From Ascidia mentula (taxonomy: Eukaryota; Chordata; Ascidiacea; Phlebobranchia; Ascidiidae): a stretch of 64,000 nucleotides of DNA. This document shows positions 1 through 64,000 of this stretch, piece after piece. The stretch is from the NCBI GenBank assembly GCA_947561715.1, contig OX387197.1, forward strand, positions 21,540,266-21,604,265. The letters are read 5' to 3'. Each line of letters starts with the position of its first letter. Position 1 is the first letter of the stretch. The translations under genes and the position numbers were made by a program. Under the pieces are notes generated by a model, which did no database searches, was not told where the DNA came from, and saw only the letters and a program-made list of their open reading frames with translations.

Positions 1-233
1 TCCACATGTGACGTTTCGTTTATTTCTTTAATTGCAATTGCGTTTGCAACCAAAACCACTCAAATTACTGCTTGCATAAACACGCGTTTTCGCTGTAATA
101 TAAGCATCAAAGCACTTTCAGTCTTCATTACTTTCAGTTTCGCCGCAAAAGTCTCCTATGGCGTCCTGCTACTAGTCAACAGCACTCCACCTTACGCTTT
201 GAATAAATAAATTAAATTCTGATTTCGCTTTTG
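1..233 (-). repeat. Inverted copy of the transporter-array upstream sequence
   Basis: Read on the minus strand, this block matches the sequence upstream of the FLVCR-like genes at about 4083-4318, 6815-7042 and 12305-12545. Shared landmarks are 'gtggagtgctgttg', 'ggacgccatagga' and 'aaagaaataaacgaaacgtcaca'-type text in the same order. In the array this block lies 5' of each transporter on the plus strand, so an inverted copy at the left edge suggests another, divergently oriented unit just outside the window. It ends about 100 bp before the start codon of the ODC-like gene and may therefore overlap that gene's promoter. Confidence 0.8.
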
Positions 234-335
234 CAACATACATTTCAAGTGCTTAATCGACTATTTCAAAACAACACTAGCAAAATTTGGCATTTTCCCT
301 TTTCCGCTCCATACTCCGTTGCGCAGCAAGTGGCC

Positions 336-2822
336 ATGGTTGACAACGACATGACTTTAGCTTTCCAAATGATTGTAGAAAGAAACAAAAGTAAGGAGGC
401 ACGTTTAAATGTTTTAACTTAATTTGTTCTAAAATAAACAACATAACCAAGATTGTTGCAGAGGTGCAGAATTGGGACGAACCGTTCCTGATTGGAGACC
501 TCGATCATCTTTTGGAGCAACACAAACGTTGGATAAGCGAATTGCCTCGTGTACAATTGTTTTATGCAGTGAAGGCCAACGCTCTTTGGCCTGTTTTGGA
601 AACTTTGGCGGCGCTTGGATGGGGATTTGATTGCGCCAGTAAGATGACACACTGCCGCGTCTGTGCTATATTCGTTATCTAACAAACTTCCAAAACTTTA
701 TGCAGAGGCTCATGAGAAACAACAGTTTCAACACAGACTTTAACGAACAAGTCAAATTGGTTCTATATTAGTTAAAAGTAGAATTTGCTTTCACTTGGGA
801 ATAAGGTTTTGATTTAAACATACACTTCACTTAACTTGCTTTTGGATCGTTTGCTGTACAAAATTATAAATCACGCTTCCGCTGAGGCCCGAACAGTAAC
901 AAAAAGTTTTTACTTGTCGAAGGCTTGTTCTGAGAATAAAAACATTCGACAACATGGCACGAATACATTTCGGGGACAAGTTTGGAGCTACAATAGAAGA
1001 GGCAAAATTCCTCATTGGAAAAGCAAACGACCTTCACTTAAACGTGATCGGCATCAGGTATTGGCTGTTTAACCGAACTCAGCCTCACGTGTGGAAAAAG
1101 TGGATTAAGTTGAAACATAGACAATTAAAACTCCATTCGGTTGAAAGCAAGAAAATGCAACATTTTTGTGAGTTTTCTTGAGTAACAACATAATTTTGCA
1201 GTTTCCACGTTGGTAGTTCCTGTCCAAATCCTGAAACTTTTCGAACGGCAATCGAAAATTCGAGAATTCTGTTCGACTTTGCGCTTGAATTCGGATTCAA
1301 CTTCGAGCTCCTGGACATCGGAGGGGGATTTCCCGGCTCGAAGGAAGAAGAAAATTTTGTTTCTTTCAAATCAGTGAGCTAACAGGACAAACTAAATTAA
1401 AAAAAAACAATTTATTGATGACCATATTTACAAAAGTTGGATGTCAAACACGATATTACCATTAAATTCAACAACCATTCAGAGAAAGCTGTAACTCTTG
1501 TATTGTTTTTAAGTTGATTCCTCGGCCGTTACAAAAAAGAGGTTCTAGAAAGCAGAAATATTCAAGTATTAAACATGACATGTTGCATCAAATGAAAATC
1601 GAGAACCCATGTCTAAAAAGCATTTAGAATTTTTAAAAAAAGCCCTTTTACCAAAGCCTTAAAGGCGGGCGGTTCCAGTAGAGGGGGATAGTTCCTCCCA
1701 GAATCAATACGTTATATCATTGATACACCTGTAAGCAGTGTCACAGAAATCTGTTCAACAGTAGCGTGCTTTGTGTTGCTAATAGTAACCATGCGTTGTG
1801 TTGCTAATAGTAATAAATCCCTACAGAAAATTTTGGGTTTCGCAGTTGCATTGAAGTAATGATATTGTTGGCGCAGATGACAAAGATAATCAGGGAAGCA
1901 TTGGGAACTCATTTTCCAGCAGAGAGCGGAGTGCGGATCATTGCCGAGCCAGGAAGATTCTTTCCCGGTCCAGCTTTCGGTGTAGCAACCTGTGCTCATG
2001 CAAAAAAATCAACGAAAGGTGTTAATGGCGTTTGCAAAAGATTGCGTTTCGTCTTACTACAATGTACAGTTTATAACAGGAATAAAATGTTATTAAACTT
2101 TAATCAACATATTTTAGTAGCAAAATGAACAATAAACAATATAAATATATCAATATAGCTTGACACATTTGTAATGGTCGTAGTTTAAAAACTTTTTTTC
2201 ACGCTCGAAATTTATATATGAGGTAAAAAGCACTCGAAACAAATTTGTTCCCAAAAACTTTTGGAACTATTTTATTCAGATCGTGTTTCCTACTATGTGC
2301 CGGACAGTGCATGCAATACGTTCCTGAATGTGTTCTTCGAAAATGCCAAGTTCCAACCAGTACCCCTGAAGGTAAAGTCAATGTTTTGCTCGCAGTGAAG
2401 CACAGATTCAGGTGGCACAGGGGTAGCATAGTGAAATCGTTTGATATGTGGATATGACTGCCTCTATCTGTTAGATTACAACGTTTTGTTAATGCACATT
2501 TGTTTTCTCAGGAATTTGAAGGCAAAATGCTCCCAACAACGGTGTATGGAGTATCCTATACCGGTAGTGACATCATAGCACGTGACACAAGGATGATTGA
2601 AATCAATGTTGGCGATTGGATGTTGTGGAAAAGTTTGCTTATTTGGTGTTTTGTTGCATTAATGCACAAACTAGCTGTTTCGAAAAATATTTAATGTTGC
2701 AGGACGTCATAGCAGACATACTTGGCGAAATCAAAAGTGATGACGAAAGAAAAGTAGAAGGTTATCTTGGTGCTTATACTAAAGTGACGACAGAAGCAGA
2801 TACGGGTTGTTTAATCTTATGA
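336..2822 (+). CDS. Ornithine decarboxylase-like protein, probably non-catalytic
   Basis: The exons match the group IV PLP decarboxylase fold of ODC and antizyme inhibitor. Exons I can place: 336-390, 462-638 (holds FYAVKAN with the PLP lysine, then GWGFDCA), about 907-1057 (LVLRIKTFDN, KFGATIEEAK), 1202-1373 (SFHVGSSC, LLDIGGGFPGS), 1877-2018 (GVRIIAEPGRFF), 2280-2371 (YYVPDSACNTF), 2512 to about 2632 (YGVSYTGSD, NVGDWMLW) and 2703-2822. Phases agree from 1057 through 2512. The start at 336 is the first ATG in frame; 351 is an alternative. Two parts are odd. The segment that should hold the YANPCK region (about 640-905) is not recognisable, and the last exon has no donor in matching phase. 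The active-site Cys-Asp pair of ODC (GPTCDGLD) aligns with GVSYTGSD, so decarboxylation is unlikely. It could be an antizyme-inhibitor-like paralogue or a decaying copy. Confidence 0.7.
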
Positions 2823-3804
2823 ACCTTCGGTCCATTCGGTCTGGTACATCTATAGTTAAAACCAGCATTCAACAGACGATAGAAGAAACTCTTAACCACC
2901 ATCGTAATCGAACAGTCTGAGGTTACTCCAGGTCACTTGTTTCGTACCCCGAGGCATGCAATAGTGAGTTGGATAACTAGCAATATACTTCACGAAAACA
3001 ATGTATTTGACATAACAAACTATTTTTAAAAAGAATCAGTTAATCTTTGGTGATATGACATGAGTGAAAAGCAGTAACGCAGACTGACTGTTCGATTACG
3101 GAGGTGGATAAGAGCACAATATGTAGAGGTCACGCTTCGCTAGCCGCATTGTGCACTGTTCATGGTCGTTACCTTACACCAACATTACGCCAAAAAGAGA
3201 ATCATTCGCAAGCGATGATATACAAGCGTAGCCTAAATACACGCCAGCTAGCAATTAACCTAAATTGTCCAAAGTAGTATATGAAATTAAAAGGTATGAA
3301 CTCTAGCACAACAATTTCATTATGCTCATAAAAAAAACGGTCACGCTTCGTATCCTTGCGCATTGAAGTCAAAACAAATGAACAAGTGGGCACGGCAGTC
3401 AGACGTTCTCCACGCTTTAACACTTTAAAGGGAACGCCTAATGTCAAAGGCTCAACTGAAAGCTATTTTCTACAGTGTATTATAACCAGATGAGTAGTTT
3501 TCAGACAAAATTTGCAAACGTGATGAAAAGATCAGGAGATGAATGTTGTGTAAATAAAAGCTTTCAGCAGGCCAATGTAACTTTTTTCCAGCTAATATAA
3601 GGAAAAATGAATATGAAGTACTTTTAAGAGCTAGCATAGAAATGAGAGCAAGCAATCTATAGCGGAGATGTAAAAAAACACACTAAATAACAATTTCGTT
3701 GTTTACTGTTTGTTGTGAAGGCTTATCATAGGAAAGAAACAGAAGGAGTCAAACTTATATCGCAAAATAACTTTAATTACCGTACATTGATCATAAAAGT
3801 ACAT
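2823..3804. other. Intergenic stretch, no gene seen
   Basis: I see no exon-like block and no RNA gene between the ODC-like stop and the first trace of the transporter array. Open frames here are short and do not resemble known proteins. Confidence 0.5.
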
Positions 3805-3890
3805 TGACCATGTTTGCAAACCCCTCTGACAACGTGACCTGGACGTTATAGATAATGTACGGCTCGTTTTTGGCGGTTTCGGCTGCGGTT
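3805..3890 (+). pseudogene. Collapsed relic of an FLVCR-like transporter
   Basis: The block starts with 'accatgtttgcaaa' and continues 'tctgacaacgtgacctgg', matching the N-terminal codons of the intact copies at 4943, 10453 and 13345. It then jumps straight to 'gataatgtacggctcg' and 'ggcggtttcggctgcggtt', which in the intact genes lies about 600 bp further on. This is a fourth copy reduced to two joined fragments by one large internal deletion. The junction carries no inserted DNA. Confidence 0.85.
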
Positions 3891-4003
3891 AAATATTTCT
3901 TCAATGCGCCGTGTCAGTCTCTGATCTATAACTATAGTACTTGCCGGTCCATTGTTTTATTGTGTCATCACGTTTGGGCGGTCCTCGGGACGACCTAAGT
4001 TAA

Positions 4004-4906
4004 GATGTATCGACTTAAAAAAGCCAAATTTTGCAGGTGTTGTTTTAAAATAATCGTTTTAGCACTTGAAATCGATGTTTTAAAAGCGAAATCAGAAGTT
4101 TACTTTCATTAAAGAGGTACAGTGGAGTGCTGTTGGCCAGTATAGTAGGACGCCATAGGATACTTTGGTTGCAAAACCGAAAGCAATGAAGAAGGAAAAT
4201 ATTTTGATGCTTATATAACTACAGTGAAGACTCGTGTTTATGCAAGCAGTAATTTGATTGGCTTTGGTGGCAAACGCAGTTGCAATTAAAGAAATTAACG
4301 AAACGCCACATGAGTTTCTTTTGTTTTTGTCATCATAGAAAATTTTTCAGTACGGGCAGAAAATCATTGAGCGACATTTCCTTCGTATATGAGGTTTTCT
4401 TTAGTATATGGAGCAGAAATAATATATTCGGCAATAACTCCTGTCCTGATGATTTATGTGCATTATTTGTAGGGCGCAAAAATCTGCTCAAAAGTAAATT
4501 GCATTCCTATCCCTCAACTTGGTCAGCGAAAGACTTGTTGAGAAGTCGTTTTTGCAAAAAAATGCATTCTGGGTCAATCAATATTCGTTGTAAACATTGC
4601 GAAAGAAAGAAACCTAACCGGAATGTACTGTGGCATGTATAACATATGGATCAGATATGAATGCGCAAGCGGGAAATAAATTACTTTCACGTCAAAACTG
4701 GTGCACAGCACAAATCTTCTGGAGTCGAGCAGTAGTGCAATTCGTTTGTAACTTTTGTGTGATTCACATCCTGATTAAAGCTTGTGTAAAGGCTGGGTTT
4801 AGTTTTATCCGCCGATAAGTTTTGTCGGGGCTGAAAAGGCAAGTCAGAGTGAAATAAGTTTAGTGGACTTTCACTGTGGTAACGATGTTGATCCGTAACA
4901 TATTTT
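4004..4906 (+). repeat. Upstream spacer of transporter unit A
   Basis: This spacer is homologous to 6730-7735 plus 10112-10416 (unit B) and to about 12236-13308 (unit C). Relative to B and C it lacks about 440 bp between 'aatctgctcaaaagt' and 'aaattgcattcctatccctc', so unit A has a deletion here. No convincing ORF lies in it. The open frame at 4280-4642 is not conserved in the other two spacers. Confidence 0.75.
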
Positions 4907-4942
4907 ATGTATTCACAGACTCTCTTCAAAAGTAAAATCACC

Positions 4943-6400
4943 ATGTGTGTAAATTCATCTGACAACGTGACCTGGACTTTATACACGCGCCGTTGGGCGT
5001 TTTTGGTCGGCCTAGCTGTGCTCCAATTCTTCGCCGGCATCTCCTTCACAAGCTACGGACAGATCAGCAATTTTTACGTGCTGTTTTTTCGGGCCACTCA
5101 CACACAAGTCGACTGGATCACCAACGCAAGGAACATCAGCGCCATATTGATCACCTTTCCTCTGGCGTGGATGGTTTTTAAGGGAGTGGTTCGCCTCAGG
5201 ATAATTATTCTCATCGTGGCGTCGTGTTCCACTTTTGGATTGCTCCTAGTTACCGTGTCTTTGTCAAATCGCTCCTTTTTCCCTATCATTGTTTTGGGTC
5301 AATTGCTTTGCGGCCTGTCTGAAACCGTTGGTATTGCGGTGCCGGGTACATTTGCAGCTGTATGGTTCCCAGAAAGCCAAGTGGGCACGGCGATAGCCAT
5401 CAACGTGATGGGTGTAGGAATCGGCGACGGTACAGGGTTCCTTTTGCCTGCGAGTCTCATCTACAGCAAGTCCAGGTCATATAATGCGAGCACCATTTTG
5501 CACAACAATACAAACTTTCTCGAAGAAGCTCAACAATCTTTGCAGATAATGTACGGCTCGTTTTTGGCGGTTTCGGCTGCGGTTTCTGCGTTATTTTACT
5601 GGTTTGTCACTGACCGACCGCCTTCCCCTCCAACAGCCGCTCAACAAGCAAAAGACTCGGTTAATTCACTGCATCCTCCGCGGGAGTTCTACCAAGAGAC
5701 AAGGCAACTTTTCTTAAATCGATCTTACGTTTTCGCTTGCGTTGCGCTGGGATTTGTATTTCAAATCGTGCTGCTGGAAAATCTTATGATGTCGGAAATC
5801 ATCGGTGAAAGCACCTTGTTTGGAATTAAACTTGATAAGGAAATCGTGAGTGGATTTGTGATGAGCCTTTACAGCGTCGGAGACACGATAGGAATCGGAA
5901 TAGGAGGAAAAGTGGTGAACAAATACAAACGATACAAAGTGCTCGCGATTTTTGGGTCGTCGTTTATGTTTCTGGCGTCTCTTGCAATTGCGACCTCGGT
6001 GTACTACGAACAAATTCATGCCTTATTCTTCAGCAATGCTATGTTTGGTTTGGTCAATGGCGTTACTGACGTTGTGATCTTTGAAATTGTCACGCAGCAG
6101 ACGTACCCCGTGGACGAGACAATAGTTAACACCTGGTTAACCGGAGTACAAACGCTCATCGGACTTTGTCTTGGCATTTTCGGGCGATTGATCTTCACTT
6201 CATTTGGAAGTATGGGCGTTTTAGGGTTCCAGAGTCTTTGTCTACTGTTGAGTATTTTGCTTTTGTGTTTCATTTCTCCGCGAAATCGTCGACTTGAGTA
6301 TGGATTTGGTGAGGAGAAGGAATGTATGAATAACGACGATACGAGGCAACCACTTTTGGATCATCAGGAGCAAAGCTTCTATGACACAGATTCGTGCTAA
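4943..6400 (+). CDS. FLVCR/SLC49-like major facilitator transporter, copy A
   Basis: A single-exon gene of 485 aa from Met at 4943 (497 aa if the in-frame ATG at 4907 is used). I prefer 4943. It has an ACC-ATG context, and 'tgtattcacag' ends at 4918 like a 3' splice site, which would remove the upstream ATG from the mRNA. About 12 hydrophobic segments are spread evenly, starting at AFLVGLAVLQFFAGISF. WFPESQVGTAIAINVMG and GTGFLLPASLIY resemble FLVCR1/2 (WFGPKEVSTACATAVLGNQ, GFLLPP), and the second half has FEIVTQQTYP, like FLVCR's FEFAVEITYP. Vertebrate FLVCR proteins move choline and related small solutes or haem-linked cargo across membranes; the substrate here is unknown. The C tail is short, acidic and polar. 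Copy A differs from copy B at about two dozen residues by eye. Confidence 0.9.
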   Translation: MCVNSSDNVTWTLYTRRWAFLVGLAVLQFFAGISFTSYGQISNFYVLFFRATHTQVDWITNARNISAILITFPLAWMVFKGVVRLRIIILIVASCSTFGLLLVTVSLSNRSFFPIIVLGQLLCGLSETVGIAVPGTFAAVWFPESQVGTAIAINVMGVGIGDGTGFLLPASLIYSKSRSYNASTILHNNTNFLEEAQQSLQIMYGSFLAVSAAVSALFYWFVTDRPPSPPTAAQQAKDSVNSLHPPREFYQETRQLFLNRSYVFACVALGFVFQIVLLENLMMSEIIGESTLFGIKLDKEIVSGFVMSLYSVGDTIGIGIGGKVVNKYKRYKVLAIFGSSFMFLASLAIATSVYYEQIHALFFSNAMFGLVNGVTDVVIFEIVTQQTYPVDETIVNTWLTGVQTLIGLCLGIFGRLIFTSFGSMGVLGFQSLCLLLSILLLCFISPRNRRLEYGFGEEKECMNNDDTRQPLLDHQEQSFYDTDSC

Positions 6401-6729
6401 TCCTGTTTGAAGCAGATAGATTTAAAAAGTTAACAATGATTGGTGTTTTGACCCAACTTTCTATGTGTCTGGAGATCTTTCACCAACGATTGACGTTAAC
6501 GCGTTTTTGTTTTGTTGGTTCGAGTCAAATGTTAGAGAGCACAAATACTGGTGGTATAATGTTTGGGGAAACTCAACCACGATACTAACAGTCTGATCCT
6601 GGTATAAAGTTACATTCCAGTATGCTATGCAGATTTGTGTTTAACAAACAAAACCTAATTGGGGCCTTAAAACAAACTGTTATTATTGGCACATAGCCTT
6701 TGTTGTCCGAGTTCCAAAACCCTCAGAAG
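6401..6729 (+). repeat. 3' flank of transporter unit A
   Basis: This 3' flank is conserved in all three units (A here, B 11911-12235, C 14827-15130), with landmarks 'tggtggtataatgtttgggg' and 'aaacaaactgttattattg'. It probably includes the 3' UTR. The duplicated unit is therefore upstream spacer, gene and 3' flank, about 2.9-3.1 kb once insertions are removed. Confidence 0.7.
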
Positions 6730-7245
6730 TAAAAATGTATCGACGTAAACGGCCAAATTTTGCTGGAATTGTTTTAAAATAGTCGTTTTAGCACTTGAAA
6801 TAAATGTTTAAAGGCGAAATCAGAAGTTTATTTTCATTGAAAACGTACAGTGGAGTGCTGTTGGCCAGTATAGTAGGACGCCCTAGAATACTTCCGTTAT
6901 GAAACCAAAAGCAATGAAGAAGTAAAGTAATTTGATGCTTATACTGCAGTGAAGACACGTTTATATGCAAGAGTAATTTGATTGGCTTTAGTGGTGAACA
7001 CAGTTGCATTAAAATTTAAAAAAATAAACGAAACGTCACAAAATTTTTCAGGGCAGGCAGAAAATCATTGAGATTCATATCATTTGTATATGAGGTTTTT
7101 CTTTAGTATATGAAGCAGAAATAATATATTCGGCAATAGCTCTTGATGATTGGTGTGCATTATTTGTAGGTCGCAAAAATGTGCTCAAAGAAAAGAAAGC
7201 AAGTAACAGTTTGGCATCGAGGGTGCAGATACTGTTTTTGCAAAC

Positions 7246-7549
7246 AATTTCACATGTGTACAAGCTACAGACAGATGGCCACTGTTTCGACCTAAAAGGT
7301 CTCATCAGTGCAGTTGGTGTGACTATAAGACGACTCTGCTGACCAAACGGCCAAGCAAAGACTTCCACTTTGTGGTGACTATACAATCACCGTCATCCGT
7401 TGGGCACCAAACTAGGTGCAACCTTACGGAGAAAACAAGGTGGAAACACTATGGCCAAGCAAAGCTCAACCAATAGTGCCGTCAGGCCCCGTGTCACAAT
7501 AATCATATGATAAGCAATGAGGAGCGAATAATATGAATTTCACATGTGT
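7246..7549. mobile_element. 276-bp short insertion with 14-bp target-site duplication
   Basis: The 14-mer 'aatttcacatgtgt' occurs at 7246-7259 and again at 7536-7549. In unit C (about 12772-12795) the same spacer has it once and runs directly from 'aataatttcacatgtgt' into 'ttgtcgat'. The 276 bp between the duplicates are therefore an insertion. It has no ORF. Its minus strand starts a hammerhead ribozyme motif close to one end (see 7265-7313). A related sequence lies at 44866-44916. This fits a short non-autonomous retroelement of the kind often linked to Penelope-like elements. A tRNA-derived SINE head is not visible. Confidence 0.75.
7265..7313 (-). ncRNA. Type I hammerhead ribozyme
   Basis: On the minus strand the conserved core is complete. 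Stem I 5' arm CTGCA (7313-7309) is followed by CTGATGA (7308-7302), stem II GACC/GGTC (7301-7298 and 7292-7289) with loop TTTTA, then GAA (7288-7286). Stem III ACAG/CTGT (7285-7282 and 7274-7271) has a 7-nt loop, then comes the cleavage triplet ending GTC (7272-7270), and the stem I 3' arm TGTAG (7269-7265) pairs with CTGCA using one G-U wobble. Every helix closes and every core base is canonical, which is hard to get by chance. Self-cleavage would fall after the C at 7270. Confidence 0.85.
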
Positions 7550-7810
7550 TTGTCGTTTTAAATGTTGGTATACACCCGATTTTTCTTACACTATTTATGA
7601 AACGCATGCTTTAAAATGGTGTCCCACGAAAGTGAAGTAAATTGCATTCCTATCCCTCAACTTGGTCAATGAAAGACTTCTTGAGAAGTCGTTTTGCAAA
7701 AAATACATTCTGGATCCATCAATATTCGTTGCGAACAAATAAGAGTTTGATTTCTAGGAATCGCCTGTGTAGTCTTTATGGCTGACAGAGACGCAGTAAC
7801 GGATCAATGC

Positions 7811-8292
7811 AGAAAATGATAAATATTCCTAAGTCGTCTGTCTGTTTCAAGTTTTTACGACATTTTTTTCGCCTGTCTGTGCAGGCATCATCGGTATCAC
7901 TAAAAAACAACACAACAACGGAGTTAACCAACAGTAATGCAAATGTAAAATTACCTTACAAACTGACAATCAGATTTCACGATTAGGTAAGGTGCGACTG
8001 AATTGTCGGCTTTGGCTTATTTGTGGGGACGCTCGATAAAACATAAAATCAAATAAAAAAGGGAGAAAACAACAAGCTGCAAGCGATAGCGGTAAAAAAT
8101 GTCGGCGGTGATCTGGCTCTACGTCATTGATAAGCTTGTCACAATGACAACACAGTTGGTGGACACTTCAACGGTAAGCGAAGGCAAAAACAAAACCGAC
8201 ACTTACATTGTATTAGGCAATATAAGGGGGTTGATGTTAATTTTTGCCTTGATTTTGTGAAAACATTTGTCTTTACATATATCCAATAAATT
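7811..8292. repeat. Left inverted terminal repeat of the Penelope-like element
   Basis: This is the near-complete reverse complement of 9637-10111, from 'agaaaatgataaa' inward to 'catatatccaataaat', with scattered single differences and one small indel near the outer end. Terminal repeats in inverted order are known for Penelope-type elements. On the minus strand, within it, GATGATGCCTG and CAGGCGAAA form a stem-II-like helix with a hammerhead-like surround. Confidence 0.9.
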
Positions 8293-8709
8293 CACTGGGG
8301 GCTGTTCGACGAAGATGACTTTGTATTTTGCCATGAGCAACGCAGCTCGGTCGGTATTTCCGTTATCTTTTCCCGTTTTCCAAACGGCTCGATGTCCGTT
8401 CCATCGAGTGGAAAACTTGTTTTTCGTTTTGCCAACGTATTGGTCACCACATAAAAGGCGGGTAGCTATATAAATGACGTAGTTTCGACATGTCAATGTC
8501 TGACGGAGTGGAATTGGCCCACTGGGTGTTAATAACTGGTTAGTACTTACAACCATTGATGTGTGGTTGCCGAAATTCCCACAGAGGGCGCAATGGCCGC
8601 AAGGCTGTGACAGTCCTGTTTTGTGCGGGTTTTGATCGTCACAATGAGCGATGCCTCTATACTTGGTGAGCATACAAGCGAGAGTGTGTGGGCGCTTGTA
8701 AACTACCAT
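8203..8709 (-). CDS. GIY-YIG endonuclease part of the Penelope-like element
   Basis: The frame reads YVIYIATRLLCGDQYVGKT followed by R and a histidine (RWNGHR). This is the GIY-YIG nuclease pattern with the spaced Arg and His of the catalytic domain. A Cys-rich stretch (CGHCALCGNFGNH) precedes it, as in the linker of Penelope-like proteins. It would nick target DNA for reverse transcription. Its 3' end runs into the left terminal repeat. The element is treated as a fossil. Confidence 0.8.
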   Translation of the reverse strand: MVVYKRPHTLACMLTKYRGIAHCDDQNPHKTGLSQPCGHCALCGNFGNHTSMVVSTNQLLTPSGPIPLRQTLTCRNYVIYIATRLLCGDQYVGKTKNKFSTRWNGHRAVWKTGKDNGNTDRAALLMAKYKVIFVEQPPVNLLDICKDKCFHKIKAKININPLILPNTM

Positions 8710-8734
8710 GGTATGTGGATTGAGGATCTTCTCT

Positions 8735-9599
8735 TTAGGACTCGGTCGGAGTAGGTTTACGAAACTTGTAGCCCATATGTCCAGTACGGATGTACAGCAG
8801 GTGATACAGCAGTACGTCTGGCATGTCTTGTTGTACGTGTGTTTTTATTAAACGTGAGTTCCAAATTATTTTTGCGGAACACGTTGTCAGCTCATTGCTG
8901 ACGTGGTTGGCTGTTTCTTCAACAAAACAAATAAAAATTATGTCATCAATGAAACGTTTGAAAACCTCGGTTTCTTCGATGAATTGGGCAACTTGAATGA
9001 CGACATAGTGAACGGCGACGTTTGCCAATGAGACCGAGTGGTTGTCACCGGTTACGATGCCAGTTTGTTGCGAGTAAAACTTTTGTTCGTTACGTAAGAA
9101 TACGCCTTTAAGACACACAAATATTAAATTGGTAAGATCTTGTGTAGTCTTGTGACTGTACTGCGTGTGTCGTTGTATAGCATCCTGCAGGGCAGAGTGG
9201 AGCAGCGTGCGTGGGATGTTACTGTACAGAGATTTTACATCTGCTGTCACAATGTACAAGTCGGAAGAAATAGTCTTCTCACCTATTTCGTTAGCCATGT
9301 GATTCTGCCAGTCAGTCAAAGTCCTTAAATAGTGAGTGCTGTCCCGGCAATATTCGGACACAATGGCTTGGCAGTATGACGCACTGATGGGTTGTAGTTT
9401 TTATGCTTTCTAAGAAAGCTGAGAACCGCGACATCGGAGTGTCAACTAGTGATTGCAACAGTCTCACTGGGATGTCCTGTATGTTCGTAATTTCCAGTTG
9501 TGCGGCGGCAATTTTGTGCGTCTTAAACAAGGGATATGCGTAGGCTGGGGTGTTGGAATTAAAGTATTTTGCAGCAGGACCGGGTACGTGATGATACAT
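8735..9599 (-). CDS. Reverse transcriptase part of the Penelope-like element
   Basis: RT landmarks in order are AYPLFKTHKI and IPVRLLQSLVDTPMSRF (fingers), DVKSLYSNIP (motif A), GIVTGDNHSVSLANVAV (motif B) and RFIDDIIFI (motif C, with the Asp pair). The FIDD form and the downstream GIY-YIG domain point to the Penelope family and away from non-LTR or LTR elements. The region is carried by more than one frame and looks broken. Confidence 0.85.
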
Positions 9600-9636
9600 A
9601 TTTCCTTTGTTCTTAATTCCAGCTGTATGAAACAGT

Positions 9637-10111
9637 ATTTATTGGATATATGTTAAGACAAATGGTTTCACAAAATCAAGGCAAAAATTAACATCAACCC
9701 CCTTATATTGCCTAATACAATGTAAGTCTCGCTTTTCTTTTTGCTTCCGCTTACCGTTGAAGTGTCCACCAACTGTGTTGTCATTGTGACAAGCTTATCA
9801 ATGACGTAGAGCCAGATCACCGCCGACATTTTTTTACCGCTATCGCTTGCAGCTTGTTGTTTTCTCCCTTTTTTATTTGATTTTATGTTTTATCGAGCGT
9901 CCCCACAAACAAGCCAAAGCCGACAATTCAGTCGCACCTTACCTAATCGTGAAATCTGATTGTCAGTTTGTAAGGTATTTTTACATTTGCATTACTGTTG
10001 GTTAACTCCGTTGTTGTGTTGTTTTTTAGCGATACCGATGATGCCTGCAAAATACAGGCGAAATGTATATGTCGTAAAAACTTGAAACAGACAGACGACT
10101 TTATCATTTTC
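9637..10111. repeat. Right inverted terminal repeat of the Penelope-like element
   Basis: Partner of the left repeat. It runs from 'atttattggatatatg' to 'gacgactttatcattttc', ending at the target duplication. The plus strand carries the same hammerhead-like core as the minus strand of the left repeat, as expected from the inverted arrangement. Confidence 0.9.
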
Positions 10112-10452
10112 TTCGTTGCGAACATTGTGAAAGAAAGAAACCTAAACGGGATGTAGTGTGGCATGCACAACATATCGATCAGACATGAATGCGCAAGAGG
10201 GAAATAAATTACTTTCACGTCAAAACTGCTGCAGTCGAGCAGTAGTGAATTCGTTTGTAACTTTTGTGTGATTCACATCCTGATTAAAGCTTGTGTAAAG
10301 GCTGGGTATAGTTTTATCCGCCGATAAGTTTTGACGAGGCTGAAAAGGCAAGTCAGAGTGAAATAAGTTTAGTGGTATTTCACTGTGGTAACGATGTTGA
10401 TCCGTAACATATATTTATGTATTCACAGACTCTCTTCAAAAGTAAAACCACC
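10112..10452 (+). repeat. Upstream spacer of transporter unit B (right part)
   Basis: This continues the unit B spacer after the Penelope-like insertion. It has the same 'tattcacag' 3' splice-like signal (ending about 10428) 24 bp before the preferred start codon as in units A and C. Confidence 0.75.
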
Positions 10453-11910
10453 ATGTGTGCAAATTCATCTGACAACGTGACCTGGACTTTGTACACGCGC
10501 CGTTGGGCGTTTTTGGTCGGCCTAGCTGTGCTCCAGTTCTTCGCCGGCATCTCCTTCACAAGCTACGGACAGATCAGCAATTTTTACGTGCTGTTTTTTC
10601 GGGCCACTCACGCACAAGTCGACTGGATCACCAACGCTAGGAACATCAGCGCCATATTGATCACTTTTCCTCTGGCGTGGATGGTTTTTAAGGGAGTGGT
10701 TCGCCTCAGGATAATTATTCTCATCGTGGCGTCGTGTTCCACTTTTGGATTGCTCCTAGTTACCGTGTCCTTGTCAAATCGCTCCTTTTTTCCTATCATT
10801 GTTTTGGGTCAATTGCTTTGCGGCCTGTCTGAAACCGTTGGTATTGCGGTGCCGGGTACATTTGCAGCTGTATGGTTCCCAGAAAGCCAAGTGGGCACGG
10901 CGATAGCCATCAACGTGATGGGTGTAGCAATCGGCGACGGTACAGGGTTTCTTTTGCCTGCGAGTCTCATCTACGTCAAGTCCAGGTTATATAATGCGAG
11001 CACCATTTTTCACAACAATACAAACTTTCTCGAAGAAGCTCAACAATCTTTGCAGATAATGTACGGCTCGTTTTTGACGGTTTCAGCTGCGGTTTCTGCG
11101 TTATTTTACTGGTTTGTCACTGACCGACCGCCTTCCCCTCCAACAGCCGCTCAACAAGCAAAAGATTCAGATAATTCACTGCATCCTTCGCGGGAGTTCT
11201 ACCAAGAGACAAGGCAACTATTTTTAAATCGATCCTACGTATTCGCTTGCGTTGCGCTGGGATTTGTATTTCAAATCGTGCTGCTGGAAAATCTTATGAT
11301 GTCAGAAATCATCGGTGAAAGCACCTTGTTTGGAATTAAACTTAACGCGGGGATCGTAAGTGGATTTGTGATGAGCCTTTACAGCGTCGGGGACACGATA
11401 GGAATCGGAATAGGAGGAAAAGTGGTGAACAAATACAAACGATACAAAGTGCTCGCGATTTTTGGGTCGTCGTTTATGTTTCTGGCGTCTCTTGCAATTG
11501 CGACCTCGGTGTACTACGAACAAATTCATGCCTTATTCTTCAGCAATGCTATGTTTGGTTTGGTCAATGGTGTTACTGAGGTTGTGATCTTTGAAATTGT
11601 CACGCAGCAGACGTACCCCGTGGACGAGACAATAGTTAACACCTGGTTAACCGGAATACAAATGCTCATCGGAATTTACCTTGGCATTTTCGGGCGATTA
11701 ATCTTCACTTCATTTGGAAGTATGGGCGTTTTAGAGTTCCAGAGTCTTTGTCTACTGTTGAGTATTTTGCTTTTGTGTTTCATTTCTCCGCGAAACCGTC
11801 GAATTGAGTATGGATTTGGTGAGGAGAAGGAATGTATGAATAACGACGATACGAGGCAACCACTTTTGGATAATCAGGAGCAAAGCTTCGATAACACAGA
11901 TTCGCGCTAA
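10453..11910 (+). CDS. FLVCR/SLC49-like major facilitator transporter, copy B
   Basis: Intronless, 485 aa from Met at 10453 (497 aa from 10417). The topology is the same as in copies A and C. Differences from A cluster in short patches: GVAIGDG, IYVKSRLYNASTIF, KLNAG for KLDKE, GIQMLIGIYLG for GVQTLIGLCLG, and the last dozen residues. KLNAG is shared with copy C, so A probably changed there. No frame damage is seen, so the gene looks functional despite the nearby insertions. The substrate is unknown; the family moves small solutes such as choline. Confidence 0.9.
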   Translation: MCANSSDNVTWTLYTRRWAFLVGLAVLQFFAGISFTSYGQISNFYVLFFRATHAQVDWITNARNISAILITFPLAWMVFKGVVRLRIIILIVASCSTFGLLLVTVSLSNRSFFPIIVLGQLLCGLSETVGIAVPGTFAAVWFPESQVGTAIAINVMGVAIGDGTGFLLPASLIYVKSRLYNASTIFHNNTNFLEEAQQSLQIMYGSFLTVSAAVSALFYWFVTDRPPSPPTAAQQAKDSDNSLHPSREFYQETRQLFLNRSYVFACVALGFVFQIVLLENLMMSEIIGESTLFGIKLNAGIVSGFVMSLYSVGDTIGIGIGGKVVNKYKRYKVLAIFGSSFMFLASLAIATSVYYEQIHALFFSNAMFGLVNGVTEVVIFEIVTQQTYPVDETIVNTWLTGIQMLIGIYLGIFGRLIFTSFGSMGVLEFQSLCLLLSILLLCFISPRNRRIEYGFGEEKECMNNDDTRQPLLDNQEQSFDNTDSR

Positions 11911-12235
11911 GCCTGTTTGAAGCGGATAGATTAAGAAAGTTAACAATGATTGGTGTTTTGACCCAACTTTCTATGTGTCTGGAGATCTATCACCAACAAC
12001 TGACGTCAACGCGTTTTTGTTTTGTTGGTTCGAGACACATGTTAGTGAGCACAAATACTGGTGGTATAATGTTTGGGGAAACTCAACCACGATACTAACT
12101 GTCTGATCCTGGTATAATGTTACATTCCAGTATGCTATGCAGATTTGTTTTTAACAAACAAAACCTAATTTGGGCCTTAAAACAAACTGTTATTATTGGC
12201 ACATAGCCTTTGTTGTCCAGGTCCCTCAGAAGTTA

Positions 12236-13344
12236 AAATATATCGACTTAAAAGGCCAAATTTTGCTGGGATTGTTTTGAAATAGTCGTTTTCGCACTTA
12301 AAATAAATGTTGAAAGGCGAAATCAAAAGTTTATTTTCATTCAAAACGTACAGTGGAGTGCTTTTGGCCAGTATAGTAGAACGCCATAGGATACTTTCGT
12401 TATGAAACCAAAATCAATGAAGAAGGAAAGTAATTTGATGCTTATACTACAATGAAGACACGTTTTAATGCAACAGTAATTTCAATGGCTTTAGTGGCAA
12501 ACGCAGTTGCAATTAAAGAAATAAACGATTCGTCACATGTGTTTCTTTTGTTTTTGTCATCATAGAACATTTTTCAGTGTAGACAGAAAATCATTGAGAT
12601 TCATATCATTTGTATATGAGGTTTTTCTTTAGTCTATGAAGCAGAAATAATATATTCGGAAATAACTCGTGATGATTGGTGTGCATTATTTGTAGGTCGC
12701 AAAATTGTGTTTTAAGAAAAGAAAGCGTATAACAGCTTGGCCTCGAGGGTGCGGATACTTTTTTTCCAAATAATTTCACATGTGTTTGTCGATTTGAATG
12801 TTGGTATACACCTGATTTTTTCTTTCACTGTTTATAAAATGTATGCTTTTACATGATGGTCTGTCCTAGTGTGTTGTATACGTGAAGCTCTCAAGAAAAT
12901 TGCATTCCTATCCCTCAACGGCCAGCGAAAGACTTGTTGAGAAGTCGTTTTGCAAAAAATGCATTCAAGATCCATCAATATTCGTTGCGAACATTGCGAA
13001 AGAAAGAAAGAAACCTAACCGGGATGTAGTGTGGCATGTACAACAAATCGATCAGAGAGGAATGCGCATAGCGGGAAATAAATCACTTCCACGTCTAAAC
13101 TGCTGCACAGCACAAACCTGCTGGAGTCACGCAGTATTGCAATTCGATTGTAACTTTTCTGTGCGTAACATTCTGTATAAAGCTTGTGTAAAGGCTGGGT
13201 ATAGTTTTATCCGCCGATAAGTTTTGACGGGGCTAAAAAGGCAAGTCAGGGTGAAATAAGTTTAGTGGTATTTCACTGTGGTAACGATGAGAATCCGTAA
13301 CATATTTTATGTATTCACAGACTCTCTTCAAAAGTAAAATCACC
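12236..13344 (+). repeat. Upstream spacer of transporter unit C
   Basis: Uninterrupted version of the spacer. It serves as the empty-site reference for the insertions in unit B: 'cgttgcgaacattgcg' at about 12982 and a single 'aatttcacatgtgt' at about 12772. The open frame at 12882-13220 is not preserved in units A or B, so I do not call it a gene. Confidence 0.75.
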
Positions 13345-14826
13345 ATGTGTGCAAATTCATCTGACAACGTGACCTGGACTTTGTACACGCGCCGTTGGGC
13401 GTTTTTGGCCGGTCTAGCTGTGCTCCAATTCTTTGGCGGCATCTCCTTCACAAGCTACGGACAGATCAGCGACTTTTACGTGCTGTTTTTTCGGGCTTCT
13501 CACGCACAGGTCGACTGGATCACCAACGCAAGGAACATCAGCGCCATATTAATCACCTTTCCTCTGGCGTGGATGGTTTTTAAGGGAGTGGTTCGCCTCA
13601 GGATAATTATTCTCATCGTGGCGTCGTGTTCCACTTTTGGATTGCTCCTAGTTACCGTGTCTTTGTCAAATCGCTCCTTTTTTTCTGTCATTGTTTTGGG
13701 TCAATTGCTTTGCGGCCTGTCTGAAACCGTTGGTATTGCGGTGCCGGGTACATTTGCAGCTGTATGGTTCCCAGAAAGCCAAGTGGGCACGGCGATAGCC
13801 ATCAACGTGATGGGTGTAGGAATCGGCGACGGTACAGGGTACATTTTGCCAGCCATTCTCATCTACGGCAAGTCCAGGTTATATAATGCGAGCACCATTT
13901 TGCACAATAGTACAAACTTTCTCGAAGAAGCTCAACAATCTTTGCAGATAATGTACGGCTCGTTTTTGGCGGTTTCAGCTGCGGTTTCTGCCTTATTTTA
14001 CTGGTTTGTCACTGACCGACCGCCTTCCCCTCCAACAGCCGCTCAACAAGCAAAAGACTCGGTTAATTCACTGCATCCTCCGCGGGAGTTCTACCAAGAG
14101 ACAAGGCAATTGTTTTTAAATCGATCCTACGTATTCGCTTGCGTTGAGCTGGGATTTGTATTTCAAATCGTGCTGCTGGAAAATCTTATGATGTCAGAAA
14201 TCATCGGTGAAAGCACCTTGTTTGGCATTAAACTTAACGCGGGGATCGTAAGTGGATTTGTGATGAGCCTTTACAGCGTCGGGGGAACGATTGGATTCGG
14301 GATCGGTGGAAAAGTGGTGAACAAATACAAACGATACAAAGTGCTCTCGATTTTTGGGTCGTCGTTTATGTTTCTGGCGTCTCTTGCAATTTTGGTCTCG
14401 GTGTACTACGAACAAATTCATGCCTTATTCTTCAGCAATGCTATGTTTGGTTTGGTCAACGGCGTTACCGTGGTTGTGATCTTTGAAATTGTCACGCAGC
14501 AGACGTACCCCATGGACGAGACAATGGTTAACACCTGGTTAACCGGAATACAAATGCTTATCGGACTTTGTCTTGGCATTTTCGGGCGATTGATCTTTAC
14601 CGCATTTGGAAGTATGGGCGTTTTAGGGTTTCAGAGTCTTTGTCTACTGTTTGGCATTTCGCTTTTGTGTTTCATTTCTCCTCGAAACCGTCGACTTGAG
14701 TATGGATGTGGTGACGAGGAGGAAAGTATGACCAATGGCGATGCGAGACAACCACTTATGGATGATCAGGAGCAAAGCTTCGATACGACAGATTCGTGCT
14801 TGGCCTGTTTGAAGCAGATAGATTAA
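13345..14826 (+). CDS. FLVCR/SLC49-like major facilitator transporter, copy C
   Basis: Intronless, 493 aa from Met at 13345 (505 aa from 13309). It is the most divergent of the three copies: AGLAVLQFFGGISF, SDFYVLFFRASH, GYILPAILIYGKSR, FACVELGF (a charged Glu where A and B have Ala in a membrane segment), GGTIGFGIGG and SLAILVSV. The stop codon that ends A and B is replaced by sense sequence here, adding CLACLKQID to the tail. Upstream signals are as in the other copies. All three lie in the same orientation about 2.9-3.1 kb apart after removing insertions. Confidence 0.9.
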   Translation: MCANSSDNVTWTLYTRRWAFLAGLAVLQFFGGISFTSYGQISDFYVLFFRASHAQVDWITNARNISAILITFPLAWMVFKGVVRLRIIILIVASCSTFGLLLVTVSLSNRSFFSVIVLGQLLCGLSETVGIAVPGTFAAVWFPESQVGTAIAINVMGVGIGDGTGYILPAILIYGKSRLYNASTILHNSTNFLEEAQQSLQIMYGSFLAVSAAVSALFYWFVTDRPPSPPTAAQQAKDSVNSLHPPREFYQETRQLFLNRSYVFACVELGFVFQIVLLENLMMSEIIGESTLFGIKLNAGIVSGFVMSLYSVGGTIGFGIGGKVVNKYKRYKVLSIFGSSFMFLASLAILVSVYYEQIHALFFSNAMFGLVNGVTVVVIFEIVTQQTYPMDETMVNTWLTGIQMLIGLCLGIFGRLIFTAFGSMGVLGFQSLCLLFGISLLCFISPRNRRLEYGCGDEEESMTNGDARQPLMDDQEQSFDTTDSCLACLKQID

Positions 14827-15421
14827 GAAAGTTAACAATGATCGGTTGTTTTGACGCCAACTTTCTGTTTGTCTGGGGATCTTTCACCAACAATTGACGT
14901 TAACGCGTTGTTTTTTTGTTGGTTCGAGTCAATTTTAGTGAGCACAAATACTGGTGGTATAATGTTTGGGGACACTCAACCGCGATACGAACTGACTGAT
15001 ACTGGTATAATGCTGCGTTCCAGAATGCCAGGTAGATTTGTGTTCAACAAACAAAACCTAATTGGGGCATTAAAACAAACTGTTATTATTGACACATTGC
15101 CTCTGTTGTCCGGGTCCCACAAAACCCACTTAATGCTGCTTTTTTACATGTTTTCTGGACGAATCAAAATGTTGTTAAAGCCGTTTTTTGTACACCTGAT
15201 CGGTATGAGTGTCATATGCAGTGGTGAATAGTAACTTGGATATATTCGGAATTTATCCTTCAACAATTTTGAACAGTTAATTTCCATGGAAGCAGAGGAA
15301 AAACATGTAGCCGTTTAATAACCAGTACCCCATCAAAGCAAAATCAACATCGATGGTTGCCGACCCCAAATTATCACACCATGACAACCAACGCTCAGTG
15401 AGGTTAAAGTAACAGCATGAT
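14827..15421. other. 3' flank of unit C and short convergent gap
   Basis: Homology to the other 3' flanks runs to about 15130 ('attgacacattgcctctgttg'). Beyond that is unique sequence up to the 3' end of the Sm B gene, which converges from the other strand. I see no gene here. Confidence 0.6.
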
Positions 15422-15427
15422 TTTATT
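15422..15427 (-). terminator. Poly(A) signal for the Sm B gene
   Basis: AATAAA on the minus strand, about 290 bp beyond the Sm B stop codon. It is the only canonical hexamer in that stretch. Confidence 0.5.
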
Positions 15428-15712
15428 CAACGCACGGAAGTGGGTCGTTTTATACTTTCTAACCGCAAACATAACAGCGCAAAACACCACCAGCGAGGTC
15501 GACGTCGCCATGAAAAAAAGGTCGACGTTAGATGGCGCCAAAGCACTGCATTTGGAAATCCAAAACGCTGCAGGCAACCATATGTAAAGGGGACGAAAAA
15601 AAGCCCTTTCAAACTAATGCATTAGTATATAAAAACCAATGCCACGCTGGTACATGCAAAAGCTCTGTTTGGTTTGGCAGTTCTAAAAGCAGAAACTCCA
15701 CAAAGAAAAGTT

Positions 15713-17735
15713 TTAGTAACCAAAGCCACGGCCATAGCCACCCCGACCCATTCCAGGGGGTGGTGGACGCATTCCTGGTGGTGGGCCAAATCCTCCTCTT
15801 TGTGGAGCCATAGTTCCAGGAGCCGGGCCACCTACTGCATGCATTGGGCCCTGTAATCCTGGAGCAGGACCCCCAGGGCCACCCATTCCTCTGCCTGCAG
15901 CTCTGCCTTGACCTGGCCCACGATTGGGTATTCCAGGCACACCCATGCCTTTCTGTAAATCACATAGTCATGTTATTAATATAGTCACAGAACATGTGAA
16001 TAATTACGTTATCAGAGCACCACTGGCCTGCAATAGAAGTTGTATTTTTAAAACGAAAACAGTAAAACCATTTTAGTTTCAAAAAAAGTAACCTATTCAA
16101 AGGTCTGTAATAATCAATCTGTTACTGAAGGCACTTATGCTGTCTGTCATATTGACTATTGTTGCATGACAACCAAAATATAAAAAAAAGTTTTTTTTGT
16201 GGATTTATTTTACCGTATAGCTTTCTGTGTTTATTTGCAAATTCGAATTTGCAGAAACTGAGGATGCCAGTTCAGGCGAAATTGATTTTTACTAATAAAT
16301 CAGCTGACTCAATTCGAAACTTCTGCTAGTTTCATTGAATTCTTAATACTAAATAGGAGATTGGTGTTGTTGATTAGTAAACAATGCCAACCAGAGGGCT
16401 AGATTCGGAACAAACTAAGGGAACAGTGTTTGTAGAAGTTTTGCATAACAAATTATGATACTATTTGTCTTAGTACTTGCCCTCAGTTAATAAAACAAAT
16501 GCATGCAAATTGGTGAAATTGCGAAAAACAACCACAGGCAAACGCAAAAAAAAAGATGTGTACCACAACAAGAAATATTTTTACTTACTCCAGATGGGGG
16601 TGGGCCTTCAACCGACATCGAAACCAGGTGTTCTCCTCTCAAAAGCACTAATCCTAAGGTACGTTTCTCATCCCGGTCAGCAGCACCTTTTTTAGGTCGA
16701 ATGCGTCGGAATTCATCGCAATCCACAAGAATTAAGTTCATGTGTTTATCGAATGCTTTAAATGTTCCAATAAATATTCTACCATCCTGCAGCACAAAAT
16801 TCAACTTTTAAACAATCAATCAAAATAGTCGTGATAGTGGCAAAATATACCAGATCATTGGTAACAAAACGACCTGCACTTGTTGTGAATTTTTATCGGT
16901 AATCCAGAGAAAAAAATTATCCTGGTTAATGCATTAACACATGAAAAATGCTTGCTACTTCATACAATCAACGGCTTCCAAAAAAAATCCTCTTTGCACA
17001 TTACCAACTTTTCAATCTGATATATTACACAATTGTGAGAGGCAGATATATATATATATATATCAGACAACACAGTTTATCGCACACTTTTGAACAGAAC
17101 CTCAATGTTAATTTTTCCCACATAAACATGAAAATCATAACTTGCGGCATGCTTCAGACCTGTTACCATATTTGAGAAATGTGAATGGTCTAAACCAGTG
17201 TTTCCCAACCGGTGGTAGGCATCAGCAATCCAGGTGCTTTCCGTAATTTGCAAATTTAAGAAATCGTAAATGATCTCGAAATATTTGTTACTTTATTCCC
17301 TAGGTTACTTTGTAACACTCAATTAGGTGATATGCGTCGAAATTGTTTTACCTCCATGTGGTATGCAACCACAAGAAGGTTGGGAATCACTGGTTTTGAC
17401 TAACAACATTTCAACCCAACATTTTTCTTTACATCTAATGAAGGTAAGAAAATGTTTGGTGTTGATGAACCAATAATGTTCATTTTCCTCCACCCAAATT
17501 ACAAGCTTTTCAATCTGGTCTCCAATACAACCATTTACTAACAAATGTATTTAAATATAGCAGTTGTCAATATCCTTTAACTAACTTTATACCTGTAAGA
17601 TGCATCGCATACGAAAGTTGATGTGGTTGTTTAACTTTGAGCCTCCTCGTGGAGCCTGGAATGCAAACAAACAACGATTACAAACTTTCCCAACTTTCTT
17701 AAATTTAGTTACTTTGAAAAAAAATATCTTACCAT
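15713..17735 (-). CDS. SNRPB: Small nuclear ribonucleoprotein Sm B/B'
   Basis: Core Sm protein B of the spliceosomal snRNP heptamer ring. Coding exons on the minus strand: 17735-17733 (the ATG alone), 17655-17593, 16786-16589 and 15952-15713, giving 167 aa, all in phase. The Sm1 and Sm2 motifs are clear: [39 protein letters not shown] and [21 protein letters not shown]. The tail carries RG repeats ([19 protein letters not shown]), the type methylated and read by SMN/Tudor proteins, and a proline-rich [13 protein letters not shown], which in vertebrates binds WW/GYF domains. The tail is shorter than in vertebrates (about 240 aa in total there). The start codon is separated from the rest by an intron. 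Confidence 0.95.
17046..17063. repeat. (AT)9 microsatellite
   Basis: Simple AT repeat inside the second intron of the Sm B gene. Confidence 0.9.
17196..17392. mobile_element. hAT-like miniature inverted-repeat element (197 bp)
   Basis: The left end CAGTGTTTCCCAACC and right end GGTTGGGAATCACTG are inverted repeats with one mismatch, and match the common hAT terminal pattern. The 8-bp flanks 'gtctaaac' and 'gttttgac' agree at 5 of 8 positions, consistent with an aged 8-bp target duplication. It lies in an intron of the Sm B gene and has no coding capacity. Confidence 0.75.
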
Positions 17736-19309
17736 TATGTGTACAGGTCGATTTTTAGAAAAAAACTGGCAAAGCAATACCAGTGCAAAAATATTTACTG
17801 CTGTCAACGCGAACAGAGCAAAGTAAAAAGGCGAACGTTTATAAGGCGATCAGGCGTGTTTAGAAAAATAACTAAACGGAGATTTTAGGAGTACAGTTAC
17901 TAAAATGACGAAAGATCAAGTAAAACAAACAGTGAAAAAGCTCATAGATTTGCACAATTAATTGCAAGCAAGCAAATTAACAAATGTTTTATTTTGATAT
18001 TGTGTACCATTTATGAATAACACATTTTATTGTAAAACCTAGCCCCTACAATGGTTACGTCAAAGTATTCACAGCGAAAGCGCGCTTTTATATTGTCATA
18101 AATGTTTCGATTTGTTTTACAAAGATTATTGTTACATGTGAAAAAAATGTACATTTCCACAACCAATCGATTCAGTCCTAGACACAACTTGGATGGATCA
18201 AGGTACTTGTTCATGCAAGGATTTGTGTTATAGCAAGCGATTTGTTGTTTTTCTTCTTTACATAGAAAATCCGTGGATCCAAAACAACAGGCTCTGTTTT
18301 GTACCTAAAACTTCGTTTGCAGCAACATCTTTACCAAAACTTATAATTAAAATAGTACAGTCATACACGTGTTCCTACATGAATACCCATAAATCCTTCC
18401 ACCACGCAAACTGGACAATTTTCTAAAACTTTATTTCAATTCACAAAAAGCAATTGCCAACAAAAATCTCGCCGTAACGAGATGCAAGGACAAGCACGAG
18501 TTAAGGGCACTTCACTTGAACAAACGTTCGGATAAATCGGGCTTACGCCGGAAAGTTAGGCGGTCGCAATGAGACGACCATATTGACGGCAAGGTACGAT
18601 GAACAAAAAGATAATGTCCATTTGTTTGACAAAAATCACAAACAATGCACGAGCAAAAGTCGCAGAACAATTTGATTGTTGGGCTTTGTTAAGTTGTGAT
18701 AAGCTGCAAAATACGTCATCGCAACGTTAAACGGAGTCGCATCAATGTGAGCGACGAACCGGTGCCGGAAACTGAATGCTGAACAGACGCGAAGATTGTG
18801 CTATTTTTGAATGGCGTCAATCACATATAAGGCTTCTATTCGTGAAGAACTTGAAAGCATGGGCGCATTCAGTTTAGTGAGGAACATATGAGGATCAAAA
18901 TCAGTTAAAGATCCACATGAGTACAACACCAAACAAACCCACATATGCCATAGTAATGGGTTTGGACTTTGTTATCACGGGAAGTTAATCTTCGTGATTA
19001 TTATGAGGCGTTTTAGACCAATGGAAATCGCTGCATCACGACGCCCCAAACATTCTGTAATACTGTTAAAAGTGTAATTTTGCCCGGAAAAAAAGTTGAC
19101 ATGACGGCGAAAAAGGAACACGATACGTGGAAGGTCCGCAATGATAAACGAAAGGCGAGAACATGTTTGTGGGCGAGAGAAAACAGAAAAAAAGGTGTTA
19201 AGCGATTCGTGACGGGAAAAGAATTAAAATGTTCAAACACGCAAGTCTGTTTGTGAAACTTCATCGATTGAAAAAAGCTAAAATGATTTATGGTCAATTC
19301 ATCGTAAGC
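17736..19309. other. Intergenic stretch between SNRPB and MAP2K genes
   Basis: It holds the SNRPB promoter side and the kinase 3' side. A minus-strand AATAAA at about 18431-18436 could end a long kinase 3' UTR. No exon-like block is seen. Confidence 0.4.
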
Positions 19310-19532
19310 CAGGGTTTTCCAAACTTTATGGGCCATTGACCCCAATTTGTGAATCCATTTTTCCCCGGATTCCCAGTCTTACGATATATTAATTTTTCGC
19401 CCAATCAGCATTAAAGGCAATAGAAAACATAAAATAAATAACGCAACAACCTGGATTTATGATCGCAAAAGCTTTCGAAAGAAAGTTTAATATTTTTTGT
19501 TATGTCGTCACGACCCAGTTTGGGGAGCCCTG
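19310..19532. mobile_element. hAT-like miniature inverted-repeat element (223 bp)
   Basis: Left end CAGGGTTTTCCAAACTTTA and right end, reverse complemented, CAGGGCTCCCCAAACTGGG. These are imperfect hAT-type inverted repeats with the usual 'ggacccc'-like interior. Flanking 8-mers 'tcgtaagc' and 'tgataaac' agree at 5 of 8. Non-coding. Confidence 0.7.
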
Positions 19533-19886
19533 TGATAAACGAACAAGATACGTAAATCGGCAAATGAGAGAAAATTGCTGATTTAAAGTGGACACAGTTC
19601 ACTTTTTATCTGAGACGCGGTTCCAGTAACGGCCAACTTGTAACAAGCATCGGGAAGCTTCCTACGAGCGGTAAAAAGTAGAATAAACTATTAAAAGGCG
19701 ACACACACCAAAAAACGACGTTCTGCGCCTTCCACGTGCAGTTTTGCCACGCAAACAGCAAATCGACAGTCGTCAAGTTCACAAAACGATTCGTCAAAAG
19801 GAAAGTAACGATTTCGGGGAGTGCGACCGCAAACCACGCCAGGCGGACATAGTTTTTCTCGTCCGCCAGACGGCGCCCCAGAGCAC

Positions 19887-22800
19887 TCACTCGAGGATGA
19901 GGCTTATAAAGGAGGCGATGTGCAGTCTGTTCTCGCCCAGGTGCGACTGTATGAACGGGTGTTCTTCTAAATCCCGGTAGTTGGGGCGTTGTGCAGGGTC
20001 CTTGTTCAGGCAACATCGGCAGAAGTCGTGAAGCTCGGGCGAAAAGGCGTTGTCGGGTAGAGATGGAGACGGGTCTTCAACCACCTGCATATGGATTAGA
20101 ACCCGGTCAGTTTGGAGATTGTATATTGCGAGTAACAACCCGCGACACATGCGCGTTACGCTTACGTTCGTATAATCTCACCAACTGGCAGTTTGATAAA
20201 ATGCAATTTTTAATATTTTTGTGCTACACGAAACAATGTGAAAGTAGCCATGTTTCTCAAGTTCTGTATTTCACCAGCGTCGTTACTCTCTTTAAATCGT
20301 GTTTCGAGCACTAGAAAGAACTTCCCTCTTTGAGGTGCATTCCAAAACGCGATTACAACACGTACACAGAAACAGCTATACATAAACTGTATTTTTTAGG
20401 ACGTTTCAGTGAAATTTGTAGTCAGTAATACAAAAACGCGGCGACAGACGCGTTCAATTACGGCCTTCGACCGGATAAGGGTCGATGTCATTCGTCCGCT
20501 GTGGTGATGGGAGTGAAGACGAAATTACACGGGGCTGTTTCCGAAACCGACCGCGTAATAGCAACTGTCTATCAAGTTTATTCAAAACCATTGGCGCGGT
20601 ATTCGCGTTGGGCAAAACTCGAACTTTCGATCGCAAGTTCGTAAGCTCAGGCTGGACCTTATGTTAGTTTTTTTGGGGGGAGTGTGACGTCATAAACCAA
20701 CCAGAAACGAAAAACAGCTCGTTTGCATGTTTCAGTGCGGTAACAACCGTATAAAGCGTTTATTACATAAGGCATAAAGTCACATCTCGTTGATCAGGAG
20801 TACTTGGTTTTTTATCCCAATGTCTTTTAAAGCGGGTATGGAAAAAATTGCATGGAAAGAACTTCGTTTTTAAAAGTTTTGTGTCGGCTTTCCGGGTGTT
20901 CGGGGGTCGAATTAACGAGGTATAAGTGTACATTTAATGGGTGACAAACAATGTGAATACAATATTTATTCTCCTTACAAAATACAAAAATAAAACAGAA
21001 AAACAAACCTGCTTCAACTGCTGGAAGGGATTCTTCCACGTGTCGTAAGGGAAATCACCTGTTGCCACTTCAATCATAGTGATACCCAGACTCCACACGT
21101 CACTTTTGACGTCATAACCCTGCTTGTTCTTGGCGGGATCGATGCGTTCAGGAGCCATGTAAGGTTTGCAACCGGCGTCAATGGTTTTGGCGAGCGAATC
21201 GACGAGCTGACCGCTGATACCGAAGTCGCAGAGCTTTACTTGACCTACAGAAAGCAGAAAGGTTTTGAATGAGTATTAGAATAAGGAAGACGCAGAAGAA
21301 AGATTTTATGGTCGCTTTGGGTATATTTTGCGAGTATTTACTCACGTTAAGATCAGTCGAATACGAACATAGTACAGGACAGCTAAAAATAGTATGAAGT
21401 AGAATAATGCTTGAACATGGAAATACCAAATACAACTGCATTACGTAATACATCAAGTAATAGCATAACCTAGGAAAGCAACTAAAGTGGCCTTGGACTC
21501 AAAGAAAGGCCATTTTTTTCCAAGTGTTTAAAATTCCATGAAAAAACAAAGCTGGTTTTGATGATTCATAAACACACGGCCCAGTAAAAGTTGGACAATC
21601 GCAATATTTTAATTAGAGACAAACACGACAGCGGTTTGAGTTACGTTTGTTGGAGTTCGGCTTCAACATCTGTGCAGTTTGTATCCGCTATTTGACCAAG
21701 TAAACCCTAAGTCAGAACCCGGTACACTGTCGTGGGTGTGTATTGGCGTACCTTCCGCGTGACGTCACTGTGCGGTGATACGTCACACGTAGGAGGTTGG
21801 TGGCCGACTGAGTCACAAAAAGGTTGGTTTGCAGTTTGCACCACTGTTATTTTTCCAGCAAGGAAACAACACGCCAATAAAACCGAAACTCTGCACGGCG
21901 GAACCCGACAACAGCGCGTATGGAATTGGCTGACATGGAAACTGCTGGCTTCGTGCTTTGGTTTAAACGTTTTCGCAGGAAGTCGCAGATGACATAAAAA
22001 AACGAAACAAAAAGGATTTCACACGGCAAAGATTGGCAACTTGAGATTCTCTGCACACTTGTGAGCAAGCTTAATCCAATATTCAATTTAAACCCGCGTT
22101 GTTAGTTGGTTTAATATTTCGCACGTGCAAATTCGACATCCATGAAAGACACCTGGGACGTAAGCTTTCTTCGTTGGGGTTCAAATCACAAACATACACG
22201 TAGAAACTTACGTTGCAGGAAAAATGATAAAGTCCTTGACTTCTTCCAGGAGGCAGAAAATAATTGATAACCCAAGTTTTTTGATTGTGCATGATAGCCG
22301 TGAACACGGTGACGGTATACAGCCCATTATCTTGCACCATTACACGTTTTGTAACAATAGATCATTTCGTGTTGCTCAAAATGATTGCGACACAGTCAGA
22401 ATCCCCAACACAAAAATCCCGCGGGGTTGCGAGTGGGATTTTGCGGCAATCTGCAATTGTGCGACTGGGGGTCTGACTCAGCGGGAAAGCACGGGAACAA
22501 TCGCGCTGCGCAACGCGAAACCGATTTGGTGCTTTCTAATCTTTCAATTGTCACACAAAAGGCGCGGAAGCCGATGCGCTGGGTGACAGTAATTGGGCGA
22601 GTTTGGCGCAGAACAAACGCGAGTACACCTTAAGACAGTGTGGCGAAGTTTCTGTTGAAAGAATCCCGCTAAACTGCACTGGCACTTTTCGCTGGCATTT
22701 CGGGATGCATCGCGGCGTGGCGCTAAACGAATAAAGCGCCCTGTGTCGATAGATGGGTTCTTCTGTCTTCCAGCATCTTGAAATGTCACTAGTGAAACTG

Positions 22801-25800
22801 AAATATGTGTCGAAAGGGCTCCCCCTGCCCCTGATAGAAAGCGGAACAAAAACAAACTGGCGCGAGAGGAATTCGCGACCCGCCAAGCACGCCTAACCTT
22901 GCCAACAGAATGATCCAAGTGAAGTTCTTTAACAAGGGCCGCCGCACAACTAAGCGCGGTGTGAATGCGCCCTTGTTCGTGGCGATAAGGTCGCGAGCAC
23001 AGTCGACTCACTGTGCTTCCAATTCATCCTTACAACGACTCAGTCAGCCCGCCGGAACCAAAATAGATGCCCGGCAAAACCGCAAGCAACGATGCGCCAC
23101 AAACGCTCCATTTATACGTCACGCGGACACACCGCGCCATTGTGACGTGTAGGGCCTGCGGGTACTTTCTCAAAGCCCGCGTTGGAAGCAACGCGCTTTA
23201 TCACGTGACATCCAGGCGGCGAAACAAGGCGAAGCGGTAACTCGATCGCATTTTAATCTGCCTTAACCGCGGATCCGTTGAATCGCGGTTTCGTCGCGCG
23301 ACTCGCCGCTAAGAACAATCGCCCGCTTTACTGTGTCCACAATTACGCCGAGCGCGGTGTTTGCCCAGCGGTAAGGATTAACACAGACGGTTCGTCTGGC
23401 GAAATATTAAGCCCTAGGCGCAGAAGAGCGTCAATAACAAGGAACAATTCTTTGGTGAAATCGTGGAAAGAGTGTATTTCGCTCACGGCCCAGTGAAAAT
23501 CGCCGGATGGAACAGAACAGCGTTTTGTGCACGTATTGGTCAAGTGTTTCTGTTACAATCAAGTTTGCCACTTTGAATAACGTAAAAAGTATACTGTCCG
23601 ACCCCATATTTGCGCTTTATGCAAAGATGTCGGAAAGTTACTCAATGATCATGATTTAAACCATGAGTTACACAAAACAATCACGTCGCATTGGGCAATG
23701 AATAATTATTTAAATCCATGGTTCTCCATCTCTTCTCAACCAAATACGGCACGGTGATTTTGTGAAAGGGTTGATTGGATAGAACATTTAACATGAAGTA
23801 TACGTGCATTTCCTACCAAGAAGAATTCCATTAATTGTGAAGATTGCCGTTGTTTTTGTGATACAAATGCCATGCAAACAAAGATTAGTGGAAATTGTGT
23901 GAGCCGACCGTTGAGAAAAACTGGTTTAAATCATGCAAAATACACATTCGAGGAATACAGCATTGACGTATTAGCATTTGGCATTATTTAGAGGCTAAGA
24001 TTAGACCTCGGAAACCGCTGCTCTATACGTTCGCAGGAACGGTCACACAAAACCCATCAAATAGGCTTTTGAGTTGCTACCCACGGGTGGCAACGATGAC
24101 AAGAGTCACGTCAGAAAATAGCTGGCAATTTTGAGCGAAGTTTTGCGCAGACAGTTTCATGTCCGAGAATGTATCCGGAAGATCAACAAACTGCGCTCAA
24201 CGCGTCAAACAAAACAAACACCGGAAGACGTCTGGGCGGTAATTTGGCCCAACTGGGCTGCAAGTTTACAACATACCCGGTCCCGGTATGCTTTCTGGCA
24301 ACCCCAAGAAACTTCCCGCTCCACGCTCACCGTGTGTGGCTGGTTTTACGTGACTCACCTAATCGTTCGCTGGGAAAAGACCCCACTTCCCGGCAACCGC
24401 GAAAGATGATAGGTTGTTTTGGTGATCGGACAGAGCCAATTTCGCGTTGTTTACGTTGCACTGCGATGAAGGAAACCCCAGACTGGCGCCGGGGTCGAAT
24501 AGCTGAGCGCAGCCGGGGATGAGAGCACACGGACAGAGTTTCAACTTAATGGAGGAATTCAATATTTCTCAACGGAAATGTTATAGAATGGTCGGTGATT
24601 GGTTGTGTGAGCGGTTGCCCTGGGAAACCCGATGTCATGCAGGTTTATATGTCTACGCCACGGTGAAAAACAGTATGTATACAGTTAACAACCAGAACAC
24701 ACCTTTACGCCTCTTAAGCAAATAGCGAATAATGGAAAACAAAGCAGTATATACCATATATGAAATTTAACTAAGGTATGAATTCAGAAGATGATAAGGA
24801 TTTCTACAAGAAATGAAAAAATCCATCACTCAAATATAATATTTAGATACTACATATGCGAATTCGAATAGTTTGGCGCAAGTCACTCAAATCGGTTTCG
24901 CTTTATTTTAGTGCTGTAACGACTGCAGGACAGATGCCATGCTACTTTAACACGTCCTTATACATTCAGTTGCCTATTCGACACGTAGAAGCGAAAATGG
25001 TTGGTGACAATCGTGCCACTTTCTTCGATGAGGGCAACCTTACATAATCGTTATGCCTCACAGTCCATTACAGCGTGAGACTATTACAAAAAGGGGAGGC
25101 AACACAGCAACGTCACGATCAACACTGAAACAAAGGCCGCCCCGTCCGTACACGCCAACGAAACTCTGCACACGTAAGCACGTGTCGCCTTAGTCGATGC
25201 GGCCGCATTCTTGGCATTCTTCGTCAGTCCGGTGGGCGTTCCGTGCGTAACGAGGACGTGTATTTAAGCGCACGGCTAACTCGTTGGAGCGCAGGGTTCC
25301 CCTTGGCGTTTTTACGCGGGGAAATTATTATGCGAAAACAATGCACGAGGGCGTTCGAGTCCGAAACTCTGCATTGAGGATCCGGTATGGATTGGTGCAT
25401 CTTCATCGGGGAAGACCACAGACACAAACAAATTTCATTGTATTGTTTCAGGGGCAAAATATGGACTGATAAACCACAGTTCTAAAAAGATCCAAACAGC
25501 AGGATATGATACTGTTTGAAAGCCATTGTTTTTTTAAAAAGGAAAGTTATTTAAAAGAACCACAACTTGCATAACAATTGACAAATAACCGTAGCCTTTA
25601 CACATAAGTAAAACCATCTCAACCAAACCTTTGGCTACAATTAATGGACACAGAAAAAATTTTTTTTTTACTGTTGCAAAACAAAACCATTTAAAACAGC
25701 ATCTACATGTTTTGTCAAACAGAAACCACACAGTAAGACAGTAATACATATAGACCAAGCACACATTGAAAATTTAAAGCTACCAAACCTCAACATTATA

Positions 25801-27844
25801 CTGTATCTTACCAGGAAGTTACAGACAATGTGAATTCTTTGCACGTTGTCCCTGGACACAACGCCTTCGCAACATTACTGTGTACAACCAGTGTTGACAA
25901 ATAAACAACTCTGGCTTAATGCTACCACAGGCGTTACACCTGTTTATAAAATCCCCATTACCGAGACAGGAGAAATGATATGTACACAGTGGGACAACAG
26001 CTTTCCCCCATCATTTCAACATAACTGACATTGTTTGCTTAAAACACAAAGGCAATCTGATGCCAATGGTTTCCTCTGGCAAAGATTATTGCTGGAAATC
26101 AGCACAGCCAAAGGTAAATGCTGAATAAGCATATTGGCATGGCAAGACACTACTTTGGAATTTCGCACACAATAGGATAAAAATGCTCACTAACAGAGTT
26201 TAAGAAAATTGTTTCATTTTATTGTGAAATATCCAAGTAAACCAATGCAAAACATAAATATTTTAAGTAAGAATGACCTACTTATTCACATGTCACAACT
26301 ACCTGAGCGGCTTAACGCTCCTAAAACACAGATTGAGCAAACATAAAAAGTCTATGCAAACCTTCTTTGTTTAATAACACATTTGACGGTTTCACATCTC
26401 GGTGAATCACATGCAGCGTTTCTTGCAAATATCGAAGAGCTTTTACAATTGACACAGCAATAATTCCCAAAACATCTTCACCAATGGTCAAGCCACGGTC
26501 TTTGACCTTTAAAAACCAACAAGACTCTTATTGCTAAATGATAACATGTACCTCACTACAGTAGCATTACCTTTTTGTAAAATTGGTCCAAGGATGTATC
26601 CATCACCTCCATGCAAATCCATACATCTCCTTGTCGGAATAGAGCACCATAGAAAGTTACCTATAGTAGACACAAAGTTGGAGCATTGTCAATAAAGGTA
26701 AAAAAAAAATATATGTTTCCACATATCCAGAAAAAAATTTCACATTTAAAAGCAATTTTTTCACTTTTTGCTTCTGACAGTGTTGTTCATGCAATTTAGG
26801 ATTTTTTTTGCATATATCTTAATCAAATTTTATATAGATTTGATTTCTGTATACATACTGTATATTCACAATCAACTGAACGCATGGCAACATCCAAATC
26901 CATGAGCAGTCTCTTCTGCTCCTGTGAGTTTAGAGTGGCTCTAATTCGTTTTACTGCCATGATGTTGTCTGATGTCATGTGCTTCATCTGCAATAAGAAA
27001 CCAAAAGGTCTACATAATGCTATAAAAACTAGCCTTTAAAGATTAACCGAATGGGGTAAAAAAAGCAAGGTTTACAGAAAGTGGTTAGAAAACAGTAACA
27101 CACCTTTTCCACAACACCATATGCCCCCCTTCCTAACTCTTCAATGACAGTTAGGTCATCTGCTTTTATATCGACGTCATGTCCCCCAATATGCATGCGA
27201 GAGTGAGGTTTTTGTGGAACTCTTGAGGGAGGTTGGACCTGCTGCTGGTTAAAAGTAGATACAGTAGTTTTAATGCAGATTGTTACACTGGTAAGTTATG
27301 CTAACTTTAAACTTACCCACAAGAATTTGCTCGATATTTTAGCCATTTAAACCATTTGTACATTTACACAAACTAAGTTGTCATGTTGTAAATTAACCAC
27401 AAAATTTTTATTGCTTCATGATATATTGGAATCATGCAGTAATAATTGAAAAAAATCACCGATATGACAATAAATGTGCAATCAGCAAAACAAAGCACAA
27501 CCATTTTTTGTAAAGATATTCGTTAAAGTTATACCTGAACTGGGTCTGGCATTTTAATTGGAAATCGCACTCTGGGTTTTCTTCGACCTGCAAGAGTGTT
27601 TTTTGTTATGAATTATGTATATCAATCAACATAGTTTGTAGAATATATGGACCAATCAAAGTTTTATGTGCTAGAAATGTATTATTTTTTTGGTGATAAA
27701 ATTGCAGAAAGTGCATGGAGAAAGTATTGACATTTTTTTTCATCCTGAATAAATCAATAAATTCACAGGAACATTTTCTACTTGTAAATACAGTGACTCA
27801 CCACCAGAGGTTGGTCTGCTAGCTCCATTGCTGGAGCCTTCCAT
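19887..27844 (-). CDS. MAP2K6: MAP kinase kinase 3/6 (p38 pathway)
   Basis: Dual-specificity kinase that activates p38 MAPK by phosphorylating the TGY loop. Eight exons on the minus strand: 27844-27802, 27587-27535, 27238-27104, 26987-26859, 26660-26571, 26506-26362, 21244-21009 and 20084-19887. Together they give 342 aa (human MKK6 is 334), and every junction keeps phase. Motifs: basic D-site RRKPRVRFPI near the N-terminus, glycine loop ELGRGAYGVV, MAVKRI lysine, VIHRDVKPSN, LCDFGIS, and the activation loop VDSLAKTIDAGCKPYMAPE with both regulatory Ser and Thr. The C-terminal docking region reads FQQLKQVVEDPSPSLP. Similarity is clearly to MKK3/6 and not MKK4/7. An invertebrate single-copy gene would be the common ancestor of MAP2K3 and MAP2K6. 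The 5.1-kb intron 21245-26361 is far longer than its neighbours. Confidence 0.95.
20685..20692. promoter_or_regulatory. CRE palindrome TGACGTCA
   Basis: A perfect cAMP-response-element palindrome in the last intron of the kinase gene. It may be chance; the same 8-mer also occurs at 21760-21767, 33178-33185 and near 54413. Confidence 0.25.
21600..25450. other. CpG-rich block inside the long MAP2K intron
   Basis: By eye this stretch is much richer in G+C and in CpG than the rest of the window (for example around 22430-22530, 22840-23360 and 24180-24510), and includes a TGACGTCA site at 21760. The longest open frame (23011-22544, minus) has no recognisable domain and could be open only because of the base composition. 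An internal promoter or an unrecognised first exon is possible. Confidence 0.4.
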
Positions 27845-29007
27845 GGTTTCAAAACAAAAAAGCAGATGACAAACACAAAGTTGTTCGTGTTGGACAGAAA
27901 AAACTTTAAATTCTACTAAATAAAGGCTGCGACTACCTGAAAGTTATGATGCTTAATTTTCTTTGGTAAACTCAAGTGGTATCAATAATACAAGCAAATA
28001 AAGCAATAATGCCAATAAGTTGTTACAAGAATAAACATTAGTAACAAGTCAAGAGAATGCATGAACGCATTGTAAAACCAGTTCAGAAATCATTGAATAA
28101 CTTTGCAGACTAAATACAAAAAACACATTTTTTGGTTTAGAAACGTTTATATTCATCCAGTAATAGTAACTATGTGTTTTTTATTAAACTTAATATGATT
28201 ACTTACGTGTCGGTGAAAGCAAACAGACGTTTATGTTTATTTAAGACAAACCAATTTCTGCCAAACGATCTTGCTAACCTACATACACCAGGTATTAAAT
28301 ATCCGACGTATATATATGACATTTATGCAAAAGTGAATGCTCTGTAAAACTGTCGGCACATTGTGCTTTAATTCTTTTTACAGCCTTGTTAAACCGCAGC
28401 CCTACAAAGAAGTTAAAGAACAGCAAACACAAAAACTTCAAACAGCAGATGCCTGTCCGCCGATTGTTTAAATCCAGACCGCCCCAGTTACCTTTTTTAC
28501 ATAAATGCTTTGCTGCAAAGTAGTCTCTGCTGCAAGTAACGTTGATAAATTTAACAAAACACAAAATTTCAAAACCGATTCTCACGCAGCGCCAAACTCC
28601 CAATGTTAGATTTTTCGAGTAGTATTTTAATTTCATAGAAAGATAGTGTCCTGAAAACAGACTCTTGAAAACTTTTCGTTTACCGCAGAATAATTTGTCA
28701 CCCGTTACGTAATTTTAAAACTCTTACTGTAAAATATATTTTTAACTACTACATGACATACTCTTTGTTGTTGTTTTATTTTTGCGTGTTTTTCCAGAAA
28801 GAAAACAGATTGAAATTTTGAAATCGTTTGCTCCAACAGAGTTAAACTTACCCCAGCAACAGTCTTTTATTAAAAGCGTCGTGTGGCGTTGGCGTTGGCG
28901 CTGTTAACCCCAAAACTCGTCATATGAATTTTGTGCTATATGTTTTTGGAAGATAAATGTAGGTAATTTTAACCCAGAAATTCTTCTGCGAGAAGTCAAG
29001 TACAGGT
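27845..29007. other. Kinase 5' region and gap to the alpha-arrestin gene
   Basis: It should contain the kinase promoter and 5' UTR. No exon-like block is visible. The minus open frame at 28295-28636 has no domain I recognise and lies in AT-rich sequence. Confidence 0.4.
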
Positions 29008-29013
29008 TTTATT
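29008..29013 (-). terminator. Poly(A) signal for the alpha-arrestin gene
   Basis: AATAAA on the minus strand, about 70 bp after the stop codon at 29082. Confidence 0.6.
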
Positions 29014-29081
29014 GACACAAATACAATTCACAATGAAAAATTAAGCAACGAATAATGAAATTCCACATCCATAACCCATTA

Positions 29082-31685
29082 TCAATCTGTTGATTCTAAC
29101 TGGTTGGTCTGGTCTTGTTGTGCCAACGCCGAATACGATGGCAAATCGTCTGCAAAGGTAAAAGTTTTATATAGGCTATATTTTTTAATTTAAACAAATG
29201 CCTATATCTACATAATTTATCATTTACATACCTGTCAACATCTGGGCTTTCCCCTTGGAAATGCAATTGATTTGAAGCGGAACTTTAACTTTTATTTCTC
29301 TTCCACATTTTACTAAAACATAAACCAAATTGTAGTGTTTGTTTAAGTAAATAAACGCACTCATCAGCATTGAAAATTTTCGTTGAATTAACGAGGCCTA
29401 CGCACATGGGCACGATTAGATCGACAGAAGATCAAAAGGAAAAGCGAAATCATTCTTTCTACGATGGTTTTTCGCTAGCCGTGGCCACAAAATTATCAAA
29501 TGTGATCCTGTCGCTGTTTGTTATTTGCTTGGTTTATTATACGTACGTTCAACTTGTAGTAGAGACGAATAATGGAGCATCCACTCAGATGAGAGGCAAT
29601 AACGTGTGGTACAGAGATCTTGCCTTGCCAACAGGTCGTTTCCATATCTTCACAAAAAATACAATCTCGTCATTTACGGCATAATCGCTAAAATAAATTC
29701 CCAAGCTATAAAATTGGTTCAAAACGTTTCGAACACCTTCTGTGTCCCATCAGGGCAAAAAGCTGAATGTCAGGTGGTCTTAAAGTTTGGATAATGTTAT
29801 CTAACAAATTAATGGCTTTGGCTAAACCTAAAAAACTTATACGTTGCAAAGGAAGGTTAAGGGTTAGGCTTACTTTTCGCGTTGACGTTCTCCGATATTT
29901 CCGACACGTTGTCGTGTGTACGCTTGCAAAAGGTGAAGAGAGACTTCCCCTCAAACACGCACGTCTGCAAAAGCAACAATTTAACCTTTTCAAACCCGAC
30001 ATATTTTTAGTTGTATATTTCAACAAAATGATCTACCTGTCTGAGCGCCAACCGTATTTTTTCGACCTCGAACTCGCAGCTGTCTTTAATGGCCACGTCA
30101 ACGTGAATTACGTCTCCGCTGTCATAGGATGGCTTGTCGCAGCTAACCGATACTTTGACAGGGGAATGGCTGCCAATCAACGTCGGTGATCGTTCAGCAA
30201 AGCCGTCAGTAGTCAACTAAGTTTATCAAATGCCACCAAAGTTAGTCAAAAATAATGTTCTGTACAATGATTTACAGATCTGGGGCTTGGTAAAATTTTG
30301 TTCGGTTATGCAATGAACCAACTGTTTGGCCCGTTCCTATCGTTTAAAAACGTCTGGAAAGCAAAAAAAATAAAATAAGTGAGCATTTGTGTTCTGGTGC
30401 GGCTGGATAACCTGGTTTAATAATGTTTGAGAAACTCTATCAGAGTCAACTATTTACTAAATAGCGCAAACATTCAGGTCAGTGACCAATGCATTGGTTG
30501 TTAAACATAATATAGATGTAAATAAACAAAAAGTTATAGTTATAGTTTCCAATGCAAAAAAAAAAACATGTTGCCAATATAAGTTATCACCTGATCATCA
30601 ATAAGTTCGCCGCGACGGATCACGGTGAATTGCTTCTTGAAAGTAAAGTTGGTTGGATTTAGAACTCTATCGATGCAAACTTCAATGTGGTAACGGATTG
30701 ACCCCACTCCACCTAATAATTAATTTGAAGTTGGTTGGCTCTGTTATTCATTACCTATTTATGTGTACTCAACGGGTCGTACAACTACAAAGTGGGAGAG
30801 TCTGTTTCAGGCTAGCTAACTATAGTTAGTTCAAGTGGAGCAGTCACCAGTGTGTGCACAGCTGCCTGCAGCTCAACGGGTATTATGGCTATTTTGCTTC
30901 TGTATAATTTGACGTGGTTCGGAAAAATTGTGCTTATACATATTTATATACACATGCAGACCTAGCTATAAGTTATTATTTATGTAGATTCTGTTATACT
31001 TTGGCTTTACAGTGTAGCTCTATGTGAAAGGGAGAGATTATAGATTGTCCACAAAATATTAGAGCAAACACACTTTACTGATGAAAGTTTATTTTCCTTG
31101 CACTGTCAACAATTACCTTCGAAACTTGGAGGGGTATTTTGTGGCACCAGAAATTCGAATGGAAACTGATATTGTCCGATTCTCAGTACCACCCCCTGAC
31201 CCACCTTTCCACCTAAAAGAATTTGTTTAAATGCAAAAAAGTAAGAGAATTTAAGGCAACTTGATAACATATTGTCACTTGTTTACCTTTCGGCCAAAGG
31301 CAGACCTGGCTGTCAATGTACTTTTCGTTCTTGCGGTAGTACGTCCTGTGGCCCCACTCAACCCAGGAGTTGTGGCATTTACCAACACATCTTACGAGAA
31401 CCCCTGTAAACATGCGCTGTTTTAGCATCACAGAACAATTTTTTAAAGGCCATGCACACAAATCTGTATGAGTCACAGGAAAAATCAGAGATAGGCATTA
31501 TATAGGAAAAGGCCTGCAGGTTTTGAATATTCGAAAAAGTTCCATGCTGAAGAAATATTAGGAAAAAAAATACCTCTTATATTTATGTCGGCCTCTACGT
31601 CTAGGGTAACGGTACCACCAACTTCATCCCCTGGCTGAAATTCTTCTTCTTTCTTGTTGAAAACAACGTCAATTCTTACAGACAT
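29082..31685 (-). CDS. Arrestin domain-containing (alpha-arrestin) protein
   Basis: Trafficking adaptor of the ARRDC/TXNIP family. Eight exons: 31685-31574, 31403-31287, 31212-31117, 30712-30591, 30216-30037, 29964-29874, 29312-29232 and 29149-29082, giving 288 aa with every phase matching. The N-terminal arrestin fold shows FQPGDEVGGTVTLDVEADINIRG, VRCVGKCHNSWVEW and the family signature YQFPFEFLVPQNTPPSFEG followed by IRYHIEVCIDR. The C-terminal fold shows SCDKPSYDSGDVIHVDVAIKDSC and REIKVKVPLQINC. Most family members are near 400 aa and carry PPxY motifs in the tail for NEDD4-type ligases. Here the protein ends soon after the second fold (LPSYSALAQQDQTNQLESTD), and no PPxY is present. The gene could have alternative 3' exons, but I see none before the poly(A) signal. 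Confidence 0.9.
29406..29684 (+). CDS. Candidate small single-pass membrane protein nested in the arrestin gene
   Basis: A 92-aa open frame from ATG at 29406, on the strand opposite the alpha-arrestin gene and mostly inside its 29313-29873 intron. It has a polar, charged N-terminus (RSTEDQKEKRNHS), then one clear hydrophobic segment, roughly VILSLFVICLVYYTYVQLVV, then a polar tail with NWxR-like text. This order fits a type II anchor. I recognise no family. It could also be the first exon of a spliced gene, or simply a chance frame in AT-rich intron sequence. Confidence 0.3.
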   Translation: MGTIRSTEDQKEKRNHSFYDGFSLAVATKLSNVILSLFVICLVYYTYVQLVVETNNGASTQMRGNNVWYRDLALPTGRFHIFTKNTISSFTA

Positions 31686-33174
31686 GTGACTTTAACACTA
31701 TATTTTTCTGTGATATCAATCAAATTTGTCAGTAACTTTAATTTGGCAGTTAGTGTCCAAATTGTCACAGAAACATTGCAACAACAGCCACGTATTTTGA
31801 AACATTAATATATATACGCGGTATTAGTCTAAATAGCTAAATGGGACACCAATAGCATGCTAATGTACTTGTACATTAAGGCTTCCAGAGCGAATAGGAG
31901 CCGTTGGCCCGAGAAATCGTATATAAAAGCACCTCGAGTCATATGACATATGACATATGACATGTTTCATTGCTGTCCTTCAGTCACGTGAGATTATTTG
32001 TTTTTATTCGTATTACGGCCACGTGACTCGCGATACGTCACTTATTTGCAGGAATCTGAGGAGAATACAGAACCCCGTTAATTATTAACCAGATCGGGTT
32101 TAACGTTGCTTTACGTGTACCACTGGCTGAGGTTACTGAGTCAAGTTGCTAAGGCATTTAACCCCAATTTTCAACGCTTGCATGGACGTAATTTGTAAAA
32201 GAATAAGTAGACTAAAACTTTATTTTATGTTCACAGAAAAAACCTGCAAAGCACTGTTCATTGGGCACTTTAGTGAAGTATATCTGGCTATGCTTATACA
32301 AAGCTGTTTTATTTTATACTGTTTTACTAAATACGCAGGTAAACATTTTACAAAGCCAAATAACAACAATAATTAATTTAATCTTACCGCATATGTTATT
32401 TGGTTTCAACAAAATGCAAAAGGACTAAAAACAGCTTCGTCAGTCACTACTTTCTAACTGCTGTTAGCTTTTGCATTTTTAGATCTGATATTCAGTTTAA
32501 ATATAATACGCAGATTCCTGACTTAAGCCTTGTTATCATGCAGACGTTTCGAACACAACTGTGTTTCTCATCAGTACGAACAATAAACTGACTGTCAGGT
32601 AAGCATGTGCAGAAAGTCAGAACCGAGCAAACAAGTCACGATCACGTGACTCAAATCACGTGACATCTGTGATACGGTTTTATTGCAGTGACAACACTGC
32701 TATCATGACACAAAGAACCACGATACAAAGGCAAGGTATTCGAGAAAGTATTTACAAAAAGAACCCAACCAAAGAGTTAAACACGAAAAGCAGTAAAGGT
32801 GTGCAATGATAAAAGCGTTTGATCTGTCGGAAACAATTGTACAAAGTTATGCAACCGCGAAAAGAGGAATTTTAAATTCCGGTCACAAAAACACAAAGCC
32901 AAACATGGACGTTTGACGTATATTTTACTTTGCAAATAACCATGTTTGTTACAGTAGTTTTACATTATTGTTCTTCAAGATGTGTGCAATTGTTTAATGA
33001 GCTACAAATGTAAAAGCCAAGAGTGGAATCCACTATTGAGCGAAGGAAGCATGGATGGTTGGGCAGCAGACACCAGCGTAAAATGACCTGCATTTTTTCA
33101 CACGATATACACGACACGCAGAGGCTCGCCGACAACCTTCCGAAAAATACGGTCCTCTTCCACTTCCACCCTGT
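31686..33174. other. Promoter side of the alpha-arrestin gene and lectin 3' flank
   Basis: No exon-like block. It contains a short heptamer repeat (catatga, 31940-31964) and four CACGTG E-boxes at 31985, 32020, 32643 and 32657. A minus-strand AATAAA near 32679 could serve the lectin gene. Confidence 0.45.
32643..32662. promoter_or_regulatory. Paired CACGTG E-boxes
   Basis: Two CACGTG sites (32643-32648, 32657-32662), both extended to TCACGTGAC, separated by 8 bp. They lie about 960 bp upstream of the alpha-arrestin start. Two further single sites are at 31985 and 32020. bHLH-Zip factors (USF, MITF/TFE, Mondo-Mlx) bind such sites. This is a sequence match only. Confidence 0.3.
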
Positions 33175-36100
33175 TTATGACGTCATAATGTAGTATTGAC
33201 AAATGTAACCCGTGCGATCCGAGCACAGCTTCTCTTCCCAGCGCCATTGCGCCGTCATGCGGTCAAACGAAAGCTGAGCGCAGTTCTTGCCCGCTGCCGA
33301 CCCGCCCTCGGCTGGGTTGTCCGGGCGCCACATTTGCCAGACGTTTCGTTGGACCCTGGTTCCGTCGCTGTACTCGAATTGGCCTGAGCGGACGGCAGAG
33401 GGCGCTATTGAGCTGGATGTAGAGGTGGGAAAGTTAGCGTAGGTGGAAGGAGCCGCCGACTGTCGCTGGATTCCGATCCAGTAGGTGCTCACACGGGACG
33501 CCAACTTGCTAGATATGAAATTCTGCAAACAAAAGAGATAATTTAAGCCGCTGTTAAGAAGTAGACTACACGTACAAGTATGCTGGAAACTTAACACACT
33601 ATCGGAACAATCGCAAAAGGAGTTTTCTTCTGCTCCGTATATTCATTATTTTTTGTTTCCCAAAATCAGCTTTGGCATTCCGCCCACCGCAAAATCATGA
33701 ATAGCTTAACTCAGTGTTTCTTAACCTTTTTGTTCATGCGGACCAGGTTTATTTTTCAGAAGCTGCGTGGGCGAATATTTCATTAACTTAGCTACGCTTT
33801 ATTCGTGTCAAATATACCAAGGTATACAAATGTGTACTTCCACATAGTATCGTAGCCCACTGGAACACAGCTGCATGACCATTATTGGTTGAAAAACAAT
33901 GGCTTAATCCTTTTACAATGTTTACCTGTGTAAGTCTATCCTTTATTATAGCCAAGCTAGCTTGATCACCCAAGTCGTCTCGGCACCACTTCTTGGCCGC
34001 CCTCTGGTCCAACTTCGCATCACCAACCATGTAGCAGTGGACGCCGAACCGGTAGTGGCCCTCCTTGCACAATTCAGGGTATTTGGCCGGGAGCGAATCT
34101 GCTGCACAAGGGTTACAATAATTATCATTATAATGAAATGCAAAAGAAATAGGAGCGTTCAAAGAGGATTTTTTTTGCCTGACCACAACGGGATTTAAAC
34201 ACAGGATTTCCTGGGCACGAATCGGATCTGGTTTTCTTTTTGGTATATTGGTCGGGCGCTTGACTAATGCTGGCAATCACCCGCCCAACGTTTAATAAGA
34301 ATTATTGGGAAAATTGATCCGGTTGGGTTATGCCGCGCTATCCAGACTAAGGACGTGGTAAAACGTACCTTGGCGATCACCGCTTATGTGTCTGGTCAGT
34401 TTTGCGTCCAAATCTGCGAAAAAAAAACACTTTTATACACACGTGCTTTACCTAAAGAGAAACGAAATGATCCATTTCTATCAAGATTACTCAAAAGAAA
34501 ACCACATTGTCATTGATAAACCCTTTCCTAACAAAACTTTATGCCAGTTTTAGGCCTACTTCGTGTAAGCGACTGCAGCTGGGGAATCTTGCGTAGGGTA
34601 GCGACCTCCGACGGCGACAAAGCAACGCCGGCTGATCTTCCGGAGGAAATGTCGACTCGGTCTCGATTGCTGATCAGTTTTCTACAAAAATAAGGTACGT
34701 GGCCATATAAGAAATGGGCCGAGTTGCTTTATGGAAGTCAAACAATAAACGAAGTAAAGAAATGAAAAAAAATGCATATGAAGCCGGAAAATAAACTAAA
34801 AGAAATGTAAAAGAAAAAAAAAATCGTATATTTCACACTTTAGGCAGAGAAATGCATGTTCGCATACGCTTATGTTACGAAAAATTGCAAATAAACATTT
34901 AATGAAATGAACAAGGTTAAGCGAAACGAGGACTAATCTGGCAAACCGGTTTATCAGGCAACAAGTAAAGAGTTTTTCCATTCCACCCATACTCTGCGTC
35001 ACCGTGTATGCATACACGTTTTGACGGTCACCGATATGCTGTTTATCGTCGCATGCGTGCATTGAGCGCAAATGGGCTGAAAATCAATTGCGAACTCGCT
35101 ATTGGAGGTGAACCTGGGGAGTAATTTACGTCCACTGCGCCCTTCTGCGGTCGGCCATCGATCACAACAGCCCCGCGTAATCAACTTACACCATGCCACC
35201 ATCGATCTCGATTTGATGTTGATGTGGCCCAGCGTCCTCCCGGGAACCACAAAAATTTGGCGACGTTGAAAAAAATAATTTTTCTTGTATGATGCTACGT
35301 TCGCACACACTATTTCTTTCGAAAAGGTTTTCATTGCCATGGCGAAAAACTTATACATTTTATAATAAAATTAAGGCGGCAGAAATTTTTCTTTTGATAG
35401 CGCGGAGGTGTGCTGTGCATTGTAGACGTATGACAGCGACCAATGCGGTTTTGTTGCAAAATGCATTCCGACCGTATTTCGCTATAAAGAGACAGTGTGC
35501 TTTGCGAAAAAGATTTTCAAAAACTTTCCATCAGCCTCTAGTAATTAAGCCGAGGCCTACGGAACAAGAAGAACGATGTTCCGATGGGACATAGCTAATT
35601 GTGATAGGACATTGGAAAGTAATCGATGGCACGTGACCCCTTGGATTAATTATGCATGTTATTGTTTAAAACCTTAACCCAACCACATCGATCGAACATG
35701 AATTTCGAGCTCAAAGAATTCTTTTTCCGAGCGTTTGGGAGCACGACTTTCGCCCATGTTACAGATAGTTTAAAAGCCGCTGCATGTTATATTTCTTTCG
35801 CGTTTAGGTAAAATAGCAATACTGCAATCGGTCACGTTCTGATCCAGAGTAAAACATCAAAATACGTGCAAAAATCAGTGAAAACGGTCATCTACCTGTA
35901 CGAGCTCTCCAAGTTACCGACTCGAGACTGAAGACCGACAACTGTGGCTGTCAACTTTTTAACATTTTCACTCAGAGTTTGAATGTCACCATTCGGCTTG
36001 GCTAATTGCTTCTCCCCTTGATCTGCCATTGCCACATCCCTTCTACTGCCATCTCGCGACGGAGCCGCCTTCTCTTGACCAGTGGCCGCGAATTCGCACA

Positions 36101-38578
36101 CCGGCGTGCATTGTGGAACCATCACTGCAACCAAAAACAAACCTATTGAATGATGGCGGGTGATTACGTTTGTTGTTCAACGAACAGCGGTTGTTTTACA
36201 TTGAGGGGGGGGGGGGGGGGGGGGGGGGGGTATATTACGGATTCAATACACAAGGATTTGCCCTGACACGACTGAGATGTAAGTGTTCAAATCTACGCCC
36301 GAGTATTTGAACATGGCCCTTCTTGTAGCCGACGAATTAACATTATATTTCGTAGTTGCGACGGCCGGAGCTCCAAAACATAGCCAGCAACGATTCATGG
36401 CCAAAAAGGAATCACCGAGACGCCCTAAGAAATGTGGGGATCAAACGTTTGTCGCGGTGACGAACATCGACCATGAAATGTGGTGATATATGTAGAAACC
36501 CTATAGGGTTATATAAAGGGTATGTAGTATATATACGGTTGAGCTGAAACAAAATTGTGTTTCTTACATTAAGAACAAATCATTTGTCCTTAAGTGGTAG
36601 GTCTTCACGGCCCTTATTTTATTGCTAACCAATAAGCATTGTTACTGATGTCAACTTTTACAAACTTATTTTCTAGATTAGTGATGGCGATATTTTGTTT
36701 CATTCCACGTAAAATTTAATCGATTTTGTGTTTTAAATGTTACATAAAATGTTTTGGAAGTCAGTGATAATTTGAACTAATAATGGTTTTTACAGCAGTT
36801 TAATTGACTCGTGACGAGGCATTAACCGCATTTTATGCGACATCCCGTATCATTACCACATAAATTTAAGACGTCATGAAAATATATAGAGACATCAAAA
36901 TGCATTTGTATCGATTTTCTCTTTTACGGTGTAAGACCTTCGACCACGTCAGGCACAGATGTTGTGGCGTATGGCGCCAGACGGTATGCGCAACATAAAG
37001 TGAATAAAACAATGCACTTTGCCGTCTTCAGAAGAGTGGCCCCGTCCTCCATTATTTATGCCCACCGCATTAATATTTGAAGAGGGGAGCTGATAGTTTT
37101 ACTACACCGACGCCCAACTATAGAACAAAGCATGAAAATGCTTGAATAAACATGCCATCTTTGGCGAAAGTTTTTGGTTTTTGCATGGAATTGACGCTGT
37201 TGATATTGGTCACGTGAATAACATGCGAAAAGTTAAAATATCGGACTGTGGGTCTGTCGCTAACGGGTTGTTACGGTTCATTAAAAATGTTTATTAGCGG
37301 AAAGTGAGCGATAATTGGATTTGAAGTCTTATACAAATGCGATTATTTCTGGGGAACAATTTGTCGCAAAGCTGTTTTCTACCAGGAAAAATTGTGCTTG
37401 AAAAGGCATGTACTGCTGGAAAAGCTTACAATTTTGTTTCAAAACAAAATTGTTTTCAATACCCATCGACCTTGAAACGCATCCATGCAACGAAATCGAT
37501 TTCTAGTCAAAATTTTAAACGTCAAACAGCGCGAAAGTTGCCAACACACCGACCGTCCCAACACTAATTAAAATAAATTCGTACTTGTTTTAAAAGTTCC
37601 GCAATGTTCCTATGCCCAATTTAAATTTTTCAAGCGCCGTCAATCACAAGCTTTTAAGGAACATCTGCCGTGGATAAAACCCGCCGACGATCAACCACGC
37701 AAGAAGTCAATCGATTTTACTTGAGGCGTGTTGTTGTGCGCTGGGCCTTTGAAAGTGGGCTCGCCCGACGGAATCAAGCCAAAAACCATTGATCACAGTC
37801 ACTCTTTGTTTTAGTAATGGGTTTGGAGATTTACACTACGGATTCGGCGCTATGCAATTACACGGTGACAGGAACATGCGTTTGTTTTTCATTTTACGCC
37901 TGTTTCGAGACTATTTGTCTCCCTTGATGGTCATCAACGGGCTCATACAGGAGTGAGGTCAAAAAGGTTTAGTTTGAATTTCGTTGGCGCTTTTTCGTTT
38001 GGAAAAATGTACCAGAAACAACACTAACTTTTGACTTATTGAAGCAACATTTTATCTTAACTAAAATGTTGAATATGTCAAACCTCGTTTGAGTATTTCA
38101 TGAAAATAATGCGCAGTCTTTTGATATTAGTAAATACTTCAAATTTGCTCAGTATTCCTTATTCAAAGGCAGTGTATCAACTTTTGTCCCAAACGCTTTA
38201 ATTTGCCTTTGCTTCCAAAACTTAATTTTGTTCATGTTTTAAACTCTTTTACTTGCAGTGAAACAGTAAACCTTCACATTAACCATGTAAACACAATAAA
38301 AAAAACGTTTGTAAAATGCGAAGCTGCTTCCAACACGCTTCTATCAAAACGGCGGTGCGCTTCATTAGGCACAAGTCATTAGAATTTGATAAGTATCGAT
38401 TATTTTTATTTAGTTTTAAGTTTTAAAAGTACTCAATTTACTTACTCAGGAAGATGACGGCACCCATGAGGGCCAGAACGCACACCAACAAACAACTTAT
38501 GCACACTTTTATCCACATCGGGGTAGGTTGGGGTGGGACCCGGTAGGGGTTTGACGGAGTGTCTCTGTTCTTCAGCAT
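33175..38578 (-). CDS. Type II membrane C-type lectin-like receptor
   Basis: Six exons on the minus strand, 38578-38446, 36124-35896, 34681-34560, 34413-34369, 34101-33926 and 33522-33175, give 350 aa in phase. Residues 1-21 are a short proline-rich cytoplasmic tail, and 22-44 (WIKVCISCLLVCVLALMGAV) a membrane anchor. A polar stalk with coiled-coil character follows (LSENVKKLTATVVGLQSRVGNLE), then a C-type lectin domain at about 185-347. Domain landmarks are CKEGHYRFGVHCYMV, WCRDDLGDQASLAIIKD, STYWIGIQR, NCAQLSF and LCSDRTGYICQY, with the four fold cysteines present. The Ca2+-site motif EPN/QPD is replaced by RPDNP, and the WND motif by WRWEE, so classical sugar binding is doubtful. The layout resembles vertebrate CD209/CLEC4 receptors, and innate recognition is a plausible role. 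Confidence 0.85.
36205..36230. repeat. Poly-G tract (26 G)
   Basis: Uninterrupted run of 26 guanines in the first lectin intron. It could form a G-quadruplex on this strand. Its length is likely to be uncertain in sequencing. Confidence 0.95.
36231..38445. other. First lectin intron, nothing further recognised
   Basis: AT-rich intron without exon-like blocks. The only visible structure is a short palindrome near 37430 ('acaattttgttt' and its complement). Confidence 0.4.
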
Positions 38579-39054
38579 TTTGGCAAAAACTAAACAGTGA
38601 ATTTTCGCAATAAAGTGTTTTGCTATTCAACCTGAAAAACATTGTCGTGTACATAACTGTTAAAGTGGGGGCAAGAAAACTAAATAATTCGTTAATCATC
38701 CAATGACATTTTTTATCAAATCAAGGCCTGTGGTGAAACAAATCATATAGGCCATATCACGTGCATGCCAATGCTAGCAAAGAAGCTTCATTGATTTGAC
38801 TAAAACGTCGGAAGTTGAACACAGTAACTGTATAAACGTCATAAGAAAGTACAAAATATTTTTTCTACTTTACTCTAAATTTTCCTGACAAACCGTCCCT
38901 AATATCGGTAGTTAAGAATGATTTACTCAAAAGTTTGCCAAGGCTGTTGTTGCATGCAAACACTGCTAAAAAAATCTTGTGCAAAGTTCTTTACCATAAC
39001 AGACGATGCGACAGCCAGCAATATATAAGTTCTTGTTATGATACATTTAGTTTA
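38579..39054. other. Lectin promoter region
   Basis: Immediately upstream of the lectin start codon. No other gene is seen. Confidence 0.35.
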
Positions 39055-40258
39055 TCAACTCTTTCCACTCCGAGCGTCTATATATAGACAGTAAATGAAA
39101 TCGTCATTGCGTCGCGATCGTAAGCCTTGGCTGCGCAAAAATACATGCATTTGGATGTACTAGGATGGAAAAACAGTTCCTTGCGTCAACAAAAGTTGAC
39201 AATAATGTTTTGACGAATTTTGATCAATATATATAACGCTAATTTTTTTGCAAATTTTGGGAGTTTTTTTGCACTGTTTTCACATATTTCGGTTGCAATA
39301 GGACCAGCAACGCGCTGTTATAATGGAAATAGAATCGGTGCTGTAAGTACAGAAATCGCTTGAACCCTCGACATAAAAATTACGAGCGTATTGAATGTCC
39401 ACTGTGACGTCATAAAGCCTGCGAAGCAAATACAAGGTAACGGTCGTTGTGGCAGAAAATTAAGGAATGAGTTGGCTAGATATTTTTGTCCTGTAATTAA
39501 TCAGCTTGCATGAATCAAGAAAACCTTGTACTGTGCAAAAACAGAAGGCAATTTTAGCAAAACAGATCCAAAATGCATTAGGAGGTAAAATATGGCAAGT
39601 GGGGGGCATTTCTGAGACCAAACCACGAGAAAATGTTGTTACACGAATGGGTCCCAGTTGTAGTATCAGACCGAAATACCTTTTTTTTGCAAAATTTGAG
39701 AAATTTTTAAACAGGTTTTGACTTATTATTGTAAATAGATGTTTGCATAATGCTTACTGCAGCACTACAAAGCTTGTGTACAAAAAAATCCTCAGTAAGT
39801 TAGATATAAACAAACTCCCGAAAGATATATTTTTGATTTTTCACCATATTTGAGAAAAAATGTTAAATTTCGATGGGCTGTTACATAAAAACAACTATAA
39901 CTGGACAAGAATTGAAATTTTTCCCTGATCCCACATTACATTGGTGTGTTACATACCAAAAATCTAACTATTACACCTTATAACTAGGCCGTGAGTATTT
40001 CATTTGCAACCATACCCCAAAACAAGCAATTTTTACTAGTTTGGAAAAAGTTGAAAAAAATTTATCGAACTACTGTTCACAGCAAGCTGCAACTTGCCTA
40101 GGTGCAGCACGGAGTTGACCCTTTCTTTTGCAACGCTGGTAACCGCTCTAATTTATATATTCACGAAATAGGAAGTGTTCGAAAATTGAGATTTTTGCTA
40201 AAAAATCCCGGATTCTAGAGCCAGTTCAGCGAAAATGGTCCGGAGTGGAAAGAGTTGA
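39055..40258. mobile_element. 1.2-kb element with perfect 18-bp terminal inverted repeats
   Basis: TCAACTCTTTCCACTCCG at 39055-39072 is matched 18 of 18 by its reverse complement at 40241-40258. Just inside the left end is 'cgtctatatatagac', a short palindrome. The terminal CTTTCC-type sequence plus this palindrome recall piggyBac-like elements, which target TTAA. The flanks here (TCAA and TTGA) are one base off TTAA on each side. No transposase-like frame is visible, so it is probably non-autonomous. The family assignment is tentative. Confidence 0.55.
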
Positions 40259-42074
40259 AAAACACATCATAATACCAAAATTGACGAAAAATTTTATATT
40301 TTATACTTTGATAATATTCAATGTCAAAAACTGGTACCTGTGCTTTGTCTATCCTTATCCCCTGCCTGTCGACCAAACTATAAACTACCCACTGTGCTAC
40401 GCTAACACCGAAGTCAATCACATTAAATATTTAAACACCCAACTGCTGCAGCCCTTGCCTGTCTGAATAGCAAAATTGCCTAATCCTTTCTCTGTCTTGC
40501 AGTGAAGTTATTATACGCCTTTTACATGCGAGCATTCTTTCTTTACGAAATTTCCATTATCAGATAATTCCTAACAACACAAAAACGACTTTGCAAAATG
40601 CAATGAAAAACAACATATCACGACATTAACGATTGCAAAACTTAATCGCTTAATGGACATCCGTTTGTTAACAACCATGCATGCTGTCGTGAGAAGCACA
40701 TGACCATGGAGGCACCAATCACAATCAGGGATTATCATGTATTGCAGTTAATATTGGGGTCGATGGGCTTTGGTGCCTTACGAGTATTTGTGTCACATCC
40801 GCAATTATTAAACCGTGATTTTTAAACTGCAATTACTTTTAAGTTACAATTCTATTTCTTCTGATGTTAAAAGATTTAGAATTACTCTTGTAAGTTTCAT
40901 AAATCTTTTAACATTAGTTAACTGAAAGGCCTGTTAAACTTGAATATCATAAAGGTAGATCTCTCAGCACCACCAAGAAAACAGTTCGATTCCAGCAGTA
41001 TTAGTTACATTTTCAGTTTCCAACGTTTGAGGTATGTTTTTTTGCGTCACTGAATCCTTTACAAACAAGCAATGAAATTGTCACAAACTTACAGCATTGA
41101 GTGATAAAAGTCGAAAATCATGATATTAAATGACAGTACAGCGATCGTTCAGAGTCGCTGATTACACCAGCTTTCTGGCTACGCAGGATTGAATTGTAAT
41201 ACAAGAAATCACAACATTTTGAGTTGTGTAAATCCATACTTGGGGCAAAAACAATTAAAAACTTACAAACACTTTTTGAAACCTGTTCCTAAACACGGAT
41301 CACCACATATTTACTAGGCTAGCTCGTAAACTTGTTCCATGATATTACAAATTCTCCGCGAGATTTAGACTGTTCTCATAAACCTACATAACATTGTTGT
41401 GCACATTCGAAGCAACAACTGGATTGACTGAACGTGGCGTGAACATATTGATCGTTGCAAGCACCTTCGTGTGCCTATTGATTGGACAAGACATGGCAGG
41501 CAAGATTGATTCGCTCAATGGGGTCCCAGCGCTTCGACGTTTCGACACATTTCAGTGATTAAAGCAATCGTATTTGCTTGTAATTGTTGTTGGCTGTAGG
41601 GCTTCGATTATGGATTTTCCTTTTAAGGAAAAACTATACTTTGGGTGTGACATTTACGTTTGCGTAACCATAATATGCTATGGTGTAACAAATTAATACA
41701 CTTTTAAAGCACGAATCGAACCACCATGCATGATTGTGAGTTCTTATATATCATTAACCAAGTTTTTTCAACAGGTACTGCCGGTAGTTTTGTTTTTCCC
41801 GAGTAAAATTTTTAAAAATTTAGTCACTAAAATGACGCACTCTGTACATGGACGTCACGCTTGAACGCATTTCAGTTTCCCTGGAAATTCAAGACGCAGC
41901 TGTAGAAAATGCTGGTAGCTTTATGCAAAATCAGGTGTTTGTTGTTCAATCTTGAACAATTTGCAGGCACGTTAGACCCTGAAATAATGAAATGAAGTCT
42001 AAACACATGTTTAAATACAGCAAAGTTCTTCTGAGGGGCTTTTAAAGTTTAAAATAGACTTATTTTTTGTTCAG
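40259..42074. other. Intergenic stretch, no gene seen
   Basis: AT-rich. It contains one perfect 15-bp hairpin (40864-40878 with 40900-40914) and no coding pattern. Its right end holds the presumed promoter of the GNAT-PARP gene. Confidence 0.45.
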
Positions 42075-42081
42075 GAATAAA
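42075..42081 (+). promoter_or_regulatory. 3' splice site 7 nt before the GNAT-PARP start codon
   Basis: 'ttttttgttcag' ends at 42074 and leaves only GAATAAA before the ATG. So short a 5' leader is typical of spliced-leader trans-splicing, known in tunicates. A cis-spliced non-coding upstream exon would look the same. Confidence 0.45.
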
Positions 42082-45000
42082 ATGTCGTCCCCAGTTGTTC
42101 TGCAGTTACCAACGGCAACTTTTTCTAAAAAACGAAAATATAAGGTACCATCTGTCACTACAACAGTTCAAAGCAGCGAACATGTAGATTCTGGCCTAAT
42201 GTTGCCAGATCAGCCTGTCACAGTATTTCCAGTGGTGGTTGACTTCGAACGTTTGCTGAAGGGCACAAACAAGCCTCAGGAGCAGGTTGGTTAGTAGCAT
42301 AACTAAAAAATTATTGCAAGTATCCTTTTCCATATGTTTTGCCTTATTTGAAATAACTTTTCAAAGCACAATCAGTACAGTTCAACAAATGTCGCAATGT
42401 TGTTTTAATATGCTTTTCCCATGAACCATATTACAGTAAATCATCCAGAAAGTGGAATGGATTAAAAAGTTTACTTTTAACAAAAAAAATATTTTTCATG
42501 ATGAGGTATATATAACACTAGTCATCTGTAAGATTTGTCAATTCACATTTTTACAGATTGTCGACGGTGTTGAAAACAAGGATTTGATTCATGGTGTTGC
42601 CAACTTGTATGGCATTTCACTACCTGAGCTGACTGATGACATTATATACCCAACCTTGTGTGAAAAATGGTCAAAGACCTTGTTGCTCATTAGAGCTGAA
42701 AATGAAGTACTTCAAGATTTGAGTCAACAAAACCGAAAAGAAAAAGATTTGGACAAATTTGATGCCGATATACATGAAAAAGGTTTTTTGGGAACACCTA
42801 CTGCCACATTGATTGTGTGGCGTAATTATATGTACATTTAAATCTAAGCTCAAACATTTCTATGTTTGTTTATGTAAGAATTAAAGTCCAATCGGTGTGC
42901 CCCTTGCATGTGTGCAATGTAATGTAATTATTACGTGGCATGTTGACCAACTTCCAACTGAATTGCAGAAAAAATGGCAAGTCTCTCTGAGCAAGCAGTG
43001 AACATATTCAGTGATGAGGAATCTGCTGATGAGGAGGAAGAGGATGAGCAGGAAGAGAACTGGCTTGCTCAAGTACCCACTTTCCTCCGACAGGTCAAGG
43101 ACAGATACAAAGATAGACAAGAGTAAGAAACTAAAATGTTTGGTGAAAGGCTTGATGAAGTCACGTGTGGCTGTAGTGACAATTTTCCTTAATATTTAGT
43201 TTATAGATTTGTCAAAAGGGTGTTTAGAGCCATGAAAAAACTGTATAAATCGAGGCTATTTCTTCATATTATCATGTATCAATGTAAAAGAAATCTTAAA
43301 AGCTTCATTAGATTTATGATCATTTGATTGAGTTTCAAAAAGTACACTTGTGTAAATTCACACACAGATTCATGCACACACAGCATGGCAACCTCGAAGT
43401 GGGAGATGAAAACAAGCCAACTTTACCCAAACAACTTATCGGTAACTGAATAAAACAAAAAGTTCTTTTAAATTCTAAACAACAAACCTAAAACAAAAGC
43501 AGATATTAAAGATTCCATACGTTTAAATATTTCTAGTCTGAACAAATATTTTAACAATTTAAATGTTAATCAATTTCTTCAACGTGGCAGTCTCTGGTAT
43601 ATACCTATACTACTTGCTAGTGCACTGTTTTGATAAGAGACTGACTATTAAACAACTTTATTCGCACGAGCTTTTGAGAGCTTGATCTTGCTTCAATAGA
43701 TGCTGCAATAGAGTTAATAAACTGTCTTTTGCAGGAATTGAAAATCGCCTTATTGCTAGTGCCACATTTGAGCGCTCCTATGACAAACCCGGCCAGAGAG
43801 TCTTGCAATTAACATTGATTGCTGTACGGAAAAAGTACAGGCATCTGGGTTTGGGTCAGTTCATGATGAAGCAGATTCACGACTCCACTATTACCGGAGG
43901 AAGTGATGTGATTGTGGTCAACGCAGACCAGAATGCAGTGGATTTCTTTGAAAAAGAAGGTTGGTTATATATATATGATAACGAAGTCACCAATTACAGG
44001 TCCAAAATTTCCCAAGCCACTTGGTTTTGAAAAAAATATGTATATGGCATAAATTTCTGAACTAGTGGAAATAAAAACAATGTTGGCAAAAATTAGTCAA
44101 AAATGTTTAGTAATATTTATTGCAACATGAAGAATACTTTTTTCATGAAAACGAGTTGCATAAGATAATAAAATAAAATTAAAAAAAAGCCCGCTGGTCA
44201 GCAACATGCAAACGTTTCCAAACTGTTTTATATTTAGTGCACTTCCATTCTTCTTTAAGATCACTTGGTCCAAGTGTTTTTAAATAACAACACCCTTCTT
44301 TTCATTATTTTCCTGCAATATTTCATAAAATAACATATTATTCATGAAATAATGCAATAACTTTGACATTTGCTGTCAAGGATTCACAGACGATGTGCTT
44401 CTTAACAGTCCCTATGCACAAATCGGTGATATCTGGTTTAACAGTCGCAGGATGTGCTTTCTGCCCTCCTATGTGTCCGTGAGTGCTTATCCAAACAAAA
44501 TTGATGCTATTCCAATGGACGATCCAACTCTGGCGGAACTCAACCTCAGGGAGATGGAACTTGAAACAGCTTTATGGAGAGAAAAGAGCCTGCAGGTTTG
44601 TGTATCTGCCAGTTTCTTTTAGCTGTTTTTACACTTGGTCTGACATCCTAATTTAGGCATCATAGTGTGACCCTCTGATATTTAAATACTTTTTTTCAGT
44701 ATAAACCTGACTACAACTGCATGATTTTATTATGCCTAAGCACAATTCACTTCATTCAGAGAAAATTCCTTTACTAGTTTTTTGTGTTATTTTATTTAAA
44801 TTTCAATCTGTTTCTTGTGATGTCCTAGGCAAATAATTGTTTTTAAAAAACAAAAGCATATAAGAGCTACAGACAGGTGTACACACATTTCGACCTGTAA
44901 GGAACACCTGTCTGCAGATCTCATTGACTATTATGGCTCTTTTGTGCATATAATAAGAAGCATATACTTCTGCATTTGGAACAAATCTTTAATTAATGAA

Positions 45001-46881
45001 GCCATATATTGCAGCCAATCTGGATAATGACCACATTTATATATGTCATGTATTTCCCTTGTAAATATGCACCTCGACAAAGGTACTATTTTTTTCAGTG
45101 TTTTTTTAAATAAATTTTAATTTTTTTTCTTGTGAGGTCTTTTTTGTTTGCCTTTACATATTTTTTTTTCTTATGAAGGCATACCAGGCGCAAGCTCTGA
45201 TTGTAAGACGCATGAGGCAAGAGGTTCTTACACTTCGGGCAAAGGTGGCAATACAGGATGAAATCATAGTGAAGTTGCAGAAAGAGTTGGAAATCGCCAA
45301 AGAATCAAAGCTTGCTTCTCAAGAAAGTCACCTGAGAAAGCGTTTAAGCAAATTGCGTGAAGCTATGCAGGACCTGGAAGAACAAGTTACTATTGGAAAC
45401 GAAGGTAAAAAGACCATTTTCTTACTTTCTGTATGATAATAATCACTTTGGACTGTGTGTTTATCTTCCGTCGGCAATTATTGGATGTCATTAAAAAACA
45501 CATGTTGAAAAACTGTTTTTTTGTTGAGATAACTCCTTTTCTTAATAACATTCAATATTTTCATTCCGAAATCGACCTTTTCTAACGCCACTTGTTGTGC
45601 GTGACACAGGTGGAAAAATTATTATTCAAAACATTATTATACATGCATGTAAACATAATGTAGCAAGATTAAACACACAAGTCAAGGTGTTGTGACAAGA
45701 AAAGGAGTTTGCAGAATTACAATATAAAATAACCTGGTGTCAAACGCATTTGTTGTTAAGAATACATGACACAAGGTTATTTTATATTGTAATTCTGCAA
45801 ACTCCTTTTCTTGTCACAACACCTTGACTTGTGTGTTTAATCTTGCTACATTATGTTTACATGCATGTATAATAATGTTTTGAATATTTATTAAGATGTT
45901 GTATTTTAATCTGCACATTGCACAAATCTGCGCATGGCGATTTGTTGCCAGGAAACGAGTAGTAGCGCCTGTGTTTTTGCCTTGGGTTATCGCCTTCATG
46001 TTGAACTAAATGGTTGTCAAACTAAGCTGGTTTTCTTTGCAGGCGAAATGCAAACAGACTCAGCATGTTCGTCTTCGGCCCAAGACATTTCATCATACAA
46101 AACAGAATCCATTCAAAGTAACATAAACTTCACTGAAATGCCCGGTTGCTCGTACGGGGAGGTCGCTGTTAAGCATCAAGAAGAAGCTCAACAGTCCGAC
46201 AACGAAACAAGTTCGGAATCTTTAGTTGGCGATATCGCACAAAGTACAAATGCACTTTCATTTAACAGTCAACGAAAGCAGCAGGATGACCTCAAAGAGC
46301 TTCAACTTATGGAAATAAATCACTGTTTCGTGGCCAGCATGGACAGTGGCGAATACAATTTCAGTGGCACCGCCTACCAAGTCACGAACATAGTTAACAC
46401 GCTATGGGCTATGCCTACACCAAGCGTTGTAAACCAATATGAAAGCACTAGAAAGGAATGCCGTCACCCAGACATAGTCGCAAACCTGTATTTCTGCGGC
46501 ACCCAGACCTCCACAACCAACGACAGAATGTTGGAGATTTTGACTAAGGGCTTTAGTACTGAGGATTTCGCGCAGAGCGACTACGGCATAGGTCTGTACT
46601 TCACCCGACACGCCCGCGCGGCTGCTAGATTCTCCCCCACTGGGAAGATCCTTGTGGCCAAAGTGTGCCTCGGGAGCACGCAAACAGTCACTGCGAAAGA
46701 CCAATGCAGAAGCGCGCCACCCGACGGCTATGACTCCATACTTACTCAGGGCAGATTGTCGTCGTTGTCTCAGGGTCACTTGTACGCGCGGTCTTCCAAT
46801 ACCGGTTACAGCGAATATATCGTTTTCAACGTACACCAGGCCTTGCCGCTTGCATTTATTGAGTACAACCTTATATTTTGA
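42082..46881 (+). CDS. GNAT acetyltransferase - coiled coil - PARP catalytic domain fusion
   Basis: Eight exons, all phases matching: 42082-42285, 42557-42782, 42969-43122, 43368-43441, 43735-43959, 44381-44595, 45179-45404 and 46043-46881, giving 720 aa. Residues about 160-180 are very acidic (SDEESADEEEEDEQEE). Residues about 215-345 form a GNAT domain: LTLIAVRKKYRHLGLGQFMM carries the acetyl-CoA pyrophosphate loop R-x-x-G-x-G (255-260), then ADQNAVDFFEKEGF, the usual beta5-alpha4 pattern. Residues about 345-440 are a long coiled coil (VRRMRQEVLTLRAKVAIQDE). Residues about 510-720 are a PARP-type domain: NLYFCGTQ, LTKGFSTEDF, YGIGLYFTRHA, KILVAKVCLG, SEYIVFNVHQALP. The ART triad reads Cys593-Tyr627-Glu699, where PARPs have His-Tyr-Glu. 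I know of no described protein with this architecture. Acetylation and ADP-ribosylation by one chain is an inference, and the His-to-Cys change may abolish the ADP-ribosylation. Confidence 0.85.
44866..44916 (-). repeat. Degenerate relative of the hammerhead-bearing insertion
   Basis: On the minus strand it shares CTGCA, GGTCGAAA and CTGTCTGTAGC, in the same order and spacing, with the ribozyme at 7265-7313. The CTGATGA segment is replaced by unrelated bases that instead extend a hairpin (GACAGGTGT with ACACCTGTC). It looks like an old, inactive copy of the same repeat family, lying in an intron of the GNAT-PARP gene. Confidence 0.55.
45624..45885. repeat. Near-perfect 119-bp inverted repeat with 24-nt loop
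   Basis: 45624-45742 and 45767-45885 are reverse complements with about one mismatch. Examples are 'acatgcatgtaaacataatg' in the left arm and its complement in the right. It lies in the intron between the coiled-coil and PARP exons. In RNA it would fold into a hairpin of about 119 bp. It may be a recent fold-back transposon, but I cannot see target duplications. Confidence 0.9.
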
Positions 46882-47080
46882 GGAGATAGAAATGTACAGG
46901 TGTACGGGTTTGGTGGTTGTTTGCATTCAGTATAAGCGTTTGATTTTGCTGCACTGAACTTTCAAACGACATGCACGTTTAATTCATATTGTGGTGGTTT
47001 TTCTGCTTCCAGTTATTGTTTTTTTTTTGCACTGTGATAGGTTTGCTTGCTTCCATAAGTAATTTATTTCTCTTTTATAG

Positions 47081-47108
47081 GTTGTTAAGAAAATTAGGTT
47101 AATTCAAA
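47081..47108 (+). promoter_or_regulatory. 3' splice site before the DNAAF1 start codon
   Basis: 'atttctcttttatag' ends at 47080, leaving a 28-nt leader. The gap back to the GNAT-PARP stop codon is 227 bp, with no AATAAA in it. This is compatible with trans-splicing of the second gene of an operon. Confidence 0.4.
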
Positions 47109-50100
47109 ATGCCTCTGATTGTTGAGCTTCCAGAGGATGCTTCCCAAGATGAGATCGAGACTCCAATTTCTAAAACAAGCGTCCCCACCGAAATGGTAAC
47201 AATACAAATACACACCAACGTTTTAAGCAGTAACTTGTATTCTGTCAATTTGTTGATCCTTTATTGAACATATATTGCAAATGTCCTAATTATTTAGTTC
47301 CACTTTTTGAATTTTGATTCATTCCAATGTTACATTATTTAAACCTGTCCAAGAGGGGGCAATTACTGCAACATGTAAAACATGATTTTATTTTGCTAAA
47401 CACTGACACATATGGGGACTTCGCACTACGACACAACAGTTTTTATACGAAAATATTTACCACAAAACGTACCTCAAGAGTACACATATTTTTTCAGGAA
47501 GCATTAAGATTTACCCCCTATTGCACGGCAGATCAATTACCAAAGCCATGAGTAAGATTGAGTGTTGTGTCTGTTTCAGGGTGATGCCAACATCCCCCCA
47601 CCGACTATACAAGAATCATCTCCAGCTCAGCCACAAGATGGCGGTGAAGCGCGTCCACCCGAAACAGACAAAGAAGAAGTCGCTCCAACAGACGAAACTT
47701 CAACACAACACGAAGTAACGCAAGAAGATTTGTCTGAGTGGATTGTCAACACTGATGACGAGTCTATGTCAGATGTAACTTCTACTGCGGGTTCGGTTTC
47801 AACCGTTGACGTAAGTCGATTTTTCCACTTGAAAAAATAAAATTCGCGGCTTTCATATGCAATGTGTCCACATAAATGCACCTGCTTGTTTTATAAAGTC
47901 TATTGGTTTATGTTATTTACCCAATAAAATGCACTGAAACATGTGCAACTAAGCCAATAATGATAAGTGAGATGCAGACAAAGCAGTTGTATGGTCATAT
48001 TGTGGTCCGTCTCCTGTGATTTATATCTAGTTTGGAACCCATCGATTCAGCTACGGGTGCACTTTGTTTATACTACTGCTGTTGGTAATAGTTAATAACA
48101 ATTTGTTTACCATAGGAAAAGCAAGATGCGGAGGATACTCGTGAAGGTAATCAATAGGTGTCATACGTTTCTTATTGTTGCAGTTCCATTAAAACTGTTG
48201 TTTAAGCCACTGAAACAGACTTTAGTTGGTAATAATTTTGTTCTTTCAGCCTCGAGAAGCGGCATTGACATGGAAAAGCTTGAATCTCTATACCCTGGTT
48301 GGAGACTTTCATCCGATGCAAAGAGCATACAGAAGAGAAGATTCGGTAATTAGTTTGTTGCTTATGATAGATTTCAGTACTTGGTTGCCAAACAAGATTG
48401 CAAGCATTTGGAAAGGTTTTCTGGTGTTCGGGGGTAAACAGGCCTTATGGTAATGCTGTATGATAAAGCACGACATATTTCTTGGTGCTTATTCGTGTAG
48501 CATTATGCTCAAATTATGACCAATAATTTGTTCTTTGTGAAATTCCTCACGAACTGGTACCGGTGGTTGGCAACTCCTGTTTTCGGCCACTGGTTTCAAA
48601 TCACTCAAATCCGTGCCAATTTTAGCGTAAATCTTACTTGCAGAGGATCTCAAGAAACGCCCCCCTACGGGTCGGACCATCGAAGATTTCGTTCAAGACA
48701 TGAAGCAACGTGCGCACTCTTACGGCGTTGAACCCAAACAGAGTGCGCCACCAAGTGATGCCAAACCGAAAAGTGTTTCGTTCGCCCGGGACCCGAGACC
48801 CACATTTCACAATTCTACATCGCAAGCGAAGCAAAACAAACCAACAACGCAGGGTATAGGAATTTGGCATTGAAATTGTAACTGAATGGTTTTAGGCTGA
48901 TAAGTAAGAAATATGTTGCTGTGATTAGTGTTAGAACGTTTGGGATTTTTTGGTCACTAGTTGATATTTTGCTTGATTTTGAGTTTCAAGCAACAGCGTT
49001 AAAACGAAAATGGTTAATAAAGAACCTACCCTTTACGTTTTTGTTCGTAAACACCATGTGTCTGTCCCGATGTTGCTACAACTTCCTGTTGATACAAACT
49101 ATAGAGCTTGGTTTTGCAGAAGCTTCACAAATATCTACTTACCTAGAAGTTGGCAGCGACAAAAAAGATAAAGAGAAGAAACAAGAAACAAACCCTGAGG
49201 AAATCAGGTAAGAAAAATAATTTACCTGTTTGTGTCTTCTGGAAGTATTGCATTAAACCTATAAGGTATTTTGCAAGCTAAAAGTGATTTTTAAACTTTA
49301 ATTTTTCCTGAACCAAATGCTGTTTTCTACATGTTGCATCAAAACTTTGTACTTCACAACTGTTCGACTACAGAGGGCCCTGTAGCGCGCTCTGGTTTTC
49401 CTAAAATACCAACTTTAAAAAATATGTATGTTCCATTTTGCACGTGCTGGATTTTGACAACTCTTGTGTTATTATTATTTTCAGTGCCGTGGAGCAGAAT
49501 GTGGAATCGGCGGAGGAGAGAAGAAAACGTGAGAAAGAAGAAGAGGAAATGTCTCGTTATCCAAGGTCGGTGTTCAATGTATCGTTTTAAACATGGCCAG
49601 TTTTTGTAGGGAAGTTTATAAACTTAGTATACTTGGGTCATAATATATCTTTTTGAGTGTAAACTTTTATCAAAGGTGGACATGTCTGCGTGCAGTAGCC
49701 AGTGACGGAAAAATTGCAAAATTATTTCCTAGTTAAATTATCTTTTCTACCTAAGTCAACAGCTAGTAACGTTAATGTAGATCAGTTCTATACTGCAAGC
49801 TCCATTGATAACTTTTAAGCACGCCAAAAAAACGTTTGTAAAACTGTACATATATATACATATATAAAAACCCGTTCTTTACCAGAATGACCAAGGAAGC
49901 TTTGAAGAAGATTTGTAAAGAACACAAGCTGTATTCCACCCCTTACCTGAATGACAATCTCTACCTTCACTATAAAGGTGAGACTATTTTGCGAAATACT
50001 ACAACTGTTGTGATTCTAAAATCTCATAAGTCCGCTTTACTGTTCTCGTACCTTAACCTGGTTAAAATAGTGTCGTTCGACCAGCTTATCTGCAATGCCA

Positions 50101-53100
50101 GTGAACTTTTTAGATAGCTGAGATTTTCATAAAGGGCACTGTGTGAGCGTGTATTGCTTCTGAATTGTTGTGTTGTTTGTTCTAGACATTTACCATTTTG
50201 TTGAATTAGGTTGGTGGAGGATTGAAAATCTGGACGAATACACAGGTCTAAAGTGCATCTGGCTTGAAGTCAACGGATTGAAAAAAATCGAAAACCTAGA
50301 AAAACTTACGCAAATGAGGTAGTCTGCGCATTTGTAATTGTCGTGCTGCATTTACTCGTTTATAAAAAAGTGCGGCCATGGCCTGTTAAACCTCTCAAGT
50401 CAAAACAGTATCACACTGTTTGCGGCTCATTGTCCATTATTGGATCCATTGCTTCAATATGACCAGCGTGTTTGTTGAGTTATTCATGATCCCAATTTCG
50501 ACAGATGTTTGTATCTGCAACAAAACCTGATCGACAAAATTGAGAATTTGGAAAAGTTGGAGGATCTTCGCGTTCTAAACCTTTCCAACAATCAACTTCT
50601 CAAAGTGGAAAACTTATGTATGTGATTAGCCCTGCTCTTCATGCTGTTTGTTTACAAGCCAAACGCTAACGTTACATAATTTCCGCTATTGCTGTGAATA
50701 TTAGGGTGGAAAACAAAAGTCGCCTTATTGCTGAATAGTTCCATATTTAAACATTGAGCTGCATGCTATACGCTATGCAAGTTAAACATTTATGCTTTCA
50801 AAGATTGGTTTCCTTGGTAAGACTCATCCACTTATCACATGGAATGTTTGCAAAATTTACGAAACGAAAACAGCAATTCAAATGATTCTTCAAAAATTTT
50901 TCCGTTAATTTCTGACACCAAAAATAAAAAATCTATAGCCTGTCTGTCGCGACTGGAAAGCCTACAGTTGGCTCACAACCACATTTCGACCGTGAAGGGT
51001 CTCGAACATCTGAAAGAATGCAAGGAAGTCAGCGTACTCGATCTCTCCCACAACCATATTGAAGACCCGGCAGTCATTGACGTGTTTGAGGCCATGCCAG
51101 GATTGGTAAGAGGGTTTTATAAATTACAAATTATTAGAACTCTGCCATAAGCTGGTAAGTATGTTTTGTCGCAGTGACATTTCAACTGTAATAAAAAATG
51201 TGTGCAGAAATTTCAACACATTTTTCTGAGGTGGCTTCTTCAAAACACAATAAAATGTCATAATTTGCAAGCAAATGTCCCCTTGGGTCATAAAAATGCA
51301 CTGCATTCGTTTTTTGAGTGCGTCGTGTCTACATTCTTAAGGCAATAATAGAAGGATACTGATATGAAGTCCCATTGAAACTTAGTGCTTCCTTTTAACT
51401 AACCCATCTCGTATCAAATATTCAGAGGGTGCTTAACCTAATGGGGAATCCCGTGATCAAAAAAATCCGTTTCTACCGAAAAAATCTCATCGTTCGACTG
51501 AAGGACCTCACCTATCTGGACGACAGGTGAAAATCTTAAAAAAACTACTCGAGAATTTACAATAAAAATAAAAACTGTACTTGGTTGCAGGCCTGTGTTC
51601 CCTCGCGACCGCGCATGCGCAGAAGCGTGGCACCGCGGCGGTCACGAGGCTGAGAAAGCAGAGAGACAACATTGGGTGAACAAAGAGAGGCAAAAGATAC
51701 AGGTAAATAAAAACAAACTTTGTGTCGTGTTTTCCTAAACCTGGTCGCGCACTTATAAAACTTTTAAAGTACGTCTTTGCAAGCAAGGTTTGTGCTCACC
51801 AATCACCAATATCGAGTCTTCAAAGAAGAATGTTATTTGTGTTGAAGTTTTACAGCATGGATTTTTGTGTGCTGATGATGTTATGTTTAGAAACTTAGGT
51901 TGATATAGGTTTAAGTGGAATATGATGAACTAAACGGTGTGACAATTGTTGTTTCAGGACAGTATCGACTATTTGCACAACGTGAGGAAAGAGGCGGAAG
52001 CCAGAAGAGAAGAATCTGGAGTCACCCGTAAGTTTACACGCATTTATTTAAACTTTGTGTTGTTGGAGTGTTTGCGAATTAATCCTCATGGCTGTTTGGT
52101 TTTATCTCCCGTACCATAATTGTTTTAAGCTAAACACGCCAGTTTTTAGCTAATTGCAAAACTGTTTTTCGGTAATCGAACCCATGTTGTCACTTTTGCG
52201 TTTCAGTCGAATCAACGGTGACACCAGTGGCAATGTTCGACCAAAGGATACCAGGCGAAGATGAAAATACACCGCCACTAGAGGGCACTGACGAGGAAAG
52301 TGGAAAACTTGTCGAAAAACCGGAACAGAAAGTCAGAATGGAAACGACGGAAAAAGTTGAAATTCAGGAAAATGAAAAACCTTCGAACGAAGTGTTGAAT
52401 GCCGAAAGCAAGTTCGTCACAGAACTTCCAGGTCTACAGTTCGTGTTGATGACGTTTGAAATATTTGTTACATTATTCATAGTTTTTTAACACATTTCCA
52501 GGAATTTTGCTCGAATATTTCAAAAATTTTTCGCAATGTATTTAATTTTCTTTGCGCGAAAATGTGTACGTGGTGACGCCTGACTCTGTATGCACAAACG
52601 AGGTCTTGTTACATCACAACTGCTTGAAACAATTTAATTTATACTCTGTCGCATTTGCGGCGTAATTTCTCTTAAGGGCCTAATCATAGGTTTCAAAAAA
52701 TTCGGGTTTGATCTAACTCTAACAAAAACTCGTTTTAAGTGGATTTGTTGTCACTTTAAATGAAAGAATTGCTGTGTTGTTCCTGTTTTGTCCAAAAACA
52801 TCCGAGATTTCGCTCCGACTTGTCAGGAAAAATGGGCATCATCCACAGCTAGGCTGCAATGCCCGGGCTGCGAAACCTGTAAACCTAATTGTCTAAATCC
52901 GAATATTTGATTGTACGCAGACGATGAATCCATAGAAACTATAGAACTCAAGGCAGAAGAAGGCGCGAAGTTTGACCTTGACGACTTGCCTGACCTTGAA
53001 GACGTGGAAATCGACGAACTGTCCGAAGTGCCGATACATTTGCTGGTGAATCCAGTTTCGCTAAAACTTAAAAAATAAAATTCTCATTAAACCAATTTCT

Positions 53101-53943
53101 AAATAGTGTTAATTGTGACATTTACCAAACAAGTCAAGCCTCAGTCTTTATAATTTAATCCTCATTGGTTGTTTTTAAAAATAAATTCCAAATTTTCTGT
53201 TCTCTTTTTCATAGTCAGAGAATCGGCCGAAAATCGAAGTGTTAGAAGACAATTACGTGACCGAGGAAAGCAGCGACCAAACCTTACCAATTGAATCCGA
53301 TACGAAACAATTTCACAGGCTACTAATCGAGGACGTTACTGACAAGGTTCGCCAGTTTTTTTTTGAGCCTGACAAACAGTAGAAGTAAATAAGGCATCAA
53401 TAATGCAACACCAGTTCTGAAAGTAAGCTGGAATGCTGTTCCGTTAAAAGAATTCTCTCCGGTTAGAATTCGACGACTGAGGTATCCGAAATAGTTATGA
53501 GAAAATCAACTTTAGTAAATTTATTCACTTATTTAAGAAATCTTATCTAGAATAAGAAACCGCGCAAATGCAAGAAGTTTTTTTTTTACTTTCAAACCTG
53601 TGCAAAACTCATATAACCGTAAGATGTTTAGGAATTACATTGTTATTATTATTTATTAATCTCGTCGAAAACTTTAAAAATCCAATCCATTTTAAAACTG
53701 CTAATAAATAAAACTTTTCAAACGAGGTTCCTTATACTAACTTAACTCTTTTTATTAGACACAAGGTAACAATTCTCAAACTGATGAAAATTCTGGATCT
53801 GGCGACGCAAACGACATTGCCAAAGGTACGTTTTAAAGTAATATATTGCCACTGCCGCACAATAGGTACATTCTCTGCTCACATTTTCAGACTCGAAGCA
53901 AAATTCCATTGAAGAAGACGAACTTGAGTTTGGACTCGACTAA
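47109..53943 (+). CDS. DNAAF1: Dynein axonemal assembly factor 1 (LRRC50)
   Basis: Cytoplasmic factor needed to pre-assemble ciliary dynein arms. Nineteen exons, every phase consistent: 47109-47195, 47580-47810, 48116-48146, 48250-48345, 48644-48853, 49120-49207, 49485-49565, 49886-49977, 50210-50318, 50505-50617, 50939-51105, 51426-51526, 51591-51702, 51958-52027, 52207-52431, 52921-53045, 53215-53346, 53759-53825 and 53891-53943. This gives 729 aa against 725 in human. The core starts with [32 protein letters not shown], split over two exons, then SDS22-type leucine-rich repeats ([49 protein letters not shown]). An LRR cap follows ([20 protein letters not shown]). The N-terminal 270 residues and the acidic tail ([19 protein letters not shown]) are low complexity, as in the family. 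The N-terminal exons are assigned by phase and are less certain than the LRR part. Confidence 0.93.
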
Positions 53944-54738
53944 TGAAAGTTTCCGCGTTGTAGACAGCTTCGAATATATTCGAATATATTCAACTTCATT
54001 GCTTTTGACCATTGTTTTGTCAAAATGAAAAGCTGTTATTTAGGCTGGTCGTTGTATGCTGCTATTGACAACTTACCAATGTGCCTTTGCGTCAGATACT
54101 TACACTGTTTTGTGGTTTCTTTCCTGTTTACGTGCTTTAATGATTTGATTTGTTTCTTAATGTATTGTTGCGCGTCTTGTGTTTGTAGTTTTGTACCTGA
54201 TTCAAGTTGAGTTTAATTAAATCCTTCGAAAAAGAATTTGTGTCATAGTTAAATTGCTGAATATGTGGTGAGTTTGATTCAATCATAATTCGATCCAAAT
54301 TATGAACATGATTTATTTAAACAAGACTTTAAAAACACAATGTTTCTCCGTTTAATGGCTGGTTTGGGCCGTCGTAAATATACAGACCGGTCATCCGCTA
54401 TTATCTGCTAAGTGACGTCATGATGAAGATGGTAAAAGAAGAAAGTTCAGTTATGGGCCGTGTGATTTGTTTTTCGTTAATTTTATGTGTCCTGAAAGTA
54501 AGACAGTTTGTTAGTCAGTATTGGAGTAGTAACTTACTTCAACTGTTCATTTTATAAATGTAAAATATTGGAAAAGTTTTTTAATAATCTTTGTTTTCAT
54601 TTGACCCGGTTTGTTTTTGTGTGACAGAATCACAGCAGTGTAAATACGTATTACATTGATACACAATAAGTAAGGTTCCTGAAAGGACTGAATCGGTTTA
54701 TGTAGTGTCTGGATAAACCAGGCAACCAAATCGGAATT
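53944..54738. other. Gap between DNAAF1 and HOOK
   Basis: Holds the DNAAF1 3' UTR and the HOOK promoter side. A TGACGTCA site lies near 54413, about 325 bp before the HOOK start. The open frames here (54025-54210 and others) resemble no family. Confidence 0.45.
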
Positions 54739-57700
54739 ATGGTGGATTCTTCGCAACTGTGTGACTCTCTAATAACATGGGTTGGTGCAGTAAATACTGT
54801 AATTTATGTTTTAAAGGCAAGATTACCTTCTATTATATGGACGTAAACATATTATGATGTAGGTAAATCTTGACAATGTATGAAAGTTTTTAATGTCCAA
54901 TATTTGTCAATTTAGATATCAGGGTTTGAGATATCATCCCCAAACAGACATTTGCACGACCTGATTGACGGAGTGGCGATGGCCAAAATTTTACACCAAA
55001 TGTGAGTTATTGTGTGTTATTATATATTATGTCCCAAATTGGAAAGTTTGTTATTTGCGCAGAGAATTTTGTTTCGGTGATCGTTTATCATGCGGATGAT
55101 TGCAACATTTTTTTTGTATGGATTACCAGTAAATCTTCGCAAAAGTTTTTTTTCAATCTGGTATATATATATACATATCGAATACCAATGTGAATCTCAT
55201 TTATACATGTTGAAGTTGTTGCTTACAAGTTATTCCTAGTATAATGGAAACATGCAATTCTACCTGGATAATATTTCAGTTTTCCTTTAAATTCATACAG
55301 GGATGCTGAGTTCTTCAGTGAGGCTTGGTTGGGAAGAATAAAAACTGATGTTGGAGACAACTTCAGGTTAAAGGTAGGGTGACAGTTATTCATGCAAAAG
55401 CTTTGTGCAATAAGAATGATATTTAGAAGTAAAAGAGCTATTTAGAAGTAAAATGTTTAGTAATGATAAAGTAAAATAATGAGGATCCGCTACACATTCA
55501 GATGTCAAATAAATTAGATTCATTATTGCTTGGTTGTTTCATATTTTCTCAGTTGCTTGTTTGTTTATTAGTTTCCATTCTTTTCTAGACAAACAATCTT
55601 AAAAAGGTTCTCAATCATATGGTTGACTACTTCAAAGAGGTATATATGTCATGACCTTCCATTGTAATTTTAACATACATGTACAATGAAATAAAATTAA
55701 TGATGTATGTTAATTGTAGCTTATATACTGTCATAAAAGTATGTATCATTAATTATTTAGGTCGGGGTTAGTTGCAATATTTAATGGGCCACAAGGCAAC
55801 AAAAGTCCATTAAAAGTTTTTAAACATGCACAAAGTTTGTTAAAATTTGAATATTTGATGCATGTACAACAGTAGGTCAGGACAGGAAATTGTACAATTT
55901 CATTGTAGTGCATGTAGAACGTGAGACTGAACTGTGGCGTTTGTTTCTTTATGACAAATAGGTCAGTGGAAACCAGATAGTGGGCTATGACATGCCAGAT
56001 GTTTCACTCATCAGTGAAACAGCCGATAAACGTCACCTTGGAAGGCTACTGCAATTGATGCTTGGAGTTGCTGTAAATTGTCCTGGGAAACAGCGTATGT
56101 TAAAAAATATGTTTCTAACCATATAACACATTAAATGTTGTTTGTCAAAATAATTAATCTGTTACCAGATTATATTGAAGAGATTATGAAGCTTGATGAA
56201 GATGTGCAGCATGTTGTTATGACTGCAATTCAGGTCAGTGGAAGTTTTTGTGAACAAAGCTAAAATTGTGTACCCCTTGTAGCCTACCAACATGTCACTT
56301 AGTAGCCAAACTGGTCATTGACATGTTGTGGTAACTAAAAATGTAATTAGCTCGTACTTAATCTAATAGTGTTCTGTCCGGATTCCACAAAAAAATACCT
56401 CTACCTAAAACATGTATTTTTGTTACAAAATATCTGGATAAAAAAAATTGTGTTATAAACTGCATTTTCGTTTAAAACAATCTTACTTTAATATTTAAAT
56501 GTTTTTATTCTATTATACAATTAGTCCATTCTAATCTTTAGTCAACACTTTATAGTTTAGAATTAATAAAGTCTAAACTGTACGTTTCCTCATAGGAATT
56601 GATGCAACATTACCGATCCCGGTCAGAGTCTGTGGATGGGGAAGTCCCAGTTGCTGCTGACACTGATATTTCACGGCAACTTAAAGCATTGGAAGGAAGG
56701 CTTGCCGATGCCATGGCAGAGAGAGAGGAAATGGCACAAAGATGCCATGACCTTGATATGCAGGTGAGGAATTAAAACGTCTAAATTGTGATGTCTCACA
56801 TGTACAAATTATGTCCAAAAGATCAATTGTACCGGATAAAATTGGTGATTTTTTTTGCAAAACAGTGCATGAAAGTCCATTTTATTAGCACTTGTTTTGC
56901 TTTTCCCAAAAAAATATAGGTAGACAATTGTACCTGCTATATTATAAACTTTAAATTATTGTAATTGTAATGCAATACTGATTAGCTTGAATCTACATCT
57001 TCCAATTTGCAAAACCTGCGTTGTGACTACACAGTACTACATGACAAGGTGATATCAGCAATGAGCAGCACCAATCAGTGTGTGTGTGTGTGTGATGGTC
57101 ATAACCCTGCATCCAAGATAATGACTTGCCAAATGCATTGCTCCATTTCAATCTTGATTGTTGACACTTTTGAGCCAGTTCAAAGTCATGCCATTTCTAT
57201 GATGACAACATTTTGCATTTGGGTTTAAATCACTGTCAGCATCATGTGAATGAACATGCAACATTTATGTCCTGTTTTTATAGAAAAATATTAAAGCTTG
57301 TTTAAGATTTTCTTTTCTAGGTTTGTACTAAAAAATCTTTTTTGTACTTTAAATTCTATTCATTAGGTTAAAATTTAAATAATTAAAGTTTTTGTGAATG
57401 GTAAATATTTTACTGTGGACGCATCATTGCATAAGATATGTGACATAATGCTGTAATCATAACACAGGTGGCGATGGTCCATGAGGAAAAAGCCAATTAC
57501 CTCCAGGAGAACACAGAACTCCGACAACGATTAAACCAACTTGAGAACTTAGATGATCCCTCATCACCTGCATCCCTTCGTCACTCACAGATGATGAACC
57601 AAATAGCGGAGCTACAAGAAGAAACATACAAGTAGGTGTTGGTTATGACATTGTGATGGTGGCATTCTGTGTGTTTGTTATTGTTGTCGATTGTTTCTGT

Positions 57701-60700
57701 TAGACTGGAATCATCAAGGGATGATTACAAGTTAAAATGTGAGGTGGTCGAGCAGGAACTTATCGATACGCAGAACAGGGTGGATGAACTTGCCACTTTA
57801 GCTGAGGAATCAAGGTTTGTCAAATGAAAAGTGGAACTGTTACTTTGTTATATAATAAATGACAATTGACAAGTAATACCAAATGAATTGGTTTAGTAAA
57901 AGTATATTTCTCATGTACTGTTAAATAGTATAAGTATAATCCTAACTGAATCTACTCGCACCATTGGCACCCTGGGAGGCTGTAAATCAGGCACAGAAAT
58001 ACATACTTTTACTGTTTTTTTTGTTTATTTAAAAGTATGATTTAACAGATTCTAGTAAGATTGAATATGTGTGAAAATGTTACAAATTCTACTTTCTTGT
58101 AAGTTTAATACCCATTGATTTGCAATAGATTATTAAAAGATGAGATCGACTACCTGAGATCTGCATCGGAAAAAGCATCAAAACTAGAAGGGACTATCGA
58201 AACCTACAAGACAAAATTAAAGGAATTGGGCGACCTCCGAGGACAGGTATTAAAATTAAAAACAAAAATTGTGTGGAAATATTTATATATTATTTGTTCA
58301 TTACCCACTTCTTGTACACCAGGTTAAGCTCTTAGAAGACAAGAATACCTCTTATATGGAAAGAACAGTTGACCTGGAGGAAGAACTGAAGAAAGCAAAT
58401 GTAGCCAGATCCCAACTTGATACGTACAAGCGTCAGGTACTTTAAGATTCATGTTATTATCCAGTGGTTCTAAGAAATGTTTATTTTTTTAAAACATGTT
58501 TTGATATTTGAGGTTCTTTGTCAGTTTTGCATAGTTTCATCATGTTGAATGTCTGTTGCTTCCTTTGTGTCTATTTTGTCACCATTTGACCTGGGTTCAA
58601 CAATTGTTGTCAACAGTTTGGATGGTTGCAGGGTACCACTAGCATTATTACTTAGCCAACCATCTTGCATTTGTCTTCACTCAAATGGAATCAAAACTTA
58701 CATTCCTGTGCTTGTAATAAAGGTGATCGACCTCCATAACAAGCTTTCAGAGGAGACAAGGAGAGCTGACAAGGCGGAGTTTGAAATTAAGACTCGGACT
58801 GAAAAGATCAAAAGTCTTGAAGGGGAAAAAGATGTAAATATTTCACAATTTTTTTGATTATCCAAAAGCATACTATGTCCAGTGTGACATCCCAGCTATT
58901 ATTCCCAGATGTGTACTTATTATATTCACATTATTTTCTCCAAAAAGCTATATGAGAAACAATCCCAAGTCATATGTATCAGTGATACTGGCAATGCCAA
59001 ATTGTAGGCACAATTTATATATCAGAAAAAAACACAATCATGGCAACAAAGGGGATTTTTTCTCACATAACTTTGTTGCCCATAAGACTGTTGGATGATT
59101 ATAATATTTTATCTAAGATTTCTATTTATCTCCTTTAGAGGTTGCAAACTGAAAGAAATTCCCTCCTTGAAACTAACGAGGAGTTGCAACTCAACTCCCA
59201 TCAAGGAAACTTTATGAGCGAACAGTTGTTAGGATCTGGTGAGCCTCCCGGACATGAAACTGTCAACTTTTCTCCACTAGAAATCAAGTAAGTGTGACTC
59301 ATTTTCACAATCACAGTTTTTTCGCATTATTTTTACATTTTGCTGAACAGGAAGAGGATGAACTTTTCCAAAAGCCAAATTTGTGACATTTCCAATGTTT
59401 CTGAGATAGTGGACATGTTTAAAATAAGGTCAAAATTGTCAGGGCCACTTGCAACAGAATGAAAAATGAATCCCGGGATCGATTCACAAGCATTTCCAAT
59501 TTGCTGTATATATTAGCACTGGATAAATTTTAGTAGAAACCAATCATAGTTAGTCTATTAAAAAACTCCCTGTATCTGATTACTTGGCATGATTCAAACT
59601 GTGGGGATTGGCTCTGGATATTTTAGCATGACCAAAAAAGTTCCAGTTTTAATAGGACAGGGATGTTTTTGAAGGCCTAGCTTGCAAATCAATTCAACGC
59701 CACACTCACAAAACTCCTTGATTTGACAGAGAGAAATTGATCCGCTTGCAACACGAGAACAAGATGCTGAAAGTGCAGCAGGGAGAGCTGGGTGACGAGA
59801 GGGTGACATCACTAAGCAGTGACCTCGAACTTGCGAATGCCAGAATCAACGAACTTGAAACAGAGACGAGGTGCCTGAATAATTGATCAAGCTTTTTGTA
59901 TGAATCCAATAGGACGTTCTGGTTGTAAGGTTCAAATCCATGATGGGTGGATAAATGTACCTGAGTTTGGTTTGTAAAAGTTTCCTCTTCCATTTAGCAT
60001 AAGTTGGTGGTTCTCCAAGTGGGAGCTGTACCCAAATGATGAGGTGGTGGGGGATTTAGGATATTTGTTGCAAGTGAATTTATCCAAACGTGATTTTAAA
60101 TCAACACAAAATAAACTGAAACTTTGAATCAGACAAATATGCCACCCATCATGAGGCATAATTAATATTAACATTAGGTAAATAGTGATTAAGTTTTAAC
60201 AAACTTTTTGAGCATAAATATCATATCATGCAGTAAGGGACCTCAAAAAAGGAAATACAAAATGGATTACACAATCCAATGGTTATGTTCTGCCGAGACA
60301 GAAATTTAGCCAAATTTCACTGCAACCTTGTATGTTATTATGTATACATTGTTAGTATTTGAATAAGAAGCGTGGACACAAAGTTGTTCTAGTAACATTT
60401 AAAATTGAATTGATGGTTAACTTGTGTCATGTGAAAGAAGTGCTGCTGGTTAGGTAGATTTCATGAAGTAAAAACATTTTATTGCTACATTGTTAGTAGT
60501 TTCAACTAGAGCTCTTGCGTTTTTCATAACCTTGATTTAAAAGTTAGTTTAAACTCACAAGTTTGATCATTTCACAAATTCTACTCATTTAAAGACTGTG
60601 ACCAATACACAATAAGCTGGTTGATTATTAACATAGAGTGACACTTTGCAATGGCATACTACAGTATGTGCAGAATTTACTGCAGCCATAAAACAGTTTA

Positions 60701-63700
60701 AGCACCCTGGTATGCACAGTACTTAGTTAAAGTATTTGGCATGGATAGATTTATTTTTATTGCAATGCACAGAGATTGAGTGTGTGCAAAGTAATAGAAA
60801 TACATCTCACACACAGTCTGTCAAAAATGGTCTGATTTTGAGCTTTGTATGTATTTAATTGAGTTATTGAAGTCAAATTCCACTCAAATAGAATTAGAAG
60901 ACATTTAAAACCAGTGTAACAATAATATTGTACATAAACACAAAAAAGTTTCACATTATTTAAATACTTTGAAGCAGAGGAGACACACTCAATTTTTCAC
61001 ACTGTGTTGCAACTGGTACACCCTGGTACATTCTAACTATAATCAATTTATGCAGATTGGGTAGCAGACGTGTAGTGGAACTTGAGGCACAGGTCAAAGA
61101 TCTACAAGATGAGTTACAAGTAAAAGGAGCCAGCTCTGAGGATGTAAGTTATTGTTATACTTGTAATAACATGTTTTGCTTGTATTACACCTTGAATTTT
61201 GGAAAAGTTGTACTTAAAACCTTCGACACTTCAACATTTGTTTGGTTTTGTGTTTTTAAGGGATGTCACCTTTGTGTATTCATTTCTGTGTAAATATCAC
61301 CTTGTATCTACTTTATAATTTTTTTTACAAGTTTTACACAAAACAGAAAAGAGTGCCCCACATTTTTCACCCAGTTTTTTTGTGTTTATTTATTCATAGC
61401 ATGCAGAATGTACATTTTCAGAATGTTGTCACTCAGTAAATGCTCAAACTAATATAGGGCTTGGGTGTTTATGAAATGATGCAGCAAATTTCCGAACAGT
61501 TTTTCTATGGTCTACGTATAGATTTAGCAAATATAATTTCAAATGTAATTTTGGGGTCGCAAAACAAAAACTTCTATAATGGAATGTGTATAATTTTTTT
61601 TTTCTAATGTATGCTACGTCCTAGATGCTGCACAGAATTTTTTTTTCGTAAAAGGAAAAAAATAGTTTTAGTAGCCTTGGTGTAGAGTATAGTTATTTTG
61701 TCAAGTAAACTGCCTTGATGCATTTCTAATGGCCGTATTAACATGTTTCTAAACCTGCCCGTTGTTACAATAACACACATGGCCTTGTCACCTGTGTGTG
61801 ATAAGGAATGGTGCATGACAGATTGTTCTTATTTTGCATGTATTCGACTTCAGGCCCATGTGAGTATTTTGTGTTGTCACTAGTCACATGCTTTCTTGCA
61901 TTATTGCTGCTTCTTTAATTTTGCATGCTTTTGTTTTGGTTATTTGTTCTGGAACAATTGTGTAATAACATTGTTGAAATTAGGAAGATGATTTCAAAAA
62001 CAAGTTGCTCTTTCAAAATTTAGGGTTTTTAGTGTTTCTTATAATTTGCTTTAAAAAAATTTTTTTTTAACCTATTGCAAGTTCAGGGTCCACAACTAAC
62101 ATACTTTTTTTTCATTAACAAAGCTATAATAAAACAATCAAGTTCCAACCTTAAAATTTACATTACTTGTATATTGCTGTTTCATATGCGAGTCATTTAT
62201 CACTTGTGTGTGATTGACAAACCCATGTTTTCAAAAGTAAAATAGTTTTGACCATACATTGGTTTAAATATTCTTTGCAATTTTTTTGATGCCAAAATGT
62301 CAATAAGCTGCTTGTAGATTGCTTTAGTTACTTTATCACGCTATTGTCTTTTTATTCTTAAAAATCTTTACACATCTGCTTGTATTTTTTCTAGAACCAA
62401 GCACTGCGCCAAAAATTGCAAGAACACAAGTAAGAACCTCGTAAAACACAAATAACGGACTTCCCTTTCCAAACCCTGTAATTTCCACAAACATTTTCTT
62501 GTATTGCAGAAAGAAATTGTTTGATACAAACGACGAACTTCAAAAGAGAAAAGCTTACATCGAATCAGTCGAACCTCAAATTGCTCAAGGCGGTAAGTTT
62601 CTCTCTGTTTCACTAACCGAAGTCTCGAGCAACGGATGAAACGAAATACTTTCTGTGATAAAAGTATGGTAAAACATCTTGAATTTTTGTAGATAAGCAA
62701 ATCACGGAGATGAAAGATTTGTTAAAGAAAAAGGAGGAGGACATGAAGGCGATGGAAGATCGTTACAAAAAGTACGAAAAAGGCCAAAGCTAATCATTAC
62801 AAGCACATGTCTCAATTTCTGCTGTGCTCGTCATCAGTGCAACTAACTGACTGAGTAGCGACTAAGCGCCCACAAGGGCAAGCAAATGCAGTCACGTACA
62901 TATATTTTCTATTCCGTGCAATAAACTTCAAATTTTGCGCACCTAAAAAATATTATAGTGTGTTAAATAATGTCTGGAAATATTTTTTCCAGGCTAATCT
63001 TATTACTTTTGATTACATACACTTCTGCATGTTACTGCGCCTTTTAACAAACGTGCGATGAACCAACGATTTTGGAACCAAATAATACCAAAAAGTTATT
63101 TTTAACATTCGGACACCGCCAAAATTTGGTTGTTTTATGGGGACATAGAGTTAAATTGCAATGTGATAACGCCAGTGTGGTTCATACTCGACTCACAATA
63201 TCTCTTTTGTCGCAGGTACCTTGAAAAGGCGAAGAGCGTCATTCGCACTCTCGACCCGAACAAAAATCAACAGAACATGACCCCTCAAATCAGCAAACTA
63301 AAAGCTGATATCCAAGAGAAGTCAAAAATCATCAAGGAAATGGAGGTAAGGTTTATTACACAGTGAATCGGCGACACAGAGTGTTGTATGTACGAGATAA
63401 TATCGTATTGGTTTCGCCATTGTGTCCGCATGTATTCTAAAAAGATCAAGTCTGTTCGGTGTTGTTTGCACAAAACGTATGATAAATGCATAGCTCAAAG
63501 CAGTTTTTAACTGTAGGACAAAGGTTGCGTCGTGTCTTTGTTGTTAAGACTACTATAGGGTGCTTCGCGCATTTTATTTCTATATCAACCTTTAGGCTGT
63601 TGCACTAATAAAAAAACAAATTATTGTTATGCGTTATTGAAAAATGTCAACATTGTTTGTGCAATTATGGGTTATGACGTTTTGTTGACGATAAGTACTT

Positions 63701-64000
63701 TACAGATTCGTTAAAGTTAGATCTACTGCCCTAGGTAATAAAAAAACTCAGTCTATATGTCACGTGTCATCACAGCGTGGCGGATTCGGGCGACTGCTTC
63801 ACGGTGTATGTTTTTGTGTTTTACAGAAGGACACCGAACGTATGAAGTCAGTACGCGACCAGGAGGAAAAACTGATAGTGAACGCATGGTACAACATGGT
63901 ATGTATCGCACCATCTCACCTTGTCACAACAATACAGTAAAATTGTACTCGAGTTCGACGTCTTATGCCACAGCTATCAGTGCCAGTATTAAATGTACTC
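54739..64000 (+). CDS. HOOK: Hook microtubule tethering protein (dynein adaptor), 3' end outside window
   Basis: Links dynein-dynactin to cargo. Twenty-one exons are recognised: 54739-54789, 54916-55001, 55301-55373, 55589-55639, 55962-56094, 56169-56233, 56596-56763, 56986-57048, 57468-57631, 57704-57814, 58129-58246, 58323-58436, 58723-58833, 59139-59287, 59730-59870, 61056-61143, 62395-62429, 62510-62592, 62693-62771, 63216-63345 and 63827-63898. This is 695 codons so far, all in phase. The N-terminal Hook domain (about 1-150) ends with VQHVVMTAIQELM, the helix whose Gln and Ile contact dynein light intermediate chain in human HOOK3. A long coiled coil follows: LDMQ-VAMVHEEK, DEIDYLRSASEKASKLEG, LEEELKKANVARSQLDTYKRQ, REKLIRLQHENKMLK-like text. 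The last exons match the HOOK3 end: YLEKAKSVIRTLDPNKNQ and EKLIVNAWYNM. The remaining C-terminal cargo-binding tail is outside the window. Exon 56986-57048 is an extra in-phase cassette not found in the vertebrate proteins as I remember them. Confidence 0.95.
56986..57048 (+). other. HOOK: Optional 63-nt cassette exon of HOOK
   Basis: Flanked by 'actgattag' and a weak 'gtgata' donor. It is phase 0 at both ends and encodes LESTSSNLQNLRCDYTVLHDK. In vertebrate HOOKs the neighbouring sequences DMQ and VA..EEK are directly joined, so this exon can be skipped without a frame change. A GU repeat (57078-57094) lies 30 nt downstream. Confidence 0.6.
57078..57094. repeat. (GT)n microsatellite
   Basis: GT run of 17 nt just downstream of the cassette exon donor. 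GU-rich RNA is bound by CELF- and TDP-43-type splicing regulators. Confidence 0.85.
59871..61055. other. HOOK intron, nothing further recognised
   Basis: The longest intron of the gene in this window together with 61144-62394. AT-rich, with no exon-like block and no repeat that I can define. Confidence 0.4.
62920..62925 (+). terminator. HOOK: Intronic poly(A) signal in HOOK
   Basis: AATAAA 127 nt after an in-frame stop (62791-62793). That stop is reached if the donor at 62772 is not used; the read-through tail would be KKYEKGQS. This could produce a HOOK isoform lacking the C-terminal cargo-binding part. Confidence 0.4.

Follow-up and report, generated by a model that had tools for sequence, protein, structure and literature searches.

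The locus at 42082-46881 on the plus strand of the window (the whole 64,000-nt stretch of Ascidia mentula DNA analysed) was read, with a probability of about 0.5, as encoding a GNAT-helix-PARP fusion protein with a probably impaired PARP domain. Two genes on one transcript are almost as likely as the fusion and form its main rival. The observations behind the fused reading are an open chain, the presence of both domains, the lack of a second copy in the genome searched and a missing histidine in the PARP domain. The single protein of 720 aa would begin with a stretch that includes an acidic run, continue with the GNAT domain, a charged helix that may form a coiled coil and a linker, and end in the PARP domain. 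The fused transcript itself is presumed. The interpretation given in an earlier note was partly supported. Its domains and open chain hold, while its exclusion of two genes and its NAD-dependent activity are weakened.

Predicted gene structure

Re-joining the eight predicted exons confirmed the earlier count of 720 codons plus a stop (2,163 nt), with no internal stops. All seven predicted introns had GT..AG borders. Exon 1 (42082..42285) encodes aa 1-68, with KKRK at aa 16-19, and ends at the donor GTTGGT. Its ATG lies 7 nt 3' of a TTCAG acceptor, a possible spliced-leader site. Exon 2 (42557..42782) encodes aa 69-143, has the donor GTTTTT and contained no Pfam domain above cut-off. Exon 3 (42969..43122) carries an acidic run at aa 164-173, and an in-frame ATG at 42974, 5 nt past its acceptor, is a possible alternative start. 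Exon 4 (43368..43441) encodes aa 195-219. The GNAT core lies in exon 5 (43735..43959), with RHLGLG at aa 255-260 and EKEGF at aa 292-296, the latter completed by exon 6. Exon 6 (44381..44595) ends the GNAT domain and begins the charged helical segment. Exon 7 (45179..45404) encodes charged helix, possibly coiled-coil, and has the donor AAG/GTAAAA. Intron 7 (45405..46042), which would be a 3' UTR and outron in an operon, contains a palindrome with 126-nt arms at 45617-45892. Exon 8 (46043..46881) encodes the linker and the PARP domain, with YFCGT at aa 591-595, GLYFT at aa 625-629 and SEYIVF at aa 698-703. All eight exons and intron 7 are on the plus strand. The domains had been described as lying on neighbouring exons joined by a coiled-coil exon; the domains stand, and the layout is corrected to GNAT in exons 5-6, helical segment in exons 6-7 and PARP in exon 8.

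The GNAT, helical and PARP segments

In the profile check GNAT and PARP both scored above the Pfam curated cut-offs and neither domain was without a match, so chance domain matches were rejected. The GNAT domain at aa 244-298 matched PF13673 at 32.4 bits (cut-off 23.6) and the same product matched PF00583 at 25.9 bits (cut-off 20.7). PF13508 fell just under threshold (26.8 against 27 bits). GNAT matches in NCBIfam were below threshold only. By sequence the GNAT part matched the solved GNAT structure 1q2y with an E value of 5e-5 and Tetrahymena GCN5 with an E value of 0.025. The acetyl-CoA pyrophosphate loop of GNATs follows the rule Q/R-x-x-G-x-G/A and is present as RHLGLG, and EKEGF is a GNAT ending of the usual kind. 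The GNAT part of the original claim is upheld by this loop and by the two matches above cut-off. Motif A (R-x-x-G-x-G) and EKEGF are common to the ascidian protein, GCN5/KAT2-type enzymes and other GNATs. Unlike GCN5, in which a Glu is the catalytic residue, the ascidian protein has Gln at the aligned position. No bromodomain was found in the 720-aa product among Pfam matches at E values up to 1. The GNAT domain may acetylate lysines or amines of a partner.

A coiled coil in the charged helix is plausible from its sequence, as had been proposed. A crude heptad test was not significant (40 of 300 shuffles were as good) and the coiled-coil-type Pfam matches were below cut-off. The helix might assemble the protein into a multimer. 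KKRK resembles a nuclear-import signal and, together with the acidic run, points to a possible nuclear localisation.

The PARP domain at aa 559-710 matched PF00644 at 37.4 bits (cut-off 26.7), covering profile positions 25-191 of 199. The triad Tyr (in GLYFT) and Glu (in SEYIVF) are retained, as the list of landmarks drawn up before had indicated, but the first residue of the triad was left out of that list. At the HG(S/T) site the sequence is YFCGT, with no His, and the domain does not carry the H-Y-E (or H-Y-x) triad. His was absent in every alignment of this site: its place was taken by Cys when the L-[FWY]-x-G-[ST] motif was aligned with a 4-residue insertion, by Phe in MAFFT and by Thr in the ungapped alignment. 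We would read the triad as C-Y-E. According to PMC6701155, Arabidopsis PARP3, with a C-V-E triad, is inactive, and PMC2964712 describes land-plant PARPs with His changed to Cys and Glu kept. Land-plant PARP3 resembles the ascidian protein in having Cys for the triad His (C-G-S in plants, C-G-T here) and in retaining Glu. It differs in its BRCT and WGR domains, in the replacement of Tyr and in the lack of a GNAT domain in the described architecture. By analogy with plant PARP3, ADP-ribosyl transfer is probably impaired in the ascidian domain. The proposal of a combined acetyl-CoA- and NAD-dependent modifier is doubtful because the triad His is absent and Arabidopsis PARP3 is inactive. Without the NAD-orienting His the domain would serve chiefly for docking or sensing, or have weak ADP-ribosyltransferase activity at best. 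A single-sequence AlphaFold model of the PARP part had a mean pLDDT of 33.7 and was uninformative and unfit for structure search.

One gene or two

The earlier note had held that the locus is not two adjacent genes, and this is not established. If the locus is a spliced-leader operon, its GNAT-helix gene would end where the unspliced frame of exon 7 meets a stop codon (45434-45436). A single-exon PARP gene would then be trans-spliced at 46043 and begin at an in-frame ATG at 46048, the two being co-expressed and unfused. This arrangement is a serious contender, rated somewhat short of an even chance. A query which we take to be the Ciona-type spliced leader had 2,157 exact copies in the genome (1091+1066), compared to none for the reversed control. 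According to PMC2760879, operons account for about 20% of the genes of Ciona; the genes in them lie directly against one another, a high share have a single exon, and gene models often join them wrongly into fusions. These features would fit exon 8 as a gene of its own. The ATG at 46048, 5 nt past the exon 8 acceptor, also suits an independent gene, but an ATG lies just as near the acceptor in exon 3. The acceptor and this ATG fit an operon start and equally fit cis-splicing from 45404. A second GNAT-PARP pair in the genome (L037) reads as two genes: a GNAT ORF of one exon, closed by a stop of its own, and then PARP16. As in the window, the GNAT lies upstream of the PARP on the same strand and within 1 kb. 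It differs in having two separate open frames, another GNAT (PF13302) and another PARP class. By chance 0.05 GNAT-PARP pairs within 5 kb were expected in the genome, and one was found besides that of the window. The gap between GNAT and PARP16 contains neither AATAAA nor ATTAAA. No poly(A) hexamer lies just before 46043, and this is no argument against an operon because the L037 gap also lacks hexamers. Poly(A) hexamers were dropped as an operon test for this reason.

The fused reading needs splicing between exons 7 and 8. The exon 7 donor scored 7/9, the highest in its frame, and only one other donor of the 7/9 class, inside the palindrome, was present in 45150-46900. The exon 8 acceptor is the only YAG with at least 9/14 pyrimidines in 45405-46060, and donor and acceptor are in phase. 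The phase stressed before is confirmed, but it is weak evidence. Near this junction 4 of 12 pairs (four donors scoring at least 6 by three acceptors with at least 8/14 pyrimidines) were in phase and open, or one in three, which is the chance level. The top donor in the exon 7 frame with the top acceptor is one of these four workable pairs. Of the 114 ORFs in the window with 80 aa or more, 20 had an equally good donor within 66 nt of their end, which with one third for phase gives about 6% for a good in-phase donor at the end of exon 7. Under the operon such a donor would be a coincidence. The first half of exon 8 had a GC3 of 0.439, close to the 0.435 of exons 1-7, compared to 0.64 for the PARP half. 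The gap between the two halves was reached by 4 of 5000 permutations. Queries with the GNAT exons and the PARP exon found no retrocopy or second version in the 195.8-Mb genome among the best candidates scored, and the next-best GNAT match after the locus itself had an E value of 0.66. The last exon may have joined an older GNAT-helix gene as a cassette. Its single-exon PARP counts little as a sign of this because a paralogue (L013) and the PARP1-type genes of the same genome share it.

Two further readings concern the gene model. It is improbable that one locus gives several products, with a GNAT-only short form (from intron 5 read-through or an end after exon 7) and the fused form minor or absent. 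Read-through of intron 5 adds 23 residues before a stop ending at 44030 and keeps the GNAT match at 33.7 bits, with AATAAA at 44070, 40 nt beyond the stop. The intron is AT-rich, however (GC 0.285), so hexamers are expected by chance, and exon 6 supplies the usual EKEGF ending. Still less probable is an error in the model of the first exons, with the true start of the gene at exon 3 (ATG 42974) or elsewhere. Four of the seven donors begin with GTT, compared to none of five in the downstream gene and none of three in PARP16, where the donors were chosen by eye. Exons 1 and 2 are therefore the least certain part of the model. They have no known domain, and the ATG 5 nt past the exon 3 acceptor would support a later start. 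Against this, their chain is open in frame and the exon 1 ATG sits behind a plausible acceptor. Points against fusion are the abundant spliced leaders, the Ciona operons, the GNAT-PARP16 pair and the ATG of exon 8. To these are added the one-in-three phase, the GTT donors and the non-significant coiled-coil test.

Known systems and database searches

Literature searches found no publication on an animal GNAT-PARP fusion. A keyword search of two surveys of the PARP family found neither this architecture nor tunicates. PMC5512222 describes polyvalent proteins, from phages and mobile elements, in which GNAT stands beside ART-HYD2, of an ART clade related to PARPs. As described there, acetyltransferase and ADP-ribosyltransferase domains are neighbours in one polypeptide, as in the ascidian protein; in contrast these proteins are of phage or plasmid origin, have many other domains and carry an H-Y-D triad. 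The pairing had been thought undescribed, which stands for animals within the searches made but not for these phage proteins. If fused, the ascidian product would bring the chemistries of acetyl-CoA and NAD together in a single animal polypeptide of the PARP family. If the locus is an operon, the genome's second GNAT-PARP neighbourhood would still hint that the two modifications are co-regulated. On either reading operon genomes readily give apparent fusions. A more elaborate proposal is unlikely: an active GCN5-like acetyltransferase would be fused to a PARP fold without the His, and this fold, by binding NAD or ADP-ribose, would gate the acetyltransferase and tie acetyl-CoA use to NAD state. 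The other GNAT would be co-transcribed with PARP16 and GNAT-PARP coupling would have arisen at least twice.

A viral or mobile origin is not favoured, as the sequence collections searched gave no relative. Phage records had no matches to the PARP part and nine weak matches to the GNAT part (E values 0.04-0.8). No IMG/VR relatives were confirmed for the GNAT exon or the PARP exon. Rfam gave no match for the one spliced-leader locus searched (L028). A PARP1-type query gave no locus in IMG/VR and one (L034) in genome_contigs. A query by alignment found two remote loci, both on viral contigs.

Exon chain and domains

The predicted splice chain consisted of eight plus-strand exons (42082-42285, 42557-42782, 42969-43122, 43368-43441, 43735-43959, 44381-44595, 45179-45404 and 46043-46881). 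Its spliced length was 2,163 nt, or 720 codons and a stop, with no internal stops and GT..AG at all introns, which bears out the open chain described in the earlier note. An HMM search of the 720-aa product placed both domains named there above the curated Pfam cut-offs: GNAT (PF13673, 32.4 bits, cut-off 23.6; PF00583, 25.9 bits, cut-off 20.7) and PARP (PF00644, 37.4 bits, cut-off 26.7, residues 559-710). The GNAT segment by itself matched the solved GNAT 1q2y (E 5e-5). The PARP exon by itself matched no PARP among solved structures below E 0.7, so this domain is divergent. In this ascidian genome, one open chain contains both a genuine GNAT domain and a genuine PARP domain that lacks the first-site His. 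With the GNAT and PARP exons as queries, the window was the sole match in the 195.8 Mb Ascidia mentula genome (next GNAT match E 0.66).

The helix between the domains (exons 6 and 7) is rich in charge, and the proposed coiled coil is plausible, but a crude heptad test was non-significant (40/300 shuffles) and the coiled-coil-type Pfam matches fell under cut-off. A single-sequence AlphaFold model of the PARP part had a mean pLDDT of 33.7 and was left out of the argument.

Reading through from exon 5 into intron 5 (stretch 43960-44075) extended the GNAT frame by 23 residues to a stop ending at 44030, followed by AATAAA at 44070; this is possibly a GNAT-only short form. Intron 7 contained a near-perfect palindrome (45617-45892) with 126-nt arms, 98% complementary. 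Genome matches outside the window (at least 40 places) covered just the inner part of the arm, about 36 bases, which suggests a small transposon whose flanks are duplicated in inverted orientation.

Active sites and origin of the PARP exon

The PARP motifs were YFCGT, GLYFT and SEYIVF. The Tyr and Glu aligned with those of other PARPs, in comparisons of which two of three stop short of the first triad site. The His of that site was absent under every alignment of the site tried; the residue was Cys if placed by motif, which requires an insertion of four residues (our reading), Phe in the MAFFT alignment and Thr without a gap. The available text on one land-plant PARP clade describes the same replacement of His by Cys with Glu retained (PMC2964712). 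Arabidopsis PARP3 (C-V-E) had no activity and mutation of PARP1 to C-V-E abolished it, according to the sections available (PMC6701155); two residues are altered in these proteins whereas only one is altered here. According to a review, the conformation of bound NAD is stabilised by the triad His together with the Tyr (PMC10789625). On these grounds we estimate that PARP activity is rather likely to be impaired. The idea of a combined acetyl-CoA- and NAD-dependent modifier was thus weakened on the NAD side. The GNAT acetyl-CoA loop was intact, while a Gln stood opposite the catalytic Glu of GCN5; many GNATs do without that Glu.

GC3 was 0.64 in the PARP half of exon 8, 0.439 in its first half and 0.435 in exons 1-7, and the difference between the halves was reached by 4 of 5000 permutations. 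This base composition would suit a PARP cassette joined to an older gene; selection on codon use could also produce it. The PARP profile matched paralogues such as L018 and L022 in two pieces. It matched L013 and the PARP1-type genes L001-L003 in one open frame, so a single PARP exon is uninformative on origin.

One gene or two

A fusion of GNAT and PARP in one protein was given a probability of about 0.5, a judgement and not a computed value. By the same kind of judgement, two separate genes read from one transcript as an operon, with trans-splicing at 46043, are somewhat less likely. The exon 7 donor scored 7/9, the best in its frame, and agreed in phase with the exon 8 acceptor, which argues against an operon. 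Two donors this good were present in 45150-46900, the second (45775) inside the intron 7 palindrome. Of 114 window ORFs of at least 80 aa, 20 had an equally good donor in their last 66 nt, and the chance of one, phase included, was about 6%. The acceptor was also the sole YAG with at least 9/14 pyrimidines across 45405-46060. The exons do join in phase as claimed, but 4 of 12 donor-acceptor pairs around the junction did so, and the agreement is worth just a factor of three. Exon 8 is a single 839-nt exon with an in-frame ATG 5 nt past the acceptor and may therefore be a gene of its own. Such an ATG is uncommon in inner exons (about 5%, our estimate), although exon 3 also has one.

A 16-base Ciona-type spliced-leader sequence had 1,091 forward and 1,066 reverse copies in the genome against 0 for the reversed control, which supports spliced-leader trans-splicing in this ascidian. 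About one fifth of Ciona genes are in operons, where they abut without intergenic DNA, single-exon genes are abundant and misprediction as fusions is frequent (PMC2760879, available sections); this precedent favors two genes. The donor and acceptor strength with their in-phase join, on one side, and the low worth of phase with the early ATG of exon 8, on the other, nearly cancel, so the DNA leaves the fusion close to even and the statement that these are not two adjacent genes was not established. Leader copies were also arrayed in tandem, one every 719-720 bases (C1:15239666-15297871 and beyond).

The next gene (47081-51150) is preceded by an acceptor and starts about 200 bases past the PARP stop. 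It resembles the dynein assembly factor DNAAF1; Pfam matched LRRs alone, in one frame. It may share an operon with the GNAT-PARP gene. AATAAA and ATTAAA were absent from the gap between them and from that between the GNAT and PARP16 genes of locus L037, so these hexamers do not decide between one gene and two.

Other GNAT and PARP loci, precedents and neighbors

Two listings of GNAT places (17 and 36, 53 in all) were reduced to 38 by removing 15 overlaps by hand, two being still counted twice. PARP matches numbered at least 77, counted exon by exon, a large PARP expansion; many were clustered on contigs C1, C70 and C73. Pairs within 5 kb occurred at two loci, each on the same strand (0.05 expected); the gene studied here was chosen for its pair, and L037 is the sole independent case. 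On C1 there was a third such GNAT match, a weak one (24.3 bits, E 0.005), with a PARP match 6.6 kb away. The L037 pair (C67:5193000-5200500, 3958-6130 within the locus) was identified by Pfam and structure matches. Its GNAT is a single-exon frame (PF13302, 64.7 bits) that closes in a stop codon of its own, the last base of which is 4623. The gene directly downstream, which matched PARP16 structures (4f0d, 1.3e-25), starts behind an acceptor at about 4815 (by eye). L037 is probably an operon and not a fusion. A hydrophobic stretch was seen by eye near the PARP16 C-terminus.

A literature search with few subscription papers found no animal protein joining GNAT and PARP and no publication with "GNAT domain" and "PARP domain" together. 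By keyword, the available parts of two PARP family surveys mentioned neither acetyltransferase nor Ciona, so tunicates are perhaps outside their coverage. Known orthologues elsewhere in animals are possible. The closest parallel comes from polyvalent proteins of phages, in which one GNAT family typically adjoins an ART domain in the same polypeptide (PMC5512222, sections available); the claim that no such pairing was described held for animals in this search and not for phages. A PARP1-type protein in interrupted frames was seen in L034, a contig filed as a Verrucomicrobiaceae MAG, which looks like eukaryotic contamination.

Elsewhere in the window, three very similar single-exon frames of the MFS transporter kind lay in tandem (4892-14823); the one scanned matched MFS_1 at 70 bits. 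Frames resembling a Penelope-like retroelement were present on the minus strand (8206-9400), with reverse transcriptase recognized by eye and a GIY-YIG match of 18.8 bits, under the 22.6 cut-off. A C-type lectin gene was located on the minus strand (33178-34276), its 33178-33642 frame matching Lectin_C at 31.9 bits.
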